From NCBI GenBank assembly GCA_023379825.1, contig JAMCPQ010000005.1:1-64000 (forward strand): 64,000 nucleotides of DNA, read 5' to 3'. Source of the stretch: Thermoplasmatota archaeon. Its GTDB lineage: Archaea > Thermoplasmatota > Thermoplasmata > Thermoplasmatales > Thermoplasmataceae. Within the stretch, counting starts at the first letter, position 1, and each line of letters opens with the position of its first letter. The position numbers and the translations under genes were made by a program. Below the pieces are notes generated by a model that saw nothing but the letters and a program-made list of their open reading frames with translations, made no database searches and was not told the origin of the DNA. Below are positions 1-64,000 of this stretch, in pieces.

Positions 1-152
1 TTTCTGATATTTTTGAAAACAATATCCGACTTATCAGCTCCCCGTCATTGCTATGTATTTCGGAAATTATGCGGGGTTCTTTTCATGATTATGATCCATG
101 GGGAATATTTGCCTCAAAAATGTTAATAGCTGATTTCATTTATTTAAGACGA

Positions 153-1313
153 ATGGAAAACAGGGGACTGAACTATCAGACCACAAGGTATACAGGAATG
201 GACCCTTACAGGGAATTCCCAATATCCATAGGTGAGTGGAGATCCGCTGCAAGAACAAGGATGCCGGAAGAGGCATGGGGATATCTGGAAGGCGGAGCCG
301 GGTCGGAATCCACCATGAACGGAAACATTGAAGCATTTTCAAAGTGGAAACTCAGGCCAAGATATCTAAAAGACGTGAGCGAAAGGGATATTTCGGCCAG
401 GTATCTTGGGAGAAAGGAGTCGACCCCATTTATACTTGCACCCATCGGAGTAATGTCCATCATAAGCAGAAGCGGGGAGGTAGCTGCGGCAAGAGCAGCA
501 GGGAAGTTTGGCATACCATTTGTGCTGAGCACTGTATCTTCCAGTAGCATCGAAGAGGTAGCCTCAAAGGCTGAATCAACGGAAAAATGGTTTCAGATCT
601 ATCCTGGAAAAGATGTAGAGATCGTAAAGAGCATGATCAGAAGAGCTGAGAATGCAGGATACAGCACGCTTGTTGTAACTGTTGATACAACCATGCTAGG
701 GTGGCGTGAACGTGACCTGAAGAATGAGTACCTACCATTTCTGAAGGGAGAAGGTATCGCAAATTATCTTACCGATGAGGTCTCCCTTTCCCGTCTGCAG
801 CATAAACCGGAACAGGACATGAACGAGGCGGTTCTGAAGTTCCTCTCTGTATATGTGAACCCATCCTTCTCCTGGTCTGATCTGAGGGAGATCATACGGT
901 TCACCAGACTTCCCGTTGTATTGAAGGGGATTTCGCATCCTGATGATGTTGCAACAGCTGTGGAATCAGGAGTGAAGGGGATAGTAGTATCCAACCATGG
1001 TGGAAGGCAGGTTGATGGGGCGGTTTCCACGATTGACTCCCTTGCAGCAATCACTGATGTGGGACCGGTTGGAGCCGATATTTTTCTGGATAGTGGAATC
1101 AGGCATGCTTCCGATGCAATGAAAGCAATTGCCCTTGGTGCCAGGGCAGTTCTCATAGGAAGACCTTATGCCTATGCCCTTGCAGTGGGAGGGGAAAGGG
1201 CTGTCGAGGCCTACCTGAACCAGCTGACAGCAGAGATGGATCTCCAGATGGGCCTGGCCGGTTTCAGGTCTCTTGACGAACTGGACAGGGAGGCAGTCCT
1301 AAGAACGGATTGA
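153..1313 (+). CDS. FMN-dependent alpha-hydroxy-acid dehydrogenase (lactate oxidase/lactate 2-monooxygenase-like)
   Basis: ORF 48..1313; motifs PFILAPIGVMSI, LVVTVDTTMLGWRERDL, VVLKGISHPDDA-like, IVVSNHGGRQVDGA, DSGIRHASDAMKAIALGARAVLIGRP. Start at 153 (MENRG) chosen over 48. Confidence 0.85.
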   Translation: MENRGLNYQTTRYTGMDPYREFPISIGEWRSAARTRMPEEAWGYLEGGAGSESTMNGNIEAFSKWKLRPRYLKDVSERDISARYLGRKESTPFILAPIGVMSIISRSGEVAAARAAGKFGIPFVLSTVSSSSIEEVASKAESTEKWFQIYPGKDVEIVKSMIRRAENAGYSTLVVTVDTTMLGWRERDLKNEYLPFLKGEGIANYLTDEVSLSRLQHKPEQDMNEAVLKFLSVYVNPSFSWSDLREIIRFTRLPVVLKGISHPDDVATAVESGVKGIVVSNHGGRQVDGAVSTIDSLAAITDVGPVGADIFLDSGIRHASDAMKAIALGARAVLIGRPYAYALAVGGERAVEAYLNQLTAEMDLQMGLAGFRSLDELDREAVLRTD

Positions 1314-1399
1314 ACCTAATTTTCCTAAACAAGAAAATTAACATTGGCACTCCAGGCCATCAATAATGGTGAATCATAAGTAACTTCACATGAATTTTT

Positions 1400-2305
1400 T
1401 TAAATTAGGACAAGCCCAATCAGTGATATCATTACACTTGCAAAGGCACAGGTCCCGATGACGGTTTCGATCCTTGTGAGGTCTTTGATCGCTGTTAAAT
1501 AGATGGCTATAAACATTGTGAGAAGAAGAGGAATCAGGAGAAAAAGTAAAAGAGGTCTGCCAAGTGAAATGATAAAAATCACACCGAAGGCTGTGCTGAT
1601 AACCCACATAAGGCGCAGAATAAGCATGCTTCCAGCAGTTCCTGCAACAGTTGCCACAGTTCTGATACCGGAATCTCTGTCCCATGTGTAATCCCTGATG
1701 TTTCCTGAGAAAATCACAGTGGGAAAGGCAAGGCTGCCCTGCAATATCAGGAGTACTGACCCAGAGCCTAATGTTCCTGATGTGGAATATATCTCAATAA
1801 GCGAAAGTGCTATGAAACTGATTGAAACTGCTGCTTCCCCAAGACCCCTGTACTTTAACCTGAAAGGATCACCTGTATACCCGTAAGAAATAAGGGCACC
1901 AAGCGGCAGGATCAAAAGAATCAATAAATTATGGATTGAAACGGAGATCACTATGAGTATTATTGCCAGAGCAGTGATAAGAAGTATGCCGTATTCAAGA
2001 AGTTTTTCTGGCTTGAGCGACATATCAAAAACGGGATGCTTCCTGTACTTTGTATTAGGGGCCCCGGGAGCATCAATTCCATTCCTGACATCAAAGAAGT
2101 CATCAAAGAGGTTGGTTGCTGCGGCAATGATAATTACCGAAACAGAGAAAAGCAATGTCTCCACAATATTGGGAGCTCCTCCGTTCCTCAAGGATATGAG
2201 CACTCCTGAAAGCACAAATGGTATCATGAGGTAAAGTGGAGGAGTCATCAGCCCACGGGAAGAGGCCCGGGCTACCTTTATTCCCTCGTTTAATCCATTC
2301 CTCAA
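1400..2305 (-). CDS. UbiA-family prenyltransferase (MenA-like)
   Basis: NLFDDFFDVRNGID (NDxxDxxxD-like) and SGNIRDYTWDRDSGIRTVAT motifs, multiple TM segments. Confidence 0.8.
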   Translation of the reverse strand: MRNGLNEGIKVARASSRGLMTPPLYLMIPFVLSGVLISLRNGGAPNIVETLLFSVSVIIIAAATNLFDDFFDVRNGIDAPGAPNTKYRKHPVFDMSLKPEKLLEYGILLITALAIILIVISVSIHNLLILLILPLGALISYGYTGDPFRLKYRGLGEAAVSISFIALSLIEIYSTSGTLGSGSVLLILQGSLAFPTVIFSGNIRDYTWDRDSGIRTVATVAGTAGSMLILRLMWVISTAFGVIFIISLGRPLLLFLLIPLLLTMFIAIYLTAIKDLTRIETVIGTCAFASVMISLIGLVLI

Positions 2306-2348
2306 CTGAGATCATTTCCGTTTAAGTTAACAGTGAAGGAAAAGAAAA

Positions 2349-3341
2349 TCAGTCAATGTTCATGAAACGGGCATTTTTCTGGGAATCCATTGCTGCATTC
2401 ACTATTTTAACTACGGCAGCACCATCCTCACCAGTTGCTATTATCTCCTCCCTGCCCTCGCATTTCCTGACGAAAGAGAGGATCTCCTCCTGATACATGT
2501 TAAGGCTGGAATACTGTTTTATAAGCATGCCTTCTGCACCAGTAAGTTTGCAGTCGACTGTGGTTCCGAAAAGGCCCGAAGCAATTACAGTGTTGCCTGT
2601 TCCTGCAATGATCAGATCATTTCTGGGATTCTTCATTGACCTGGAGGAAACAATGTTTGCAATTGTCCCATTGTAGTCAGCCATCAGGGCAAATGTATCC
2701 TCAACTACAGAGTCTTCAGGTTTTTTCATGCATGAGACAGTATGCGGATGCTTTCCAAGAATGAAATTAACAGTGTCAATAACGTGAACTCCAGTACCCA
2801 TGACTGAGCCTCCCCCAACCTTTGCAGGGTCATCCCACCATTCCCTGTCTGGCTCTCTGGCCTGACCCCCGGAGTAGCCTCCCCAGGTGCCAGCCACATA
2901 GGTGACCTGCCCTAGTGAATTATTCTGGATCATCTCTCTGAGCTCACGAACTGCAGGATGGAACCTCATATGAAAACCAACAGAAAGTGTAAGTTTGCTT
3001 TCCCTGGCCATTGAAACAAGACTTTCAGCATCGCTGGATGAAAGTGTCATCTGTTTTTCAAGAAGGACATTTTTTCCTCTCTTCAGGCACATCATGGCCT
3101 GCTGGTAATGGAGGAAATTGGGGGAAGCTATGTAAACTGATTCAAAGTCGCCATCTCTGAAAAGCTTTTCCAGATCAGTGAAAGGTTCCGCGCTGTATTT
3201 TCCAGATTCTCTTGCGGCCTTATCATGGTTCCTGCTGTACACTGCAGTTATCCTGTTGCCGGAGGATGCTATGGCCGGCATAACTCTATTAATTGCATGA
3301 TTCCCGAGCCCAATTATTGCGAATTTCATGATGGAATCCAT
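2349..3341 (-). CDS. Gfo/Idh/MocA family oxidoreductase
   Basis: N-terminal Rossmann GLGNHAINRVMPAI, VYIASPNFLH, LLEKQMTLS (EKP-like), GTGVHVIDTVNF. Confidence 0.85.
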   Translation of the reverse strand: MDSIMKFAIIGLGNHAINRVMPAIASSGNRITAVYSRNHDKAARESGKYSAEPFTDLEKLFRDGDFESVYIASPNFLHYQQAMMCLKRGKNVLLEKQMTLSSSDAESLVSMARESKLTLSVGFHMRFHPAVRELREMIQNNSLGQVTYVAGTWGGYSGGQAREPDREWWDDPAKVGGGSVMGTGVHVIDTVNFILGKHPHTVSCMKKPEDSVVEDTFALMADYNGTIANIVSSRSMKNPRNDLIIAGTGNTVIASGLFGTTVDCKLTGAEGMLIKQYSSLNMYQEEILSFVRKCEGREEIIATGEDGAAVVKIVNAAMDSQKNARFMNID

Positions 3342-3398
3342 GTCATCTCGGTTCTAATGCTTTTTCATTGGAATATTATATGGATGAAATCTACGGGC

Positions 3399-4001
3399 TT
3401 ATGGGGGTTCCAAAGTTGCAGTTCCCATATTCATTCTGACAAGAAGGTCAGCTTCAGGCACAGAATATCCATGGGAGACGATCATCAGGTCTAACCCGTT
3501 CTTTTTTGAAAATTCTCTCAGGAAGGACATAACATCCCTCCCATCGGACAGATTTGAAATGACTTCGTCCAGAAGCAGAACCTCCTTTCCAGACAGGAGT
3601 GCGGTGGCAATTGCAACTCTCATTCGCTGCCCCTGGCTGAGTTGTGACATCCTCTTTCCAAGGGGTATCATGAGGCCTTCAGTAACCTCAGAAACAGCTG
3701 ATCTGTCAAATCTGGTGGTGTCTATCCCATAGACTATATGCCTGTCTGAGGTCATTGACATGAAGTAAGAGTTCTGAGATGCATAAACGATGGATCTCCT
3801 TTCCGGAGGGTAAAAGGAGACATCCCTTCCATTAACAATTACCCTGGAACCCTGGCAGGATGCAAGGCCTGCAATGCATCGCAGGAGAAACGTCTTTCCG
3901 GATCCATTTTCTCCGGTCACATTTATTATACCGGCTGCCCTGAATCTGGCATTCAATTTGAATCCTCCTGTTTCAGCAATTATGTCAATATCAATGGTCA
4001 T
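3399..4001 (-). CDS. ABC transporter ATP-binding protein (Mo/W/sulfate type, short form)
   Basis: Walker A GENGSGKT, signature LSQGQRMRVAIA, Walker B LLLDE; only 200 aa. Confidence 0.85.
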   Translation of the reverse strand: MTIDIDIIAETGGFKLNARFRAAGIINVTGENGSGKTFLLRCIAGLASCQGSRVIVNGRDVSFYPPERRSIVYASQNSYFMSMTSDRHIVYGIDTTRFDRSAVSEVTEGLMIPLGKRMSQLSQGQRMRVAIATALLSGKEVLLLDEVISNLSDGRDVMSFLREFSKKNGLDLMIVSHGYSVPEADLLVRMNMGTATLEPP

Positions 4002-4798
4002 GCCCTGATCACTTTTTCTGTAATGGTTCTTCCACGGCTGAGGAATTTCACCGCAAGAAGCACAGCAACCGATATAACAATGAGTATTGCGGACGCGGTT
4101 ATGGCTGGCCCAGGGCCATAGTATCCATAATACTGGTAAATCAGGACGGAGGCAGTTTCTGTGCCACTGAACAGACCTCCGGATATATAGAACACAAGTA
4201 TTGCCACGGAGCCAAATTCACTGATTGCCCTGCTCATTGAAGTCAGTGATGCTGACAGAAGGCCTCTGGCGTTGGAGGGGATGAGAAGTCCGTACAGTAT
4301 GGCTGATCTTCCCTTTCCCAGAGTTGAGGCAAACTGCTCAGGCTCTCTGTTAAGTGAAGTAAACAGGGATTGTGCCGACCTGATATATATGGGGGCAGAT
4401 ATGAATGAAAGTACAAGTACCAGACCAAATAGTGAATCGTAAAGCCCAAGGCCATGTTCTGTCAGAAATCTTCCGAAAGGTGTGATGGGGCTTCCAAGGA
4501 TGAGGAATGCTATTCCAACAATGGGGTGGGGAATAGAGGCAGGTATGTCTGAAATAGCTTCAGCCATCCTTCCGGAACTTCTGGAAAGAACGTATGAAAG
4601 GGGAGTGAATATAACAAATACAAGAAGTGCAGACAGCGCTGCAGAAAAAAGTGTCAGGGCTATGGAGTGGAAAACAGCAGGGGAATAGCCCTGAGGGCTT
4701 CTGTAAACAACAAACCCGAAGTAGAGAACAAGAGCAATAGGCAGAAGTATAAGGAGAAGTGAAATGAGTGACCATATTCCTATGGCATCACCCCTCAT
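3998..4798 (-). CDS. ABC transporter permease (tungstate/molybdate type)
   Basis: TM-rich; ModB/WtpB-like PHPIVGIAFL and SRAISEFGSVAIL (EAA-like) motifs; 4-bp overlap with ATPase gene. Confidence 0.8.
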   Translation of the reverse strand: MRGDAIGIWSLISLLLILLPIALVLYFGFVVYRSPQGYSPAVFHSIALTLFSAALSALLVFVIFTPLSYVLSRSSGRMAEAISDIPASIPHPIVGIAFLILGSPITPFGRFLTEHGLGLYDSLFGLVLVLSFISAPIYIRSAQSLFTSLNREPEQFASTLGKGRSAILYGLLIPSNARGLLSASLTSMSRAISEFGSVAILVFYISGGLFSGTETASVLIYQYYGYYGPGPAITASAILIVISVAVLLAVKFLSRGRTITEKVIRA

Positions 4799-4812
4799 CC
4801 AGGATGTTTTGT

Positions 4813-5835
4813 TCAGATAGGACCACCTTCAGAGATATCTCCATTAGCAACCATATCTGAGATGAATTGCGGAGGTCTTGTTGAATTGAACAATATTCCA
4901 TGTGAAAGAGGTTTCAATCCGTAGGGAGATAGAAGTGAACTGTGTGTTATCACGAATGTGGTAAAGTTCTCAGCTATTCCCTGATATGGCTCCCCCGAAG
5001 GATTGGAAATGAAAAGATAAATAGGCTTTCCAGTGAAGATTGCACCGGAATAGTTAAGGGAGAACCCGGAATAAAATGAAGCCAGGCTTGTATTCCCCAG
5101 TCCTGTATAACTGGAAAGATTGACATAGCCAATGTTTTTGGCAATGGCTGCAGACTTGTAGATAAACAGGAACTGAATATTGCCACTAACTAGAGGTGAT
5201 ACAAGTTCAGCAGCACTGGATGCTGTTCTGTTTCCATTGTTTGAGATAAGCCTGTCCATGTAGTAAGACTGATTATTTGCAAATAGCTTGCCAGCTATTT
5301 CAAGACTGATCCATGCTCTGTACCCAGCTGGGTCTGAAAGTGGATCAGATATTCCAACCTTCACCTTCCCGGAAGTCAGCAGGGTGTAGCCGGCATTCAG
5401 AAGAGTGGTGTTGTTTGTCGCATAACCAGTTCTGAGATCTGAAATTATCTGGTTCTCTGTTGGAGTTGAAACCGAAGCTGGCGCATAAGCCAGGGCCATG
5501 TGATCCGACGCAAATGCAACAGCCCAGCCTGAATAATGTGACCCAAGGTAACTCTGGTTGTATGAGGAAAGTGAAACACTGATGAAGTTTGTTGAGGTCT
5601 CACCCTGCCCTATTTCCCTGGCCATATCGAATGAACCACCTGATTTGACAGGCAGATGTGGTGTACCGGTTCTGTTCTGAAAGGCACTCAGCAATGTGTT
5701 GCTCTCCTGAAGGTATGCATCTGCTGAGAACACTGAAATTTCAGGTTCTGGTTTTAAGGATGAAACGAAATGGATACCAAGACCAATTGCAATCATAACC
5801 AGAGCCACAGCAATGGCGAGGACTTTCCTGTTCAT
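4813..5835 (-). CDS. ABC transporter substrate-binding protein (ModA/WtpA-like)
   Basis: N-terminal signal/anchor, ISVFSADAYLQ..., FASDHMALAYAP, VGISDPLSDPAGYRAW motifs; operon with permease and ATPase. Confidence 0.8.
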   Translation of the reverse strand: MNRKVLAIAVALVMIAIGLGIHFVSSLKPEPEISVFSADAYLQESNTLLSAFQNRTGTPHLPVKSGGSFDMAREIGQGETSTNFISVSLSSYNQSYLGSHYSGWAVAFASDHMALAYAPASVSTPTENQIISDLRTGYATNNTTLLNAGYTLLTSGKVKVGISDPLSDPAGYRAWISLEIAGKLFANNQSYYMDRLISNNGNRTASSAAELVSPLVSGNIQFLFIYKSAAIAKNIGYVNLSSYTGLGNTSLASFYSGFSLNYSGAIFTGKPIYLFISNPSGEPYQGIAENFTTFVITHSSLLSPYGLKPLSHGILFNSTRPPQFISDMVANGDISEGGPI

Positions 5836-5867
5836 ATAACCGGATAAATGATGAATATTTTAAAGTG

Positions 5868-5889
5868 TTTAATTCAATGTAGAATTAAA
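5868..5889. promoter_or_regulatory. Inverted repeat TTTAATTC-N6-GAATTAAA in divergent promoter region
   Basis: Perfect 8-bp arms, 6-bp spacer, between divergent ABC transporter and Tfx-like genes. Confidence 0.5.
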
Positions 5890-5900
5890 TGAAAATGTTT

Positions 5901-5912
5901 ACATACGTATGT
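5901..5912. promoter_or_regulatory. Perfect 12-bp palindrome ACATACGTATGT upstream of likely Tfx-like start
   Basis: Direct reading; overlaps the first ATG (5909) and precedes the alternative ATG at 5927. Confidence 0.45.
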
Positions 5913-5926
5913 TAAATGCACTCAGG

Positions 5927-6328
5927 ATGCGAACCCTATTCACTGAAAGGCAGCTGGAAATTAACCGCCTTTTGCGGGAGGGGATATCTCGAGCTGAAAT
6001 AGCATCAAGGCTTGGAATAACTGTTCAGGATGTAAGCATAACTGAACGAAGATTCAGAGAAAATCTTGAGAAGGCAGTGAACACAGTAAATCTTGCAAAG
6101 AACCTTTCAGTGGTATCGTCCATTTCACTTGCATCTGGAACACACATTCTCGATGCAAGCAAGATGATAATGAACTATGCTGACTCAGAAGGTATTAAGT
6201 TAAAGGACAACACACTGTCAGTAGTTTCAGGCCTGAGAGGATATCTAGGCTCTGATCTGAAGAATGGAAGGATGAAGCGGGACGTTGAAGTTCTCATACT
6301 TCCGGATGGGGGATTGAGATATCTCTAG
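5927..6328 (+). CDS. Tfx-family DNA-binding protein (HTH)
   Basis: [54 protein letters not shown] matches the Tfx-type HTH pattern; ORF track starts at 5909, 5927 preferred. Confidence 0.75.
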
Positions 6329-7311
6329 ATCCTCCTCATATAGACATTTGTTACTGAATGGTCAGCAGCCTTCTTCAGAATAAGATCTGCGTGGTATTTT
6401 GTCGGTTCAATATTCTCCCTCAGGTTAACACCATTGATTCTGTCCCAGATCTCCGATGCAGTCCGCTTTGCCTCTTCAACATCAAGGTCACCGTATTTCC
6501 TGAAGAATGAATTTGGATCTCTGAATGCTGTCTCCCTGAAGACAAGAAACCTGTCTATGTACCACTGCTTTATGTCCTGCTCAAGCGCGTCCACATATAT
6601 GGAAAAATCAAAGAAATCCGACACCAGGAGCTCAGGTGCGATAACTGATCTTGGAATGGTATGCCTTGTCTGAAGGACATTCAATCCTTCGAGTATGAGT
6701 ATATCAGGCTTGTCAACCATTTCATATCTGCCTGGAACTATATCATAGATCAGGTGAGAATAAACAGGAATCTTAATTTCTGGCTTTCCAGACTTGATGT
6801 CATACAGGAATCTTATGAGAGCCCTGAGATCATAGCTTTCTGGAAATCCTTTTCTTTCCATGATACCTTTTTCCCTGAGAATTGAATTGGGGTAAAGAAA
6901 CCCGTCAGTGGCAACAAGGTCTACCTTTGGCCTTTCAGGCCAGCGGGAAAGCAATGTCTTCAGCAACCTTCCTGTGGTGCTTTTTCCAACAGCAACGCTC
7001 CCTGCTATCCCTATAACGTAAGGTACTCTGTCCACATCTTCGCTGAGGAAAGTCTTTCTTGCCCTGAAGAGTTGAGAGGATGCATCAAAATAAAGCTTCA
7101 ATAGCCTTGAGATTGCAAGATATACCTCTTCTACCTCAACAGAAGAGACCATCTCGTTTATTCCCCTTATGATTTTCAATTCGTCTTCAGAGATGGTCAT
7201 CGGGGTTGAATTCCTGAGCCTGCTCCATTCTGTTCTATTGAAGGCCACATAAGGGGACGCTCCATTTCTGTTTAGGTTGCTGAACATATTTAGGACCAGA
7301 TGAGGCACCAA
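6325..7311 (-). CDS. coaA: Pantothenate kinase, bacterial type I (CoaA)-like
   Basis: P-loop [70 protein letters not shown]. Confidence 0.9.
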
Positions 7312-7409
7312 TATTGAATTGCTTTAATATGCTTATTATTCACCCCAATAAGGGCGAATTAATGGCCCATAAGAGAAAATCCATTATCCAATCAGGTGAA
7401 TGATTATGA

Positions 7410-7493
7410 CGCTGGGAGGGAGATTCGAACTCCCGAGCTACGAGAGCACAGGCTTTCCAGACCTGCGCCTTACCGGGCTAGGCTATCCCAGCT
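7410..7493 (-). tRNA. tRNA-Ser (anticodon GGA)
   Basis: Reverse complement folds as a class II tRNA: GCTGGGA/TCCCAGC acceptor, TAGCCTAGCCCGGTAAGGC D-arm, CTGGAAA anticodon loop, long variable arm, GGGAGTTCGAATCTCCC T-arm. Confidence 0.95.
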
Positions 7494-7620
7494 TTCCTTT
7501 CTTAATTGTTTGGAATTATATAACTGTTCTATGGCCCGCATCATCTCTTAATTCTTATGCCGCATCCTCTGGATATTCAGGTTCAGATTATATTATAATC
7601 ATCATGAACATGAATGAAAC

Positions 7621-8469
7621 ATGTTCAGCAATGATCTGTTGAAAGGGAAAACTGTCCTTATCACAGGCGGAGGCACAGGTATAGGGAGGGAAATGGCCTT
7701 GCGTTTCTCGGAACTAGGTGCCTCCATATGTATTCTTGGAAGGAGAGAAAATGTACTGAAGGAGACCTGCAGTAAAATCAGGGAGAATAAAAGACCTGCC
7801 TTTTACCACGTATGTGATGTCCGATCCCCGGAGGAGATCTCATCCTCTCTGGATTTTTTCATAGAAAATGCCGGAATGCCTGACATTCTGGTCAACAATG
7901 CTGCGGGAAACTTTGTAAGTCCAACTGAACTGCTTTCTCCACATGCAGTTGATTCAGTACTTGGCATAGTTCTCCATGGAACGATATACATGACTCTTGA
8001 TCTTGGGAAGAGATGGATAAAGGCATCCCATAAGGGTGTTGTCCTGGACATTGTTACAACTTATTCATGGACAGGCTCTGCATTCGTCGTCCCCTCTGCA
8101 GCTGCAAAGGCAGGTGTTCTGGCTCTAGTAAGGTCACTTGCAGTAGAATGGGCCCATTATGGAATAAGGCATGTTGCGATTGCCCCCGGGCCATTCCCGA
8201 CAGAGGCTACCAGGAAGAACCTTTTCCCTATACCTGAGGTGGAGGAAATGTTATCGGAGCGAGTTCCCCTGGGAAGGGTCGGGAAAATGGAGGAGATAAC
8301 CAACCTTGCTGCATTCCTGATTTCAGATGGTGCTTCATTCATAAATGGTGAGGTGGTCACAATAGATGGAGGCGAATGGCTCAAGGGGGCTGGAGAGTTC
8401 AGCGGTCTGCTTGCACTTTCAAAGGAACAGTGGCAAACCATTAGGGAGATTTCCAGAAAGAAGAGTTGA
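7621..8469 (+). CDS. SDR family oxidoreductase, 2,4-dienoyl-CoA reductase-like
   Basis: TGGGTGIG cofactor motif, NNAAGNF, GPFPTEATRKNL, ISDGASFINGEVVTIDGGEWL. Confidence 0.85.
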   Translation: MFSNDLLKGKTVLITGGGTGIGREMALRFSELGASICILGRRENVLKETCSKIRENKRPAFYHVCDVRSPEEISSSLDFFIENAGMPDILVNNAAGNFVSPTELLSPHAVDSVLGIVLHGTIYMTLDLGKRWIKASHKGVVLDIVTTYSWTGSAFVVPSAAAKAGVLALVRSLAVEWAHYGIRHVAIAPGPFPTEATRKNLFPIPEVEEMLSERVPLGRVGKMEEITNLAAFLISDGASFINGEVVTIDGGEWLKGAGEFSGLLALSKEQWQTIREISRKKS

Positions 8470-8509
8470 ACGAACTCGAACCATTGTCACTTTGATCAGA
8501 TCTGTGGAA

Positions 8510-8593
8510 CGCCGGGGGGGAGATTCGAACTCCCGAGCGAACAAGCGCAATAGATCTCGAGTCTATCGCCTTACCGGGCTAGGCTACCCCGAC
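8510..8593 (-). tRNA. tRNA-Ser (anticodon CGA)
   Basis: Reverse complement GTCGGGG...CCCCGGC acceptor, anticodon loop CTCGAGA, long variable arm, GGGAGTTCGAATCTCCC T-arm. Confidence 0.95.
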
Positions 8594-8672
8594 ACTGGTG
8601 CTCCCAGATGCTTCAGTTTAAAATAAATGATCTCATGAGAGGTTTCAAGGGATCCGGCAATCACGCCTGGAA

Positions 8673-9089
8673 CTAATTTTTAATTCTGTTATGTTCCTTC
8701 ATCATGCAGCGATCCATTACCACCATCATTCCATTCTGTTTTGCAAGATCAGCGGCATCAGAGTTCACGACACCTTCCTGCAGCCAGAGAACCTTCGGTG
8801 ATCTGGAAAGAGAATCTCTCACTATATCCAGAGCTGCTTCCGGTTTTCTGAACACATCCACGACATCCACCTTAATATGATCGGGAATGGAGGAAACAGA
8901 AGGGTAAGATTCGATCCCCTCCCATGTCTTAATTGCAGGATTCACTGGTATTATTCGGTATCCGTGGGACATCAGGTACTTTGCAACCCTGTAGCTGTCG
9001 CGGTCACTCTTATCTGATAAACCAACTACGGCAATATTCCTGTAATTTTTCAGAATTTCTGGAATGTGGGATTCATCGTATCCGGACAT
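8673..9089 (-). CDS. CoA-binding domain protein (YccU-like)
   Basis: NIAVVGLSDKSDRDSYRVAKYLMSHGYRIIPVNPAI ... VLWLQEGVVN. Confidence 0.85.
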   Translation of the reverse strand: MSGYDESHIPEILKNYRNIAVVGLSDKSDRDSYRVAKYLMSHGYRIIPVNPAIKTWEGIESYPSVSSIPDHIKVDVVDVFRKPEAALDIVRDSLSRSPKVLWLQEGVVNSDAADLAKQNGMMVVMDRCMMKEHNRIKN

Positions 9090-9190
9090 GATTTCCCATG
9101 AATCTTATGTTAAAAACGTTTATGTTTCTTAACACAGGGATAGGCGGAAATACGTCACAGTTAAATAGCTTCTCAAAATACAATATCTCA

Positions 9191-9499
9191 ATGTTTTGCC
9201 CCAAATGCGGTTCACTCATGACAAGTACCTCCGGAAGACAGGTATGTCCAAATTGTGGCTACACCAAATCTTCAAGCTCCGGTTCCGATTCGAAAATTGT
9301 TACTAAGGGCAGTGAGAAGGAGATCATAATCATAAGGGAGGAGAAGCAGACAGAGCCTCTGGATTCGGATGCTGTCTGTCCGAAATGCCACGAGCAGGGT
9401 GCCTATTATCTCCTGAAGCAAACCAGATCAGCGGATGAACCGGAGACGAAGTTCTACACATGTTCACACTGCGGTCACAGATGGAGAGACTATGCCTGA
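9191..9499 (+). CDS. tfs: Transcription factor S (TFS; RNA polymerase subunit M-like)
   Basis: N-terminal MFCPKCGSLM...CPNCGY zinc ribbon; C-terminal CPKCHEQGAYYLLKQTRSADEPETKFYTCSHCGHRWRDYA. Start moved from 9098 to 9191. Confidence 0.95.
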   Translation: MFCPKCGSLMTSTSGRQVCPNCGYTKSSSSGSDSKIVTKGSEKEIIIIREEKQTEPLDSDAVCPKCHEQGAYYLLKQTRSADEPETKFYTCSHCGHRWRDYA

Positions 9500-9542
9500 A
9501 TTCAATAGAAAAGGCTTAAAAGAGCTGTTTCATTCTTAACCC

Positions 9543-10922
9543 ATGGTTCTGGAAGGTCTTTCAAGTTCTCTGAGGGAAACACTTAGAAAGATATCAGGTT
9601 CAACTTACATTGACAGGGATACAATAAAGGATGTTGTGAAGGATGTACAGAGGGCGCTTCTCAAATCTGACGTGAATGTAAAGCTGGTTCTGGACCTCTC
9701 ATCAAGGCTTGAAAAACGAGCCTCTGAGGAGAAACCTCCAGCTGGAATGACAGCCCAGGATTATATGATCAAGATCATTTATGAGGAACTCCTTGGAATA
9801 CTTGGCGAACCATCCTCCCTTAAGATTGAGCCACAGACCATAATGCTTGTTGGTCTCTACGGCCAGGGGAAGACCACATCCGCCGGTAAACTGGCTAAGT
9901 TCTTTCACAGGAAAGGCCTTAATGTAGGTCTGATAGCAGCTGATATCCACAGGCCCGGAGCATATGATCAGCTTGAACAGATTGCCAGGTCAATAAATGT
10001 TCCATTCTACGGGGAGAGAGGAAACCGAGACCCTGAAAAGATAATAAAGCATGGTATGGAAAAATTGGCTGATATGCAGGTAAAGATCATAGATACCAGC
10101 GGAAGGGACTCTCTAAATGATGATCTCATAAAGGAGATCAGGGGAATCAAGGAGCGGTTCAAACCTGATGAGGTTCTTCTCGTCATGGATGCCACAGTAG
10201 GCCAGCAGGCGGGGAACCAGGCCAGAACACTCAATGAAGCAACTGGTATCACAGGTGTTATCATCACAAAAATGGACGGTACTGGTAAGGGTGGAGGTGC
10301 ACTGAGTGCTGTGGCCCAGATACATTCTCCCGTATACTTCATTGGAACAGGTGAACACCTGGATGATCTTGAGATATTCAATCCCAAGAAGTTCCTCTCA
10401 AGATTGCTGGGCCTTGGTGATCTTGAAACACTGATGGAGGCTTTCAAGGATACTCAGATCACGGAGGAACAGGCAGAGGAATCCATGAACAAACTCATGT
10501 CCGGAAAGTTCAACCTGAAAGACATGTACGAGATCTGGGAAAAATTCGCACAGCCTGGCCTTATGAGAAAAATGTTTGATGCCCTCCCTCTAACAAAAAT
10601 ACCCGGCGCATCAAAGATAGGTGACCAGGATATCGAGACAGCACAGAATAAACTTCAGAATTACCGCTACATAATGGATTCCATGACATTCAGGGAGCTG
10701 GAGGAACCGGATATAATCAACTCCAAGAGGATATCCAGAATTTCAAAGGGTTCAGGCAGATCGGAGGAGGAGATAAGGAGCCTTCTAAGGGAGTTCAAGG
10801 CCATGAAGAAGAATGTGAAAGCAATGAAAGGAAACAGAGGCTTCAAGAAACTGCTGAAGAACCAGATAAGGGGAGGGAACTTCAGCCTGGACAATATTCC
10901 GGAATTCAGCGAGAATCAGTGA
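9543..10922 (+). CDS. srp54: Signal recognition particle 54 kDa protein
   Basis: GLYGQGKTTSAGKLA, DIHRPGAYDQL, IDTSGRD, TKMDGTGKGGGALS, M-domain at C-terminus. Confidence 0.97.
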   Translation: MVLEGLSSSLRETLRKISGSTYIDRDTIKDVVKDVQRALLKSDVNVKLVLDLSSRLEKRASEEKPPAGMTAQDYMIKIIYEELLGILGEPSSLKIEPQTIMLVGLYGQGKTTSAGKLAKFFHRKGLNVGLIAADIHRPGAYDQLEQIARSINVPFYGERGNRDPEKIIKHGMEKLADMQVKIIDTSGRDSLNDDLIKEIRGIKERFKPDEVLLVMDATVGQQAGNQARTLNEATGITGVIITKMDGTGKGGGALSAVAQIHSPVYFIGTGEHLDDLEIFNPKKFLSRLLGLGDLETLMEAFKDTQITEEQAEESMNKLMSGKFNLKDMYEIWEKFAQPGLMRKMFDALPLTKIPGASKIGDQDIETAQNKLQNYRYIMDSMTFRELEEPDIINSKRISRISKGSGRSEEEIRSLLREFKAMKKNVKAMKGNRGFKKLLKNQIRGGNFSLDNIPEFSENQ

Positions 10923-11985
10923 GCAGAGGCTCTATAGGACATTTACTGTTGAAGAAAAGTTCATTGATGGAAATGGAATGGAATTCTGTATCGGCCATTA
11001 TCTCCTGAATTGCCAGAAGTCTGTCTCCATGGAGTCCTCTCAATTTTCTCCAGAAATCGGCGTTTTTCCGGTAGTCCCTTTCAATTTTTTTCATACTTTC
11101 TGAATAGATTTCCATGGCACTGGCGGAACTGCTGGAGTCGAGCCCAGCAGTGATTGCATCGGCCGCCATCTCTGATGTCAGCGCTGCATAATGTAAGCCG
11201 TTGAGAAAAGCTGGATCCTGGCCAATAGCTCTTGAGCCTATGTTTATCTGTCCATCTGAGCATGGAAGGGGATCGTAAAGAATCAGAGCATCCATCCTGT
11301 GGCCAGTGAGCCATCCTCCATGCATGGCCTTCATGTCATGCACCTCAATAACAGCAGTTCTGAAACCGTTTCCCTGCGAAAGATCCTGCACATAACTTCC
11401 GCCACCCATACCAAGGGAAATATAAGATTGATAATCTTCATTTGAGAATTTCCTGCCTGAAAACATTTGGGTGCAAATGCAGTTGCCACTCCTGTAACTT
11501 AAGTCGGGTCCATCAGCCCTGACAAGAATACTGGCCTCTATCACATCATTTTCACCGCCAAAGAATTTAGCTCTGAAACCATTTTTCACTGCTCTTACAG
11601 AATCAAGCCTTTTCCGGATGCTTAGATCACAGCCTGAAAGTGCCGCAAGCGATGCCATCTCTTTGTCAAGTTTGTCTCTGTCAACAGTGCAGTCCATACC
11701 GCCAGGATTCACTGAAGAATGCATAAGCAAAGGTGTTCTGCCAGATTTCGGAGTCACAAAAGAGAGTTCTATTTTATCAATTCTGTTGAGGTTTGCTCTG
11801 TCCGAATCTATGAGGAATTTTTCACTAACAAGGGAGGAATTTGTCCCCTCTCCGGAATAAAGGGGTACTCCAATCTCCTGCCTGGGGTCGAATATGGCCG
11901 TTTTAAATCCTCTCCCGGAAAGGAGCCTTCCAAGATAGGAACCGGAAGGGCCAGCCCCATAGATAAGGACATCGTAATCTGACAT
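10906..11985 (-). CDS. FAD-dependent oxidoreductase (geranylgeranyl-reductase superfamily-like)
   Basis: GAGPSGSYLGRLLSGRGFKTAIFD dinucleotide-binding motif; LVRADGPDL. Confidence 0.7.
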   Translation of the reverse strand: MSDYDVLIYGAGPSGSYLGRLLSGRGFKTAIFDPRQEIGVPLYSGEGTNSSLVSEKFLIDSDRANLNRIDKIELSFVTPKSGRTPLLMHSSVNPGGMDCTVDRDKLDKEMASLAALSGCDLSIRKRLDSVRAVKNGFRAKFFGGENDVIEASILVRADGPDLSYRSGNCICTQMFSGRKFSNEDYQSYISLGMGGGSYVQDLSQGNGFRTAVIEVHDMKAMHGGWLTGHRMDALILYDPLPCSDGQINIGSRAIGQDPAFLNGLHYAALTSEMAADAITAGLDSSSSASAMEIYSESMKKIERDYRKNADFWRKLRGLHGDRLLAIQEIMADTEFHSISINELFFNSKCPIEPLLTDSR

Positions 11986-12067
11986 CGAATCATGAGCCCT
12001 GGCAGGTGATTAAAACTTTTTCCCGATTTTTAAAGCAACAATATATATTGGTACAGGTTAACTTACA

Positions 12068-13339
12068 ATGGCAGTTGCACAGGATGAAGATCTGTTGGAT
12101 ACATTTCGGAAATCAAGAAGAATTTATGTCCATGGGGCCCCATGTACACCATCTTCACTTCTTGATGTAATTGCTTCAATGGCCGGAGATTCTTTCTGTC
12201 CTGATATATATCACATTGAGATATCGCCCTCTCAGGACTATCTGAATGCTGTGCAGGAGCACAGGATCAGGGATCATTCACTATTTGTGGGCCAGAATAT
12301 GAGAAATGCAGTGGAATCAGGAGGAACCGAATACATGCCAGTATTCCTTTCTGAAATACCGTGGATGGTCAGAAATGTAATAAGGCCTGATCTCACAATT
12401 GTTGGTCTCTCAACTGCAGATTCACAGGGTTATCACTCTCTGGGACCAAACGTGCTGGAAATGAGGGCTGCTATGGAAACATCCGGGGCAGTGGTGGGTG
12501 AAATTAACAGCGGCATTCCAAGGACTTTTGGAAGCAATCTGGTCAGGAGATCAGATCTCATATTTACGGTGGAGAATGATTCGGGTATACCTGAATATCC
12601 TCGGAAGAATGCGGATAAAGTTGACAGGGAAATAGGGGAAAAAGTGTCAGAACTTGTTGAGAATGGTGCAACGATACAGGCAGGTATCGGTAATGTATCC
12701 GACTGTGTGATGGAGTCCCTTGATGGTCATCAGAACCTTGGAATACACACAGAACTTTTCTCAAATGGCATGCACAGGCTTTCCGAATCCGGGGCTGTCA
12801 ACAACAGTCTGAAAACCATAGACAGAGGAAGGTCTGTGGCAACATTTGCAAAAGGGTCTTCTGAATTATACAGGTTCTTAAATGATAACCCCTCCGTACT
12901 TTTCATGGACGTGGACTATACAAATGACACTTCAGTTATCAGGAAAAATTACAGGATGACAAGCATCAATACCTGTCTTTCAATGGACATAACAGGACAG
13001 GTAAATGCAGAGTCCATTGGAACACGGATAATATCCGGCGTGGGTGGGCAGATGGACTTTGTGAGAGGAGCTTCGCTTTCCCCTGGTGGAAAGTCAATAT
13101 TTGCCATCCGTTCCAGGACAGAGAAGGGTATACCAAAGATAGTGCCATTTCTCGAGCCTGGTTCAGGGGTAACCACCACTAGGAATCATGTGCAGTATGT
13201 TGTTACGGAAAACGGCTCCGTGAACCTGCATGGTCTCAGCATAAGAGAGAGGGCAAAGGCTCTGATCTCCATTGCACATCCTGATGACAGAGACCCCCTG
13301 GAGAAGTTTGCCCGTGAGCACATACCCTCATTCCGCTAG
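12068..13339 (+). CDS. Acetyl-CoA hydrolase/transferase (4-hydroxybutyrate CoA-transferase-like)
   Basis: TIQAGIGNVSDCVM, GIHTELFSNGM, SGVGGQMDFVRGA, VTENGSVNLHGLSIRERAKALISIAHPD. Confidence 0.9.
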   Translation: MAVAQDEDLLDTFRKSRRIYVHGAPCTPSSLLDVIASMAGDSFCPDIYHIEISPSQDYLNAVQEHRIRDHSLFVGQNMRNAVESGGTEYMPVFLSEIPWMVRNVIRPDLTIVGLSTADSQGYHSLGPNVLEMRAAMETSGAVVGEINSGIPRTFGSNLVRRSDLIFTVENDSGIPEYPRKNADKVDREIGEKVSELVENGATIQAGIGNVSDCVMESLDGHQNLGIHTELFSNGMHRLSESGAVNNSLKTIDRGRSVATFAKGSSELYRFLNDNPSVLFMDVDYTNDTSVIRKNYRMTSINTCLSMDITGQVNAESIGTRIISGVGGQMDFVRGASLSPGGKSIFAIRSRTEKGIPKIVPFLEPGSGVTTTRNHVQYVVTENGSVNLHGLSIRERAKALISIAHPDDRDPLEKFAREHIPSFR

Positions 13340-13433
13340 CCAGTGCAGTATTCAATTGAAATATACATATTCGTACATCATAATTTTGGGAAATTTTATA
13401 TCCGCCGCCTCATTCAGAGCCCAGTAGATCTTC

Positions 13434-14879
13434 ATGAGTAATGGAACAGACTATGATGTTATTGTTGCAGGATCCGGTCTGGCCGGATCACTTGCAGCAA
13501 CCACTGCAGCCCGAGCTGGAAAAAATGTCCTTCTTCTGGACAGAAACCCGGAGCCGGAGGTTGGGAAAAAGACTACCTGGGGCTGGGTTTGCGGAGATGC
13601 AGTGGCAGGTTCGCATATCAATTTCGTACAGAACAGGCTTAAGGTGAAATTTGGCCAGCCGGAGCTGGACAGAAGAGTGGACGGTGTTTATGCCGTATCC
13701 CCGGATCTCAAGACAAGATTTCTTTTTGATGGTCTTGGGTACACGCTTGACAGGCCAGAATTCGAGGCGAAGTTGCTTCAGCTGGCAAAACAGGCAGGAG
13801 CAACCTACATGAATGATTTTGAGGTCACGGGCCCCATAATCCAGGAGAACAGGGTCGTTGGAATAAGGGGAAAAGAGGGAAAGAAGGAGGAGAAGGAATA
13901 CAGGGCTAAAGTTGTGATAGATGCTCTGGGGATTTCAACTGTGATAAGGAGAAATCTCCCTGAAAACATTTTTGTTGAGAGGAAGATCGACATAGACGAC
14001 ATAGAGTCCACTGGCCGTTACATATACGAGTTTGAAAAGGATCACGACGATCTCAATTACTACGACCCTGACAATGCACTGATACACCTGAACAATGAAC
14101 TTGCACCAGGCGGTTACGGCTGGGTCTTCCCCAAAAGCGGAAACAAGGTAAACATTGGACTTGGAGTTCAGAAGAAAAGCCTGGAGATCAGGAACAAAAA
14201 GATGGGCAGGACAGACAACCTTCAGTCTCTCATAGATAATTATGTGAAATGGAACCCGGTTCTGAAGAACACCAGAGTCTGGAACAAAAACAACAATGGA
14301 AAGGGAAACTGGTCGGTCCCTGTCAGGAGGCAGATGGAGAGCCTTGTTTTTGACGGATACATGGGTGCAGGGGACAGCATGGTTATGCCCAATCCAATAA
14401 GTGCCGGGGGAATAGGGCCGGCCCTGATTTCAGGTGTACTGGCAGGAGAGAACGCAGCAAGAGCCATAGATAACAACGACACATCCGTAGCAGGACTGTG
14501 GCAGTACAATCTTGACTTCAATGAAGCCTATGGAAACAGAACTGCTGGAATGGAGATTTTCAGAATATATCTGCAGTCCCTTAACAACGATATTCTGAAC
14601 TATGGAATGAGGACATTTCTCACAACAAAGGAAGCCTCAGATATTACACTGGGACTTGTTCCTGAGCTGAGCCTTGCCTCAAAATTCAGAATGGTGCTGA
14701 AGGGTGCCAGAAACATAAGTGCGTTCTCGAATCTTGTATATGTAATGGGAAAGATGAAAACCCTCAACGCGGTATATGCGTCCTACCCCAAATCTCCAAA
14801 GGAATTCCCGGAATTCAAGAAGACAGTTGTGAGCAATATAGAGGAGGCAAAGGAAAAGTTCAAACCTAATCCTGTCTGA
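13434..14879 (+). CDS. Geranylgeranyl reductase family protein (digeranylgeranylglycerophospholipid reductase)
   Basis: VAGSGLAGSLAATTAARAGKNVLLLDR, YGWVFPKSGNKVNIGLG, GAGDSMVMPNPISAGGIGPALISG. Confidence 0.85.
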   Translation: MSNGTDYDVIVAGSGLAGSLAATTAARAGKNVLLLDRNPEPEVGKKTTWGWVCGDAVAGSHINFVQNRLKVKFGQPELDRRVDGVYAVSPDLKTRFLFDGLGYTLDRPEFEAKLLQLAKQAGATYMNDFEVTGPIIQENRVVGIRGKEGKKEEKEYRAKVVIDALGISTVIRRNLPENIFVERKIDIDDIESTGRYIYEFEKDHDDLNYYDPDNALIHLNNELAPGGYGWVFPKSGNKVNIGLGVQKKSLEIRNKKMGRTDNLQSLIDNYVKWNPVLKNTRVWNKNNNGKGNWSVPVRRQMESLVFDGYMGAGDSMVMPNPISAGGIGPALISGVLAGENAARAIDNNDTSVAGLWQYNLDFNEAYGNRTAGMEIFRIYLQSLNNDILNYGMRTFLTTKEASDITLGLVPELSLASKFRMVLKGARNISAFSNLVYVMGKMKTLNAVYASYPKSPKEFPEFKKTVVSNIEEAKEKFKPNPV

Positions 14880-15516
14880 TCTTTGAATAATATCTGCAAT
14901 GAGCATTAATTGAACACTCATTGCATCTTGGTCCAACTGGCCTGCATATTTTTTTCCCGAATTCAACCATCATGGGGTTGAAACCAACCCATTTTTCCTT
15001 CGGGATTATCTTCTTCAGCTGCTCCTCGGTTGCTTCCGGATCCTTTGAATTAGCCCAGCCGATCCTGTTTGAAACCCTGTGAACATGTGTGTCTACTGCT
15101 ATGGCAGGAATTCCGAACGAATCTGCCAGTACGACAGATGCGGTTTTTCTTCCAACACCCGGAATTGTCATAAGGTCTTCCAATCTGTCAGGAACCTTTC
15201 CACCAAATTTCTCCTCTATTATGCGGGCAGCCTCGATAACACGCTTGGCCTTTACCGTCATAAATCCCACATTACCGATGAGGCTCAGGACATCCTCATA
15301 TTTGGCCTTTGAAAGATGGACCGAATCACCGTACCTATTGAAAAGGTTCCTTGCAGCAGCATCTGTGACCTCATCTCTTGTCCTGTGGCTCATTATGGTG
15401 GTAATTAGCACCCAGAAGGGATCATGAAATTCAAAGTGATGTGGCGGAGCCTGGCTCTGTATGCTGGAAAGCATTTCCAGTATCTCATCCTCTTTCCATC
15501 TGTTCCGCTCAGACAT
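14866..15516 (-). CDS. nth: Endonuclease III (Nth)
   Basis: HhH motif LMTIPGVGRKTASVVL, DTHVHRVSNRIGW, C-terminal CRPVGPRCNECSINAHC FeS cluster. Confidence 0.95.
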   Translation of the reverse strand: MSERNRWKEDEILEMLSSIQSQAPPHHFEFHDPFWVLITTIMSHRTRDEVTDAAARNLFNRYGDSVHLSKAKYEDVLSLIGNVGFMTVKAKRVIEAARIIEEKFGGKVPDRLEDLMTIPGVGRKTASVVLADSFGIPAIAVDTHVHRVSNRIGWANSKDPEATEEQLKKIIPKEKWVGFNPMMVEFGKKICRPVGPRCNECSINAHCRYYSKIRQD

Positions 15517-18500
15517 ATTTCCCCATCTCCCTGAAATTGAGCTCCGGTTTTGACACCATGCTGGAAACTATTGCTCCGGCCAGTCTCAAGTTTGTGGCAA
15601 GAAGGCAGTTGCTCCTGATGGAAAGTCTCCTTATCTCATTTCCGTCTCTCAGAGATCCTCTTCTGCTTTCAGGTGTGTTTATAACGATCCCAACTTTTCC
15701 TCCCCGTATTATCTCATCTACTCTTGGGGATCGCATATCCTCAATCTTAAACACCTCACGTGCCGGAATTCCGCTGCTTGTAAGATAGTTCCAGGTACCC
15801 GGTGTTGCGTATATCTGAAACCCGGATCGGTGAAGGAGCTCTGCAAGTTCCCGGGCATTGGACTTGTCGGAGTCACGCACAGATATAAGTACAGAGTTCC
15901 TTTCAGACTGATTTCTCCTTGCTGAAAGCGTGGACTTTAAAAGTGCCTCTTCAATTGTGGAACCACAGAACATGGATTCTCCGGTGGATTTCATCTCAGG
16001 TCCAAGGACAGTATCAAGATCCAGAAACCTGTTGAACGGGAATGATGGAACCTTTGCAAAAACATTCTTCACCTGCCCATGCTCTGCCTTGATGTTCTGT
16101 CCAAGCATAAGCGATATGCCAGAGGATATCCAGTCACGACCTGTGGCTTTACAGACGAATGGCAGAGACCTGCTCGATCTTGCGTTCAGCTCGATCACAA
16201 ATATTTCGTCGTTCCTGATGGCAATCTGAAGATTAGAAAAACCAAGGAGGTTGAACTCCGAAGATAATTTCTCACAGATTTCAAGTATTCTATTAAACAG
16301 TGATCTGTCAGGGAAATCAGGGGTGAGAAGCATGGTCGCATCACCTGAGTGGGTTCCCGCCTCCTCTATGTGCCTGCATATTCCGCATATTGATACGTTT
16401 TCCCCGGATGATATGAAATCCACATCAATCTCTGTGGCATCTGTGATATATCTGCTGACAAGCACAGAAGATCCGGGCCTGGCACTTATGATCTCTGAAA
16501 TGTTGGAAACAAGGTCTTCAGCAGTGTATACGATGTCCATTGCCCTTCCGCCAATTACGAAACTGCTTCTGGCAATGGCAGGCAGGAATCCCTCCTCCGA
16601 GATCAGTTCGGCTTCTGCAATGCTCTTTACCACTCTGTATTCAGGCTGTTTGACTCCCATTTTCCTGAGTGCTTCAGAGAACATGTCTCTATTCTCTATT
16701 CTATCAACCGATTCAGGCGAGGTACCAAGGAAAATGGATGGCCCGAATATGGATGAAAGCTGGGAGATAAGATTCTGTCCTGTCTGCCCTGAGAACTGCA
16801 CTATGACCCTGCAGGGCCACTCTCTCCTTATTATGTTGGAGATGTATTCCACTGTCAGGGGTTCAAAGAAGAGAAGGTCGCTAATATCGAAATCGGTGGA
16901 AACAGTCTCTGGGTTGCTGTTTACCATTATTGCCCTGTACCCCCTCTTTCTGAGATCCATGACCGCCTTCACGGCAGAATAGTCAAATTCCAGTCCCTGT
17001 GCTATTCTGTTAGGCCCTGATCCTATTATAAGGATACTTTCTCTGGTGTCAGTTCTTGCAAATTCGTCCTCCAACTCATATGTGGAATACAGGTATGGAG
17101 TTCTTGCAGGAAATTCTCCAGAACAGGTATCGATTGATTTGTATACAGGCAGAATCCCCATCTGGAATCTCTTACGTGTCAATGCATCCTCGCTGATCCC
17201 GGAAAATGCAGATATGGCCAGGTCCGATATTCCGGTGGACTTCAGCTGCTGGATGTTTTCAGGCATCTCCCCATATGTTATTCCAGACAGGAGTTCAGTT
17301 ATGTTCCTGATCTTTTCGATGAAATACTCAGGATAGCCACACATTCCTGAAACTAGTGGTGCAGTCCACCCTCTCAGGAGGGCTTCAAATATTGCAAAAA
17401 GCCTCTGATCAGAGGGATCCTTCAGAAGTCTCTCAAGAGTCTGATCATCAACAGGCATCCTGATCCTCCTTGAATCCTGGTTTTCCAGGGATGAAATGGC
17501 CTTCATAAGGGCCTCTTCAAAAGTTCGCCCTATGCCCATTACCTCCCCTATGGATTTCATCTGAACTCCTATCTTCCTTGAAACCGGGAGTTTGTCAAAA
17601 GGCCACCTGGGAATCTTCACAGTAACATAATCAAGGGATGGCTCAAATGCGGCATACGTGTTTCCAGTGATGGGGTTGATGATCTCATTGAGGTTGTAGC
17701 CAACAGAAATTTTCGCGGATATTCTTGCTATGGGATAACCGGAGGCCTTTGAGGCCAGTGCTGATGACCTGGAAGTACGGGGGTTAACCTCAACTACATA
17801 GTATTTCCCGGCGGCTGAATCAAGTGCGAACTGAATGTTGCACGCACCGAGGATGCCTATGCTTGATATGACATGTATAGCGCTGTCCCGCAGCATATGG
17901 TACTCAATATCGCTAAGCGTCTGGGAGGGGGTAACAACAATACTCTCTCCTGTATGGACACCCATGGGGTCAAGATTCTCCATGTTGCACACAATGATGC
18001 AGTTCCCTGCATTATCCCTGACAACTTCATATTCCAGTTCCTTCAGACCTTCCAGAGACTTTTCTATCTCCAGAGTCTGGTCAGGGTATATCCTGAAGTA
18101 TTCTTCACACAGGGAATTCAGTTCCTCCTGGTTCCTGACTATGGTTCCTCCAAGTCCGCCAAGGGAGAATGATGTTCTCACAATGATGGGATAGAAATCT
18201 ATTTCCGGAACAAGTTTCTGATAAGTTTCAGCTGAAAGTCGAAGAGACGGGGCTACAGGTTCGCATATCTGCTCCATAAGTTCATGGAATTTCTCTCTGT
18301 CTTCAGCAACCTGAATGCTTGGAACATCTGTTCCAATTATTCTTATTCTGTGTTTTTTCAGTATACCCATCTTTTCCAGAGTGATTGCAAGGTTCAATGC
18401 TGTCTGTCCGCCCATGGTAGCCAGTATGGCGTCAATGTGCTCCTCTTCAATTATCCTTTCAACAACCTCGGGTATTATGGGTTCAATGTATATCCTGTCG

Positions 18501-18682
18501 GCTATATTCTGGTCGGTCTGTATAGTGGCAGGATTATTGTTCAGAAGAACTGTTCTGATTCCCTCCTCACGCAGAGAAAGGCAGGCCTGGGAACCGGCAT
18601 AATCGAATTCAGCTGCCTGCCCTATGACCACAGCTCCTGATCCGATAACAAGCACCGCTCTGATCCATGGAAGAAGTGGCAT
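15509..18682 (-). CDS. carB: Carbamoyl-phosphate synthase large subunit
   Basis: Two ATP-grasp halves; GSGAVVIGQAAEFDYAGSQAC, MGGQTALN, IIGSGPNRIAQGLEFDYSAVKAVM. Confidence 0.97.
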   Translation of the reverse strand: MPLLPWIRAVLVIGSGAVVIGQAAEFDYAGSQACLSLREEGIRTVLLNNNPATIQTDQNIADRIYIEPIIPEVVERIIEEEHIDAILATMGGQTALNLAITLEKMGILKKHRIRIIGTDVPSIQVAEDREKFHELMEQICEPVAPSLRLSAETYQKLVPEIDFYPIIVRTSFSLGGLGGTIVRNQEELNSLCEEYFRIYPDQTLEIEKSLEGLKELEYEVVRDNAGNCIIVCNMENLDPMGVHTGESIVVTPSQTLSDIEYHMLRDSAIHVISSIGILGACNIQFALDSAAGKYYVVEVNPRTSRSSALASKASGYPIARISAKISVGYNLNEIINPITGNTYAAFEPSLDYVTVKIPRWPFDKLPVSRKIGVQMKSIGEVMGIGRTFEEALMKAISSLENQDSRRIRMPVDDQTLERLLKDPSDQRLFAIFEALLRGWTAPLVSGMCGYPEYFIEKIRNITELLSGITYGEMPENIQQLKSTGISDLAISAFSGISEDALTRKRFQMGILPVYKSIDTCSGEFPARTPYLYSTYELEDEFARTDTRESILIIGSGPNRIAQGLEFDYSAVKAVMDLRKRGYRAIMVNSNPETVSTDFDISDLLFFEPLTVEYISNIIRREWPCRVIVQFSGQTGQNLISQLSSIFGPSIFLGTSPESVDRIENRDMFSEALRKMGVKQPEYRVVKSIAEAELISEEGFLPAIARSSFVIGGRAMDIVYTAEDLVSNISEIISARPGSSVLVSRYITDATEIDVDFISSGENVSICGICRHIEEAGTHSGDATMLLTPDFPDRSLFNRILEICEKLSSEFNLLGFSNLQIAIRNDEIFVIELNARSSRSLPFVCKATGRDWISSGISLMLGQNIKAEHGQVKNVFAKVPSFPFNRFLDLDTVLGPEMKSTGESMFCGSTIEEALLKSTLSARRNQSERNSVLISVRDSDKSNARELAELLHRSGFQIYATPGTWNYLTSSGIPAREVFKIEDMRSPRVDEIIRGGKVGIVINTPESRRGSLRDGNEIRRLSIRSNCLLATNLRLAGAIVSSMVSKPELNFREMGKYV

Positions 18683-19776
18683 CAGGCTTCACCCATTGCT
18701 CTTCTAATCTCAGAGAAGAATCCTTTTGAGTCATGTGGTCCCGGGGAGGCTTCCGGGTGATACTGTACAGAATAAATGCCAAGATTCCTGTTTTCGATTC
18801 TTTCCACTGTAAGATCGTTGACGTCTCTCTGGACAATCTCAAGTCCAGTCCCTGAAAGGGATGGTTCATCAAGCGCATAACCATGGTTGTGCGTTGTGAT
18901 CAGAATGTTTCTGCCATCTGAGACTGCATGGTTTGAGCCTCTGTGTCCAAACTTCATCTTCAGTGTTTTTCCACCCATGGCAAGGCCTATCAACTGGTGC
19001 CCAAGGCAAACCCCGAAGATGGGCTTCTTTCCAGCCATCTCTCTGATGAATCTGCGGACAGGTTCCAGTGAGGGGTGTGCTGGGTCGCCGGGCCCGTTTG
19101 AAATGAAAATCAGAGAATAATCGTAACCTATTTTCGAAAGATCAGATTTCGGAGATGTAACTATGAGGGAAGAGAATTTCAGCATCTCTTCCTTGATGCT
19201 GTTCTTTGATCCAACGTCAATGTAGAGGATAGTGCCATCTCCATTTCCCTTTATACGGGTATTTGATGAAGGTGATACAAGCGAGACAACGTCCTGAGCC
19301 ATTGGATCAGGAAATTCTCTGCTCAGAGACTTTTCACTGCTGATCCACCCCCGCATTACCCCTTTCTCTCTGAGCTTCCTGACAAGGGCCCTTGTGTCCA
19401 CCATATCAATGCCGGGAACAGAACTGTCAGAGAGAAGATCATTGAATTCCTCCCAGTCCTCCCCGCCTGGGAGAATGGCGTGGGCATCACGCGTGACCAG
19501 ACCGGAGACCATTATGCCAGAGGACTCCATTCTGCTCTTTTTTATGCTGTAATTGGCAACGGTCGGGCTGGCAAATACGAGTATCTGATTTTTGTAGGAA
19601 GGATCAGTTAAGGATTCCAGGTATCCGGTCATGGAAGTGGTGAATACAACCTCACCATAGCCATCTATCTCGGATCCAAAGGAAACACCATCAAAAACTG
19701 ATCCATCCTCAAGGATGAGGAATGATTTTTTTCTAGGTTTCCCGCCATAATTCAATTTAAACCTAGAAGGAGTCAT
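18682..19776 (-). CDS. carA: Carbamoyl-phosphate synthase small subunit
   Basis: VFTTSMTGYLESLTDPSY, GPGDPAHPSL, GVCLGHQLIGLAMGGKTLKMKFGHRGSNH, VQYHPEASPGPHDS. Confidence 0.97.
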   Translation of the reverse strand: MTPSRFKLNYGGKPRKKSFLILEDGSVFDGVSFGSEIDGYGEVVFTTSMTGYLESLTDPSYKNQILVFASPTVANYSIKKSRMESSGIMVSGLVTRDAHAILPGGEDWEEFNDLLSDSSVPGIDMVDTRALVRKLREKGVMRGWISSEKSLSREFPDPMAQDVVSLVSPSSNTRIKGNGDGTILYIDVGSKNSIKEEMLKFSSLIVTSPKSDLSKIGYDYSLIFISNGPGDPAHPSLEPVRRFIREMAGKKPIFGVCLGHQLIGLAMGGKTLKMKFGHRGSNHAVSDGRNILITTHNHGYALDEPSLSGTGLEIVQRDVNDLTVERIENRNLGIYSVQYHPEASPGPHDSKGFFSEIRRAMGEA

Positions 19777-19803
19777 AGTAAGGGATAATAAAAAAAGATC
19801 GTT

Positions 19804-20496
19804 TCATCTGAAATATTCATGGCATAGTCCTGTGGTTCCCCTGAATATGATCTTCCCATCATTAAGGCTGAATTTTGGCAGAAATACCTCACCCCCTGCC
19901 TCAATAAACTTTACAAAGGCATTCCCGAATTCAGGATCTGTTAGAAAATTAGGGGAAAAGCAGTCAGCATTGTGGCTGAATATGAGCACAATCAGTGCCG
20001 ATTTCCTGCCACTTCCAAGTACTTCGGTGAGAAGTTTGAGATGATGAGTTCCCCTTGTGGTTGGAGCATCTGGAAACACTGCCATTCCTCCCGAGAGCAT
20101 TGAGCACCCCTTAACCTCAATGTAAGTATCATCAAGCCTGAAATCTATCCTGCTCCCGTCAAGTGGGACCTCCTTCTCTGTGCGTTCCGGCAGGAACATT
20201 GATGCAATCCTGTTATGGAATCTTGCATCGGTGAGGATCCAGTCTCCATCTCTGAATGCCGCCGTGATAGAGTACTTTGTCCTGATGCCAGGGGAGTCCC
20301 TGAAAATTACTCTGTTTCCCGTGTATATGAGATCCTTCAGTCTGCCCGGGTCATGAAGGTGGCACTGATACTCTTCATCTCTGTGTTTCACAGTAACAAG
20401 AAATCTGTTCTCCCTTCTCAGGACGGTACCTTCATAATGGCTTTCGGCGGTGGACATCATGACGGTACCTGAAGCAGGGAAATTAAGATTCAACAA
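19804..20496 (-). CDS. sfsA: Sugar fermentation stimulation protein homolog (SfsA)
   Basis: CHLHDPGRLKDLIYTGNRV, FRLDDTYIEVKGCSML, FPDAPTTRGTHHLKLL. Confidence 0.9.
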   Translation of the reverse strand: MLNLNFPASGTVMMSTAESHYEGTVLRRENRFLVTVKHRDEEYQCHLHDPGRLKDLIYTGNRVIFRDSPGIRTKYSITAAFRDGDWILTDARFHNRIASMFLPERTEKEVPLDGSRIDFRLDDTYIEVKGCSMLSGGMAVFPDAPTTRGTHHLKLLTEVLGSGRKSALIVLIFSHNADCFSPNFLTDPEFGNAFVKFIEAGGEVFLPKFSLNDGKIIFRGTTGLCHEYFR

Positions 20497-20542
20497 TCAT
20501 CAGAGATTAGGAATTTCAATAAAAATATAACTCAGAAAGAAA

Positions 20543-20893
20543 TTGGTATGCATGGCAGAGAACATATTAGTCATAATATCAAGCGGAGAGGAAGCTCCGG
20601 GCAAAGCAATGACCGGAATGAGATTCGCCTACAATGCTGCAAAGAACAAGTGGCTCAACGACGTCAGGATAATACTTTTCGGGCCGTCTGAGAAGCTGGC
20701 AACAACGAACCAGGAATTTGCATCGATGCTTAAGGATGCAATCAGGGATGGAATTATTCCAAACGCCTGCTCCGGAGTTGCAACTAAGGAAAACATCACT
20801 GACAAACTTCTTTCCCTGGGTCTATCTGTGGACCCAATAGGGCCCATAGTTTCTTCATATGTGAAGAAAGGTTACGAGGTCATAACTTTCTGA
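20543..20893 (+). CDS. DsrE-family protein
   Basis: ~115 aa, NILVIISSGEEAPGKAMTGMRFAYNAAKNKW...DVRIILFGPSEKL; start may be 20552. Confidence 0.65.
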   Translation: MVCMAENILVIISSGEEAPGKAMTGMRFAYNAAKNKWLNDVRIILFGPSEKLATTNQEFASMLKDAIRDGIIPNACSGVATKENITDKLLSLGLSVDPIGPIVSSYVKKGYEVITF

Positions 20894-20910
20894 AGCTCAG
20901 GAATGCCGGA

Positions 20911-22128
20911 CTATTTTCCGGTAATTCCAAGTTTTTTCCCTGCCGATTCAAATGCCTCAACCGTCCTGTTTATGTCGTCAGCAGAATGAACAGCAGATGG
21001 CATCAGCCTGATTCTTGCAGTACCTCTGGCAACAGTTGGAAACACAATGGGTGATGCAAATATGTCGTTTTCCCTGTAGAGTTCCTCGCTTAGCAACAGT
21101 GTTTTCTTCTCGTCCCCTACAATGACAGGAGTTATTGGCGTCTTTGAGTTACCAAGATTGAAGCCCGCATTCAAAAGACCCTTCTTGAGTTTTTCAGAAT
21201 TGCTCCATAATTTTCTGAGAAGAGAATCATCCTTCTCCATAATCTCAATGGATTTCATGACAGCAGCTGTATCTGCAGGGTTCAGGGCACTGCTGAAAAG
21301 AAATGGCCGTGCCTTACGTTTCAGGAGTTCTATCAAATCTGCATTGCCGGCTACGAAACCTCCCATGGAACCAACAGCTTTTGAGAATGTGCCCATCTCC
21401 ACATCCACCCTCCCGGAAAGTTTGAAATGGTCGCATATTCCTCTTCCATGGTCTCCGAGAACCCCTTCCCCATGTGCATCATCAACATAAGTCATGGAAT
21501 CATGTCTCTCTGCAATTTCCACTATTTCCTTGAGAGGTGCAATATCGCCGTCCATACTGAATACTCCATCCGTAATTATGAGGCTTCTCCTGCCGCTCTT
21601 TCTCTTTTCAGCCATGACCTTTTCCAGGTCTTCCATGTCCATATGTTTGAACACTGCTCTGGATGCTGAGCTGAGTCTCACTCCGTCTATGATGCTGGCA
21701 TGGTTGAGTTCTTCACTGAAAACAATATCCTCCTTTCCAACCAGTGCAGGAATTGTTCCTGAATTTGCAAGGAGTCCGCCCTGATATACAAGGGATGATT
21801 CCATATGCTTGAATCTGGCCACCTTTTCTTCCAGTCTGGCATGCAGTTCATTAGTTCCAGCAATGGATCTCACAGCACCTGCACCAACTCCAAATTCATC
21901 TATCGCTTCCTTTGCTGCCTTCCTGACCTCCGGATTGTTTGCGAGGCCCAGATAATTATTGCTGCACATATTGAGCTTCATCTTTCCATCTATCTTTATC
22001 CAGGCCCCCTGGGAACTCTCAATTATCCTTATGGGTACAAATCTACCACTGTCTTTCAGTTCCCTGATTTCATCCTTTACCCATTCAAGAGAAGTCATAC
22101 TATCATAACAGCATGCAAATAAGGGCAT
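20911..22128 (-). CDS. kbl: Glycine C-acetyltransferase / 2-amino-3-ketobutyrate CoA ligase
   Basis: NNYLGLANNPEV, FSEELNHASIIDGVRLS, YVDDAHGEGVLGDHGRG, GTFSKAVGSMGGFVAG PLP Lys motif. Confidence 0.9.
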   Translation of the reverse strand: MPLFACCYDSMTSLEWVKDEIRELKDSGRFVPIRIIESSQGAWIKIDGKMKLNMCSNNYLGLANNPEVRKAAKEAIDEFGVGAGAVRSIAGTNELHARLEEKVARFKHMESSLVYQGGLLANSGTIPALVGKEDIVFSEELNHASIIDGVRLSSASRAVFKHMDMEDLEKVMAEKRKSGRRSLIITDGVFSMDGDIAPLKEIVEIAERHDSMTYVDDAHGEGVLGDHGRGICDHFKLSGRVDVEMGTFSKAVGSMGGFVAGNADLIELLKRKARPFLFSSALNPADTAAVMKSIEIMEKDDSLLRKLWSNSEKLKKGLLNAGFNLGNSKTPITPVIVGDEKKTLLLSEELYRENDIFASPIVFPTVARGTARIRLMPSAVHSADDINRTVEAFESAGKKLGITGK

Positions 22129-22248
22129 ATCTATTTTGGCGAAGTGATATCTTCAATTGTGGAGGAAAATTTTTAACGACCGGGAATGCAGTGTTTATGC
22201 TGAATTCCTTAAATAACTGCTACATATTTACCACTTCTCAGTGGCCTT

Positions 22249-23190
22249 ATGGAAAGAATTGTTATAGCATTTGGCGGAAATGCACTTCTCAGGAAGGGCG
22301 ATGACCAGACTTTTGAGACTCAGGCAGACAGGGCAGAACAGGCATTTCAGAAACTTGCAAAGGTGATTGAGGACAATGAGGTTGTCATATCCCACGGAAA
22401 TGGCCCTCAGGTGGGTTCAATACTGCTTCAGAACGAATCCGCTGTCAGAACGGTAAAGCCTATGCCTCTCCATGCCTGTGGGGCCATGTCTCAGGGTCTG
22501 ATTGGTGAGATGCTCTCCAATGGCTGGGACAGGGTAAGGTTCAGACTAGGAATCTCCAAGGAACCGTCTGTACTGATGACCAGGTCAGTTGTTGATCCAG
22601 ATGATCCTGCTTTCAGCAATCCCACAAAACCTATTGGGCCATATTACTCCAGTGATGAATCTGCAAGGCTCCAGAGACTGAAAGGCTGGAAGATGAGGGA
22701 GGAACCTGGAAAGGGATTCAGGAGGCTTGTACCGTCACCGATTCCAGTGGATATAGTGGAAAGGAACCAGATAGTCTCACTCCTAAGGGAAGGCTTTCTT
22801 CCAGTGGCCTCCGGGGGCGGTGGGATTCCCGTCATAAAGACACCTGCAGGATATACGGGGGTAGATGCCGTAATAGACAAGGATCTGGCTTCTTCTCTGC
22901 TTGCCAGCATAGTGGAGGCAACCACATTCATAATACTGACAGATGTGGAGGGGGCAAAACGGAACTTCGGCATGGAAAACGAGGAGCTTATTGGAAAGGT
23001 TACTGCTGAAAGGTTACAGAGGGATCTTGACCAGGGTCAGTTTGCAAGCGGCAGCATGGGTCCCAAGGTCCGGGCGGCTCTGGAATTCATCAAAAGAGGT
23101 GGAAAGAAAGCCATAATTGGCTCTCTGGATAATGCCACAAAGGTGGCAGAAGGAAAATCAGGAACTATAATTGAAGCAGGTTCATTGTGA
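22249..23190 (+). CDS. arcC: Carbamate kinase
   Basis: IAFGGNALLRKGD, VISHGNGPQVGSIL, VASGGGGIPV, GSMGPKVRAALEFI. Confidence 0.93.
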   Translation: MERIVIAFGGNALLRKGDDQTFETQADRAEQAFQKLAKVIEDNEVVISHGNGPQVGSILLQNESAVRTVKPMPLHACGAMSQGLIGEMLSNGWDRVRFRLGISKEPSVLMTRSVVDPDDPAFSNPTKPIGPYYSSDESARLQRLKGWKMREEPGKGFRRLVPSPIPVDIVERNQIVSLLREGFLPVASGGGGIPVIKTPAGYTGVDAVIDKDLASSLLASIVEATTFIILTDVEGAKRNFGMENEELIGKVTAERLQRDLDQGQFASGSMGPKVRAALEFIKRGGKKAIIGSLDNATKVAEGKSGTIIEAGSL

Positions 23191-23838
23191 TTCCGGAGGC
23201 TTACTGAAAGTATGATCCTCCTGAACAATTCTTCCAGCCTTTCGAAATTCATCAAGAATATGTGAAAGGAGTGATGAGTCTATATTGAGATTGAACTGAT
23301 CCTTCAGTTCATTCTCGATCTGGGTGAATGTCATTCTGCCCTTCAGGACTCTGGAAAGAAGGTTATCCAGATCCTCATACACATTCCACGGGAATATGAA
23401 CCAGGCCCAGTTCTTCTCATCAACTATCTCTGAGAAGAAATCCGGAATAAATGATGATCTTGTTATGTGAAGCATAGTGACTGTCCTTACCTCTGCCGGT
23501 TTCTGCTTCATGATAAAGTCGTAAGCAAGTTTCATGCTCTGACCGGTATCAGTTATGTCATCCACAATAAGGACTCTCTTCCCCTCTATGTTCAGATTTC
23601 CAGGATCCTTAAGAACAGCCTTTCCACTTGCTGTTGCTGTTATTCCCCAGTGTTCAGTCTTCACTGAAATCAGGTCCTTTATCCAGAGCATGTCTGCCAG
23701 AACTCTTGCGGGGACAAGGCCACCTCTTGCAAGGGCTATGATCATGTCTGGTCTGTAACTGTTTGAAACCTTTTCCCGTATATTTTCACACCATTTGTCT
23801 ATCTGTTCCCAGGATACCAGTCTGGCTCTAAAATCCAT
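23182..23838 (-). CDS. Phosphoribosyltransferase (Xpt/Gpt-like)
   Basis: ALARGGLVPARVLADML and PRPP motif VLIVDDITDTGQSM. Confidence 0.85.
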   Translation of the reverse strand: MDFRARLVSWEQIDKWCENIREKVSNSYRPDMIIALARGGLVPARVLADMLWIKDLISVKTEHWGITATASGKAVLKDPGNLNIEGKRVLIVDDITDTGQSMKLAYDFIMKQKPAEVRTVTMLHITRSSFIPDFFSEIVDEKNWAWFIFPWNVYEDLDNLLSRVLKGRMTFTQIENELKDQFNLNIDSSLLSHILDEFRKAGRIVQEDHTFSKPPESQ

Positions 23839-23952
23839 GAAATATTACCCGCACCTTATCACGCTTTGCAATATAAAAAAATGCGGAAAATCCGTGAGTT
23901 AATAAGAATTATTTTTGTAAACAATTTTATAGTGCGATTACCATACTTGATC

Positions 23953-24783
23953 ATGTCTACTATTGATTATGTATTCATATTCATAGGAATAGTCATACTC
24001 TTGATTTTACTGAGTGGACTACACATCCTGAAGGAATGGGAGAGAGGAGCTGTATTCACTCTTGGGAGGTTTACCCAGATGAAAGGTCCTGGCATTGTTT
24101 ATGTTTATCCTTTTATTTCAAAGCTGAATCCCATAATATCAACCAGAATACAGGCAGTTTCCTTCAAAACAGAAAGCACATTCACAAAAGATAACGTTCC
24201 AATAAATGTGGATGCCGTTATGTATTTCCAGGTTATAGATCCACAGAAATCAGTTCTTAACGTGGAAAATTTCGGGGTTGCAACAAACTATTCAGCTCAG
24301 ACCACACTGAGAGAGGTGCTGGGAAAATCATCATTTGATGAAATCCTGTCCGAAAGAGAGAAGATCGGCGAGGCAGCAAGGGAGATCATTGATGAGAAGA
24401 CAGAGCACTGGGGTATTAAGGTCTCATCTGTCGAGATAAGGGATGTGATTGTTCCGAATGCTCTCCAGGAGGCAATGTCAAGGCAGGCATCTGCTGAAAG
24501 AGAAAGAAGATCCAGAGTTACGTTGGCCCTCGCAGAGGTCGAGGCCGCTCAGAAGATGGTCGAGGCCGCAGATCAGTATACCACAAACCCAACAGCATTC
24601 CAGCTGAGATGGCTTAACATACTTTATGAAATCGGTCTCGAGGGCAAAGGAACACTGATGATGGTTCCGGTACAGACACCAACTGCCGGTTCCGTGGAAC
24701 CAATGACTGTCATGGGTCTGGATGAGGTTGCCAAAAACATAAAGGAGATGACTAGGGCATCACAACAGAAGCAGCAAAGCTGA
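23953..24783 (+). CDS. SPFH/stomatin-prohibitin family membrane protein
   Basis: N-terminal TM; WERGAVFTLGRFTQMKGPGIVYVYPFI, VDAVMYFQVIDPQKSVLNVENF; start 23953 preferred over 23866. Confidence 0.88.
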   Translation: MSTIDYVFIFIGIVILLILLSGLHILKEWERGAVFTLGRFTQMKGPGIVYVYPFISKLNPIISTRIQAVSFKTESTFTKDNVPINVDAVMYFQVIDPQKSVLNVENFGVATNYSAQTTLREVLGKSSFDEILSEREKIGEAAREIIDEKTEHWGIKVSSVEIRDVIVPNALQEAMSRQASAERERRSRVTLALAEVEAAQKMVEAADQYTTNPTAFQLRWLNILYEIGLEGKGTLMMVPVQTPTAGSVEPMTVMGLDEVAKNIKEMTRASQQKQQS

Positions 24784-25498
24784 AGATCTCCTCAGGAGAT
24801 AGATCTTCAACCCTTTTTTCATAAATCTCCTGTGGTGCTTTTTTATAAATGGTCCCTATTTTTTTCCGCCTGTGAGAGAAGAGCATCTTTACAACTTCCT
24901 CAACCGCTTTCAGTTCAGATTCGTCATGCAGGTTAAGGGGTGAAAGCGTCACAATTGCTGAATCAACCTCAGGAACAGGGGAGAAACAGTTTCTTGGAAC
25001 TCTTCTTTCAATCCTGGCCTCATACCTGAGTTGAGTACTTACAGATAATCTGGAATAATCACTGGTTCCCTTCCCGGCAACCATCCTCTTAGCAAATTCT
25101 GCCTGTACCATAAGAATGCATTTACGGAATTTGAATCTGCCCAGGGAGAACAGAATGGGTGAGGAGATACTGTACGGGATGTTACCGAAAATTGCATCCA
25201 CATCCATCGGGTCCATCTTCAGAATATCTCCCTTGATCAGATGCAACTGCCCAAGGGCAACCTCATCTCTGAAATTCTCTTCAAGGTACTGTACAAATCT
25301 GTGGTCGGACTCTACCGCTGTAACATGGGCCCCTGACTGAAGCAGGAACTTTGTCAGAGATCCTTCCCCGGGGCCTATCTCCAGAATTTCCCCACCTTCA
25401 CTGGTATCAAAAAGTGAAGCCTCGTACATGGCCATGTTCCTGTCCTTAAGGAACACCTGCCCATACTTTCTGTATTTCCCGTTTTCAGAATATTTCAT
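24752..25498 (-). CDS. ksgA: rRNA adenine N6-dimethyltransferase (KsgA/Dim1)
   Basis: QVFLKDRNM, EIGPGEGSLTKFLL, GNIPYSISSPILF, VMLFSHRRKKI. Confidence 0.93.
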   Translation of the reverse strand: MKYSENGKYRKYGQVFLKDRNMAMYEASLFDTSEGGEILEIGPGEGSLTKFLLQSGAHVTAVESDHRFVQYLEENFRDEVALGQLHLIKGDILKMDPMDVDAIFGNIPYSISSPILFSLGRFKFRKCILMVQAEFAKRMVAGKGTSDYSRLSVSTQLRYEARIERRVPRNCFSPVPEVDSAIVTLSPLNLHDESELKAVEEVVKMLFSHRRKKIGTIYKKAPQEIYEKRVEDLSPEEIFSFAASVVMP

Positions 25499-26043
25499 CT
25501 GGCAACAAACAGCTTGTATTTCTCATTTCTCTCCTGAAGCTCCTCAACTATCCTGTTAGCAATCATCTTCTGGGGATGATGGACAGTCTTTATTCTTTCG
25601 GATACTTCATCAAGTGATGTGAATGGTTTCTTCTTCCTCTCCTCTATGACTGACCACATACTCTTGTTCCCAAGTCCCGGAAGAAGCTCCAGAGAATGCA
25701 TCCTTGTGTTTATGGATTCAGCCTTGTTGAAAAACTCCACGAAAAATGGCTCCCGCTTTCTTACTATTCCCTCCAGTATGAATGGGAGTTCATTCATTGC
25801 AGCATTTGTCAGTTCAGAATAAGGAATACGTCTCTTTACAGAGAGAACCTTATCTCTCTTCTGCTGATCCTTGCCTATGTAAACCCTGTCCCCAATTGCA
25901 ATGACAGCGTTTGGTTTTGGAATAAGTTCCAGAAGCTTGAACTCCATTTCGCCTACAGCTAATGCCAGGGACGATTTGTGATAACTTTTATCATTTGCCC
26001 TCCCCTGAGGCAAATAATCCAGAATATAGGCGAATTCTTCCAA
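25495..26043 (-). CDS. DUF655 family RNA-binding protein
   Basis: EEFAYILDYLPQGR, VYIGKDQQKRDKV, LELLPGLGNKSMWSVIEERKKKPF; precedes ksgA in same orientation. Confidence 0.85.
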   Translation of the reverse strand: MEEFAYILDYLPQGRANDKSYHKSSLALAVGEMEFKLLELIPKPNAVIAIGDRVYIGKDQQKRDKVLSVKRRIPYSELTNAAMNELPFILEGIVRKREPFFVEFFNKAESINTRMHSLELLPGLGNKSMWSVIEERKKKPFTSLDEVSERIKTVHHPQKMIANRIVEELQERNEKYKLFVAR

Positions 26044-26056
26044 GTCCTGACCTCAT

Positions 26057-26362
26057 TCAGTCTTCAGAGAAAAGGGAGATAAGGTTATTTAATTCTTCCT
26101 CACTGAGAAGAACACTGTACGAGGATAGAATGCTCGTAACTTCTTCCTTGCTCTTCGGGGCTATATCCACGAGCTTTGTAGCCACCTTCTCGCTTAACTT
26201 GAATGTCTTCATAAGCTCGGTTTTGGCTTTCTTTGCTTCGGAGCCTTTCATCTTCATAAGGTGCTCGACATATGAAAGGTTCTCGCCCTCTATTTCAGTA
26301 TACTCGCTCTTCTTAGAGAGCATATCGTAAGCTTCAGGGATGGAAACGTACCTGGTTTTCAT
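26057..26362 (-). CDS. rpoF: RNA polymerase Rpb4 (subunit F)
   Basis: Small acidic helical protein, LSEKVATKLVDIAPKSKEEVTSIL; between L21e and DUF655 as commonly seen in archaea. Confidence 0.85.
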   Translation of the reverse strand: MKTRYVSIPEAYDMLSKKSEYTEIEGENLSYVEHLMKMKGSEAKKAKTELMKTFKLSEKVATKLVDIAPKSKEEVTSILSSYSVLLSEEELNNLISLFSED

Positions 26363-26661
26363 CAGACACCATCAATCTTTTTCAGATGAACAGGTCCCGC
26401 AAGTATCATTTTCTCCTTTCCGCCAACTTTCACCTTAACCATATAACAGGATCCCTGAGCTCTTACTACCCTTCCAGTAAGTCCCTGAAATCCGTGGTGT
26501 GGCATTCCGGAATGTACTGATGGCTCTATTGATATGGCAGCCAGATCACCCTCACTGAATTTCTTTAAGAACTCGTTAACTTTAGGCATGCCCTTATCGG
26601 AAGCCCTCTTGGTCATTTTCATTCTGGAGCCCGCTCTTGGGCCATGTGACATCTTTACCAT
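26362..26661 (-). CDS. rpl21e: 50S ribosomal protein L21e
   Basis: SHGPRAGSRMKMTKRASDKGMPKVNEFL, PHHGFQGLTGRV. Confidence 0.95.
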   Translation of the reverse strand: MVKMSHGPRAGSRMKMTKRASDKGMPKVNEFLKKFSEGDLAAISIEPSVHSGMPHHGFQGLTGRVVRAQGSCYMVKVKVGGKEKMILAGPVHLKKIDGV

Positions 26662-27825
26662 TTATTCACCGTCTCTGTGTATCCAGATCACATCAAGCTC
26701 CAGCACCTTAAGTTCCTCACCATAAAGGCTGGACAGACTAGGCTGTGTCCTCCCACCATCACCGTGTATCAGTTCTTTGATATACGTACCTGCCTCTGCC
26801 TTTATCTCAAGTACCGCCTCATTCCCCGACACGCTTTCAGGTTGGCAGCTCAATACCTGTCTCTTCCTGACGAGATCCGACCTGCTACCAGTCACTCTTA
26901 ATGGTGTCCTCTGATAAATATCTTTTCCAGTTAAATTTAAGGCTGCTTTTCTGAATCTTTCAGAGTCTATCGGCTCAGAAGATGCGACCTTTGCTCTGTA
27001 TGACTTGTTATGGTTGGAGTTCTTTATTCTAACTACTTCTCTTTTATCTGAATATCTCAGATCAGATACCTGAATGGAATCAGATGACGTATTTATGGTT
27101 TTGAGAAGATCACCAAGGTCTATTCTCCTGATCCTGGGGTTAACCGATTCTATTACAAACTCCCTTCCATTTCCCAGCATTCTAACATCCACATCTTCTC
27201 TGCCTGATCCATGCAGGTGAAACTCCTCTCCCGAAGTCAGGTTGTTGAGGACCATTCCAATCTGTGTCTCAACAGAGTTGTCTTCACCGCTCCTGTGAAT
27301 CCATCTTGTCTGGGGTATGCCTCTCTTCAACTTTCTGTAAATCCCATAGATATAAAGTGGCTTGACCTGAATTCTGAATGAAGAATATGAAAAGTCAAAG
27401 TTCACAGTAATATCTGGATCATCGAAAGAGACCTCCTTTCCTGTTTTATCCTGAAATGCTTTTCCAAGTTCCCGGTTCAGTTCTTTCTTCAGCTTCTCGT
27501 AATCTGTTTTCAGGATTTCCGAAATTGATTCTTCAATCTCCTCCTGCTCTGAGGTAACTGAGGAGCCCACAAGGAAGGTCTCAAATTCCCTCTGCCCGAT
27601 CTGAGGAATAAGTGCATCGCAGAGTTCATCAATCCGTTCGAGTATGCCATGGCAGAGAGAACATTCATCACTCTGCCCAAGTGATATCTGATGAGTGAGG
27701 CCCCTTTCTGATATAATGGAAAATGCAGCTTTAACGCGTTCTTCGTTACTTACAGATGGATCCTTTATTCCGGATAGTCTTGAAAAACAATGACTGCAGA
27801 GGCTCAGACTTTCGGTATTTTGCAT
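26662..27825 (-). CDS. pus10: tRNA pseudouridine synthase Pus10
   Basis: N-terminal CxxC zinc motif CSHCFSRL...CSLCHGIL; C-terminal KAEAGTYIKELIHGDGGRTQPSLSSLYG. Confidence 0.93.
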   Translation of the reverse strand: MQNTESLSLCSHCFSRLSGIKDPSVSNEERVKAAFSIISERGLTHQISLGQSDECSLCHGILERIDELCDALIPQIGQREFETFLVGSSVTSEQEEIEESISEILKTDYEKLKKELNRELGKAFQDKTGKEVSFDDPDITVNFDFSYSSFRIQVKPLYIYGIYRKLKRGIPQTRWIHRSGEDNSVETQIGMVLNNLTSGEEFHLHGSGREDVDVRMLGNGREFVIESVNPRIRRIDLGDLLKTINTSSDSIQVSDLRYSDKREVVRIKNSNHNKSYRAKVASSEPIDSERFRKAALNLTGKDIYQRTPLRVTGSRSDLVRKRQVLSCQPESVSGNEAVLEIKAEAGTYIKELIHGDGGRTQPSLSSLYGEELKVLELDVIWIHRDGE

Positions 27826-27843
27826 AAAAAAGGAGGAGAATTA

Positions 27844-27975
27844 TTATCTCGGGATTATGACCTTTTCAATGCTTGGCCTTTCCTTGACAAAAACTCTTGA
27901 ACCGCATTCACACTCTATCTCAGCGGTTCCGAATGATTTCTCAAGTGGCCTGGCGCATCTTATGCACTTATACAT
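27844..27975 (-). CDS. rpoP: DNA-directed RNA polymerase subunit P
   Basis: [14 protein letters not shown]...[15 protein letters not shown]; start moved to internal Met. Confidence 0.93.
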
Positions 27976-28231
27976 CTGTGCTCTCTGCCCCCTTGACAAG
28001 CGACGCAACTGATGTCTCAGGCAGATATGCTCCACCTGCAAATTTATATCCGCAGTGCCTGCATCTCCATATTCCAGTGGCCACCCTCTTCACCTTCTCC
28101 TGTTTACATGAGGGGCAAGCGTATGTTGCAGACTTCTGCTTGTAAATCTCATTCCATGCCTTTCTGACAGTAACCCCGTACCTTGGGCCAAATCTGCCAG
28201 AAGCTCCTACCTTTACGGTTCTCTTGGACAT
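27968..28231 (-). CDS. rpl37ae: 50S ribosomal protein L37ae
   Basis: [52 protein letters not shown]. Confidence 0.96.
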
Positions 28232-28236
28232 CTATA

Positions 28237-29019
28237 TCACTTGAAATATTTCTCCCTGATAGCTTTACCCAGATTGCTGGACATATTAATAGCCTTTCTA
28301 ATTTCCTCCATGGAGAATTCACCAACATCCCCCTTCTGCATGGCCCTTATATGTCCATCCTCTGTTGTGCTTACAGTTATCCTTGCTGACGAGAGCTGTT
28401 CTTCTTCCAGGTCAGGGTCTGCTACCAGAGTGTCTCCTATTTTAACCATTGTTACTGCAACAGGAGTATTCCTTATGGGTAGCGGGAAGTCCTTTCCACC
28501 CTCCTTCGATCCCGGAACAATGGTACTCTTCAGTGCTGCAAGAACACCGAGAGTGCATGCATCTATCAGGTTCCCGTCAAAGTCAATGACATCTATATCA
28601 ACAAATACTATCCAAACCTTCTTTGCCGGCTCTATGACGAGGCTCTCAATATCAATCATTTTGCTCTCTCTGATGCCTCTGTCAACAACCCTTGCAATTT
28701 CTATGGATGTGTCATTGGGTGGTCCCGCCTCAAATGTGGGGAATGCCATTGGCAGAAGTTCAACATTTGTTGTCAGCACTCCCTGATTGGGTGTGTCTGG
28801 AAATGGTTCTCCTGCCTCAACCTTAATTCCGGCAACTACCTTTGTTTTTCCAAGGCATACCATTGCAGAACCGGGGGATCTGGGCACATAGTTTGGTGTA
28901 ATGGATATTTCCCTGTATTCATCAGGTTTTCTGCCGTCTCCCCTTTTTCCCTCCTTCAACCTTCTGAGAATAAAGTCTCTCTTTATTTCTGAGAGTATTC
29001 CCGCCTCATCTCTCGGCAT
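28237..29019 (-). CDS. rrp42: Exosome complex protein Rrp42
   Basis: RNase PH fold; GDGRKPDEYREISITPNYVPRSPGSAMVCLGKTKVVAGIK. Confidence 0.95.
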   Translation of the reverse strand: MPRDEAGILSEIKRDFILRRLKEGKRGDGRKPDEYREISITPNYVPRSPGSAMVCLGKTKVVAGIKVEAGEPFPDTPNQGVLTTNVELLPMAFPTFEAGPPNDTSIEIARVVDRGIRESKMIDIESLVIEPAKKVWIVFVDIDVIDFDGNLIDACTLGVLAALKSTIVPGSKEGGKDFPLPIRNTPVAVTMVKIGDTLVADPDLEEEQLSSARITVSTTEDGHIRAMQKGDVGEFSMEEIRKAINMSSNLGKAIREKYFK

Positions 29020-29762
29020 TATTCACCACTCCTTTCAAGGGCTATAGCCTTGTATTTTCCTGCAAGTGCATCCCTCTGAATCTTGTGTATCTTCTTCGTT
29101 GCCTCCAGTATCATGGACGAGGCTTTTTCGAACTCTTCAACTGAGAGGTCTCCATCCATCTGAAGGAGAACTACGTTTCCACTTTTTGGAAGAACTGCCA
29201 TTGGAAGGTCCGCCTGGCCGAAATTATCCTCCTCCTTGGAAAGATCCAGAACAACCTGGCCCTCAACTTTTCCAGCTGTGCATCCTACAACCATATCTTT
29301 CATTGGTATTCCTGCTGCAGCCAGAGCCACGGAAGATGCAGTAAGTCCTGCAATCCTTGTTCCCGCGTCGGCCTGCAGGACCTCGATGTATACATCTATC
29401 TCTGCTCTCGGGAACTGGTTAACCATTACTGCGCTGGAAAGGGCTTCAGAGATAACCTTTGATATCTCCATGGATCTTCTGTCCGGTCCCGGTCTCTTTC
29501 TCTCATCCACAGAGAATGCTGCCATATTGTATCTGGCCTTGACCACTGCCTTGTCTATATCCTGTGTATGCTTAGGAAATGCTTCCCTGGGGCCATATAC
29601 CGCAACAAGTATCTTGTTCCCTCCCCATTCAATGTATGCGGAACCGTCTGCTCTTGCTAGCACATCCGTCTCTATCTTCATCGGTCTCAGTTCATCCGCT
29701 GAGCGCCCATCGAGCCTGAGACCATCCTCGTTTATGAGTTTAATATCACTCGCTGTTCCCAA
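29019..29762 (-). CDS. rrp41: Exosome complex exonuclease Rrp41
   Basis: [49 protein letters not shown]. Confidence 0.96.
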
Positions 29763-30471
29763 CTATTTCACCTTTTTTCTCTTCAAGATATTTCTGCATC
29801 CTGTCCGTAAGACCTGTTGTGTGTGCCTCCTCCTCAACCATCCTGATGGCGGAAATTGCCACCATGACGTTCTCGGGGGCTCCATCGATCCATATAAGTC
29901 CATTCTGCCCAACCACTATCCTTGTTGAAGTGGCGTCCTTTATCATGTTAACCATCGATCCCCCTTTACCTATGATACGGGGAATCTTTGGGGCCGCTAT
30001 GCTTGTGATATGGCCACCCTCCATCTTTCTTAGCCCAACATCCTTGAGGGTAACCCAGCTTTCCCTGATCTCGTTAACTGACATTATTTTGGCATAGACA
30101 TAGTCTCCAACACCCAGGAACCTCTTAAGGTCTCCAGGATTTACTCTCCAGGGGGTGTCATTGATATGTAAAAGGGTGTTGTATGCAGAGTTAATATCTA
30201 TAACCCACATGGATGGGCCCACATCTATTATCTTTCCTATTACTTTGTCTCCCCGTCTCGGCATATAAATTCCGGAAAAAGGGACAACATCAAGGAACTG
30301 CTCTGATACCTGCACGGTACCGAAGTAACAGGACGAATAGGTGCCGTCACTGTTTCTGTATGTTCCATTCCTTGGCTTCGTTCCTTCGGCCTGAACAATG
30401 TCGCCGGGAAATACTATTTCTCTTGTTTTAACCATATGTTCACCGATTGCTTCCCGATGGGGAACTAACAT
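29746..30471 (-). CDS. rrp4: Exosome complex RNA-binding protein Rrp4
   Basis: S1 domain [24 protein letters not shown] domain [16 protein letters not shown]. Confidence 0.95.
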
Positions 30472-30659
30472 GAGGCTTTTACCCGAATCCGGGATATCAT
30501 GCCTAGTTGCCCTGTACCTCTAAATGTGAATTCCTTTACTGGATATTCACTTTATCTTACGGGAATATATATTGTTGTTTCTACTACATGTCAATTTGTC
30601 TTATTATTGATTGCTCTCAGGGAAATATAGAACTATAGCCACATCCGCAAAACCAATCA

Positions 30660-31355
30660 TCACTGTTTGACAATCCTGATTTCAACGTCATCCTTACCCT
30701 TTCTGCCCAGGGAGCTCATTATCTCTCCTGTAAGTCCGGATGGGACCTCCAGAAGCCCTATCCATGCTCCGTCCTTACCCCACTCTTCCCTGACAAGGTA
30801 ACCCATCCGGACAATATCTCCATATACCTTCCCATAGGCATCGCCTGTTAATTTAACTGCAAGTTTGGTTCTCTCAAACCGTATAGGAAGTATGGGTTTG
30901 ATCGCCTTCAAAACTACCTGAATCTGATCTCCTGCAGACTTGAAGGGGTCAATGTGTATCTTTGCATCCTCCATTGCCTGTGCAATTCTGGCTGGAGGAT
31001 GAGGGGCATTCGTCTGAGGGTTTATGGACTCTCTAGCTATGATCTCAATTATCTGCTTCTTCTTTCTTTCAAGCATCTTGTGACGCTGTTCTGTGGTCAG
31101 CTGTATCTGACCTTTACGCACTATCTCTATGGCTATCTGGGATACGTCTGTAGTCTTGAATACCTCCTTGAGGGATTCCTCACCTGCTTTTTCCCCTTTC
31201 CTGGCATCCTTGTATATCTCGTCAAGAGCCAGATCCGCGCTGAGATCTATTTTTCCCTCTCTTATGTGATCCGTTGCATCCGGGTCAACAAGTATCTCGA
31301 AACGATGACCATGTGATTCAAGCTTTGCCACTATGGCATCTTCAAGCTGAACCAT
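30660..31355 (-). CDS. Ribosome maturation protein SBDS/Sdo1
   Basis: EILVDPD, QIQLTTEQRHKMLERKKKQIIEIIARESINPQTNAPHPPARIAQAMEDAKIHIDPFKS. Confidence 0.96.
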   Translation of the reverse strand: MVQLEDAIVAKLESHGHRFEILVDPDATDHIREGKIDLSADLALDEIYKDARKGEKAGEESLKEVFKTTDVSQIAIEIVRKGQIQLTTEQRHKMLERKKKQIIEIIARESINPQTNAPHPPARIAQAMEDAKIHIDPFKSAGDQIQVVLKAIKPILPIRFERTKLAVKLTGDAYGKVYGDIVRMGYLVREEWGKDGAWIGLLEVPSGLTGEIMSSLGRKGKDDVEIRIVKQ

Positions 31356-31459
31356 AAGGGGTCATAATTATGGAGTATTTAAAATTATAAAAAATGGAAT
31401 GCATGAAATGTGGAATCTACGTATATGGGATGATTAAACTATGTAAGAAAAAAATTGGG

Positions 31460-32164
31460 TTATTTGGAAAGTTTCTCAACTTCTTCCTTTGAATAAAGCC
31501 TGAACTTGCTTCCCTCAACTATGGTGGCTACCTCTGGGCTTCTGAACTCTCCATTTTCCTCACTTGCTGACTTCAGGGACTTAATTGCCATTTTAACTGC
31601 ATCAGTCTCGCTTATATCCTCATTATATTCCTTTTCCAGAAATGCTGTAACCTGATCCCTGAGCGCGCCAATCGCCACAGCTTTATATTCGTTAATTGTA
31701 CCTGCTGGATCACAGTCAAAGAGCCTGGGCCCTATACTGTCAACTCCGGCAAAAATCATAGATACACCGTATGGTCTTACACCTCCATACTGAGTATACT
31801 GCTGCATCTGGTCAGCAGACCTCTTAACGAGGTTTTCAATATTCACCAGTGACCCATAGGTTATTTTTTCCTGCTGTGCAGCTACTCTGCTGTAATCAAC
31901 GAGCACCCTTGCATCAGCCACAAGACCCGACGTCACTGTTGCGACATAATCATCAATCAGCTGGATTTTTTCCATTGAATTCTGCTCAACAAGTCTGCTT
32001 CTTACCTTCTTGTCTGAGATCAGGGCAACTCCATTCTTGAATTTGATTCCAAGAGCAGTGGAGCCTTTTTTAACAGCCTCTCTTGCATATTCTACCTGAA
32101 ACAGTCTACCATCCGGGGAAAATACTGTGATTGCTCTATCATAAGCCATCTGGCCTTGTTGCAT
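31460..32164 (-). CDS. psmA: Proteasome alpha subunit
   Basis: [55 protein letters not shown]. Confidence 0.97.
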
Positions 32165-32270
32165 ATATATTCACCTTGGGCTTCCATAGTCTACACGTAT
32201 TATAAACCTTTTCTCAACCAGTGCTTCTATAATAGTTTAGAGGGTTGATGGATAGTACTGTTCCCTATTT

Positions 32271-33173
32271 ATGATCATTCGGAAAGCGAAACTGTATAGT
32301 AAGGAACTTATTCTTCCTGATGCAGAAATGAAATTTTTTGATGGGTTTATAATCATTGACAATCATATGCATCTCCGGGAGGAGGGAAGGCTTTTAGAGG
32401 CAGTCAGAAGATTCACAAAGCTTGGCGGAAATGCAATCAACCTTGTGAATCTTCCTGATTACAGCGTGCCAGCAGCTGGATATTACGAGAAGATATATGG
32501 CAGGACTTTGAGAATTGCAGATAAGGTAAGAAATGAACTCAAAATTCCAGTTATTGTTACTCTGGGGCCATATCCTCTTGATTTTTTTCATTTTCAGAAA
32601 AATTCCATAGATGGACTTGAAGCTATGAGAACTGGCCTTTATCTGGCGGAAAAACTTATAAAAGAATCAAAGGCCAATGCTATAGGAGAGATTGGAAGAC
32701 CCCACTTTGAGTATTCTCCTGACAGATCCGATGAATTCAATTCCATGCTTGCAGAAGCTTTCAAAATATGCGCCAGTAACGGTGTTCCTGCAATTCTTCA
32801 TACAGAAGACCTTAGCAAAGAGGCTTATGATAAACTCGAAGAAACTGCTAAATCATCCCGCATGGATCCTGCAAGAGTAGTGAAACACCATGCCCTCGCA
32901 TCGGATATCAATTATAAGAATTCCATAACACTTTCATTGCTGGCAACAAGGCAGAACACAAGAGATATTAGAGAATGCAAAAGAAGACTGTTTCTGGAGA
33001 CTGATTATGTTGATGACCCATCTTCCTGGAAGGTCATTCCACCGGAATCAGTTCCGAAAAGGGCCATATTCATAAGGGAAAGCATGGAAAACTGGCAGGA
33101 ATTATTTTCAAACCTCTTCAGAGATACTCCTATTAAGGTCTACGGTGAAGAAAGTTTCAGGCAACTTATCTGA
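32271..33173 (+). CDS. TatD-related metal-dependent hydrolase
   Basis: DNHMHLREEGR, GEIGRPHFEYS, PAILHTEDLS, KHHA. Confidence 0.75.
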   Translation: MIIRKAKLYSKELILPDAEMKFFDGFIIIDNHMHLREEGRLLEAVRRFTKLGGNAINLVNLPDYSVPAAGYYEKIYGRTLRIADKVRNELKIPVIVTLGPYPLDFFHFQKNSIDGLEAMRTGLYLAEKLIKESKANAIGEIGRPHFEYSPDRSDEFNSMLAEAFKICASNGVPAILHTEDLSKEAYDKLEETAKSSRMDPARVVKHHALASDINYKNSITLSLLATRQNTRDIRECKRRLFLETDYVDDPSSWKVIPPESVPKRAIFIRESMENWQELFSNLFRDTPIKVYGEESFRQLI

Positions 33174-33211
33174 CCCATAAGAGGTCCTGAGCCAGAATTA
33201 AATATATTCAC

Positions 33212-33892
33212 ATGTTATCTAAAGGCATGAATCTCAGCCCAACTCAGATAGATAAGGTATCAGAGGAACTCCGATCATTCCTCCGGGCTGAAGCAAGGAC
33301 AAAGAAGATCAGAAAGATGGAACCTGCCTTCTATAGAAATATTGTGTCTGCTCTTGAAACTCTTACGCAGGAATCCGAGAGTCATCTTAAGGAGAGGAAT
33401 ATCAGTTCATACATCAGAATAAAGGAGAGAATGGACGAGATTGAACGTGATTTCAAGGCACTTTTCCAGCGCAGATTTGAAAAAATCGCCTCGCTTTCTG
33501 TTTATGATCTTGACTCTGAACTTATGTCATCCCTCACCCCTGAAGAAAAGGACTTCATAGTGGTTCTACACAATCTTATTCAGGATCAATACAAAGTACT
33601 TTTGCAGAGAGAGAAAAGGGAAGAGCCCAGAGCAATTATACAGGATAATGTTTCAGAGGAAAAATCTCCAGAATATGCAAAGAAAACAGAACCAGAGGTT
33701 GAGTCGGTTGCAGAACCTTCAGAGGAAAATATTCCGGAAGAGTATGTTCTTATAATGATAAAGGGTGACCAGCCTCCCATAGCACAACCCGACAGGGATT
33801 ACTTCCTGCATGATCAGGACCTTGTATACCTGCCATCTTCATTTGCAGAACTGCTTTTAAAAAGAGGTGCCGGGGTAAGAATAAATATTTGA
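33212..33892 (+). CDS. DNA replication factor GINS (Gins51-like)
   Basis: Helical N-terminal domain and C-terminal B-domain DYFLHDQDLVYLPSSFAELLLKRGAGVRI. Confidence 0.8.
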   Translation: MLSKGMNLSPTQIDKVSEELRSFLRAEARTKKIRKMEPAFYRNIVSALETLTQESESHLKERNISSYIRIKERMDEIERDFKALFQRRFEKIASLSVYDLDSELMSSLTPEEKDFIVVLHNLIQDQYKVLLQREKREEPRAIIQDNVSEEKSPEYAKKTEPEVESVAEPSEENIPEEYVLIMIKGDQPPIAQPDRDYFLHDQDLVYLPSSFAELLLKRGAGVRINI

Positions 33893-33900
33893 AGAAAGAT

Positions 33901-35718
33901 TTATTTCTTTCTTCTTGTGTAAACAATTGCAGAGCCTGCCACAAGGACAACAATTACTGCTGCTATTATTCCCAGGTCAAGGTAGGAAAGGTTTCCCGGA
34001 AGTGAAGAAACCGGTCCTTCTGGAGTGGATGAAACAGTCACGTTATGGGTACTGAAGTGTGGAATATGAACAATCACCAGATATCCACCATTTTCGGGTA
34101 CTGCAGCATAGTATGCATTCACGCTGCTTGAAACATTAAGTGCGGCTCCTGCTCCGCTCAACTGTGTTGCCAGCTTTCCGTCAAAGTATACATAGATCTT
34201 TCCGGTTGATGTGAGGAAGGAACTGTTTACAAAGATTGCAATATTGGTTCCAAGATGCTGTGTTGAGCTGACGATCATGGACACTTTTCCGGAGCCAGCC
34301 GAAGTGACATTAATCCTCAGTGAATTATTGAAGAATGTACTGAAGTTAACGGCTCCCTTACCCATGTTCTCTATGGAAAGTTCGGCAGCAATCCTGCCAT
34401 GCTCTATAGCATACTCAAGTGGTGCAACATCTGCTGAAGAAATTTTCTGCAGTCCCGGAGGTGCCACAAAAGTTATATGTGCCACGGAAGAACTGTTTGC
34501 ATTTACCTCAATCACATGGGTCGTGTTGTTGTATGATGAACCGTTCGCTCCTCCTATATAGAGGAAACCTCTCAATCCATGTCCATGAATAAGATAGGCA
34601 GTGGAAGAAGCCTGTACATTTTCATTTAAGTCAAGCGTCTCATTCATGAACACACTGCTGTTTGAGCTGGCCACTGAAGCATTCATCGAGGTTTCTGTAC
34701 CTGCTGAAAGGTGCAGTTCCGTAACATTGAAACCAGCTGCAAGAGCAAACTTCATGGTACCGTTGTTCAGCAGAGCTCCCGTGTTCAGAGTCGGATTATT
34801 ATGCATTACAAGCACATATGTGGAGTTCGCATAGAGGAATAAACTGCCTAGTATACTGTAATTGCCATCATTGAAAACAGGAAGGTATTTTGAAGATCCA
34901 AGGCTTCCATTCCCTGAAGCACTTATTTCATTGAATATTCTTAGATTCCCGTAAGAGTTAGCAGTGAAGTTTCTAACTACGCCAGTTGTACTGTTGAAAT
35001 TGAAACCTACAAATGTTCCATTTACAAGTCCTGTAGTCTTATCATATGTGAATTTATGGTCGTTTCTCTCCATTATCCTATGAAGTATCTCCCTCATTCC
35101 CTCATGAGTCACAAACGCTGAAATCAGAACTCCATTTGTGAATGAACCGAATTTCAGCATTGTCGAAGAAGGAGTCACTGATAGCTGAGAACCGGTTGCT
35201 GCAACGCTTCCATCGGTGAGGAAATAACCCTGGAATGCGGAATTGTTTATCCTGTATACTGTCCAGGTATTGTCCATGAAAGAGAACATACCGAAGGATT
35301 TGAGTTCAATTCTTGAAGAAGATACCATTTTTGTAGCAGTCCCGTTGATGTTTATCTGCATTCCCTCAGATCCGGTAGAGGTCTCAGTGGTCATTACTGT
35401 CAGAAGGTTTGAGTTTCCAGCAGATTCCACTGTTGCATTAGCTGTGGAAAATATTCTATCTGCAGAGACACCTGATGTACTGACTGCACCGCTTATATTC
35501 CTGCCCTGTACTGAGAGCATGCTTGCGAACATATACGAATTCCCATCCTTGGTGTATGTAAGGTTCTGCAATGAGTTATTTCCTGCTACGGTAAAGCTGA
35601 AATTTCCAAGAGTCTGCACTGACATGCCTGAGTGGCCTAAAGAAGAATCAGCAAGGCTAATGGAGCTTCCCGCAACCAGAATTACCATTGCTACTGAAAT
35701 CAATATTTTTGAATTCAT
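33901..35718 (-). CDS. Large secreted/surface-anchored protein with C-terminal TM
   Basis: N-terminal signal peptide-like segment, Ser/Thr/Asn-rich body with many NxS/T sequons, C-terminal TM (IIAAVIVVLVAGSAIVY) then TRRKK. Confidence 0.65.
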   Translation of the reverse strand: MNSKILISVAMVILVAGSSISLADSSLGHSGMSVQTLGNFSFTVAGNNSLQNLTYTKDGNSYMFASMLSVQGRNISGAVSTSGVSADRIFSTANATVESAGNSNLLTVMTTETSTGSEGMQININGTATKMVSSSRIELKSFGMFSFMDNTWTVYRINNSAFQGYFLTDGSVAATGSQLSVTPSSTMLKFGSFTNGVLISAFVTHEGMREILHRIMERNDHKFTYDKTTGLVNGTFVGFNFNSTTGVVRNFTANSYGNLRIFNEISASGNGSLGSSKYLPVFNDGNYSILGSLFLYANSTYVLVMHNNPTLNTGALLNNGTMKFALAAGFNVTELHLSAGTETSMNASVASSNSSVFMNETLDLNENVQASSTAYLIHGHGLRGFLYIGGANGSSYNNTTHVIEVNANSSSVAHITFVAPPGLQKISSADVAPLEYAIEHGRIAAELSIENMGKGAVNFSTFFNNSLRINVTSAGSGKVSMIVSSTQHLGTNIAIFVNSSFLTSTGKIYVYFDGKLATQLSGAGAALNVSSSVNAYYAAVPENGGYLVIVHIPHFSTHNVTVSSTPEGPVSSLPGNLSYLDLGIIAAVIVVLVAGSAIVYTRRKK

Positions 35719-35835
35719 TTCACCCCTGTTTTCCTTTTCAGCTATTTAAATATTATGGTACTAAATTCAAGGTTCGTCTCCTGAGAATGTTGCATTTCAT
35801 TGCATTATGTGAATTTTCCTTTACAGCGTGAAAGA

Positions 35836-35847
35836 TATAAATATATA
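35836..35847 (+). promoter_or_regulatory. TATA-box candidate for RNase P RNA
   Basis: TATAAATATATA ends ~19 nt upstream of predicted P1 5' end (35866). Confidence 0.6.
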
Positions 35848-35865
35848 TTATCCATAGACCCGTCA

Positions 35866-36164
35866 GAGAAAAGCTTCCGGGCAACCGACGCCTAATAAGG
35901 TGAGGAAAGTCCCCTCTCCTCAGGTGGAATCCAACCGTCGCAAGCCGGTACTTTGAGAAAAGTGGTAAAGGGACGAGAAATAAACAGACCGGGTAAAAGG
36001 ATGAACCAGTTTGGAGACGTTCCCCGGATACTGATGGGAACCCTTCCTGGATGGAGAAAGTCTAAACGGACCCGTTGATGCCACCGGTAGGGTCGGGTAA
36101 GACGAACAGTTGAATGTTGCCAGCCGAAAGGTTAACAGAAAGGGGCTTACGGGAGGCATTTCTC
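35866..36164 (+). ncRNA. rnpB: RNase P RNA (archaeal)
   Basis: CR-I/P4 GAGGAAAGTCCCC near 5' end, CR-V ACAGAAAGGGGCTTA near 3' end, and P1 pairing GAGAAA..CTTCC with GGAGG..TTTCTC closing the molecule. Confidence 0.93.
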
Positions 36165-36180
36165 AAAAATTTCGCCCATA

Positions 36181-36187
36181 TTTTTTT
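36181..36187 (+). terminator. Oligo-T terminator after RNase P RNA
   Basis: T7 run ~17 nt downstream of P1 3' strand. Confidence 0.5.
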
Positions 36188-36267
36188 AGTATTTATCGGG
36201 AAGTTGTTTTTCAGGTAAAGATTTACATACTCAGGGTTCATGCTTGTTGTGCCTCTAGAAAGATAAG

Positions 36268-36350
36268 GGCAATTTGAAGGAGGCTTATCAGGCTACATTT
36301 TGATGGAGTAGAGCACCATCGTGAATCTGGTCTGAAAACCAAGAATTGCC
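36268..36350 (+). other. Candidate structured RNA / 5' leader element
   Basis: Closing stem GGCAATT(36268-36274)/AATTGCC(36344-36350) enclosing hairpins GATGG-N9-CCATC and CTGGT-CTGAAA-ACC(A)AG; ends just before ATG at 36363. Confidence 0.35.
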
Positions 36351-36362
36351 GGGAGTGTCTGC

Positions 36363-36554
36363 ATGCCTCAGAAAATTTGTGAAGTCCCATCCTGCGGAAA
36401 AGATAGTTTCAAAACGGTTCCGGGAGATCTTGCCAAGAAAGTCTTCCCTGCTGCTGACATAAAGAACAAAATGCATCTCTGCAAGGAACATTATAAGGAA
36501 TATAAAAAAGGTACTAAAGAGGAAAGGGAACTGAGAAGAATGGACTGGGATTGA
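36363..36554 (+). CDS. Small Cys/His-containing conserved-looking protein
   Basis: 63 aa, CEVPSC...HLCKEHY pattern (Cx4C...Cx2H), RBS-like GGGAG upstream. Confidence 0.55.
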   Translation: MPQKICEVPSCGKDSFKTVPGDLAKKVFPAADIKNKMHLCKEHYKEYKKGTKEERELRRMDWD

Positions 36555-36563
36555 GGATAGCCA

Positions 36564-37361
36564 ATGCTGTCCGGAACTGGAATATCCATAGTTTCAACAG
36601 TAAGAAACGAAGAAAGTCATATAATGGATTTTCTGAATTCAGTATCCGGTCTATCTCAGCCTTACGAACTTATTATTGTTGATTCGGAAAGTTCGGATCG
36701 AACAGGGGATTTAATTAACTCATATAGCGGAATTCCTCAGCTTAAATATATTCGGAAAAATTGTTCAAGGGGCGAAGGAAGAAATATCGGGGCATCTCTT
36801 GCGAAATATGATTATCTCCTGTTTCTGGATGGGGACTGTGAGTTCTCAAAGGACCTGCTGGATTCATTCAGGAGGATTTTGTCCGGAGACTACCAGGTGG
36901 TCGCAGGTCTTACAGAACTTTCAGGAAGCCCAAAGTTCTCCAGGCTCAAGCGTGTGCCTCTTTACGTCGGTGGCTTTGAGGTAACTTCTCCTTCTTCAAA
37001 TCTCTGCTATTCCAGAAAATTATTCAACAGTCTTGGCGGTTTCAATCAGGAATTAGTGACTGCTGAGGATATTGATCTTAACATAAGGGCCATGAGATCA
37101 GGAGCGAAGGCAACAACCTGCCGTGACTGCGTTGTACGGGCGTTCACCCGAAATAATACATGGTCTTTCCTGAGCCAGGCATTCTGGAACGGATATGGAA
37201 GGGGTCAGTTAAGAATAATGTACAAGGATTCCTGGAGTGACATAACCAGAGGTGAGAGATTTGGGAGCGGTTTCACCTTTACAAACATTCTGAGGCTTTC
37301 TTGGGCATTTTTCGGGTATGTATATGCGCTGATTAAAAGGGGGAAATATCCTCATAAGTAG
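36564..37361 (+). CDS. Family 2 glycosyltransferase
   Basis: ISIVSTVRNEESHIMDFLNSV, LIIVDSESSDRTGDL, YLLFLDGDCEFS, VTAEDIDLNIR. Confidence 0.9.
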   Translation: MLSGTGISIVSTVRNEESHIMDFLNSVSGLSQPYELIIVDSESSDRTGDLINSYSGIPQLKYIRKNCSRGEGRNIGASLAKYDYLLFLDGDCEFSKDLLDSFRRILSGDYQVVAGLTELSGSPKFSRLKRVPLYVGGFEVTSPSSNLCYSRKLFNSLGGFNQELVTAEDIDLNIRAMRSGAKATTCRDCVVRAFTRNNTWSFLSQAFWNGYGRGQLRIMYKDSWSDITRGERFGSGFTFTNILRLSWAFFGYVYALIKRGKYPHK

Positions 37362-37415
37362 TCTTTGATGATTTCAGTGTCTTACTGTGAAATGTTATAA
37401 TCATAAGAGAGCATA

Positions 37416-38981
37416 ATGGGCAGAATGACCAGGGACGATCTCTATGGTGGAATAAGGAGATCTGAAATTTCAGTTCTTTTCAAGCTATATCCGGTATTCA
37501 GGCGATACCTGAAGGACAGGGAAAGGTCGAAAAAAGATGAAGAGAAGACCTGGGATTACAGGAGGGAAAGGAATGGTGAGCGGGCTGTTCAGACTTTCAT
37601 TGATCTGGGCCCGACATTCATAAAGCTGGGTCAGGTTCTCTCAGCAAGGCCGGATCTGCTTCCAACTGAGTACATAAAGGCATTCGAAAAACTTCAGGAT
37701 CAGGTTGAACCTGCCCCTTTCGAGCAGGTTCTCCCAATTCTCAGGGAGAATGTTAAGGATTTCGACAGTGTATTCGAGGATTTTCAGAAGGAGGCTATAT
37801 TTGGTGCATCATTAGGACAGGTTCATGTGGCAACTTACAAGGGAAGGAAAGTTGCAGTCAAGGTCAACAGACCAAATGTTGAAATCCGCCTCAAAAGAGA
37901 TCTGATGGTTATTGATCGCCTTCTGTCGCTGGCAAAAGGCAGGATAGAAAATTTTCTCTACATAAGTGTTTCCAATGTCATCAATGATTTCAAGTACAGA
38001 ATTTTCGATGAACTTGATTATACCAAGGAGATCAGAAATGCAGAAAAAATCAGAAAGAATATTGGATCCCGGGAAAACATCATAATTCCTGAAGCTTACA
38101 GAGAGATATCCGGGAAGAAAGTCCTTGTACTTGATTATGTGGATGGAATAAAGATCACAGATACTGAGAAACTTAAGGAAGCGGGCCTGGACCTGAAGGA
38201 CCTTGCCTTCAGGGTCGATCTTCTCTTTATGCGGATGCTCCTGAGGGATGACATATTTCATGCGGACCCTCATCCAGGAAATATATCTGTGACTCCACAG
38301 GGATCAATAATACTGTACGATTTTGGAATGATAGGTAATCTGGATGAGAAGACAAGATTCTCTCTTCTTTCCCTCTACGATGGATTGGTAAATACAGATC
38401 CAGATCAGATAATGGACGCACTTGTGGAGATGAAAGCTCTCTCTCCGGCCGCTAACAGGGCAATAATGCGCCGAACAATGGAAATGGCCATAGCAGGAAT
38501 GCAGGGAAAGAATCCTGAGGAGAGCGAGATTCGTGAACTCCTGGAGATTGCCAATGGAGTAATTTTCGAATTTCCATTTAGATTGCCAAGGGCACTTGTG
38601 CTCTACATGAGAATGTCCTCTCTTTTGGAGGGTGTGTGCTTAAAGCTCGACCCGGAATTCAAGTTCGTAAAGGTGCTCAGGCAGCTTCTGTATCAGGAGG
38701 GATTACTGGATGAACTATACAGGAAGCAGATTCAGAACTTTGTAAGGAAATCCATTATTTCCATTGAAAGAGGCCTGGACGTGCTTCCCATGCTTAAGAG
38801 GAGGCTCGAGGATCCTGAACCAATACCCAAAAAATCAGATGTTAAGACCCCAGCTTCACTGTTTCTTGGTTTCGTACTTATAGCATCAATTATGGAAATG
38901 AAAAATCTTTCATGGTTTTTCTATCCTATTGTGGCATTTGATTTGATAGGATTTGCACTGGTGTTGTTGAGGAGAAAATAA
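37416..38981 (+). CDS. ABC1/UbiB family kinase-like protein
   Basis: DLGPTFIKLGQVLSARPDLLP (KxGQ), ASLGQVHVATYKGRKVAVKV, DIFHADPHPGNISV, LYDFGMIG. Confidence 0.93.
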   Translation: MGRMTRDDLYGGIRRSEISVLFKLYPVFRRYLKDRERSKKDEEKTWDYRRERNGERAVQTFIDLGPTFIKLGQVLSARPDLLPTEYIKAFEKLQDQVEPAPFEQVLPILRENVKDFDSVFEDFQKEAIFGASLGQVHVATYKGRKVAVKVNRPNVEIRLKRDLMVIDRLLSLAKGRIENFLYISVSNVINDFKYRIFDELDYTKEIRNAEKIRKNIGSRENIIIPEAYREISGKKVLVLDYVDGIKITDTEKLKEAGLDLKDLAFRVDLLFMRMLLRDDIFHADPHPGNISVTPQGSIILYDFGMIGNLDEKTRFSLLSLYDGLVNTDPDQIMDALVEMKALSPAANRAIMRRTMEMAIAGMQGKNPEESEIRELLEIANGVIFEFPFRLPRALVLYMRMSSLLEGVCLKLDPEFKFVKVLRQLLYQEGLLDELYRKQIQNFVRKSIISIERGLDVLPMLKRRLEDPEPIPKKSDVKTPASLFLGFVLIASIMEMKNLSWFFYPIVAFDLIGFALVLLRRK

Positions 38982-38983
38982 AC

Positions 38984-39373
38984 TCACTCAACTTTGATTG
39001 TCTTGACACCCGATGCCGGGATAGTCACTGTAAGCACACCATTTGTGTACTTTGCTGAGAAATTCAGGTCGGGATTTGTCTCAAAGGGAAGGTGTAGCAC
39101 CTTGTTAACCCTTTCAGGTCTCTGGTCCATGAACACTGTTCCCTTAACATCTGTCTCTCTTTCTGCATTTATTGTCAGTGTTCTCCTGTTTATTCTAACA
39201 TTTATATCCTTCTTGTCGAAGCCAGGCATATCTGCTTCAACAATAAGGTCTCCACCCTTTTCATACATAGTTACAGGGGGGTAAAGATAGGTCATTATCT
39301 CCTTTGATCTTTCGTTAATATTCTTCATGATTTCCCCTGAGAAATACCTTAATGGATTGTACATATCTATCAT
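38984..39373 (-). CDS. Small heat shock protein Hsp20
   Basis: Alpha-crystallin domain DLIVEADMPGFDKKDINVRINRRTLTINAER ... YTNGVLTVTIP. Confidence 0.9.
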   Translation of the reverse strand: MIDMYNPLRYFSGEIMKNINERSKEIMTYLYPPVTMYEKGGDLIVEADMPGFDKKDINVRINRRTLTINAERETDVKGTVFMDQRPERVNKVLHLPFETNPDLNFSAKYTNGVLTVTIPASGVKTIKVE

Positions 39374-39471
39374 ATAACAATTGTTTCAGATTATTTAAAT
39401 TTGAGCTTGTCTGTTTTTCATGGTACTATTTTGAAAGATTAGAAAGAAAAACTGTTTTTCCAAGGAACAGT

Positions 39472-40020
39472 ATGTACTTGTCTGAATTTTCAATAAGATT
39501 GTTTATATATGCTTCTCATTTCTCACCACTGTTGCCGGCCATAAAGATAAGGGAGGATCTGGAAAGCCTATACAAACTGAAAACTTTGATGATAATTGCG
39601 TTCATCATAACTTTTCTCCTTGAAAACAAATACATAAAATTCCTTGAGGACCCTGCCCTCACAAGCAGATTTGTGTTATTCTTCCAGGATTCAAATCTCC
39701 TTACGCTCTACGGAACGCTAATAGGTTTGCTTCTTACGGCCTATTCCATGATAGTTGCAATAATGCCTCTGTTCTCAACTGAGAGCCTTCAAAAGCCAAT
39801 ATTCAATCAGATAAACAGGTTATTTGTTTTCACAATTCTTGACGGGACTCTGCTGCTCATACTGTATTTCACAAACGGTTTGATTCCTTATTCGAACACA
39901 GGTCTCTTTCTTGATTCGGAGATATTTTTCTTCCTTTGCCTGCTTATTGGGCTTATATTCTGCGTTCTGACTCTATCCGATCTCTTCAGAATCGTCAGAA
40001 AAAGAGGAGCAAGGAGATAG
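39472..40020 (+). CDS. Integral membrane protein, unknown function
   Basis: Multiple hydrophobic TM helices; start 39472 preferred over 39352 which overlaps hsp20. Confidence 0.6.
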   Translation: MYLSEFSIRLFIYASHFSPLLPAIKIREDLESLYKLKTLMIIAFIITFLLENKYIKFLEDPALTSRFVLFFQDSNLLTLYGTLIGLLLTAYSMIVAIMPLFSTESLQKPIFNQINRLFVFTILDGTLLLILYFTNGLIPYSNTGLFLDSEIFFFLCLLIGLIFCVLTLSDLFRIVRKRGARR

Positions 40021-40021
40021 G

Positions 40022-41386
40022 TTATTTCACGTATTCCGGTATCCTTATCTCTCCTGGTTCCCAGTCCTGAAGTTTCCCAGAGTTATATTCCTGATATGCG
40101 GAAAGATCAAGAATTCCATGTCCGCAGTTATTGAATATGATGACCTTCTTCTCTCCTGTCTTTTTGCATCTCAGTGCCTCGTCCATCGCATATCTAAGGC
40201 CATGAGCTGACTCCGGGGCAGGGAAAATTCCTTCAGTTCTGGCAAAAAGTTCTGCAGCTTCAAAAATCTTATTCTGAGTATATGACACGGATCTGACAAA
40301 ACCCTTGTTTATGAGCATTGACAGACTGGGGGCCTTTCCATGATATCTCAGCCCTCCTGCATGAATGGGAGGATTGGCAAAATTATGCCCCACTGTATAC
40401 ATTTTGACCAGAGGTGTCAGTTCCGAGGTGTCAGCGAAATCATAGGTGAACTGTCCTCTGGTTGTGGAGGGAACAGCTGCAGATTCGACTGCAACAAATT
40501 CTGTTTCCCCCTTTTTCCTGAGGCTTCTGGAAAGTATAGGATAAATGAATCCGGAATAGTTTGAACCTCCACCAATTGCACCGGTCATGAGATCCGGCTC
40601 GATATCAATCATTTCAAGCTGTTTTTCAAGCTCCAGACCAATTATTGTCTGATGTGCCAGAGCGTAATTGAAGGAAGAAGCCAGCAGGTACCTTGCATTA
40701 TCATTTGAGAGAACGTCCTCCACTGCCTCGCTAATTGCAATGCCAAGAGAACCTGGGTGTTCAGGGTCACTTTCCAGGTATTTACTGCCGATCTTAGTGT
40801 TTCTGCTCGGAGACTCCAGGACCTCGGATCCATAGGTTTCCATCATGATCTTTCTGCCAGGCTTCTGTCTAGAGCTCACTCTGACCATATAAATTCTGGA
40901 CTTCATTCCAAACAGGGAACATGACATTGCCAATGCGGAGCCCCATTGACCCGCGCCTGTTTCGGACACAGCAAGTTCTATTCCCTGTTTCATGGCATAA
41001 TAGGTCTGCGGCAATGCCGTATTTGGTTTCATGCTGCCAACAGGGGAGACATGTTCACCTTTGAAAAAGATCATTGCCGGTGTTTTCAGATACTCCTCAA
41101 ACCTCCTGGCCCTGATGAGTGGGGTGGGTCTGGGAAGCCTTCTGTATGCATCCAGAACTTCTTCTGGAATATCGAAATATCTGTCCTCAGAGAACTGCTG
41201 CTTTACAATTTCCTTTGGAAAGAGCCTTTCCATGTCGCTTTTCTTAACGGGCTCCATGGTCTTCGGATCTAGCATGGGTGCAAGTTTCTCCGGAAGATCA
41301 GGAACTATATTGTACCATCTCCTGGGAATGTCCTCAGGATCAAGGTTTGCACCATAATTCAGGTCAGAATATCCCTTTGCTGTCAT
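40022..41386 (-). CDS. trpB: Tryptophan synthase beta chain, TrpB2-type
   Basis: RPTPLIRARRFEEYL, SETGAGQWGSALA, GAIGGGSNYSGF, EGIFPAPESAHGLR; ~454 aa TrpB2 length. Confidence 0.93.
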   Translation of the reverse strand: MTAKGYSDLNYGANLDPEDIPRRWYNIVPDLPEKLAPMLDPKTMEPVKKSDMERLFPKEIVKQQFSEDRYFDIPEEVLDAYRRLPRPTPLIRARRFEEYLKTPAMIFFKGEHVSPVGSMKPNTALPQTYYAMKQGIELAVSETGAGQWGSALAMSCSLFGMKSRIYMVRVSSRQKPGRKIMMETYGSEVLESPSRNTKIGSKYLESDPEHPGSLGIAISEAVEDVLSNDNARYLLASSFNYALAHQTIIGLELEKQLEMIDIEPDLMTGAIGGGSNYSGFIYPILSRSLRKKGETEFVAVESAAVPSTTRGQFTYDFADTSELTPLVKMYTVGHNFANPPIHAGGLRYHGKAPSLSMLINKGFVRSVSYTQNKIFEAAELFARTEGIFPAPESAHGLRYAMDEALRCKKTGEKKVIIFNNCGHGILDLSAYQEYNSGKLQDWEPGEIRIPEYVK

Positions 41387-41464
41387 TAAATCAACACCAG
41401 TGTAATTATATTATCATTAATGTACTTTTCCCAATGAAAAACAATTTAAAAATGAAATGAAAAG

Positions 41465-42829
41465 TCAGGGTTCAAGCCCGAATTCCCTGATTTTCCGCTC
41501 CTTCTCCCTGTTCAGGGTTTCCCTGTCCACCAGAGACCTGTCAACCCTGTATTCCTTCTGGGGAGCCCAGACAAGGAATATGGCAATGAAAATTACAGAT
41601 ATTATGATCCATCCCTGGCTAATTGAGAAAAGCCCCAGAATGAGCGGGAAAATGAATGCCCCCCCTCCTGTACCGAAACCTTCAAAGTAGGATGAAGCTG
41701 CTCCAACCAGCTGCACACCGTATCTGTCTCCAAGAAGCGCAAATACAGGACCAGCTATCAGGAATGGTATTCCAGTGCTTATGGTTATGGCGTAAATATA
41801 GACTATGGAAATCGGATGAATGAATGTTGACAGAGCTACAAGAGAGAAGGATACTGCTGCTCCACCCAATCCTATCTTCATGAATATCACCCTCTTTCTG
41901 AGCCTGTCACTTAAAGGTCCGAATATCAGGATAAGTATTCCCTGAACCACACCCCAGACTGTTCCGAGGATTTCAATCTGCCCTCCGTTAAGGCCCTGAA
42001 GCTTTGGAAGAACCTGCTGAAGATAGAATCCAGATATTATATTTGCACCGCCGATCACCACAAATCCGGCAAGAATTGCCAGAGCCATCCATCTGTACCT
42101 GAAGAGAGACTTCGCAACCTCAGATACCTTCATGTTTTTGGCAGGCGGAACATCTCCCCAGTCTATCAATGGAAGGCCAACCATGGGGCCGTAGGGCTTT
42201 GCCATAAAGAATGTGAGGACACCAGCTATTATTCCAAGTATTCCCACGATCAGTGCCCACATCGCCCAGCCATGTGTTATGGAAATGTCTATGCCGGCCA
42301 GCAGGTCCAGTGATATTGCCCAGCTGTATACTGCTATGAACACTCCAAGGTACCTGGACCTTTTTTCAATAGGGAACCATAGCTGCACTGTCTTGACTAT
42401 GCCTGACCATGCAGCCCCGTTGAACACCCCCTCAAGTACCCTGAGAGCAATCATTTCCGGAAAACTTGTAACATACTGGAAAAGGAAAGTGGTTATCCCC
42501 GCTATTATGAGGCCAATGGTCACAACTCTGTTTGGCCTGAATCGATCATTGAGGTGGCCCCACATGAAGTTAGTGACAATGAAAGCTGCCCCAAACGATG
42601 ATATCAGGAGTCCGACATCGAAGGTTGAAAGCGAAAACTGTTTCTGAATGAAGCTGTCAACAGATGGCACCCAGTACCAGATTAGCGCGTATGTGAAGGA
42701 GGCAATGATACTCCACGTTACAATAATCTTCTGCTGTCTGCTCAGTATCTTTCTCTCATTCTGATTAAGATCGGCAAAAGCTTTCGTCTCGTACCTCTGT
42801 GTGCCCTGCTTCATAGTATCATAATCCAT
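41465..42829 (-). CDS. Major facilitator superfamily transporter
   Basis: 12-TM pattern; GHLNDRFRPNRVV and GPLSDRLRKRVIF MFS loop motifs. Confidence 0.88.
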   Translation of the reverse strand: MDYDTMKQGTQRYETKAFADLNQNERKILSRQQKIIVTWSIIASFTYALIWYWVPSVDSFIQKQFSLSTFDVGLLISSFGAAFIVTNFMWGHLNDRFRPNRVVTIGLIIAGITTFLFQYVTSFPEMIALRVLEGVFNGAAWSGIVKTVQLWFPIEKRSRYLGVFIAVYSWAISLDLLAGIDISITHGWAMWALIVGILGIIAGVLTFFMAKPYGPMVGLPLIDWGDVPPAKNMKVSEVAKSLFRYRWMALAILAGFVVIGGANIISGFYLQQVLPKLQGLNGGQIEILGTVWGVVQGILILIFGPLSDRLRKRVIFMKIGLGGAAVSFSLVALSTFIHPISIVYIYAITISTGIPFLIAGPVFALLGDRYGVQLVGAASSYFEGFGTGGGAFIFPLILGLFSISQGWIIISVIFIAIFLVWAPQKEYRVDRSLVDRETLNREKERKIREFGLEP

Positions 42830-42923
42830 TGAGACTATACCTCCGGCAATCTATGTCAGCTTTGGATTCCCTGAAATATTCTCTTGCACCGTACTGGCTG
42901 TCTAATTCCCATCTCCAAACATT

Positions 42924-42985
42924 ATTATTCGACAATAATGTCATTATTCCTCCAATGGTGAGATATATCTAACATATAAATGTTA
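42924..42985. promoter_or_regulatory. Cluster of dyad-symmetric sequences between MFS gene and cyclophilin gene
   Basis: ATTATT-CGAC-AATAAT, GACA-ATAA-TGTC, AATAATG-T-CATTATT, AGATATATCT, TAACAT-ATAA-ATGTTA all within 62 bp. Confidence 0.4.
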
Positions 42986-43070
42986 ACCTTCAACTCAGGT
43001 GACCATTCAATCAAATATGTTTTAAAATAGGAATATTTAGGTAATCCTGCACAATGAACTAAAGAAAATC

Positions 43071-43529
43071 ATGACTGAAGTAACTCTTGAAACTACAGAG
43101 GGAAAGATAACAATAGAGCTCTTTGAGAAAGAAATGCCGGTAACAGCAGGCAATTTTAGAAAACTTGTTGAGAAAGGATTCTACAATAATGTGATTTTTC
43201 ACCGTGTAATTCCGGATTTCATGATTCAGGGCGGGGATCCCACGGGCACAGGTATGGGTGGACCAGGGTACACAATAAAAGATGAATTCACTAAGAATAA
43301 CAGAAATGACCGCGGAACCATTTCCATGGCAAATGCTGGTCCAAACACAGGTGGAAGCCAGTTTTTTATAAATGTTGTTAATAACAATTTCCTTGACAGG
43401 AAGCATCCTGTTTTTGGAAAGGTAAAGGAAGGAATGGAGGTGGCAGACAGAATAAGCAAAACCAAGAGAGACAGGAATGACAGGCCCCTAAAGGAGGTAA
43501 GAATCCTGAAGGCCTACATTTCCAGTTAA
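43071..43529 (+). CDS. Cyclophilin-type peptidyl-prolyl isomerase
   Basis: [61 protein letters not shown]. Confidence 0.97.
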
Positions 43530-43532
43530 GCC

Positions 43533-44525
43533 TTACATTTCCCTCCTCAACTTTCTCTCTCTTGAGCTAAGATGTGCATCGGACACAATGGTTATGACTG
43601 CCCTTCCAGTAAGCTGAATGCTTCCTATTATGAACAGTATTACGCCATCAATCTCATTCATACGTGGAAGGAATTCTATGCTGCCAACAAGGAATTCAAG
43701 ACCAAGGGTAAAGTCGTTTCCTATACCAAGCCAGTGATAGAAAGACCTGAGTGTTCTGCTCCTTTTCTGAGATGATTTCTTGATTGTCAGGGATTCTGAG
43801 ATATTTTTATCCAGGAGCATTTCGCTTCTTCTGGCAAGCATCTTAAGGAAAAGACCTGAATTCATCACTTCCTCCAGACCTTCAATATCTTCGTCCTTCC
43901 AGTTTTTCTGTACCTCCTGAAGTATAGAGAAAGAATCCGTTCCGTAGAATCCTTCATTCAGTATTTCAACCAGATCTACAAACCACCTTCTGCTTAGATA
44001 CTTCTCCATTTCCCTACCATCAAGGTCGATCCTGCTCACATTTTCTCTGCTGAACTGGTTAAACTCTTCGCTCTCAAGGAAAGGGTCAGATGAGCATAAA
44101 GCAATAAGAGGGGACTCCTGTATCATTTTCCCGATCCTTGTATTCCTGAGAACAAGTATACCGATTATGGCCTTTGAGAAACCGTAATTCAAACTCAATG
44201 AGAGCGTGATCTCCTCTGCAAGTTTATCGGACTGAAGAATTTCTATGATCCTTGAGAATAGCAACTTCCTTCCATTTTCATCAGGAAGAACAGAGAATAT
44301 GCCATAAACCTGAAATCTATCAAGGTCCCCGTTGCTCACTGTTATTCCATAACCTTTAATGATGGATTTTACCTGTTCTTTCCTGAAACCGGTAACTTCT
44401 TCTATGAATTTATAGACCGCAGACCATCTGAATCCTATTATTGACTGGCTGTTCACAAGCAGCCTTAAAATATACAGTACATTGTTTTCCTGTTCCTTTG
44501 TGTTTCCCAGACCATCAGATCCCAT
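43533..44525 (-). CDS. Uncharacterised protein with YrhK-like C-terminal membrane region
   Basis: 330 aa; C-terminal LGIGNDFTLGLEFLVGSIEFLPRMNEIDGVILFIIGSIQLTGRAVITIV two-helix pattern. Confidence 0.5.
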   Translation of the reverse strand: MGSDGLGNTKEQENNVLYILRLLVNSQSIIGFRWSAVYKFIEEVTGFRKEQVKSIIKGYGITVSNGDLDRFQVYGIFSVLPDENGRKLLFSRIIEILQSDKLAEEITLSLSLNYGFSKAIIGILVLRNTRIGKMIQESPLIALCSSDPFLESEEFNQFSRENVSRIDLDGREMEKYLSRRWFVDLVEILNEGFYGTDSFSILQEVQKNWKDEDIEGLEEVMNSGLFLKMLARRSEMLLDKNISESLTIKKSSQKRSRTLRSFYHWLGIGNDFTLGLEFLVGSIEFLPRMNEIDGVILFIIGSIQLTGRAVITIVSDAHLSSRERKLRREM

Positions 44526-44749
44526 TATGAATTATCACACAAAGAATACGGAATTATGTTTTATTATTCTTTTCCCGAATCAGGCCAATCCGGAACCTAA
44601 AGGTGTATCTGGCCATTAGTTAAAATTTGAGTAATAAGGACTTCCTCATTATTTTATGAAATAGTTTGCATGAAGTAGATATTTATTTAGAACTACCTAG
44701 GCCTCTGGACTTAACTAATCTGCTTATTTTAGAGTAAGTATTATATAGA

Positions 44750-46174
44750 ATGGCATTCTATAGCACGCTAATGAGTAGCATTGAACTCAAACAGGGAGTA
44801 CTGAACAGAGGTGAAACACTCTTTCAGGGAATTGCAGCTTCTGCACCGGCAGGTGCTGCAGTTGCGACAATGACCGGAGCTGCTGGATATGCCCTTGGAG
44901 CTTTACCACTGTCCGCGCTGATAGCTTTCTTCGTTGTAGTGCTTAACGCTTACATCATAAAGAGAATATCTTCCAGGATGGCTGGTGCCGGCGGTTATTA
45001 TGACTACACTAAGGTGGCATTTGGACCGGTTGTCGGGGCATTCACTGGATGGATGTACATTCTTTATCAGATTTTTGCAATGGCTTTCATTGCCCTGAGC
45101 ATATCGGTATTTGTCCCGGCATTGCTATCCGAGGTATTTGGAATAAACATACCATCCTATACATGGCTCCCCCTTCTGGCGGGTACAATGCTATTTGGAT
45201 ATTTTGTCTCAGTTGTGGGAATAAAACAGTCTCTGAAGTATGCCATGGTTATGGGAACCATGGAAATACTGGTTGTCATAGCAATAGGCCTTGCAATAGT
45301 ACTTGAGCATCCTGCCATAAACACGGTACAGGTGTTCACGCCGAAATTCGCATCAGGTGGAATTAGTGGAGTGATGCTCGGTGTTCTTTTCATGTACACT
45401 TCATTCTCCGGATTCGGGACCATGACTCCACTGGGGGAGGAGGCCAAGAATGGGAAGAAGATGGTTGGCAATACAATAGTCATTTCCGCACTCATACTGG
45501 GAGTATTCTTCGTATTTGCAGCCTATGCTTTCACTGTTGGATGGGGTCCACTGAATATGTCCACGTACGCAACAAACCTTGTCCCTGGTATAATACTGAC
45601 GAAGAGTGACCTAGGACTTATAGGGGCCATAATAATAACTGTGTTCTATATAAACAGCATACTGACCGATATAGCAGTGTTCTTCAACAGCTCCTCTAGA
45701 GTTTCTATGGCACTGGCCAGAAACAATATCCTTCCAAGTGCAATGTCGCGTATACACCACAAACACCAGACACCTCATGTTTCTGCCGCTGTTATGGGGA
45801 TCGGGGCTTTCCTGATTGCTGCTGTAGGAACGGTCGCACTTGGAGGTGGAGGTTTCAACATATTCCTTGTGACGGGAATAGTTTCAACATTACCTGCACT
45901 GCTTGTACACGCAATAGCAAACGCTGCTCTTCCTGCCCTCAACAAGCGGGAAACAAGGAAATGGGGTGCTCTGAACCTACTGCTCCCAATTGTAGCAATA
46001 GTTATACTGGGGTTCGTTTTCTACGGGACATTCATATCAATAAGCTCGACTGTGATCATAGGTTCAGTGATTTTCCTGGTCTGGGTTGTGGTCGGTATAG
46101 TTTTGTCTTTTGCAAGGAAGAAGAGTTACGTCCTGGACAAGAAGTACGAAGGGCTTGTGGGAGGGCAGGAATAA
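44750..46174 (+). CDS. APC-family amino acid permease
   Basis: 12-TM pattern; MTGAAGYALGALPLSALIAFFVVVLNAYIIKRISSRMAGAGGYYDYTKVAFGP, FTGWMYILYQ. Confidence 0.88.
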   Translation: MAFYSTLMSSIELKQGVLNRGETLFQGIAASAPAGAAVATMTGAAGYALGALPLSALIAFFVVVLNAYIIKRISSRMAGAGGYYDYTKVAFGPVVGAFTGWMYILYQIFAMAFIALSISVFVPALLSEVFGINIPSYTWLPLLAGTMLFGYFVSVVGIKQSLKYAMVMGTMEILVVIAIGLAIVLEHPAINTVQVFTPKFASGGISGVMLGVLFMYTSFSGFGTMTPLGEEAKNGKKMVGNTIVISALILGVFFVFAAYAFTVGWGPLNMSTYATNLVPGIILTKSDLGLIGAIIITVFYINSILTDIAVFFNSSSRVSMALARNNILPSAMSRIHHKHQTPHVSAAVMGIGAFLIAAVGTVALGGGGFNIFLVTGIVSTLPALLVHAIANAALPALNKRETRKWGALNLLLPIVAIVILGFVFYGTFISISSTVIIGSVIFLVWVVVGIVLSFARKKSYVLDKKYEGLVGGQE

Positions 46175-46216
46175 ACCCACAAACAATATTTAAATTCCAC
46201 AGGTATGGGCTAATGA

Positions 46217-48048
<1,832 letters not shown>

Positions 48049-48233
48049 TTATTCTCCTGTCACAGAATTATAATCCCCTAATAATCTTAATTGAAAATGT
48101 GAATGTTATTGTGTTAAATCATTAACTGTTTACGCTTCAATTTTTAAAATGAAATCCATTTTCTATACAAACAATGTAATGCAATATTCGTGGAGGAATT
48201 AACTTCAAAACAAGAAAACATTTTAAGCTGAAA

Positions 48234-49709
48234 ATGGTATGGAAAACAGATAACATGAAAACAGAACAATACAGTCTCCGCTCATTCATAGAGAAGATAG
48301 ATTCAAGGGGGCTCCTGCGAAAGGTATCCGGGGCTGACTGGAACCTGGAGATTGGAGCACTTACCGATGCCAACGCAAAGATGAAAAAGTACACTCTCCT
48401 GTTTGATGACATTACAGGTTATCCGTCAGGAATGAGGGTGCTCACCGGTTCTCTGCTTGATGCCAACAGAGTTGCAGAAGCCCTTGGAATGTCAGGAAAT
48501 TTTGACGATATGGCCCTCACGTCTGAAATACGAAAAAGGTTGAGCCAGACTTCCTCCAGGCAGTCATCATTTGATCCGGAGTTTGTTTCTGATTCCCCAT
48601 TATTCGAGACCACTATGAAGGGTGATGAAGTAGATGTTACAAAAATACCTGTCCCAAAGTGGTTCAGCGAGGATGGTGGAAGATATATCGGAACAATGGA
48701 TGCAGTGATCACAAGGGATCCCGACAACGGTTGGGTAAATGTGGGTACTTACAGAATAATGGTGAAGGACAGAAATCACCTTGCTATTCTTATGGAAGCT
48801 TCAAGACATGGAAGAAACCATGTTGAGAGGTGGTTAAGGAAGGAGGGGAGAGTCCCAATTGCGGCATCATTCGGACACAATCCTGGCCTGAACCTGTTTT
48901 CCGCAAATGAGGTACCGGAAGGTGTATCCGAATACAACTATCTTGGTGCTGTCAGGGGAGAACCGGTAAAGGTTGTGAGAGGGCCAGTCACCGGTCTTCC
49001 TATCCCTGCCGATTCAGAGATAGCAATTGAGGGTTACATAGATTCAGAGATGACAGACGAAGGCCCACTTGGCGAGTTTATGGGCTACTATGCCGGAGGA
49101 AAGATGAGGAATCCGGTACTGCACATAGAGGCTCTGTATATGAGAAAGGACCCCATACTCCTGGGTACCTGTGCAGGGAAACCCCCATACGACTATTCAT
49201 ACTTCAGGTGCCCAATCAGGGCCTCTCTAATATGGAACACACTTGAAAGTGCCGGTATTTCAGGAGTAAAAGGGGTATGGTGCCATGAGGAAGGTTATTC
49301 CAGAGCGTTCACCGTAGTTTCAATCAGGCAGATGTTCGGAGGACATGCTGTGATGGCAGGACATGTTGCATCGCAGTGCAGGCCTGGGGCTGTTTCTGGA
49401 AGATACACTGTGGTGGTCGATGAGGATATCGATCCTTCCAATATTCATGATGTTATATGGGCTATGTGTAGCAGGAACGACCCTGCCACGGGCATCGACA
49501 TAATCAGAAGCACAATGGGAACCCCGCTTGATCCGATCTCCGTCCATACTGAGGGAAAGGATATTCTTGAATACACAAGTTCAAGGGCCATCATAATGGC
49601 AGTAAAGCCCATGGAGAAGATCATTAAAGGCACCTTCCCTGAGGTGGTAAGGGCAGATAGGGAGACTGATTCAAAGGTAAGGGTAAAGTTTCAGGAGATC
49701 CTGAAATGA
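48234..49709 (+). CDS. UbiD-family decarboxylase (paralog 1, canonical-looking triad)
   Basis: NVGTYRIMV, EGPLGEFMGYY, VDEDIDPSNIHDVIWAM. Confidence 0.92.
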   Translation: MVWKTDNMKTEQYSLRSFIEKIDSRGLLRKVSGADWNLEIGALTDANAKMKKYTLLFDDITGYPSGMRVLTGSLLDANRVAEALGMSGNFDDMALTSEIRKRLSQTSSRQSSFDPEFVSDSPLFETTMKGDEVDVTKIPVPKWFSEDGGRYIGTMDAVITRDPDNGWVNVGTYRIMVKDRNHLAILMEASRHGRNHVERWLRKEGRVPIAASFGHNPGLNLFSANEVPEGVSEYNYLGAVRGEPVKVVRGPVTGLPIPADSEIAIEGYIDSEMTDEGPLGEFMGYYAGGKMRNPVLHIEALYMRKDPILLGTCAGKPPYDYSYFRCPIRASLIWNTLESAGISGVKGVWCHEEGYSRAFTVVSIRQMFGGHAVMAGHVASQCRPGAVSGRYTVVVDEDIDPSNIHDVIWAMCSRNDPATGIDIIRSTMGTPLDPISVHTEGKDILEYTSSRAIIMAVKPMEKIIKGTFPEVVRADRETDSKVRVKFQEILK

Positions 49710-49849
49710 TCTCAATTTAAACTTACGAAGGAGAATTTGATATATTTTCAGAATGAAAATAATCTCATTTATAATTTTATATAACTATTTCTAACCATGA
49801 AGATTACATTTTCAGGTTAATGTTTATTTGCTGCTTAGGATAAGGATGT

Positions 49850-51451
49850 ATGGTGTTTCATGATCTGAGGGATTACCTCAAAGAGCTGGATAAGAAAGGA
49901 TTGCTTAGAACTGTCGATCGGCCTACGAAGATAGAAACTGAGCTGATGCCTCTTGTCAGAGTGCAGTTCAGGGGAATGCCGGAATCACAGAGAACAGGCT
50001 TTCTCTTCACAAATGTCCATAATTCAAAGGGAAGGAAATTCGATGCAAGAGTTTGCACCGCTGTTCTTTCAAGTTCCATGGATATTTATGCAACTGGGAT
50101 GGAGTGCAAACCTGATGAGGTTCCTGATCGCTTCACATTCGGAATAAGTCATCCCATTGAACCAAAGCTGGTAGGCAGCGGAAAATGCCAGGAGGTTGTA
50201 ATAAGCGGTGAGGATTTGGAGAAGCATGGCCTTATGGATATCCCATTTCCAGTCGAGATTCCCGGTTACAGCTGCCAGGTAAGAACCACAACTGCATTCG
50301 TTACAAAAGATCCGGAAACAGGCGTGCAGAATGCAGGTACCTATTCTGGGCAGGTATTCGGACCAAGGAAGATTCTGTGGGAAATACACAGAGGAAGCCA
50401 CGGGTTCACCCATCTCAAGAAAGCTGCAGAAAGGGGTAAGACCATGGATGCAGCGATTGTTATTGGCGGTCCCCCCTACGTTCAGTATACGGCAGCAGCC
50501 AAGGTTCCTTACGGAATGGATGAGTTCGCTGTGGCAGGAGGGATAGCCGGTGAGCCCATAGAAGTTGTACGATGCAAAACAGTCGATCTGGTAGTGCCGG
50601 CAACAGCGGAATACATAATTGAAGGCAGGGTCTCTGTAGAGGACTTCGAACAGCAGACCCCATTCGGGGAATACACAGGTTATGTTGCAGCAGATGTGGA
50701 AAGTCAGTGGTGCCCTGTGATGGAAGTGACAGCTGTGACTCACAGGAAGGACAGTCCAATATTTCAGACAATCATTAGCCAGATGCCTCCAAGTGAAAGC
50801 AGCAAACTCAGGCAGGTTGCATATGGAAGTGCTTTCACAAAGTTTCTGAAAGATGACTGCGGCCTTCCTGGAATAAGGAAAGTGGCTTTTCATGAATCAA
50901 GCGGAAGCTGGCAGTACTGTGTCATACAGCTGAAGAAAACCGGCCCTACGGATGCAATGAGAGCTCTTGTCTGTGCATCAGGATATGCCTCAGACATTGG
51001 AAAGGTGATAATTGCAGTGGATGAGGACATAGATCCCTTTGACCCTGATTCTGTCAACTGGGCTTTGAGTTTCAGGATGCAGCCTCACAGGGACATTCAG
51101 ATAATTAGGGGAAAGTCTGCCCATCTTGATCCGTCGGCGGCGAATCCTGGTGAGGAAACTGGGCCAAAGGGCTATCTCGAGAGCTCTGCGCTTCTCCTTG
51201 ATGCAACGAGAAAGACAGACTATCCACCAACTTCACTTCCGAAGCGCGAGTACATGGAGAATGCACTCAAGATATGGAAGGAACTTGGATTTCCTGAGCC
51301 TGTAATGAAGAACCCGTGGTACGGATATGATCTGGAAAAATGGACAAGCGAGTATGACAGGTACTCAAAGATGGTACTCCATGGAGATCATTTTCAGATA
51401 GGTAAGGAGCTGGAAAAGAAAAGGATAAAAATGAATATACTGGAGAAGTAA
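49850..51451 (+). CDS. UbiD-family decarboxylase (paralog 2, non-canonical triad)
   Basis: NAGTYSGQVFGPRKILWE, QQTPFGEYTGY, VDEDIDPFDPDSVNWAL, C-terminal TSLPKREYMENALKIWKELGFPEP. Confidence 0.9.
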   Translation: MVFHDLRDYLKELDKKGLLRTVDRPTKIETELMPLVRVQFRGMPESQRTGFLFTNVHNSKGRKFDARVCTAVLSSSMDIYATGMECKPDEVPDRFTFGISHPIEPKLVGSGKCQEVVISGEDLEKHGLMDIPFPVEIPGYSCQVRTTTAFVTKDPETGVQNAGTYSGQVFGPRKILWEIHRGSHGFTHLKKAAERGKTMDAAIVIGGPPYVQYTAAAKVPYGMDEFAVAGGIAGEPIEVVRCKTVDLVVPATAEYIIEGRVSVEDFEQQTPFGEYTGYVAADVESQWCPVMEVTAVTHRKDSPIFQTIISQMPPSESSKLRQVAYGSAFTKFLKDDCGLPGIRKVAFHESSGSWQYCVIQLKKTGPTDAMRALVCASGYASDIGKVIIAVDEDIDPFDPDSVNWALSFRMQPHRDIQIIRGKSAHLDPSAANPGEETGPKGYLESSALLLDATRKTDYPPTSLPKREYMENALKIWKELGFPEPVMKNPWYGYDLEKWTSEYDRYSKMVLHGDHFQIGKELEKKRIKMNILEK

Positions 51452-51452
51452 T

Positions 51453-52082
51453 TCAGTACTTCTCCATATATTCAATGACCCGGCTCATTGGCGAAACTTC
51501 CCCAAAATTTTCATGAAAGTTCTTCAGGAAAGGAACGTGCATATCAATATACGGTGTACTGACACACTCCTCAACAATCACGGTCTCGTAGTCATTCATG
51601 AACAGTTGCCTGGCAGTAGAGTCCACACAGAGATTTGTCTGCGTTCCAGTAACGAAAACACGTTCCACACCAAGCGTTCTAAGAATCACAGGCAGATCCG
51701 TTCCCAGCATGGCGTCATATCTGTGTTTCACAACCACCGGTTCACCGGGAAGAGGTTTCAGGCCATCAACAATTTCTGTCCCATATGATCCGGAAGCACA
51801 AATCCCGGGAGCATTGGATTTCCCTCTATTTCTTGATTTCCATACGGAAGAGTCGGTAAACTTTTCATGCACAGTTCGGGTATACACGACAGGTATCCCT
51901 TTTTTCCTGGCTTTTCCAATCAAAATGCCTATTCTGTCAACCGTTGCCTTTACAGGTGACAGGTCAATGCCACTTCGCGCCAGATAACCATCGTCTGATA
52001 CGAAGTCAACCTGCATGTCGATCACAAGAAGCGCGCTTCCTGCTTTTTTCCATGAATTTTTTGCAGTGAACATCCGGATCAC
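51453..52082 (-). CDS. Isochorismatase-fold cysteine hydrolase
   Basis: LLVIDMQVDF (Asp), VKHRYDAMLGTDL (Lys), VTGTQTNLCVDSTARQ (Cys). Confidence 0.9.
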   Translation of the reverse strand: MIRMFTAKNSWKKAGSALLVIDMQVDFVSDDGYLARSGIDLSPVKATVDRIGILIGKARKKGIPVVYTRTVHEKFTDSSVWKSRNRGKSNAPGICASGSYGTEIVDGLKPLPGEPVVVKHRYDAMLGTDLPVILRTLGVERVFVTGTQTNLCVDSTARQLFMNDYETVIVEECVSTPYIDMHVPFLKNFHENFGEVSPMSRVIEYMEKY

Positions 52083-52085
52083 GAC

Positions 52086-52802
52086 TCAAAGAACTGTGCC
52101 CCTTTTCTCCACTCTTGTAAGGAAATATCCCCAGTCTGATTCCTGGAGTTCCTCTCTTATCTCAGCTGATTCACTTCGCTCTATATCCTCAAGCGGGAAC
52201 TCCAAAAATTTACCAATTGCCCTGAGATAATAGCTTTTGCGGGCGGCACGTTCAAGCGCAGCAGCTCTCGTTACGACTTCTTCAATGCTTCTTCCAACCA
52301 TGAAAACCCCGTGACCTCTATGCAGCAGAACATCCTTACTTCCAAGAAGATCCGCCATCTCCTCACCCATCTTTTCTGTATTCACGAATAATGGCAGGCC
52401 TGAATATACGGCGATGCCCTCTGTGAAGAGAAATGAATCTCTTGAGGAAAACAACATGTCTTCCCCGGACATTCCAATCAGATTACTGTAGAATGCGTGC
52501 ATATGGAGTGCAGCTTTCAACTCCGGCCTTCGTCTGAACATGGCGGAGTAGAAGTAGAATTCGTGCATCGATTCGGGATATCTTCCCTCAATTACTTTTC
52601 CGTCGTAATCTATTGTTACTATATCAGAGGCTGTGCAGTCCGCAATGGATCTCTGATAATCATGCAGATGGCCGGGTATGAGAATCCTGTTGTCAGAAAT
52701 CTTGTAGACAACATGCCCTCTCCCAAGTTCTGTCAGGTTCTCATTAACGAGGATTCTGTTGGCCATTGCCAGCTTCTGTTTAAGGCCTTCATAATTTTCC
52801 AT
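52086..52802 (-). CDS. Class II aldolase/adducin family protein
   Basis: ALHMHAFYSNLIGMS, VLLHRGHGVFMVGRSIEEVVTRAAALERAAR. Confidence 0.88.
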   Translation of the reverse strand: MENYEGLKQKLAMANRILVNENLTELGRGHVVYKISDNRILIPGHLHDYQRSIADCTASDIVTIDYDGKVIEGRYPESMHEFYFYSAMFRRRPELKAALHMHAFYSNLIGMSGEDMLFSSRDSFLFTEGIAVYSGLPLFVNTEKMGEEMADLLGSKDVLLHRGHGVFMVGRSIEEVVTRAAALERAARKSYYLRAIGKFLEFPLEDIERSESAEIREELQESDWGYFLTRVEKRGTVL

Positions 52803-52896
52803 AATGTCAATAGGACTTTTGTTTTAATATAGTTTATCAATAGAATACCATTAGCGAATAAAAAGTAAATATAAATGCCAGCAATATTAACAAATC

Positions 52897-53571
52897 TCAA
52901 TGATTACTTCTATTCAGTATACCTGCTATCTCACTTGAAGAGAGGACATATGCATACTTCAGATCCAGATCGAAGAGTGTTACTTCATGAGATATTTTTG
53001 ATCTGTCCGCCACACATTCTTGAGGAATTGCCACAGTGTAGTTGTAGGAAAAAGCATCCAGTGCAGTTGCCCTGACACATCCAGAGGTAACCATTCCAGT
53101 AAGAACTATCCCTGTGACATGGAGATAATTCAGCATAGAGATCAGGGGAGTTCCAAAGAAAGCACTGGGTTTGGATTTTTCAATCACCGGTTCTCCCTTT
53201 AAAGGGGCAATTTCGCTGTAAATTGTGTTGTAATCCGTCCTCTGGTCAGCTGGAACAGGCTCACTCTTGTTGTTCCAGGTTCCACGATGAATTCTGTATA
53301 CATCCTGGTCAGAAGTCATGTCTCTTGTATAGATGACAGGCAGCTTTTTCCGCCTGAACAAATCAAGCATTTTTTTTATATTAGCTGAGCATGGAATTCC
53401 GGTTTTACTGAATCCTGTTCGGAACCTATCCATCACAAAGCCATTGGTCATGTCCACGATGAGCAGAGCTGGATTTTTTCCAAGATCCGGTTCTGCACTT
53501 CCATTAGGGCTTCTGTATTTTCCAAGCAGATTCTCTCTGTCCTCCAATGGGATAACATCCGGTATGTACAT
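52897..53571 (-). CDS. Isochorismatase-fold amidohydrolase (N-carbamoylsarcosine/maleamate amidase-like)
   Basis: ALLIVDMTNGFV (Asp), IEKSKPSAFFGTPL (Lys), LTGMVTSGCVRATALDAFSYNY (Cys). Confidence 0.9.
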   Translation of the reverse strand: MYIPDVIPLEDRENLLGKYRSPNGSAEPDLGKNPALLIVDMTNGFVMDRFRTGFSKTGIPCSANIKKMLDLFRRKKLPVIYTRDMTSDQDVYRIHRGTWNNKSEPVPADQRTDYNTIYSEIAPLKGEPVIEKSKPSAFFGTPLISMLNYLHVTGIVLTGMVTSGCVRATALDAFSYNYTVAIPQECVADRSKISHEVTLFDLDLKYAYVLSSSEIAGILNRSNH

Positions 53572-53641
53572 ATTAGCAGTAAATGTTAAAAATAGATAAA
53601 GAAATCCATTTTGCTTAACATTAAAAAATAGAATACGGTAA

Positions 53642-53989
53642 TTACTTAATTCTGTACCTTACCTCAAAGGTTCTGCACCCCTTCCTGGAAATCCATGGTC
53701 CGTGCGGCATTCCGGGCGGCCTACATGCATACATTCCTGCGGTGAAACTCTTTCCTAGGGTGGTATCAAAGAATTCACCTTCTATGATGTATACTTCTTC
53801 CCAGAAGTCATGTCTCTGGACACCATTCGGGGTTGTGTCAGTCCCGGGTTCGAATATAAGGATCCTGGTAGCCACTCCAGTCTCAGGGTCGCTGGAAAGA
53901 ATCCTTTCATTCAATCCCTTCACAGTTCCTGCGCATGGTGTTGCCTTAACGCTGTTCACATCAAAAAATTCCATCTCTTTTTTAGGCAT
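53642..53989 (-). CDS. Cupin-domain protein
   Basis: ILIFEPGTDTTPNGVQRHDFWEEVYIIEGEFFD ... PPGMPHGPWIS; start at MPKKEM. Confidence 0.8.
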   Translation of the reverse strand: MPKKEMEFFDVNSVKATPCAGTVKGLNERILSSDPETGVATRILIFEPGTDTTPNGVQRHDFWEEVYIIEGEFFDTTLGKSFTAGMYACRPPGMPHGPWISRKGCRTFEVRYRIK

Positions 53990-54029
53990 TCTATCTCTCC
54001 TCCATTTCAATTCTGGTTAAATGTTCATC

Positions 54030-55478
54030 CTATATGGAAGTGTGAAGATCGTATTCCTGCATGAATCTCTCAACATCAGCCATTGCAGAGTTATAGTCAA
54101 AGTTCCTGTAGGCGTACATTCTAGAGACGTAAGGAGCACCGGCATAGAACATCTCGTACTGCAGGTGCCTGCCTGCAAATTCAGAACCAATAATATCCCA
54201 TACCAGTCTGAAGAGTTTGATCCTTGAGACTGTATCAGCTGAGGATGATCCGACGTATCTCTCCATGTCCTCTCTTGTTTCCGGATTTTCTATTTCCATG
54301 AAGGTGGAAGGGAGCTGTAATACACCAGCCCCCGATAGCTCCTTAAGTATGCCTACAGCTCTGGGATATATCTCAGCCTGAAGACCCATTGGCCCGTAAA
54401 GATATCTGGGATTGGGCACAAATGCCCCGTATTCCCTCTTCGATCCGGATGCCTCAGATGCAATGCACATACCCTCAACCATAGATGATATGGAGGCAAG
54501 TTCACCGAGACGCTCCAGAACTCCCTGAATTCTGTCTGTTCCATTCATCTTTGCAACTTTTGCTGCCAGTCCTGCGATGAAACGCAGTTTAACTGCAAGC
54601 CTGATCTGTGCCTGGTTGTTTCCATAAATATGTGCTGGTGTCTCAAAGAACTGTGCCTGCAGTAGCTTAACATCCCTGAATACAAAAACGTCACTCCAGG
54701 GTATGAAAACATCATCAAAAACCACAATGGCATCGCTTTCATCAAACCTGGTGGACATTGGATAGTCAAAAACACTTGTTCTGTAAAAACCATACGGTGG
54801 CCTGCAATAAAGTTTCAAGCCTCTTGCACCTATCGGGACAACAAAGGATAGGGCGTAATTTTCATCCCCCTCCCCCAGTGGTGGTATACAACTCACGAAG
54901 AGTTCATCTGCCACCGCTGCACCTGTTCCAAGCATCTGAGACCCCCTGACCACTATCCCGTCCTGTCTCTCCTCAACCAGAGATACCTGGATATGTGAAT
55001 CAGGAAGTTCATGGGCTTTTTTTGATCTGTCAACCTGAGGAGGAATTATGGAGTAAGACAGATAAATATCACTGTCCACAAGTCTCCTGTAGTGCCTTAT
55101 GACGTTCTCACTGAATGGCTTTGCTCCTCTGTCAAAGACTGCTGGATTTGACGCAAAGCCTGCGAAAAAAGATCCAACATGGTCAGGGCTCCTTCCCACG
55201 AATCCCATGGACATTTCCGCCCATTTAGCTATGGCCTGATGCCTCTCGTTTAGACCGTTCAGGTCATGTGGAATCATAAAGGTCCTGTTGCCAGTTGTAC
55301 CCCATGGTGTTTTGAATTGCATCTGATTTTTTGGATCCGAAGAATAATCATACATCTTTTTCAGTGTATCTATTATCCCTTTGAAATAAGGGGATTTAGT
55401 GACATCTGTTACAACTTCACCATTGATGTATACCTTTCTATTTCCGAGGGAATTCTCATAATCAGATCCTGTTCTCAT
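54030..55478 (-). CDS. HpaB-family flavin-dependent monooxygenase (4-hydroxyphenylacetate 3-monooxygenase large-component-like)
   Basis: RKVYINGEVVTDVTKSPYFKGIIDTLKKMYDYSSDP, GRSPDHVGSFFAG, AIVVFDDVFIPWSDVFVF. Confidence 0.93.
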   Translation of the reverse strand: MRTGSDYENSLGNRKVYINGEVVTDVTKSPYFKGIIDTLKKMYDYSSDPKNQMQFKTPWGTTGNRTFMIPHDLNGLNERHQAIAKWAEMSMGFVGRSPDHVGSFFAGFASNPAVFDRGAKPFSENVIRHYRRLVDSDIYLSYSIIPPQVDRSKKAHELPDSHIQVSLVEERQDGIVVRGSQMLGTGAAVADELFVSCIPPLGEGDENYALSFVVPIGARGLKLYCRPPYGFYRTSVFDYPMSTRFDESDAIVVFDDVFIPWSDVFVFRDVKLLQAQFFETPAHIYGNNQAQIRLAVKLRFIAGLAAKVAKMNGTDRIQGVLERLGELASISSMVEGMCIASEASGSKREYGAFVPNPRYLYGPMGLQAEIYPRAVGILKELSGAGVLQLPSTFMEIENPETREDMERYVGSSSADTVSRIKLFRLVWDIIGSEFAGRHLQYEMFYAGAPYVSRMYAYRNFDYNSAMADVERFMQEYDLHTSI

Positions 55479-56155
55479 TTATCCTCAACCTCGATCCTGT
55501 ACTCCAGATTTACGGAAAAGTTGGAATTATCATGGAACATTGAACCTCTAAAGCCTTCAGAAAATATGAATTTCCCACCTTCAATAGGAACCGTTCCTAG
55601 AAACATAACCAGATTTCGCGGAATTCCCCCATTCTCCTCCTGCAACATAGCGGCAAGTTTCAGAGGCTGAATCAGATCTGTTACCTTTCCCTTCTGGTAT
55701 TGTTTCCAGGCACCACTGCGAAATGTTTCTGATTTGAGTGAAATCTTCTCCCATTCCTTAACAGCATCTTCAAGAGGGAATGCAACATCCGCGATTGGTT
55801 TAGGGCAGGAAGCTTTACTTTCTGCTATGCTCCTTCGCTCAATGTCTCTGTCCGTATGGTCGCTTCCAAGTGTAATATAATAAGAACCTTCTGATATGAG
55901 AAGAACAGGTTCAATTTCGCCTGATGTCATCTTTCCTCTTACTTTGATGATTTTATCCTGCGAAGCTAGTTCAGGTGGAACTCTGTAGAAAGAGGGGACC
56001 TTTTTCGGAACCTCAATTCCCTGGTCCCTCAACTCCTGAAGATGTTTTTCCACATTTTCTCTGTTTGAACCGGTGAATCCTGCAATAAAGAGGTCATAGT
56101 CATTGACAAAAATTGTTTCATTCAGACCGGGGACTTTGAATTTCAGTCTCTTCAT
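55475..56155 (-). CDS. DUF2848-family protein
   Basis: LFIAGFTGSNRENVEKHLQEL, VPSFYRVPPELASQ, YITLGSDHTDRDIE, SKASCPKPIADVAFPL; 4-bp overlap with HpaB gene. Confidence 0.75.
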   Translation of the reverse strand: MKRLKFKVPGLNETIFVNDYDLFIAGFTGSNRENVEKHLQELRDQGIEVPKKVPSFYRVPPELASQDKIIKVRGKMTSGEIEPVLLISEGSYYITLGSDHTDRDIERRSIAESKASCPKPIADVAFPLEDAVKEWEKISLKSETFRSGAWKQYQKGKVTDLIQPLKLAAMLQEENGGIPRNLVMFLGTVPIEGGKFIFSEGFRGSMFHDNSNFSVNLEYRIEVEDK

Positions 56156-56159
56156 ATTA

Positions 56160-56645
56160 TCACTTCCCTGTTGTTTCGAATTTTCTCCTGTAATATACCA
56201 TTGAAGTGTTCTGATTGTGTATGATGCCTGCTGTCACCCTGCCGATTATCATGGCATGATCTGCAATGTCCTCCTCCATATAGAGGTCACATTCAATTCT
56301 GCCAATGGAATCTTTGAGATAGGCTATGCCATCTGAAGTAACACCGCGACTGAACTTCAGAAATTTATCTTCGTCTCCATCTCTGGAAAAACCTACTGCT
56401 GCATCTTCCTGATTTCCACTGAGCAGGCTGACAACAAATTTCCTGCTCTTGCCTATTGCATCAAGGGTCCGGCTGCCCTTTATTATGAAAACTGCCACCA
56501 GGGGAGGATTCATGGATACAGTGGTAAATGAGTTCATGGTTGCACCGTAATCCCTGCCATTCAGTGATGTTGAGACGACTGTGACTCCTGTTGGATATCT
56601 CCTCAGCAATTCCCTGTATTCGTCCCCGGAAAATGATTCGCTCAT
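56160..56645 (-). CDS. HpaC-like flavin reductase (small component)
   Basis: RYPTGVTVVSTSLNGRDYGATMNSFTTVSMNPPLVAVFI. Confidence 0.9.
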   Translation of the reverse strand: MSESFSGDEYRELLRRYPTGVTVVSTSLNGRDYGATMNSFTTVSMNPPLVAVFIIKGSRTLDAIGKSRKFVVSLLSGNQEDAAVGFSRDGDEDKFLKFSRGVTSDGIAYLKDSIGRIECDLYMEEDIADHAMIIGRVTAGIIHNQNTSMVYYRRKFETTGK

Positions 56646-56907
56646 AATGGAGAAATACGGCTCTCTATAAATGTTTTCTTTTTCAATTCAAATGATAGTA
56701 TGAATTGGCTTTGTATATCTTATTACCAAATTCAGATTAATAAATAAAGACCTAATGCCTTAGAAGATAAATAAATTTCACAATGCATTTAGAGATCCCG
56801 TCAGAATAGTGGGAATCTATTATTTTTCAATAAAATGACTATTTTTCAGAAATTTCGTTTTTTTAATCATAAAACATGATTTTTATACCAATTTACAATT
56901 TTGATGC

Positions 56908-57480
56908 ATGAACAGAATAAACGATGCTGTTTCCCTGATAGTGGAAAATAATCCGATCCATGCATTGATGGTAAGAAGTGGGGTATGCAACAGCACCAGT
57001 CTTGCCAGAAGAATCAAACCAAGTGTTGATGCAATGCTTGGAAAAGATGTGAAACTGAATTCTATTGTGAAGGCGATCTCAGGCCTGAAGCCGGACGAGG
57101 GCTGGGACAGACAGCTTGAATTTCTAAGGAGTTCAAATCTCACCCTTGAATATAGGCATTCAGAGAGAGAGGGAAATGTTGAAAGCCTGAAACTGGATAA
57201 TTTTGTTCTAGCATACCGGGATATGGGGCACATCAGAATAGTGGAAAGGGATGTGGACCATGGGAATCTGGCATGTATAAGGATCAGGCTCCCTGAAAAC
57301 GCATCAGGTGCACCGGGCCTTTCCCTGTTCATTGTGCAGTATCTCATGATTCAGAGGCATCCTGTGGAGAGAATTTACAGGCTTGGAAGAGAGATCATGC
57401 TTATTTGCAGTACGGAAGAGGCAGAGGTCATTCTGAAGCATCTGAGCAGGCTTATGTTCAGCAAAGAACCGGGCAGCTGA
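56908..57480 (+). CDS. Conserved archaeal-type hypothetical, candidate regulator (HTH plus ACT-like architecture suspected)
   Basis: 190 aa; N-terminal NDAVSLIVENNPIHALMVRSGVCNSTSLARRIKPSVDAMLGKDVKLNSIVKAISGL; TATA-like tract ~25 nt before ATG (leaderless-like). Confidence 0.5.
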   Translation: MNRINDAVSLIVENNPIHALMVRSGVCNSTSLARRIKPSVDAMLGKDVKLNSIVKAISGLKPDEGWDRQLEFLRSSNLTLEYRHSEREGNVESLKLDNFVLAYRDMGHIRIVERDVDHGNLACIRIRLPENASGAPGLSLFIVQYLMIQRHPVERIYRLGREIMLICSTEEAEVILKHLSRLMFSKEPGS

Positions 57481-57482
57481 AA

Positions 57483-57502
57483 TAAAGGTAAATTGACCTT
57501 TA
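57483..57502. promoter_or_regulatory. Near-perfect 20-bp palindrome TAAAGGTAAATTGACCTTTA
   Basis: 9 of 10 base pairs symmetric; between candidate regulator gene and UbiD paralog 3. Confidence 0.55.
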
Positions 57503-57585
57503 GATATTTCAGGTAAATCATTTAAACCACTTCAACCAATGGATAGAATAAAAAAAACTAAATATCTTGGTTTTCTTAATAAAAA

Positions 57586-59187
57586 ATGGAACATTATTAC
57601 AGAGACCTCAGAGAATACCTTTCAGTTCTGAAGGAAAATGATCTCCTGTACGAGATTGACCGGCCTGTGAAGAAGGAGACGGAGCTAACGGCCATCTCAA
57701 GGTTGCAGTACAGGGGAATGCCGGAGGACAAAAGGAAGGGTTTTATATTCAACAATGTTGAAAGTGTGAGCGGAAGAAAGTATGACATCCCTGTTGCGAC
57801 AGGCATTTATGCCTCCTCCCTCAGGATGTATGCCCTGGGTGTAAAGGCAGAACCCACAAGAGAGTCCATTGTTGGCAAATGGGAGAAGGCACAGCTGAGC
57901 CCTGTGAAAACCAGAATGGTTGAAAGTGCCAGGGTGCAGGACATTGTGATCAAAGGTGACGACCTCGATAAAGATGGAAAGGGGTTGGACTCTCTGCCAA
58001 TACCTGTGGAGCTACCTGGATTCAGCGGCCAGATCAGGACATCAACCCAGATCATTACCAGAGACCCTGAAACTGGTATAAGGAACGTTGGAAATTACTC
58101 GGCTCATCTCTTCGGCAAGAGAAAAATGATGTGGGAAATAAACAGAGGAAACCAGGGCATAATTCACTGGAACAAGTGGAAGAAACTTGGAAAACCAATG
58201 CCTGCTGCAATAGTTGTTGGTGGCCCTCCGTCATATTTCTTTGTGGGAGCAGCTAAAATTCCGTACGGTGTGGACGAGTTTGACATTGCCGGAGGATTCG
58301 CAGGGGAACCCGTGGATATGGTCAAGTGCAAAACAGTGGACATGGAGGCTCCGGCCAATGCAGATATCATAATAGAGGGTCTCATATCCACGGAATACAT
58401 GGAACCGGGAAATGCCTTTGGCGAATACACCGGTTATATGGCAACTGACGTATGGTTGAGGCCGGTTATAGACGTTACAGCAGTAACCATGAGAAAGGAT
58501 CCTGTATTTGTACACATAATGAGCCAGTTTCCCCCAAGTGAAAGCAGCAAGGTCAGGCAGGTTTCTTCTGAAAATGTGTACCTGAAATTCCTGAAATATG
58601 ATGCAAAAGTCCCCGGCATAATAGATGTAGCATGGCATGAAATGAGTCAGGCTCAGTGGTGTGTTATAAAGATAAAGAAACAGAACAAGTCCCACCCATG
58701 GCAGGTTCTCAATATGGCAGCAGCTTACGATCTTAGATGGGGGAAGTTCTTCATAGTTGTGGATGACGACATTGACATCAGATCAATGGATGCTGTGATA
58801 TGGGCACTTGGCTGGAGAGTACAGCCCGCCAGAGATGTCAGGATATTCAGTGGAAAGATGCCGGGTCTTGATCCATCAGCATACAGTCCGGGAGCAAGCC
58901 ATGAAGAGAAAGAATTTCCAGGAGGAGTGGGCAGTTCAGGAATACTGATTGATGCAACAATCAAATATCCCTATCCTCCAACATCACTTCCCAGAAAAGA
59001 ATACATGGAGAATGCGCTCAAAATTTGGAAGGAGCTGAAATTGCCTGAACTGAATCTGGTGGAGCCGTGGTACGGCTATGAACTTGGTTACTGGCCGGAT
59101 GAATTCAGAAAAGACGCAGAGGATATAGTCAGTGGCAATGTATACAAAATAGGTGAGCGCCTGGGCAAACTCCGTCAGAAAGTTTAA
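57586..59187 (+). CDS. UbiD-family decarboxylase (paralog 3, non-canonical triad)
   Basis: NVGNYSAHLFGKRKMMWE, EPGNAFGEYTGY, VDDDIDIRSMDAVIWAL, C-terminal TSLPRKEYMENALKIWKELKLPE. Confidence 0.9.
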   Translation: MEHYYRDLREYLSVLKENDLLYEIDRPVKKETELTAISRLQYRGMPEDKRKGFIFNNVESVSGRKYDIPVATGIYASSLRMYALGVKAEPTRESIVGKWEKAQLSPVKTRMVESARVQDIVIKGDDLDKDGKGLDSLPIPVELPGFSGQIRTSTQIITRDPETGIRNVGNYSAHLFGKRKMMWEINRGNQGIIHWNKWKKLGKPMPAAIVVGGPPSYFFVGAAKIPYGVDEFDIAGGFAGEPVDMVKCKTVDMEAPANADIIIEGLISTEYMEPGNAFGEYTGYMATDVWLRPVIDVTAVTMRKDPVFVHIMSQFPPSESSKVRQVSSENVYLKFLKYDAKVPGIIDVAWHEMSQAQWCVIKIKKQNKSHPWQVLNMAAAYDLRWGKFFIVVDDDIDIRSMDAVIWALGWRVQPARDVRIFSGKMPGLDPSAYSPGASHEEKEFPGGVGSSGILIDATIKYPYPPTSLPRKEYMENALKIWKELKLPELNLVEPWYGYELGYWPDEFRKDAEDIVSGNVYKIGERLGKLRQKV

Positions 59188-59204
59188 CCTGTTAGAAACA
59201 TTGA

Positions 59205-59696
59205 GTGGCAATGTCTGAATATCTGGGAAAGAAGATTCCGGAGAATATTCTTTCCATAATTTCTCCGGACAAAGAAGATCGCCTTAACAGTGCTGTTTTC
59301 CTGATAACTGTGGACACAGACGGATCTCCGAGGTCTGCATTGCTGTCTCCCTATCAGATATGTTCTGTTTCAGAAGGGGAATTTTTCTTCACAGTTTATA
59401 AAGGCTCTCACACTTCAATGAACCTTGAAGAGAATGGGAAGTCCCTTTTTATTTTCCAGATTGAGGGTGGTGTCACATATGTCCGGTGCATTTCGGAAGT
59501 GATGCCTCAGGAGAGTATAAAAAACTATTTTTCTGATGAAATTCTCTTTCTGGCTTCAGATCTGGAGGTCTCAAGAGACTTTTCTGAAAAGGCAAGAATC
59601 ACATCAGTAACATCATTCGACCAGTCCAGTGTGCAGAAAAACTACACCGAAACATTCAGGCAGATAAGGAATGTGGCAAAAAGCTGGAAGAGCTAG
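59205..59696 (+). CDS. Pyridoxamine 5'-phosphate oxidase-like FMN-binding split-barrel protein
   Basis: LITVDTDGSPRSALLSPYQICSVSEGEFFFTVYKGSHTSMNLEENGKSLFIFQ. Confidence 0.65.
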   Translation: MAMSEYLGKKIPENILSIISPDKEDRLNSAVFLITVDTDGSPRSALLSPYQICSVSEGEFFFTVYKGSHTSMNLEENGKSLFIFQIEGGVTYVRCISEVMPQESIKNYFSDEILFLASDLEVSRDFSEKARITSVTSFDQSSVQKNYTETFRQIRNVAKSWKS

Positions 59697-60256
59697 TCCA
59701 CACCCCACTCTAGCCTGTGTTTTGTATCAATCCCCAGCATTCCAAGCACTCTTCCTGCAGTGAGGTCGACCATCCTGGAAAAATCATTAAGCTCAAAGTA
59801 AAGTGGGGGAAGTGGGGGCATTATTATTCCTCCTGCCTCGGTAACCTGAAGCATATTTCTTATGTGTATGAGGTTCAGAGGGGTCTCTCTCGTGAGCAGA
59901 ACCAGCCTTCTCCTCTCTTTCAGGTGCACAGAAGCTGCCCTTGACACCAGATTATTCTCAAATCCGGTAGCAATGCTTGACAGAGTTTTCATTGAACACG
60001 GTGCAACTATCATTCCTGAGGTTTCAAAGGAACCGCTTGCAATTGGAGCTTCAAAATCGTATTCGCCATATGATCGGGTGGCAAGAGATTCAAGTTCAGA
60101 CGGTTTCAGTTTTGTCTCAATTCTAAGGGTTGCTTCTGCACCGGAGGAAACTACAAGATGGGTCTCAATATCAGGAATCTCTCTGCATATCTGCAGCAAC
60201 CTCACTCCATATACTGCCCCGGTTGAGCCGGTAACAGCTATAACAATTCTTCTCAT
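59693..60256 (-). CDS. ubiX: UbiX-family flavin prenyltransferase
   Basis: IVIAVTGSTGAVYGVRLLQI, MIVAPCSMKTLSSIATGFENNLVSRAASVHLKERRRLVLLTRETPLNLIHIRNML, MPPLPPLYFEL. Confidence 0.95.
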   Translation of the reverse strand: MRRIVIAVTGSTGAVYGVRLLQICREIPDIETHLVVSSGAEATLRIETKLKPSELESLATRSYGEYDFEAPIASGSFETSGMIVAPCSMKTLSSIATGFENNLVSRAASVHLKERRRLVLLTRETPLNLIHIRNMLQVTEAGGIIMPPLPPLYFELNDFSRMVDLTAGRVLGMLGIDTKHRLEWGVD

Positions 60257-60316
60257 CGGATCACTTTATTCAACTACCGCTGCAATTGCGTTAAGGTAAT
60301 TAATTATTTTCGGAAT

Positions 60317-61138
60317 TTGCTCCACGAATGGAAACTCAAAAGTAGATATTGGAAATATTCCATTATGGAAACGGGTAATTATACTACAGTGAACGGAATT
60401 AAACTCTATTACGAGAGAAGCGGATCAGGAACTCCTGTTATTTTTCTTCATACGGCAGGCACTGATGGACGGGTGTGGAAGGAATTTGTATCTTTGCTTC
60501 CAGAAGGTATAACAGCAATTGTGCCGGACCTTCCAGGTCATGGTAAATCATGGCCATGGAAGCAGTGGAGAAAGAAGAGAGTGGATGTAAGGTTCTACTC
60601 TCTCTCAATTCTTGAAATGATGGATCAGATTGGAATTGACAGAGCCATACTTGTTGGCTGCTCAATAGGAGCTGACATAGTTCTTGACATCTGTTCCATG
60701 CATCCGGAGAGAGTTATACGTGCCCTGGTGATGGAGGGTGCCGCAAGGACAGAAACATTTGAGGTTGAAACCATAATGAAAACCGAAACTGGAAATGTTG
60801 AAAGAGCCTTTGATTTCTGCGGCTCACTTTCCCATAAAAACAGCATAGAAAACCTGATCTGGATCAGAAGCTCCAATAACAGGGATATTTATATCAACGA
60901 CCTCCTGGCATGGAATTCATTTGACATTTCACACGATATTGACGGCTGCAAAACTGAAATATATCTCCTGAGAGGCTCTGAGGATCCTGTTGTCACAGAG
61001 GATATGCTGATTGCCACTTCCAAATACCTGCCAAACAGCCATATGATCACTATGGAAGGACTGGGACACTATCCGATGCTGGAACGCCCTGACTTATGCT
61101 TGAAAAATATTCAGGGTCTGCTTGAAAAGCAGGCCTAA
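60317..61138 (+). CDS. Alpha/beta-fold hydrolase
   Basis: VIFLHTAGTDGRVWKEF, VPDLPGHGKSW, LVGCSIGADIVLDI nucleophile elbow, GLGHYPMLERPD; start may be 60365. Confidence 0.88.
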   Translation: MLHEWKLKSRYWKYSIMETGNYTTVNGIKLYYERSGSGTPVIFLHTAGTDGRVWKEFVSLLPEGITAIVPDLPGHGKSWPWKQWRKKRVDVRFYSLSILEMMDQIGIDRAILVGCSIGADIVLDICSMHPERVIRALVMEGAARTETFEVETIMKTETGNVERAFDFCGSLSHKNSIENLIWIRSSNNRDIYINDLLAWNSFDISHDIDGCKTEIYLLRGSEDPVVTEDMLIATSKYLPNSHMITMEGLGHYPMLERPDLCLKNIQGLLEKQA

Positions 61139-61956
61139 ATAATTGCTACCGGTCTTATTGGTGTTCCGGTGGTACCGCGCATCTTCAGGGGGAGAGCTAT
61201 GAATAGAAACTCATATGTCTTAGCTTTTGCCAGTTCTTCAAGGAAAAGATTCTCCATAATGTAAACGCCGTTCTTTGCTATGAGGTGAAGATGCCCCGGC
61301 TGAATCACTCCTGTTTCTCTGTCCACCTTCCCGGGGACGTCCCAGGCAAGGTTATCAGCTCCCACAGCGAAGCATCTCTCTGAAAGATATTTGCTTACCT
61401 CTCCTGATATGCCAGCGGCATTTCTGTATCTTGAGAAATCATTCCAGTATTTTCCATATCCTGTTCTGACAAGGATAACATCCTCCTTCCCGAATGAGAC
61501 ACCTTCCTTCTTTGCAACCTTCTGGAACTCTTCCAGGCTTACTTCATGGTTTTCCGGAAGAGGATCACCGAGGATTTCGGTACAGTCAATGAGAATACCT
61601 TTCCTTATAATTGGGGGAATTTTTGAAGAATCGTGTTTATTGAATCCCCATGGGGTTTCCACCTCACTGTTGATTGGTGTGCCGTCAAACATCTTCATGT
61701 CATAGGCCTGATGGCAGAGTGCATCAAGGTGCGTACCTGACTGGTCCGTCATTACAATGAGTCCCGAGGAGCTGCTTCTCCTGTTTTGAGGTGAGCTTGA
61801 ATAGTAATTTTCGTGCTGTCTGTAGAGGAAGTATTCCATTGCAGGTTTTACCGGATCAAAAGCAGGCATTCCTGGGAATCTTTCATGTTCCAGATCTATA
61901 ATTCTGGCTTTCCCGGAGATCATTTCAAGAATCTTCAATCCATGGTTTTCCGCCAT
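61135..61956 (-). CDS. Cyclase-family protein (kynurenine formamidase-like)
   Basis: IDLEHERFPGMPAFDP, DQSGTHLDALCHQAYD (HxGTHxD-type), GILIDCTEILG, AVGADNLAWD; start at MAENHG. Confidence 0.88.
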   Translation of the reverse strand: MAENHGLKILEMISGKARIIDLEHERFPGMPAFDPVKPAMEYFLYRQHENYYSSSPQNRRSSSSGLIVMTDQSGTHLDALCHQAYDMKMFDGTPINSEVETPWGFNKHDSSKIPPIIRKGILIDCTEILGDPLPENHEVSLEEFQKVAKKEGVSFGKEDVILVRTGYGKYWNDFSRYRNAAGISGEVSKYLSERCFAVGADNLAWDVPGKVDRETGVIQPGHLHLIAKNGVYIMENLFLEELAKAKTYEFLFIALPLKMRGTTGTPIRPVAII

Positions 61957-61957
61957 C

Positions 61958-62404
61958 TCAATCCCTCCGCAGATCCGGGTTGACATCAAGTTTAGCCGCT
62001 GATTTTATCTCAATAGCCGTGTAATCTGTCCCCTTTTTAGCTACAACGGTATGAGAAACACCTCTGGGGATGTGTATCATTGTTCCCGGTTTGAGATGGA
62101 ATTCCCCTGTTTCTGTTGTCCAGGTGGCCTCACCTGAAATACAGATAATCACCTCGTCAAAATCCATGTTCCTGTGCCAGAAGGGCATTGGTTCTCTTCT
62201 CTTGGACAGTTCAATCCTTGTTGCTTCGGATGTGAGAAGCTTCATAGTAGGTCCGGAGTCTTTCAGCATGTTTGGCGGGAGAAGGCCACCTGTATCTATA
62301 AAAGAAGTTTTATGGGCTAGTTTCTCAGTGACATTTTTGGGTTCTCTATTAAAGGTAATGTCTATTCCTTCTGAAGTCAGTTTTTCCACTATTTTGTCGG
62401 CCAT
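61958..62404 (-). CDS. Cupin-domain protein
   Basis: FDEVIICISGEATWTTETGEFHLKPGTMIHIPRGVSHTVVA. Confidence 0.82.
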   Translation of the reverse strand: MADKIVEKLTSEGIDITFNREPKNVTEKLAHKTSFIDTGGLLPPNMLKDSGPTMKLLTSEATRIELSKRREPMPFWHRNMDFDEVIICISGEATWTTETGEFHLKPGTMIHIPRGVSHTVVAKKGTDYTAIEIKSAAKLDVNPDLRRD

Positions 62405-62623
62405 GGTAACCTCCTGATAATTGGTTTACTTTAGATAAACATATCTGAAGATAACAATATGTAAAGGTCTATGGAAATTAAGGAGTTTTTATAAATTTAA
62501 ATTTTCATAGAAGATTTCTAAATAAACATATTAAAGAATTTAGTATATTTATATTTGTAAGGCAGAAGCAATAAATATATTGTGAAATCAAAAGAGTTAT
62601 AGTAAAATGATTAATAATGTTCC

Positions 62624-63589
62624 ATGAAAAATATAGATGTCCACTCACATTACCTCCCAGAATCAACCATAAAAGAGTTTGGCGGAACTGTTTCTGGTGG
62701 AAGAAGTGATGGGCTTTACAGAATTGAAGTTCTTAAAAAGGTAATTGCCCCTATGCCTGAAGGATTTTTCCGGCAGGCTCCAAGGATCAGGGAAATGGCA
62801 GATCTTGGGATAGATCACCAGATTCTATCACCAACACATCATCTGTTCTCCTATGATTTACCGGCAGAGAAGGCTCTTAAAATCTGTGTATCACAGAACA
62901 ATGGAATAGCTGAAGTTTGCAGAAATGACCCAATCCACTTCAGTGGAAACGCAACATTGCCCCTTCAGGATTCAAAGTTAACATTAGGTGAGATACAGCG
63001 AATCAGTTCCGACCTGGAATTGTCCGGTGTCGAGTTTGGAACCAACATCGCAGGAAGTAACCTTGATGATGAAGGGCTCTTTCCTGTATATGAGGAACTG
63101 CAGAGCCAGGGACTGCCGGTATTTGTGCACCCAAACGATTTCATGGGAAAAGAGCGGCTCTCCAGATATTACATGGGAATCGTAGTGGGAACAATAGCGG
63201 AAACAACTGTGGCAGTTACAAGCCTCATTATGGGTGGTATTCTGAAGAAATTCCCTAAACTCAGATTCATTTTCTGCCATGGAGGAGGTGCAATTCCGTA
63301 CCAGATTTCCAGAATCAAACAGGGAATAGAGGTCAGGGAGGAGAACGCCGGAAGTGCATCTTTTGACAGTGAAACACTAAGTCATTTACTTTTCGACACT
63401 GTACTCTTTGACAGCAAAGCTATGAATCTTCTCATAGATTCATGGGGAAGGGAAAATGTGGTCTTCGGAACGGACTACCCCTTCAATATGGGAAACTGGA
63501 AATCTCACAATCTGCTTGCGTCTTCAGTCAGCGGAAATATTGACATGATACTGAAGGGGAACGCTGAACGCCTTTACAGAAAGAATTGA
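62624..63589 (+). CDS. Amidohydrolase family 2 (ACMSD/gamma-resorcylate decarboxylase-like)
   Basis: NIDVHSHYLPE, VFVHPNDFMG, RFIFCHGGGAIPYQISR, NVVFGTDYPF. Confidence 0.92.
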   Translation: MKNIDVHSHYLPESTIKEFGGTVSGGRSDGLYRIEVLKKVIAPMPEGFFRQAPRIREMADLGIDHQILSPTHHLFSYDLPAEKALKICVSQNNGIAEVCRNDPIHFSGNATLPLQDSKLTLGEIQRISSDLELSGVEFGTNIAGSNLDDEGLFPVYEELQSQGLPVFVHPNDFMGKERLSRYYMGIVVGTIAETTVAVTSLIMGGILKKFPKLRFIFCHGGGAIPYQISRIKQGIEVREENAGSASFDSETLSHLLFDTVLFDSKAMNLLIDSWGRENVVFGTDYPFNMGNWKSHNLLASSVSGNIDMILKGNAERLYRKN

Positions 63590-63689
63590 GTACTTCTCGA
63601 AACTAAATTAGTTAATTTGGCTCAGTTCAGGAAATCCTGAATTTTTATTAAGATCAATGAGCAACTCCTTATATTGATAGGAAACGGGT

Positions 63690-64000
63690 TCAGGATTTCT
63701 TATCATTGTGGCGTTTCTGGGCATCCTGGACGGCGTCCACTATCTGCTGGTATCCTGTGCACATGCAGTAATTTCCATGCAGTTTCTCTCTGATCTCCTC
63801 CCTGCTCAGCTCAGGATATTCTCTGATGAGATGGTGAGTCATCATCAGAAATCCAGAGGTGCAGTAACCGCACTGCATGGCGAAATGTTCTCTGAATGCT
63901 TCCTGTTCTATGCTGAGCTTTCCATCACTTCCCTCCAGAGACTCAACGGTTTCAATGCTCTCCCCATCCACCTGAACTGCCAGGATCTGGCAGGATTTGA
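63690..64000 (-). CDS. CoxS-like (2Fe-2S) subunit of xanthine-oxidase-family molybdenum hydroxylase, 5' end outside window
   Basis: Reading frame stays open to the edge (KSCQILAVQVDGESIETVESL), FAMQCGYCTSGFLMMTHHLI, LHGNYCMCTGYQQIVDAV. Confidence 0.9.
   Translation of the reverse strand, partial: KSCQILAVQVDGESIETVESLEGSDGKLSIEQEAFREHFAMQCGYCTSGFLMMTHHLIREYPELSREEIREKLHGNYCMCTGYQQIVDAVQDAQKRHNDKKS

Follow-up and report, generated by a model that had tools for sequence, protein, structure and literature searches.

Within the window, by which we mean the whole stretch of 64,000 nucleotides analysed here, two forward-strand genes each encode a UbiD-family protein of 533 amino acids, P2 (49850..51451, +) and P3 (57586..59187, +). 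P2 was assigned from Pfam matches to UbiD (7e-52) and UbiD_C (6e-21) and from an AF2 model with the UbiD fold; P3 from its Pfam UbiD match (2e-50), its orthologs and, likewise, an AF2 model with the UbiD fold. Both exceed the Pfam curated cut-offs (23-24 bits) for the UbiD Rift-related domain (176 bits for P2, 171 for P3) and for UbiD_C (75 and 78 bits). On the NCBIfam model TIGR00148 (UbiD family decarboxylase; cut-off 244.85), P2 scores 250.9 and P3, at 244.2, falls just under. The models for phenylphosphate carboxylase alpha (TIGR02723, cut-off 564.6 bits) and beta (TIGR02724, cut-off 468.95 bits) gave 99.7/137.3 bits for P2 and 108.2/136.6 bits for P3, all far below cut-off. The AF2 models have a pLDDT of 85-86, and their best PDB matches in Foldseek are HmfF and E. 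coli UbiD.

Directly upstream of P2 lies P4 (48234..49709, +), a canonical UbiD that retains R/E/E and whose nearest solved relative is 7pda. This entry is described in the structure library as a phenazine-1-carboxylic acid decarboxylase. Between P2 and P3, the reverse strand encodes an isochorismatase-family amidohydrolase (51453..52082, −; PDB matches to amidohydrolases, NCBIfam BiuH/RutB below cut-off), a class II aldolase/adducin-family protein (52086..52802, −; Pfam Aldolase_II), the oxygenase component of an HpaB-type flavin-dependent monooxygenase (54030..55478, −; Pfam HpaB_N/HpaB) and an HpaC-like flavin reductase (56160..56645, −; Pfam Flavin_Reduct). P3 is followed by a small PNPOx-like protein (59205..59696, +), recognized from PDB PNPOx matches (6.5e-7) and a weak Pfam PNPOx_N match below cut-off. 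The UbiX flavin prenyltransferase that a prFMN decarboxylase requires is encoded next (59693..60256, −; NCBIfam UbiX families above cut-off). At the end of the window, and extending beyond it, is the [2Fe-2S] subunit of a xanthine-dehydrogenase-type molybdenum hydroxylase (63690..64000, −; NCBIfam); the remaining two subunits lie outside the window (NCBIfam on L058:3690-4169, 4166-5029, 5030-7489). We read the surroundings of P2 and P3 as a gene cluster for aromatic acids, in which UbiX and the canonical UbiDs P4 and P5 are also encoded. For a 475-aa protein farther along (C5:71217-72644), searches of Pfam, NCBIfam and PDB gave no match, and a NicX/M29-type identity considered for it was dropped.

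Loss of the Arg-Glu duad from the catalytic motif

The UbiD catalytic motif, R-Xn-E-X4-(E/D), is described as highly conserved (PMC5818171). Residues R173, H191, E233, E277, G278, E282 and L439 are given below in Fdc1 numbering. In P2, the motif N161-AGTY-S166 (50330..50347, +) retains the metal-ligand Asn and has Ser in place of R173, and Q269-TPFG-E274 (50654..50671, +) has Gln in place of E277. In P3, R173 is likewise Ser in N167-VGNY-S172 (58084..58101, +), and E277 is Gly in G275-NAFG-E280 (58408..58425, +). Thus the motif reads S/Q/E in P2 and S/G/E in P3, with only its last residue, E282, retained.

The first-pass annotation had called these substitutions from a hand alignment (NAGTYS, QTPFGE, NVGNYS and GNAFGE), and the calls stand. 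All four motifs lie in frame at these coordinates, and both pairwise alignment against HmfF and multiple alignment place Ser in the R173 column without a gap and Gln or Gly in the E277 column. The metal-ligand Asn, five residues before it, anchors the R173 column. As a control of the alignment frame we used VdcC, whose aligned residues are R168 and L425, the numbers given for the equivalents of Fdc R173 and L439 (PMC8379154). A register error or slip in the hand alignment is therefore excluded. The alignments also confirmed that both proteins keep E282 and that P4, the first paralog of that annotation, is canonical (NVGTYR and EGPLGE).

We then compared P2 and P3 with 118 other UbiD-family sequences, including AroY, HmfF, VdcC, phthaloyl-CoA decarboxylase (PcdA), PpcA and PpcB. 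Arg occupies the R173 position in all 118 and Glu the E277 position in 113, in agreement with the earlier statement, correct also by the published motif (PMC5818171), that characterised UbiD enzymes conserve the triad. Characterised UbiDs sharing the Ser, Gln or Gly were looked for among the sequences at hand and none was found: PpcA, PpcB, PcdA, AroY, HmfF and VdcC all have Arg. PcdA, PpcA and PpcB had been considered as known R-less relatives and were excluded, since all retain both R and E. AroY was similarly dropped as a relative with Gly at 277; once its loop insertion is aligned, a Glu preceding the insertion fills the E277 column, as also in PcdA.

Among the remaining positions, the equivalents of the metal-phosphate site residues N168 and E233 and of L439 are retained in both proteins. 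In P3 the metal ligand H191 is replaced as well, by Gln (Q190), whereas P2 retains His; H191 is variable in many canonical UbiD members too. An Asp conserved in 105/118 of the others (position 140 in P2, 146 in P3) is replaced by Tyr/Phe in P2/P3, and G278 by Thr/Asn. Since these two, R173 and E277 are the only positions at least 88% conserved in the family that are changed in both P2 and P3, the loss centres on the catalytic motif.

Distribution, origin and selection

The substitutions are fixed. Ser occupies the R173 position in all 11 P2/P3 orthologs, with the S/Q combination in 6/6 P2 orthologs and S/G in 5/5 P3 orthologs. P2 orthologs are present in five other genomes; P2 occurs with P3 in six of seven genomes, and P3 is cut by the contig end in two. 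Both are confined to four genera within one Thermoplasmatales family. A search of 392 genomes of the phylum for a wider loss yielded, besides P2/P3, only general UbiDs of ~30% identity, with Arg where examined, and the remaining UbiDs in the P2/P3-containing genomes all have Arg. In genomes G000, G063, G034 and G040 we found a set of four UbiDs, two canonical and two R/E-less. A similar gene set surrounds P2/P3 across several genera, with UbiX close to P3, and the PNPOx-like gene adjoins P3 in all clusters extending that far; its product is a possible flavin-handling partner.

In the tree, P2 and P3 are sister genes (SH-aLRT 98; 100 for each), and together they are sister to a bacterial clade with R/E. 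Because of this sister relationship, the loss of R173 and E277 would most simply be a single event before the P2/P3 duplication. The two have since diverged (Gln versus Gly at 277, His versus Gln at 191). Purifying selection on both is strong, with dN/dS of 0.018 for P2 and 0.013 for P3 against 0.034 for the canonical P4, the ratios being rough because dS is close to saturation. The dN/dS values and the orthology exclude a pseudogene reading. Orthology, tree and selection together bear out the earlier suggestion of a distinct subfamily without the R173-E277 duad; the roles suggested for it there, altered chemistry, a non-decarboxylating function or one subunit of a hetero-oligomer, are putative.

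Comparison with related UbiD systems

The bacterial sister clade comprises members from Anaerolineae (L023), Paraburkholderia caribensis (L050) and rhizobial plasmids (L051/L052/L056), with 37-42% identity to P2/P3 over ~98% of the length and a shared C-terminal extension. Unlike P2/P3, these proteins retain R173 and E277 and have no Arg at the R145 column described below; H191 is absent. The rhizobial and Paraburkholderia members have molybdenum hydroxylase genes nearby, and the Neorhizobium member has an annotated UbiX nearby. To our knowledge, no member of this clade has been characterised. HmfF of Pelotomaculum thermopropionicum (PDB 6h6v/6h6x), a furan-dicarboxylate decarboxylase, is the nearest solved relative of both P2 and P3 in sequence comparison, and for P2 in fold comparison too. 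It differs in its canonical NVSIHR/EGPFGE motifs, shares 27-28% identity and has no C-terminal extension. PpcA/PpcB of Azoarcus KH32C resemble P2/P3 in being UbiD paralogs found together with UbiX and with a PNPOx-family gene nearby, but both retain R, E and E. The naphthalene carboxylase of N47 likewise has several UbiD-like genes in one cluster, and it forms one large complex (PMC12016498).

Newly gained charged residues

P2 and P3 have both gained charges in the same columns (P2/P3 numbers): E136/142, R145/151, E178/184, R181/187, K319/322 and K465/R470, the first four being at most 30 residues from R173. Chief among them is the new Arg, R145 of P2 (50282..50284, +) and its counterpart R151 of P3 (58036..58038, +), which is invariant in both paralogs and occurs in 0/118 of the other UbiDs, where the column is mostly Ile. 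AF2 confidence is low at or just ahead of this residue (block 141-150, mean 59 in P2 and 58 in P3), and the alignment of this strand has a one-residue gap ambiguity in some family members. The Arg belongs to the strand that runs up to the metal-ligand Asn, and it may compensate for the lost R173.

A putative re-wired carboxylate site

In Fdc1, the R173-E277 pair binds the substrate carboxylate and tunes the proton donor E282, and R173 aids cofactor oxidation; the R173A and E277Q variants each have very low activity, and without the Arg both cofactor maturation and catalysis are impaired (PMC5818171). As either single change leaves Fdc1 barely active, one would expect a protein lacking both residues to perform poorly as an ordinary decarboxylase. 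We read P2 and P3 as candidate enzymes of the prFMN type whose carboxylate site has been re-wired. We tentatively propose that they are functional UbiD-family proteins, likely paired prFMN-binding (de)carboxylases, in which a different polar network took the place of the duad lost in their common ancestor. Of the rest of the cofactor site, the metal-ligand Asn and Glu, E282 and the L439 equivalent are retained. Most likely the two proteins would continue to take up prFMN made by the UbiX next to them, and their (de)carboxylation substrate would be an aromatic or N-heteroaromatic acid handled by the catabolic cluster around them; this substrate may be anchored through the newly gained charges, above all R145 of P2 and R151 of P3. 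As they diverged after duplication and yet were retained together, they are probably a matched pair, possibly within one hetero-oligomer. A further reading is that they act as an obligate pair forming a prFMN enzyme that works without the duad, through either a carboxylate-binding Arg moved to another strand or a non-iminium cofactor; this would be a second active-site solution within the UbiD family, and we regard it as somewhat unlikely.

Alternatively, P2 and P3 could be non-catalytic or barely catalytic structural or regulatory subunits of a mixed complex, with turnover by P4/P5 only. Loss of the Arg in a conserved fold is what is expected of a pseudo-enzyme, the four UbiDs form a set in the genomes named above, and assemblies of this kind are known: phenylphosphate carboxylase has two UbiD-like subunits, and for naphthalene carboxylase, with its four UbiD-like genes, a ~750 kDa complex is described (PMC12016498). 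A scaffold, however, would have no need of E282, L439 or two of the metal ligands at the cofactor site, all still fixed; P2/P3 are constrained at least as much as the canonical P4 and cluster with the separate bacterial clade, not with P4/P5. Moreover, the motif is complete in both PpcA and PpcB, and R-less subunits are thus no part of the known hetero-oligomer. We consider this reading rather unlikely.

In the papers searched we found no prFMN enzyme that carries out a non-decarboxylating reaction with a reduced or radical cofactor in place of the iminium, and E282, the acid-base of decarboxylation, is retained in P2/P3. Such a chemistry, in which loss of R173 would be tolerated and oxidative maturation unwanted, is improbable here, even though R173 is the only one of the three Fdc1 residues to affect oxidative maturation and R173A accumulates a prFMN radical (PMC5818171); the PNPOx-like protein could be a flavin handler for it, a link drawn from gene position. 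Still more doubtful is that P2 and P3 are ordinary decarboxylases in which a register shift or a neighbouring loop brings an Arg and a Glu into structurally equivalent positions. The inserted loop of AroY/PcdA does appear to provide an E277 equivalent, and the site in P2/P3 has newly gained charges on its flanks; but neither of their motifs has an insertion, N-x4-S aligns without gaps in an anchored register, and Arg173 is never displaced in any other family member aligned. The source genome being a metagenome assembly (53 contigs, 82% complete), decaying paralogs, sequencing error or misassembly might also be suspected. Identical substitutions are present in 11 sequences from separate assemblies, among them a single-contig, 99% complete genome (G034), the genes have no internal stops and dN/dS is 0.013-0.018, which makes an artefact highly improbable; it would take one contaminant shared by all the assemblies.

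P2 and P3 form a natural, selected group without the Arg and its partner Glu, and thus a ready test of the role of the duad; they could show whether prFMN is able to mature or function without it and whether carboxylate recognition can relocate, and could broaden the range of enzymes usable for aromatic (de)carboxylation. The laboratory counterparts of their residue losses are the R173A and E277Q variants of AnFdc1/ScFdc1 (PMC5818171), where single changes nearly abolished activity, whereas in P2 and P3 both residues are naturally absent and the proteins are conserved.

Loss of the R173-E277 duad in two sister paralogs

The window covers bases 1-64000 of the 79523-base contig C5, from an archaeal metagenome assembly that is 82% complete and whose nearest named relative is Thermoplasmatales archaeon UBA447 (95% identity at P2). 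Of the five UbiD-family genes in the genome, four lie on this contig. P4 (48234-49709) and P5 (C5:67756-69219, beyond the window) are canonical, and P2 (49850-51451) and P3 (57586-59187) are substituted at R173 and E277 (Fdc1 numbering). These substitutions, claimed in the first-pass annotation, are present exactly where it placed them: Ser for R173 at 50330-50347 in P2 and 58084-58101 in P3, and Gln (50654-50671) or Gly (58408-58425) for E277.

Among the columns conserved in at least 88% of the family, only an Asp (Y140 in P2, F146 in P3), R173, E277 and G278 are changed in both paralogs. Both keep E282, the L439 equivalent and two metal ligands, Asn and Glu; H191 is Gln in P3, at a position that also varies among canonical members. 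The paralogs have in common several charges mostly absent from the family, namely E136/E142, R145/R151, E178/E184, R181/R187, K319/K322 and K465/R470 (P2/P3 numbering). Arg occurs at the R145/R151 column in 0 of 118 other UbiD proteins and at the R181/R187 column in 7 of 118. As read from the alignment, the loss of one fixed Arg and the gain of another nearby are suggestive of a relocated Arg.

We aligned 129 UbiD-family proteins from the same genome, its relatives, a genome-collection scan, plasmid records and PDB alignments; near-copies were kept, so the numbers below refer to sequences rather than independent events. At R173, all 118 proteins outside P2/P3 have Arg and all 11 P2/P3 orthologs have Ser. 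At E277, Glu is found in 113/118 (Asp, Cys or Asn in the other five), Gln in 6/6 P2 and Gly in 5/5 P3 orthologs. At E282, every P2/P3 protein has Glu and 117/118 of the others have Glu or Asp; the one that differs is a haloarchaeal partner gene truncated at the end of its locus. The sample is far short of the whole family, since the collection was scanned by close similarity to P2 only and the remaining sources are plasmids and the window's own phylum; R173 may therefore be absent from UbiDs outside it. Characterised UbiDs sharing the R173 loss, which the first-pass annotation had raised as the case against it, were not found among the alignable solved structures or annotated characterised types: HmfF, AroY, VdcC, phthaloyl-CoA decarboxylase, PpcA and PpcB all keep the Arg. 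A search of the open-access literature, with subscription papers outside it, found no report of natural R173-less UbiDs, which is weak evidence. P2 and P3 are members of the UbiD fold family, yet do not match the motif by which the catalytic family is defined.

History and selection

A maximum-likelihood tree was built from 63 sequences by a quick search, with motif columns left in and SH-aLRT support in place of bootstrap. The P2 and P3 clades each had a support of 100, and their sister relationship 98. Their sister group, also with a support of 100, is a bacterial clade (Anaerolineae, Paraburkholderia and rhizobial plasmids) whose members have the canonical R and E. Outside lies one more sequence that has R and E, from a genome labelled Deltaproteobacteria. 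The simplest account is a single R173 loss on the stem, followed by duplication and divergence at 277 and 191.

Of the family's 77 genomes, 7 carry P2 and/or P3; these span four genera, and no other genome among 392 drawn from the phylum had either gene. In four of the seven both genes are complete. In two more, P2 is complete and P3 is truncated where the contig stops; the remaining genome, 81% complete, has P3 close to the end of a contig and yielded no P2. As both copies are retained, P2 and P3 likely act as a matched pair. Between two species of the genus, dN/dS was 0.018 for P2, 0.013 for P3 and 0.034 for P4; with synonymous sites near saturation these values are rough, though the low P2 and P3 values argue strongly against decay.

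Mechanism

Acid-base catalysis in Fdc1 falls to E282, which is tuned by the R173-E277 duad; the duad also binds the substrate in its deprotonated form. Of the three residues R173 alone affects oxidative maturation; the R173A variant accumulates a prFMN (prenylated flavin) radical and retains low activity, and that of E277Q is very low (PMC5818171). That both duad residues were lost and E282 and the remainder of the site kept is better explained by a re-designed carboxylate site than by decay. This favours, tentatively, the reading that P2 and P3 are prFMN enzymes whose substrate anchor would be relocated or of a different kind. The two paralogs might instead be scaffold subunits of a mixed UbiD complex, which we consider rather unlikely. 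In known UbiD structures R173, E277 and E282 lie within one domain of one chain, and both paralogs lack the duad, so pairing P2 with P3 in a putative hetero-oligomer would not alone rebuild a canonical site. Non-iminium prFMN chemistry appears improbable, and a trivial structural substitute for the lost residues seems more improbable still.

AlphaFold2 models gave the UbiD fold for P2 and P3 (mean pLDDT 84.9 and 85.6), with HmfF and E. coli UbiD as best PDB matches (TM ~0.7-0.8 by query length). Confidence is only 59 (P2) and 58 (P3) over residues 141-150, at or just before the new Arg, and 59-72 around the 277 loop, too low for the models to show what occupies the R173/E277 site.

Gene neighbourhood

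Neighbours of P2/P3 encode UbiX, an HpaB-type monooxygenase and its flavin reductase, class II aldolase-family, formamidase-family, cyclase-family and amidohydrolase proteins, isochorismatase-family amidohydrolases, cupins, a three-subunit molybdenum hydroxylase and MFS transporters. Around P2/P3 in four relatives' genomes (G063, G034, G040 and G044), many of these genes are found again in other arrangements. The cluster probably catabolises an aromatic or N-heteroaromatic acid, the exact substrate being fixed by no gene; its amide-bond hydrolases make a nitrogen heterocycle the likelier candidate.

A 163-aa PNPOx-like protein (59205-59696), weakly similar to known families and poorly matched by Pfam, adjoins P3 in the window, as it does in each of the four other clusters extending to this point, those of the same four genomes (L059:14475-14960, L060:18951-19622, L063:13787-14266 and L064:13317-13811). 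It is a candidate flavin-handling partner of P2/P3-type UbiDs. Azoarcus KH32C likewise has a PNPOx-family gene close to its ppc genes.

Two further ORFs were noted. One of 190 aa (56908-57480), upstream of P3 and without a Pfam match, occurs among the clusters compared only in the sister species G063 (93% identical). The other, of 475 aa (C5:71217-72644; L058:11217-12644), adjoins an alpha/beta hydrolase in the same cluster and had no Pfam, NCBIfam or PDB match at the thresholds used.

As in the archaeal cluster, molybdenum hydroxylase genes lie near the rhizobial and Paraburkholderia relatives of P2/P3 (L050, L051, L052 and L056; UbiD genes at ~11905-13632), and UbiX is close to those in Neorhizobium and Paraburkholderia. 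These relatives keep R173 and E277 but lack the H191 metal ligand. On a plasmid of Paraburkholderia caribensis MBA4, P4-like and P2/P3-like UbiD genes lie ~16 kb apart (L128:10345-11799 and 28136-29794), an echo of the archaeal cluster; the pair points to a possible pathway transfer between bacteria and archaea. On each of two haloarchaeal plasmids, from Haloterrigena (L129:1486-2982 and 2979-4230) and Haladaptatus (L130), two UbiD-family genes are neighbours. The first of the Haloterrigena genes is canonical; the second, cut by the locus end, appears degenerate at the E282 motif (EGTEPRA); by sequence, these may be a further canonical/degenerate pair.
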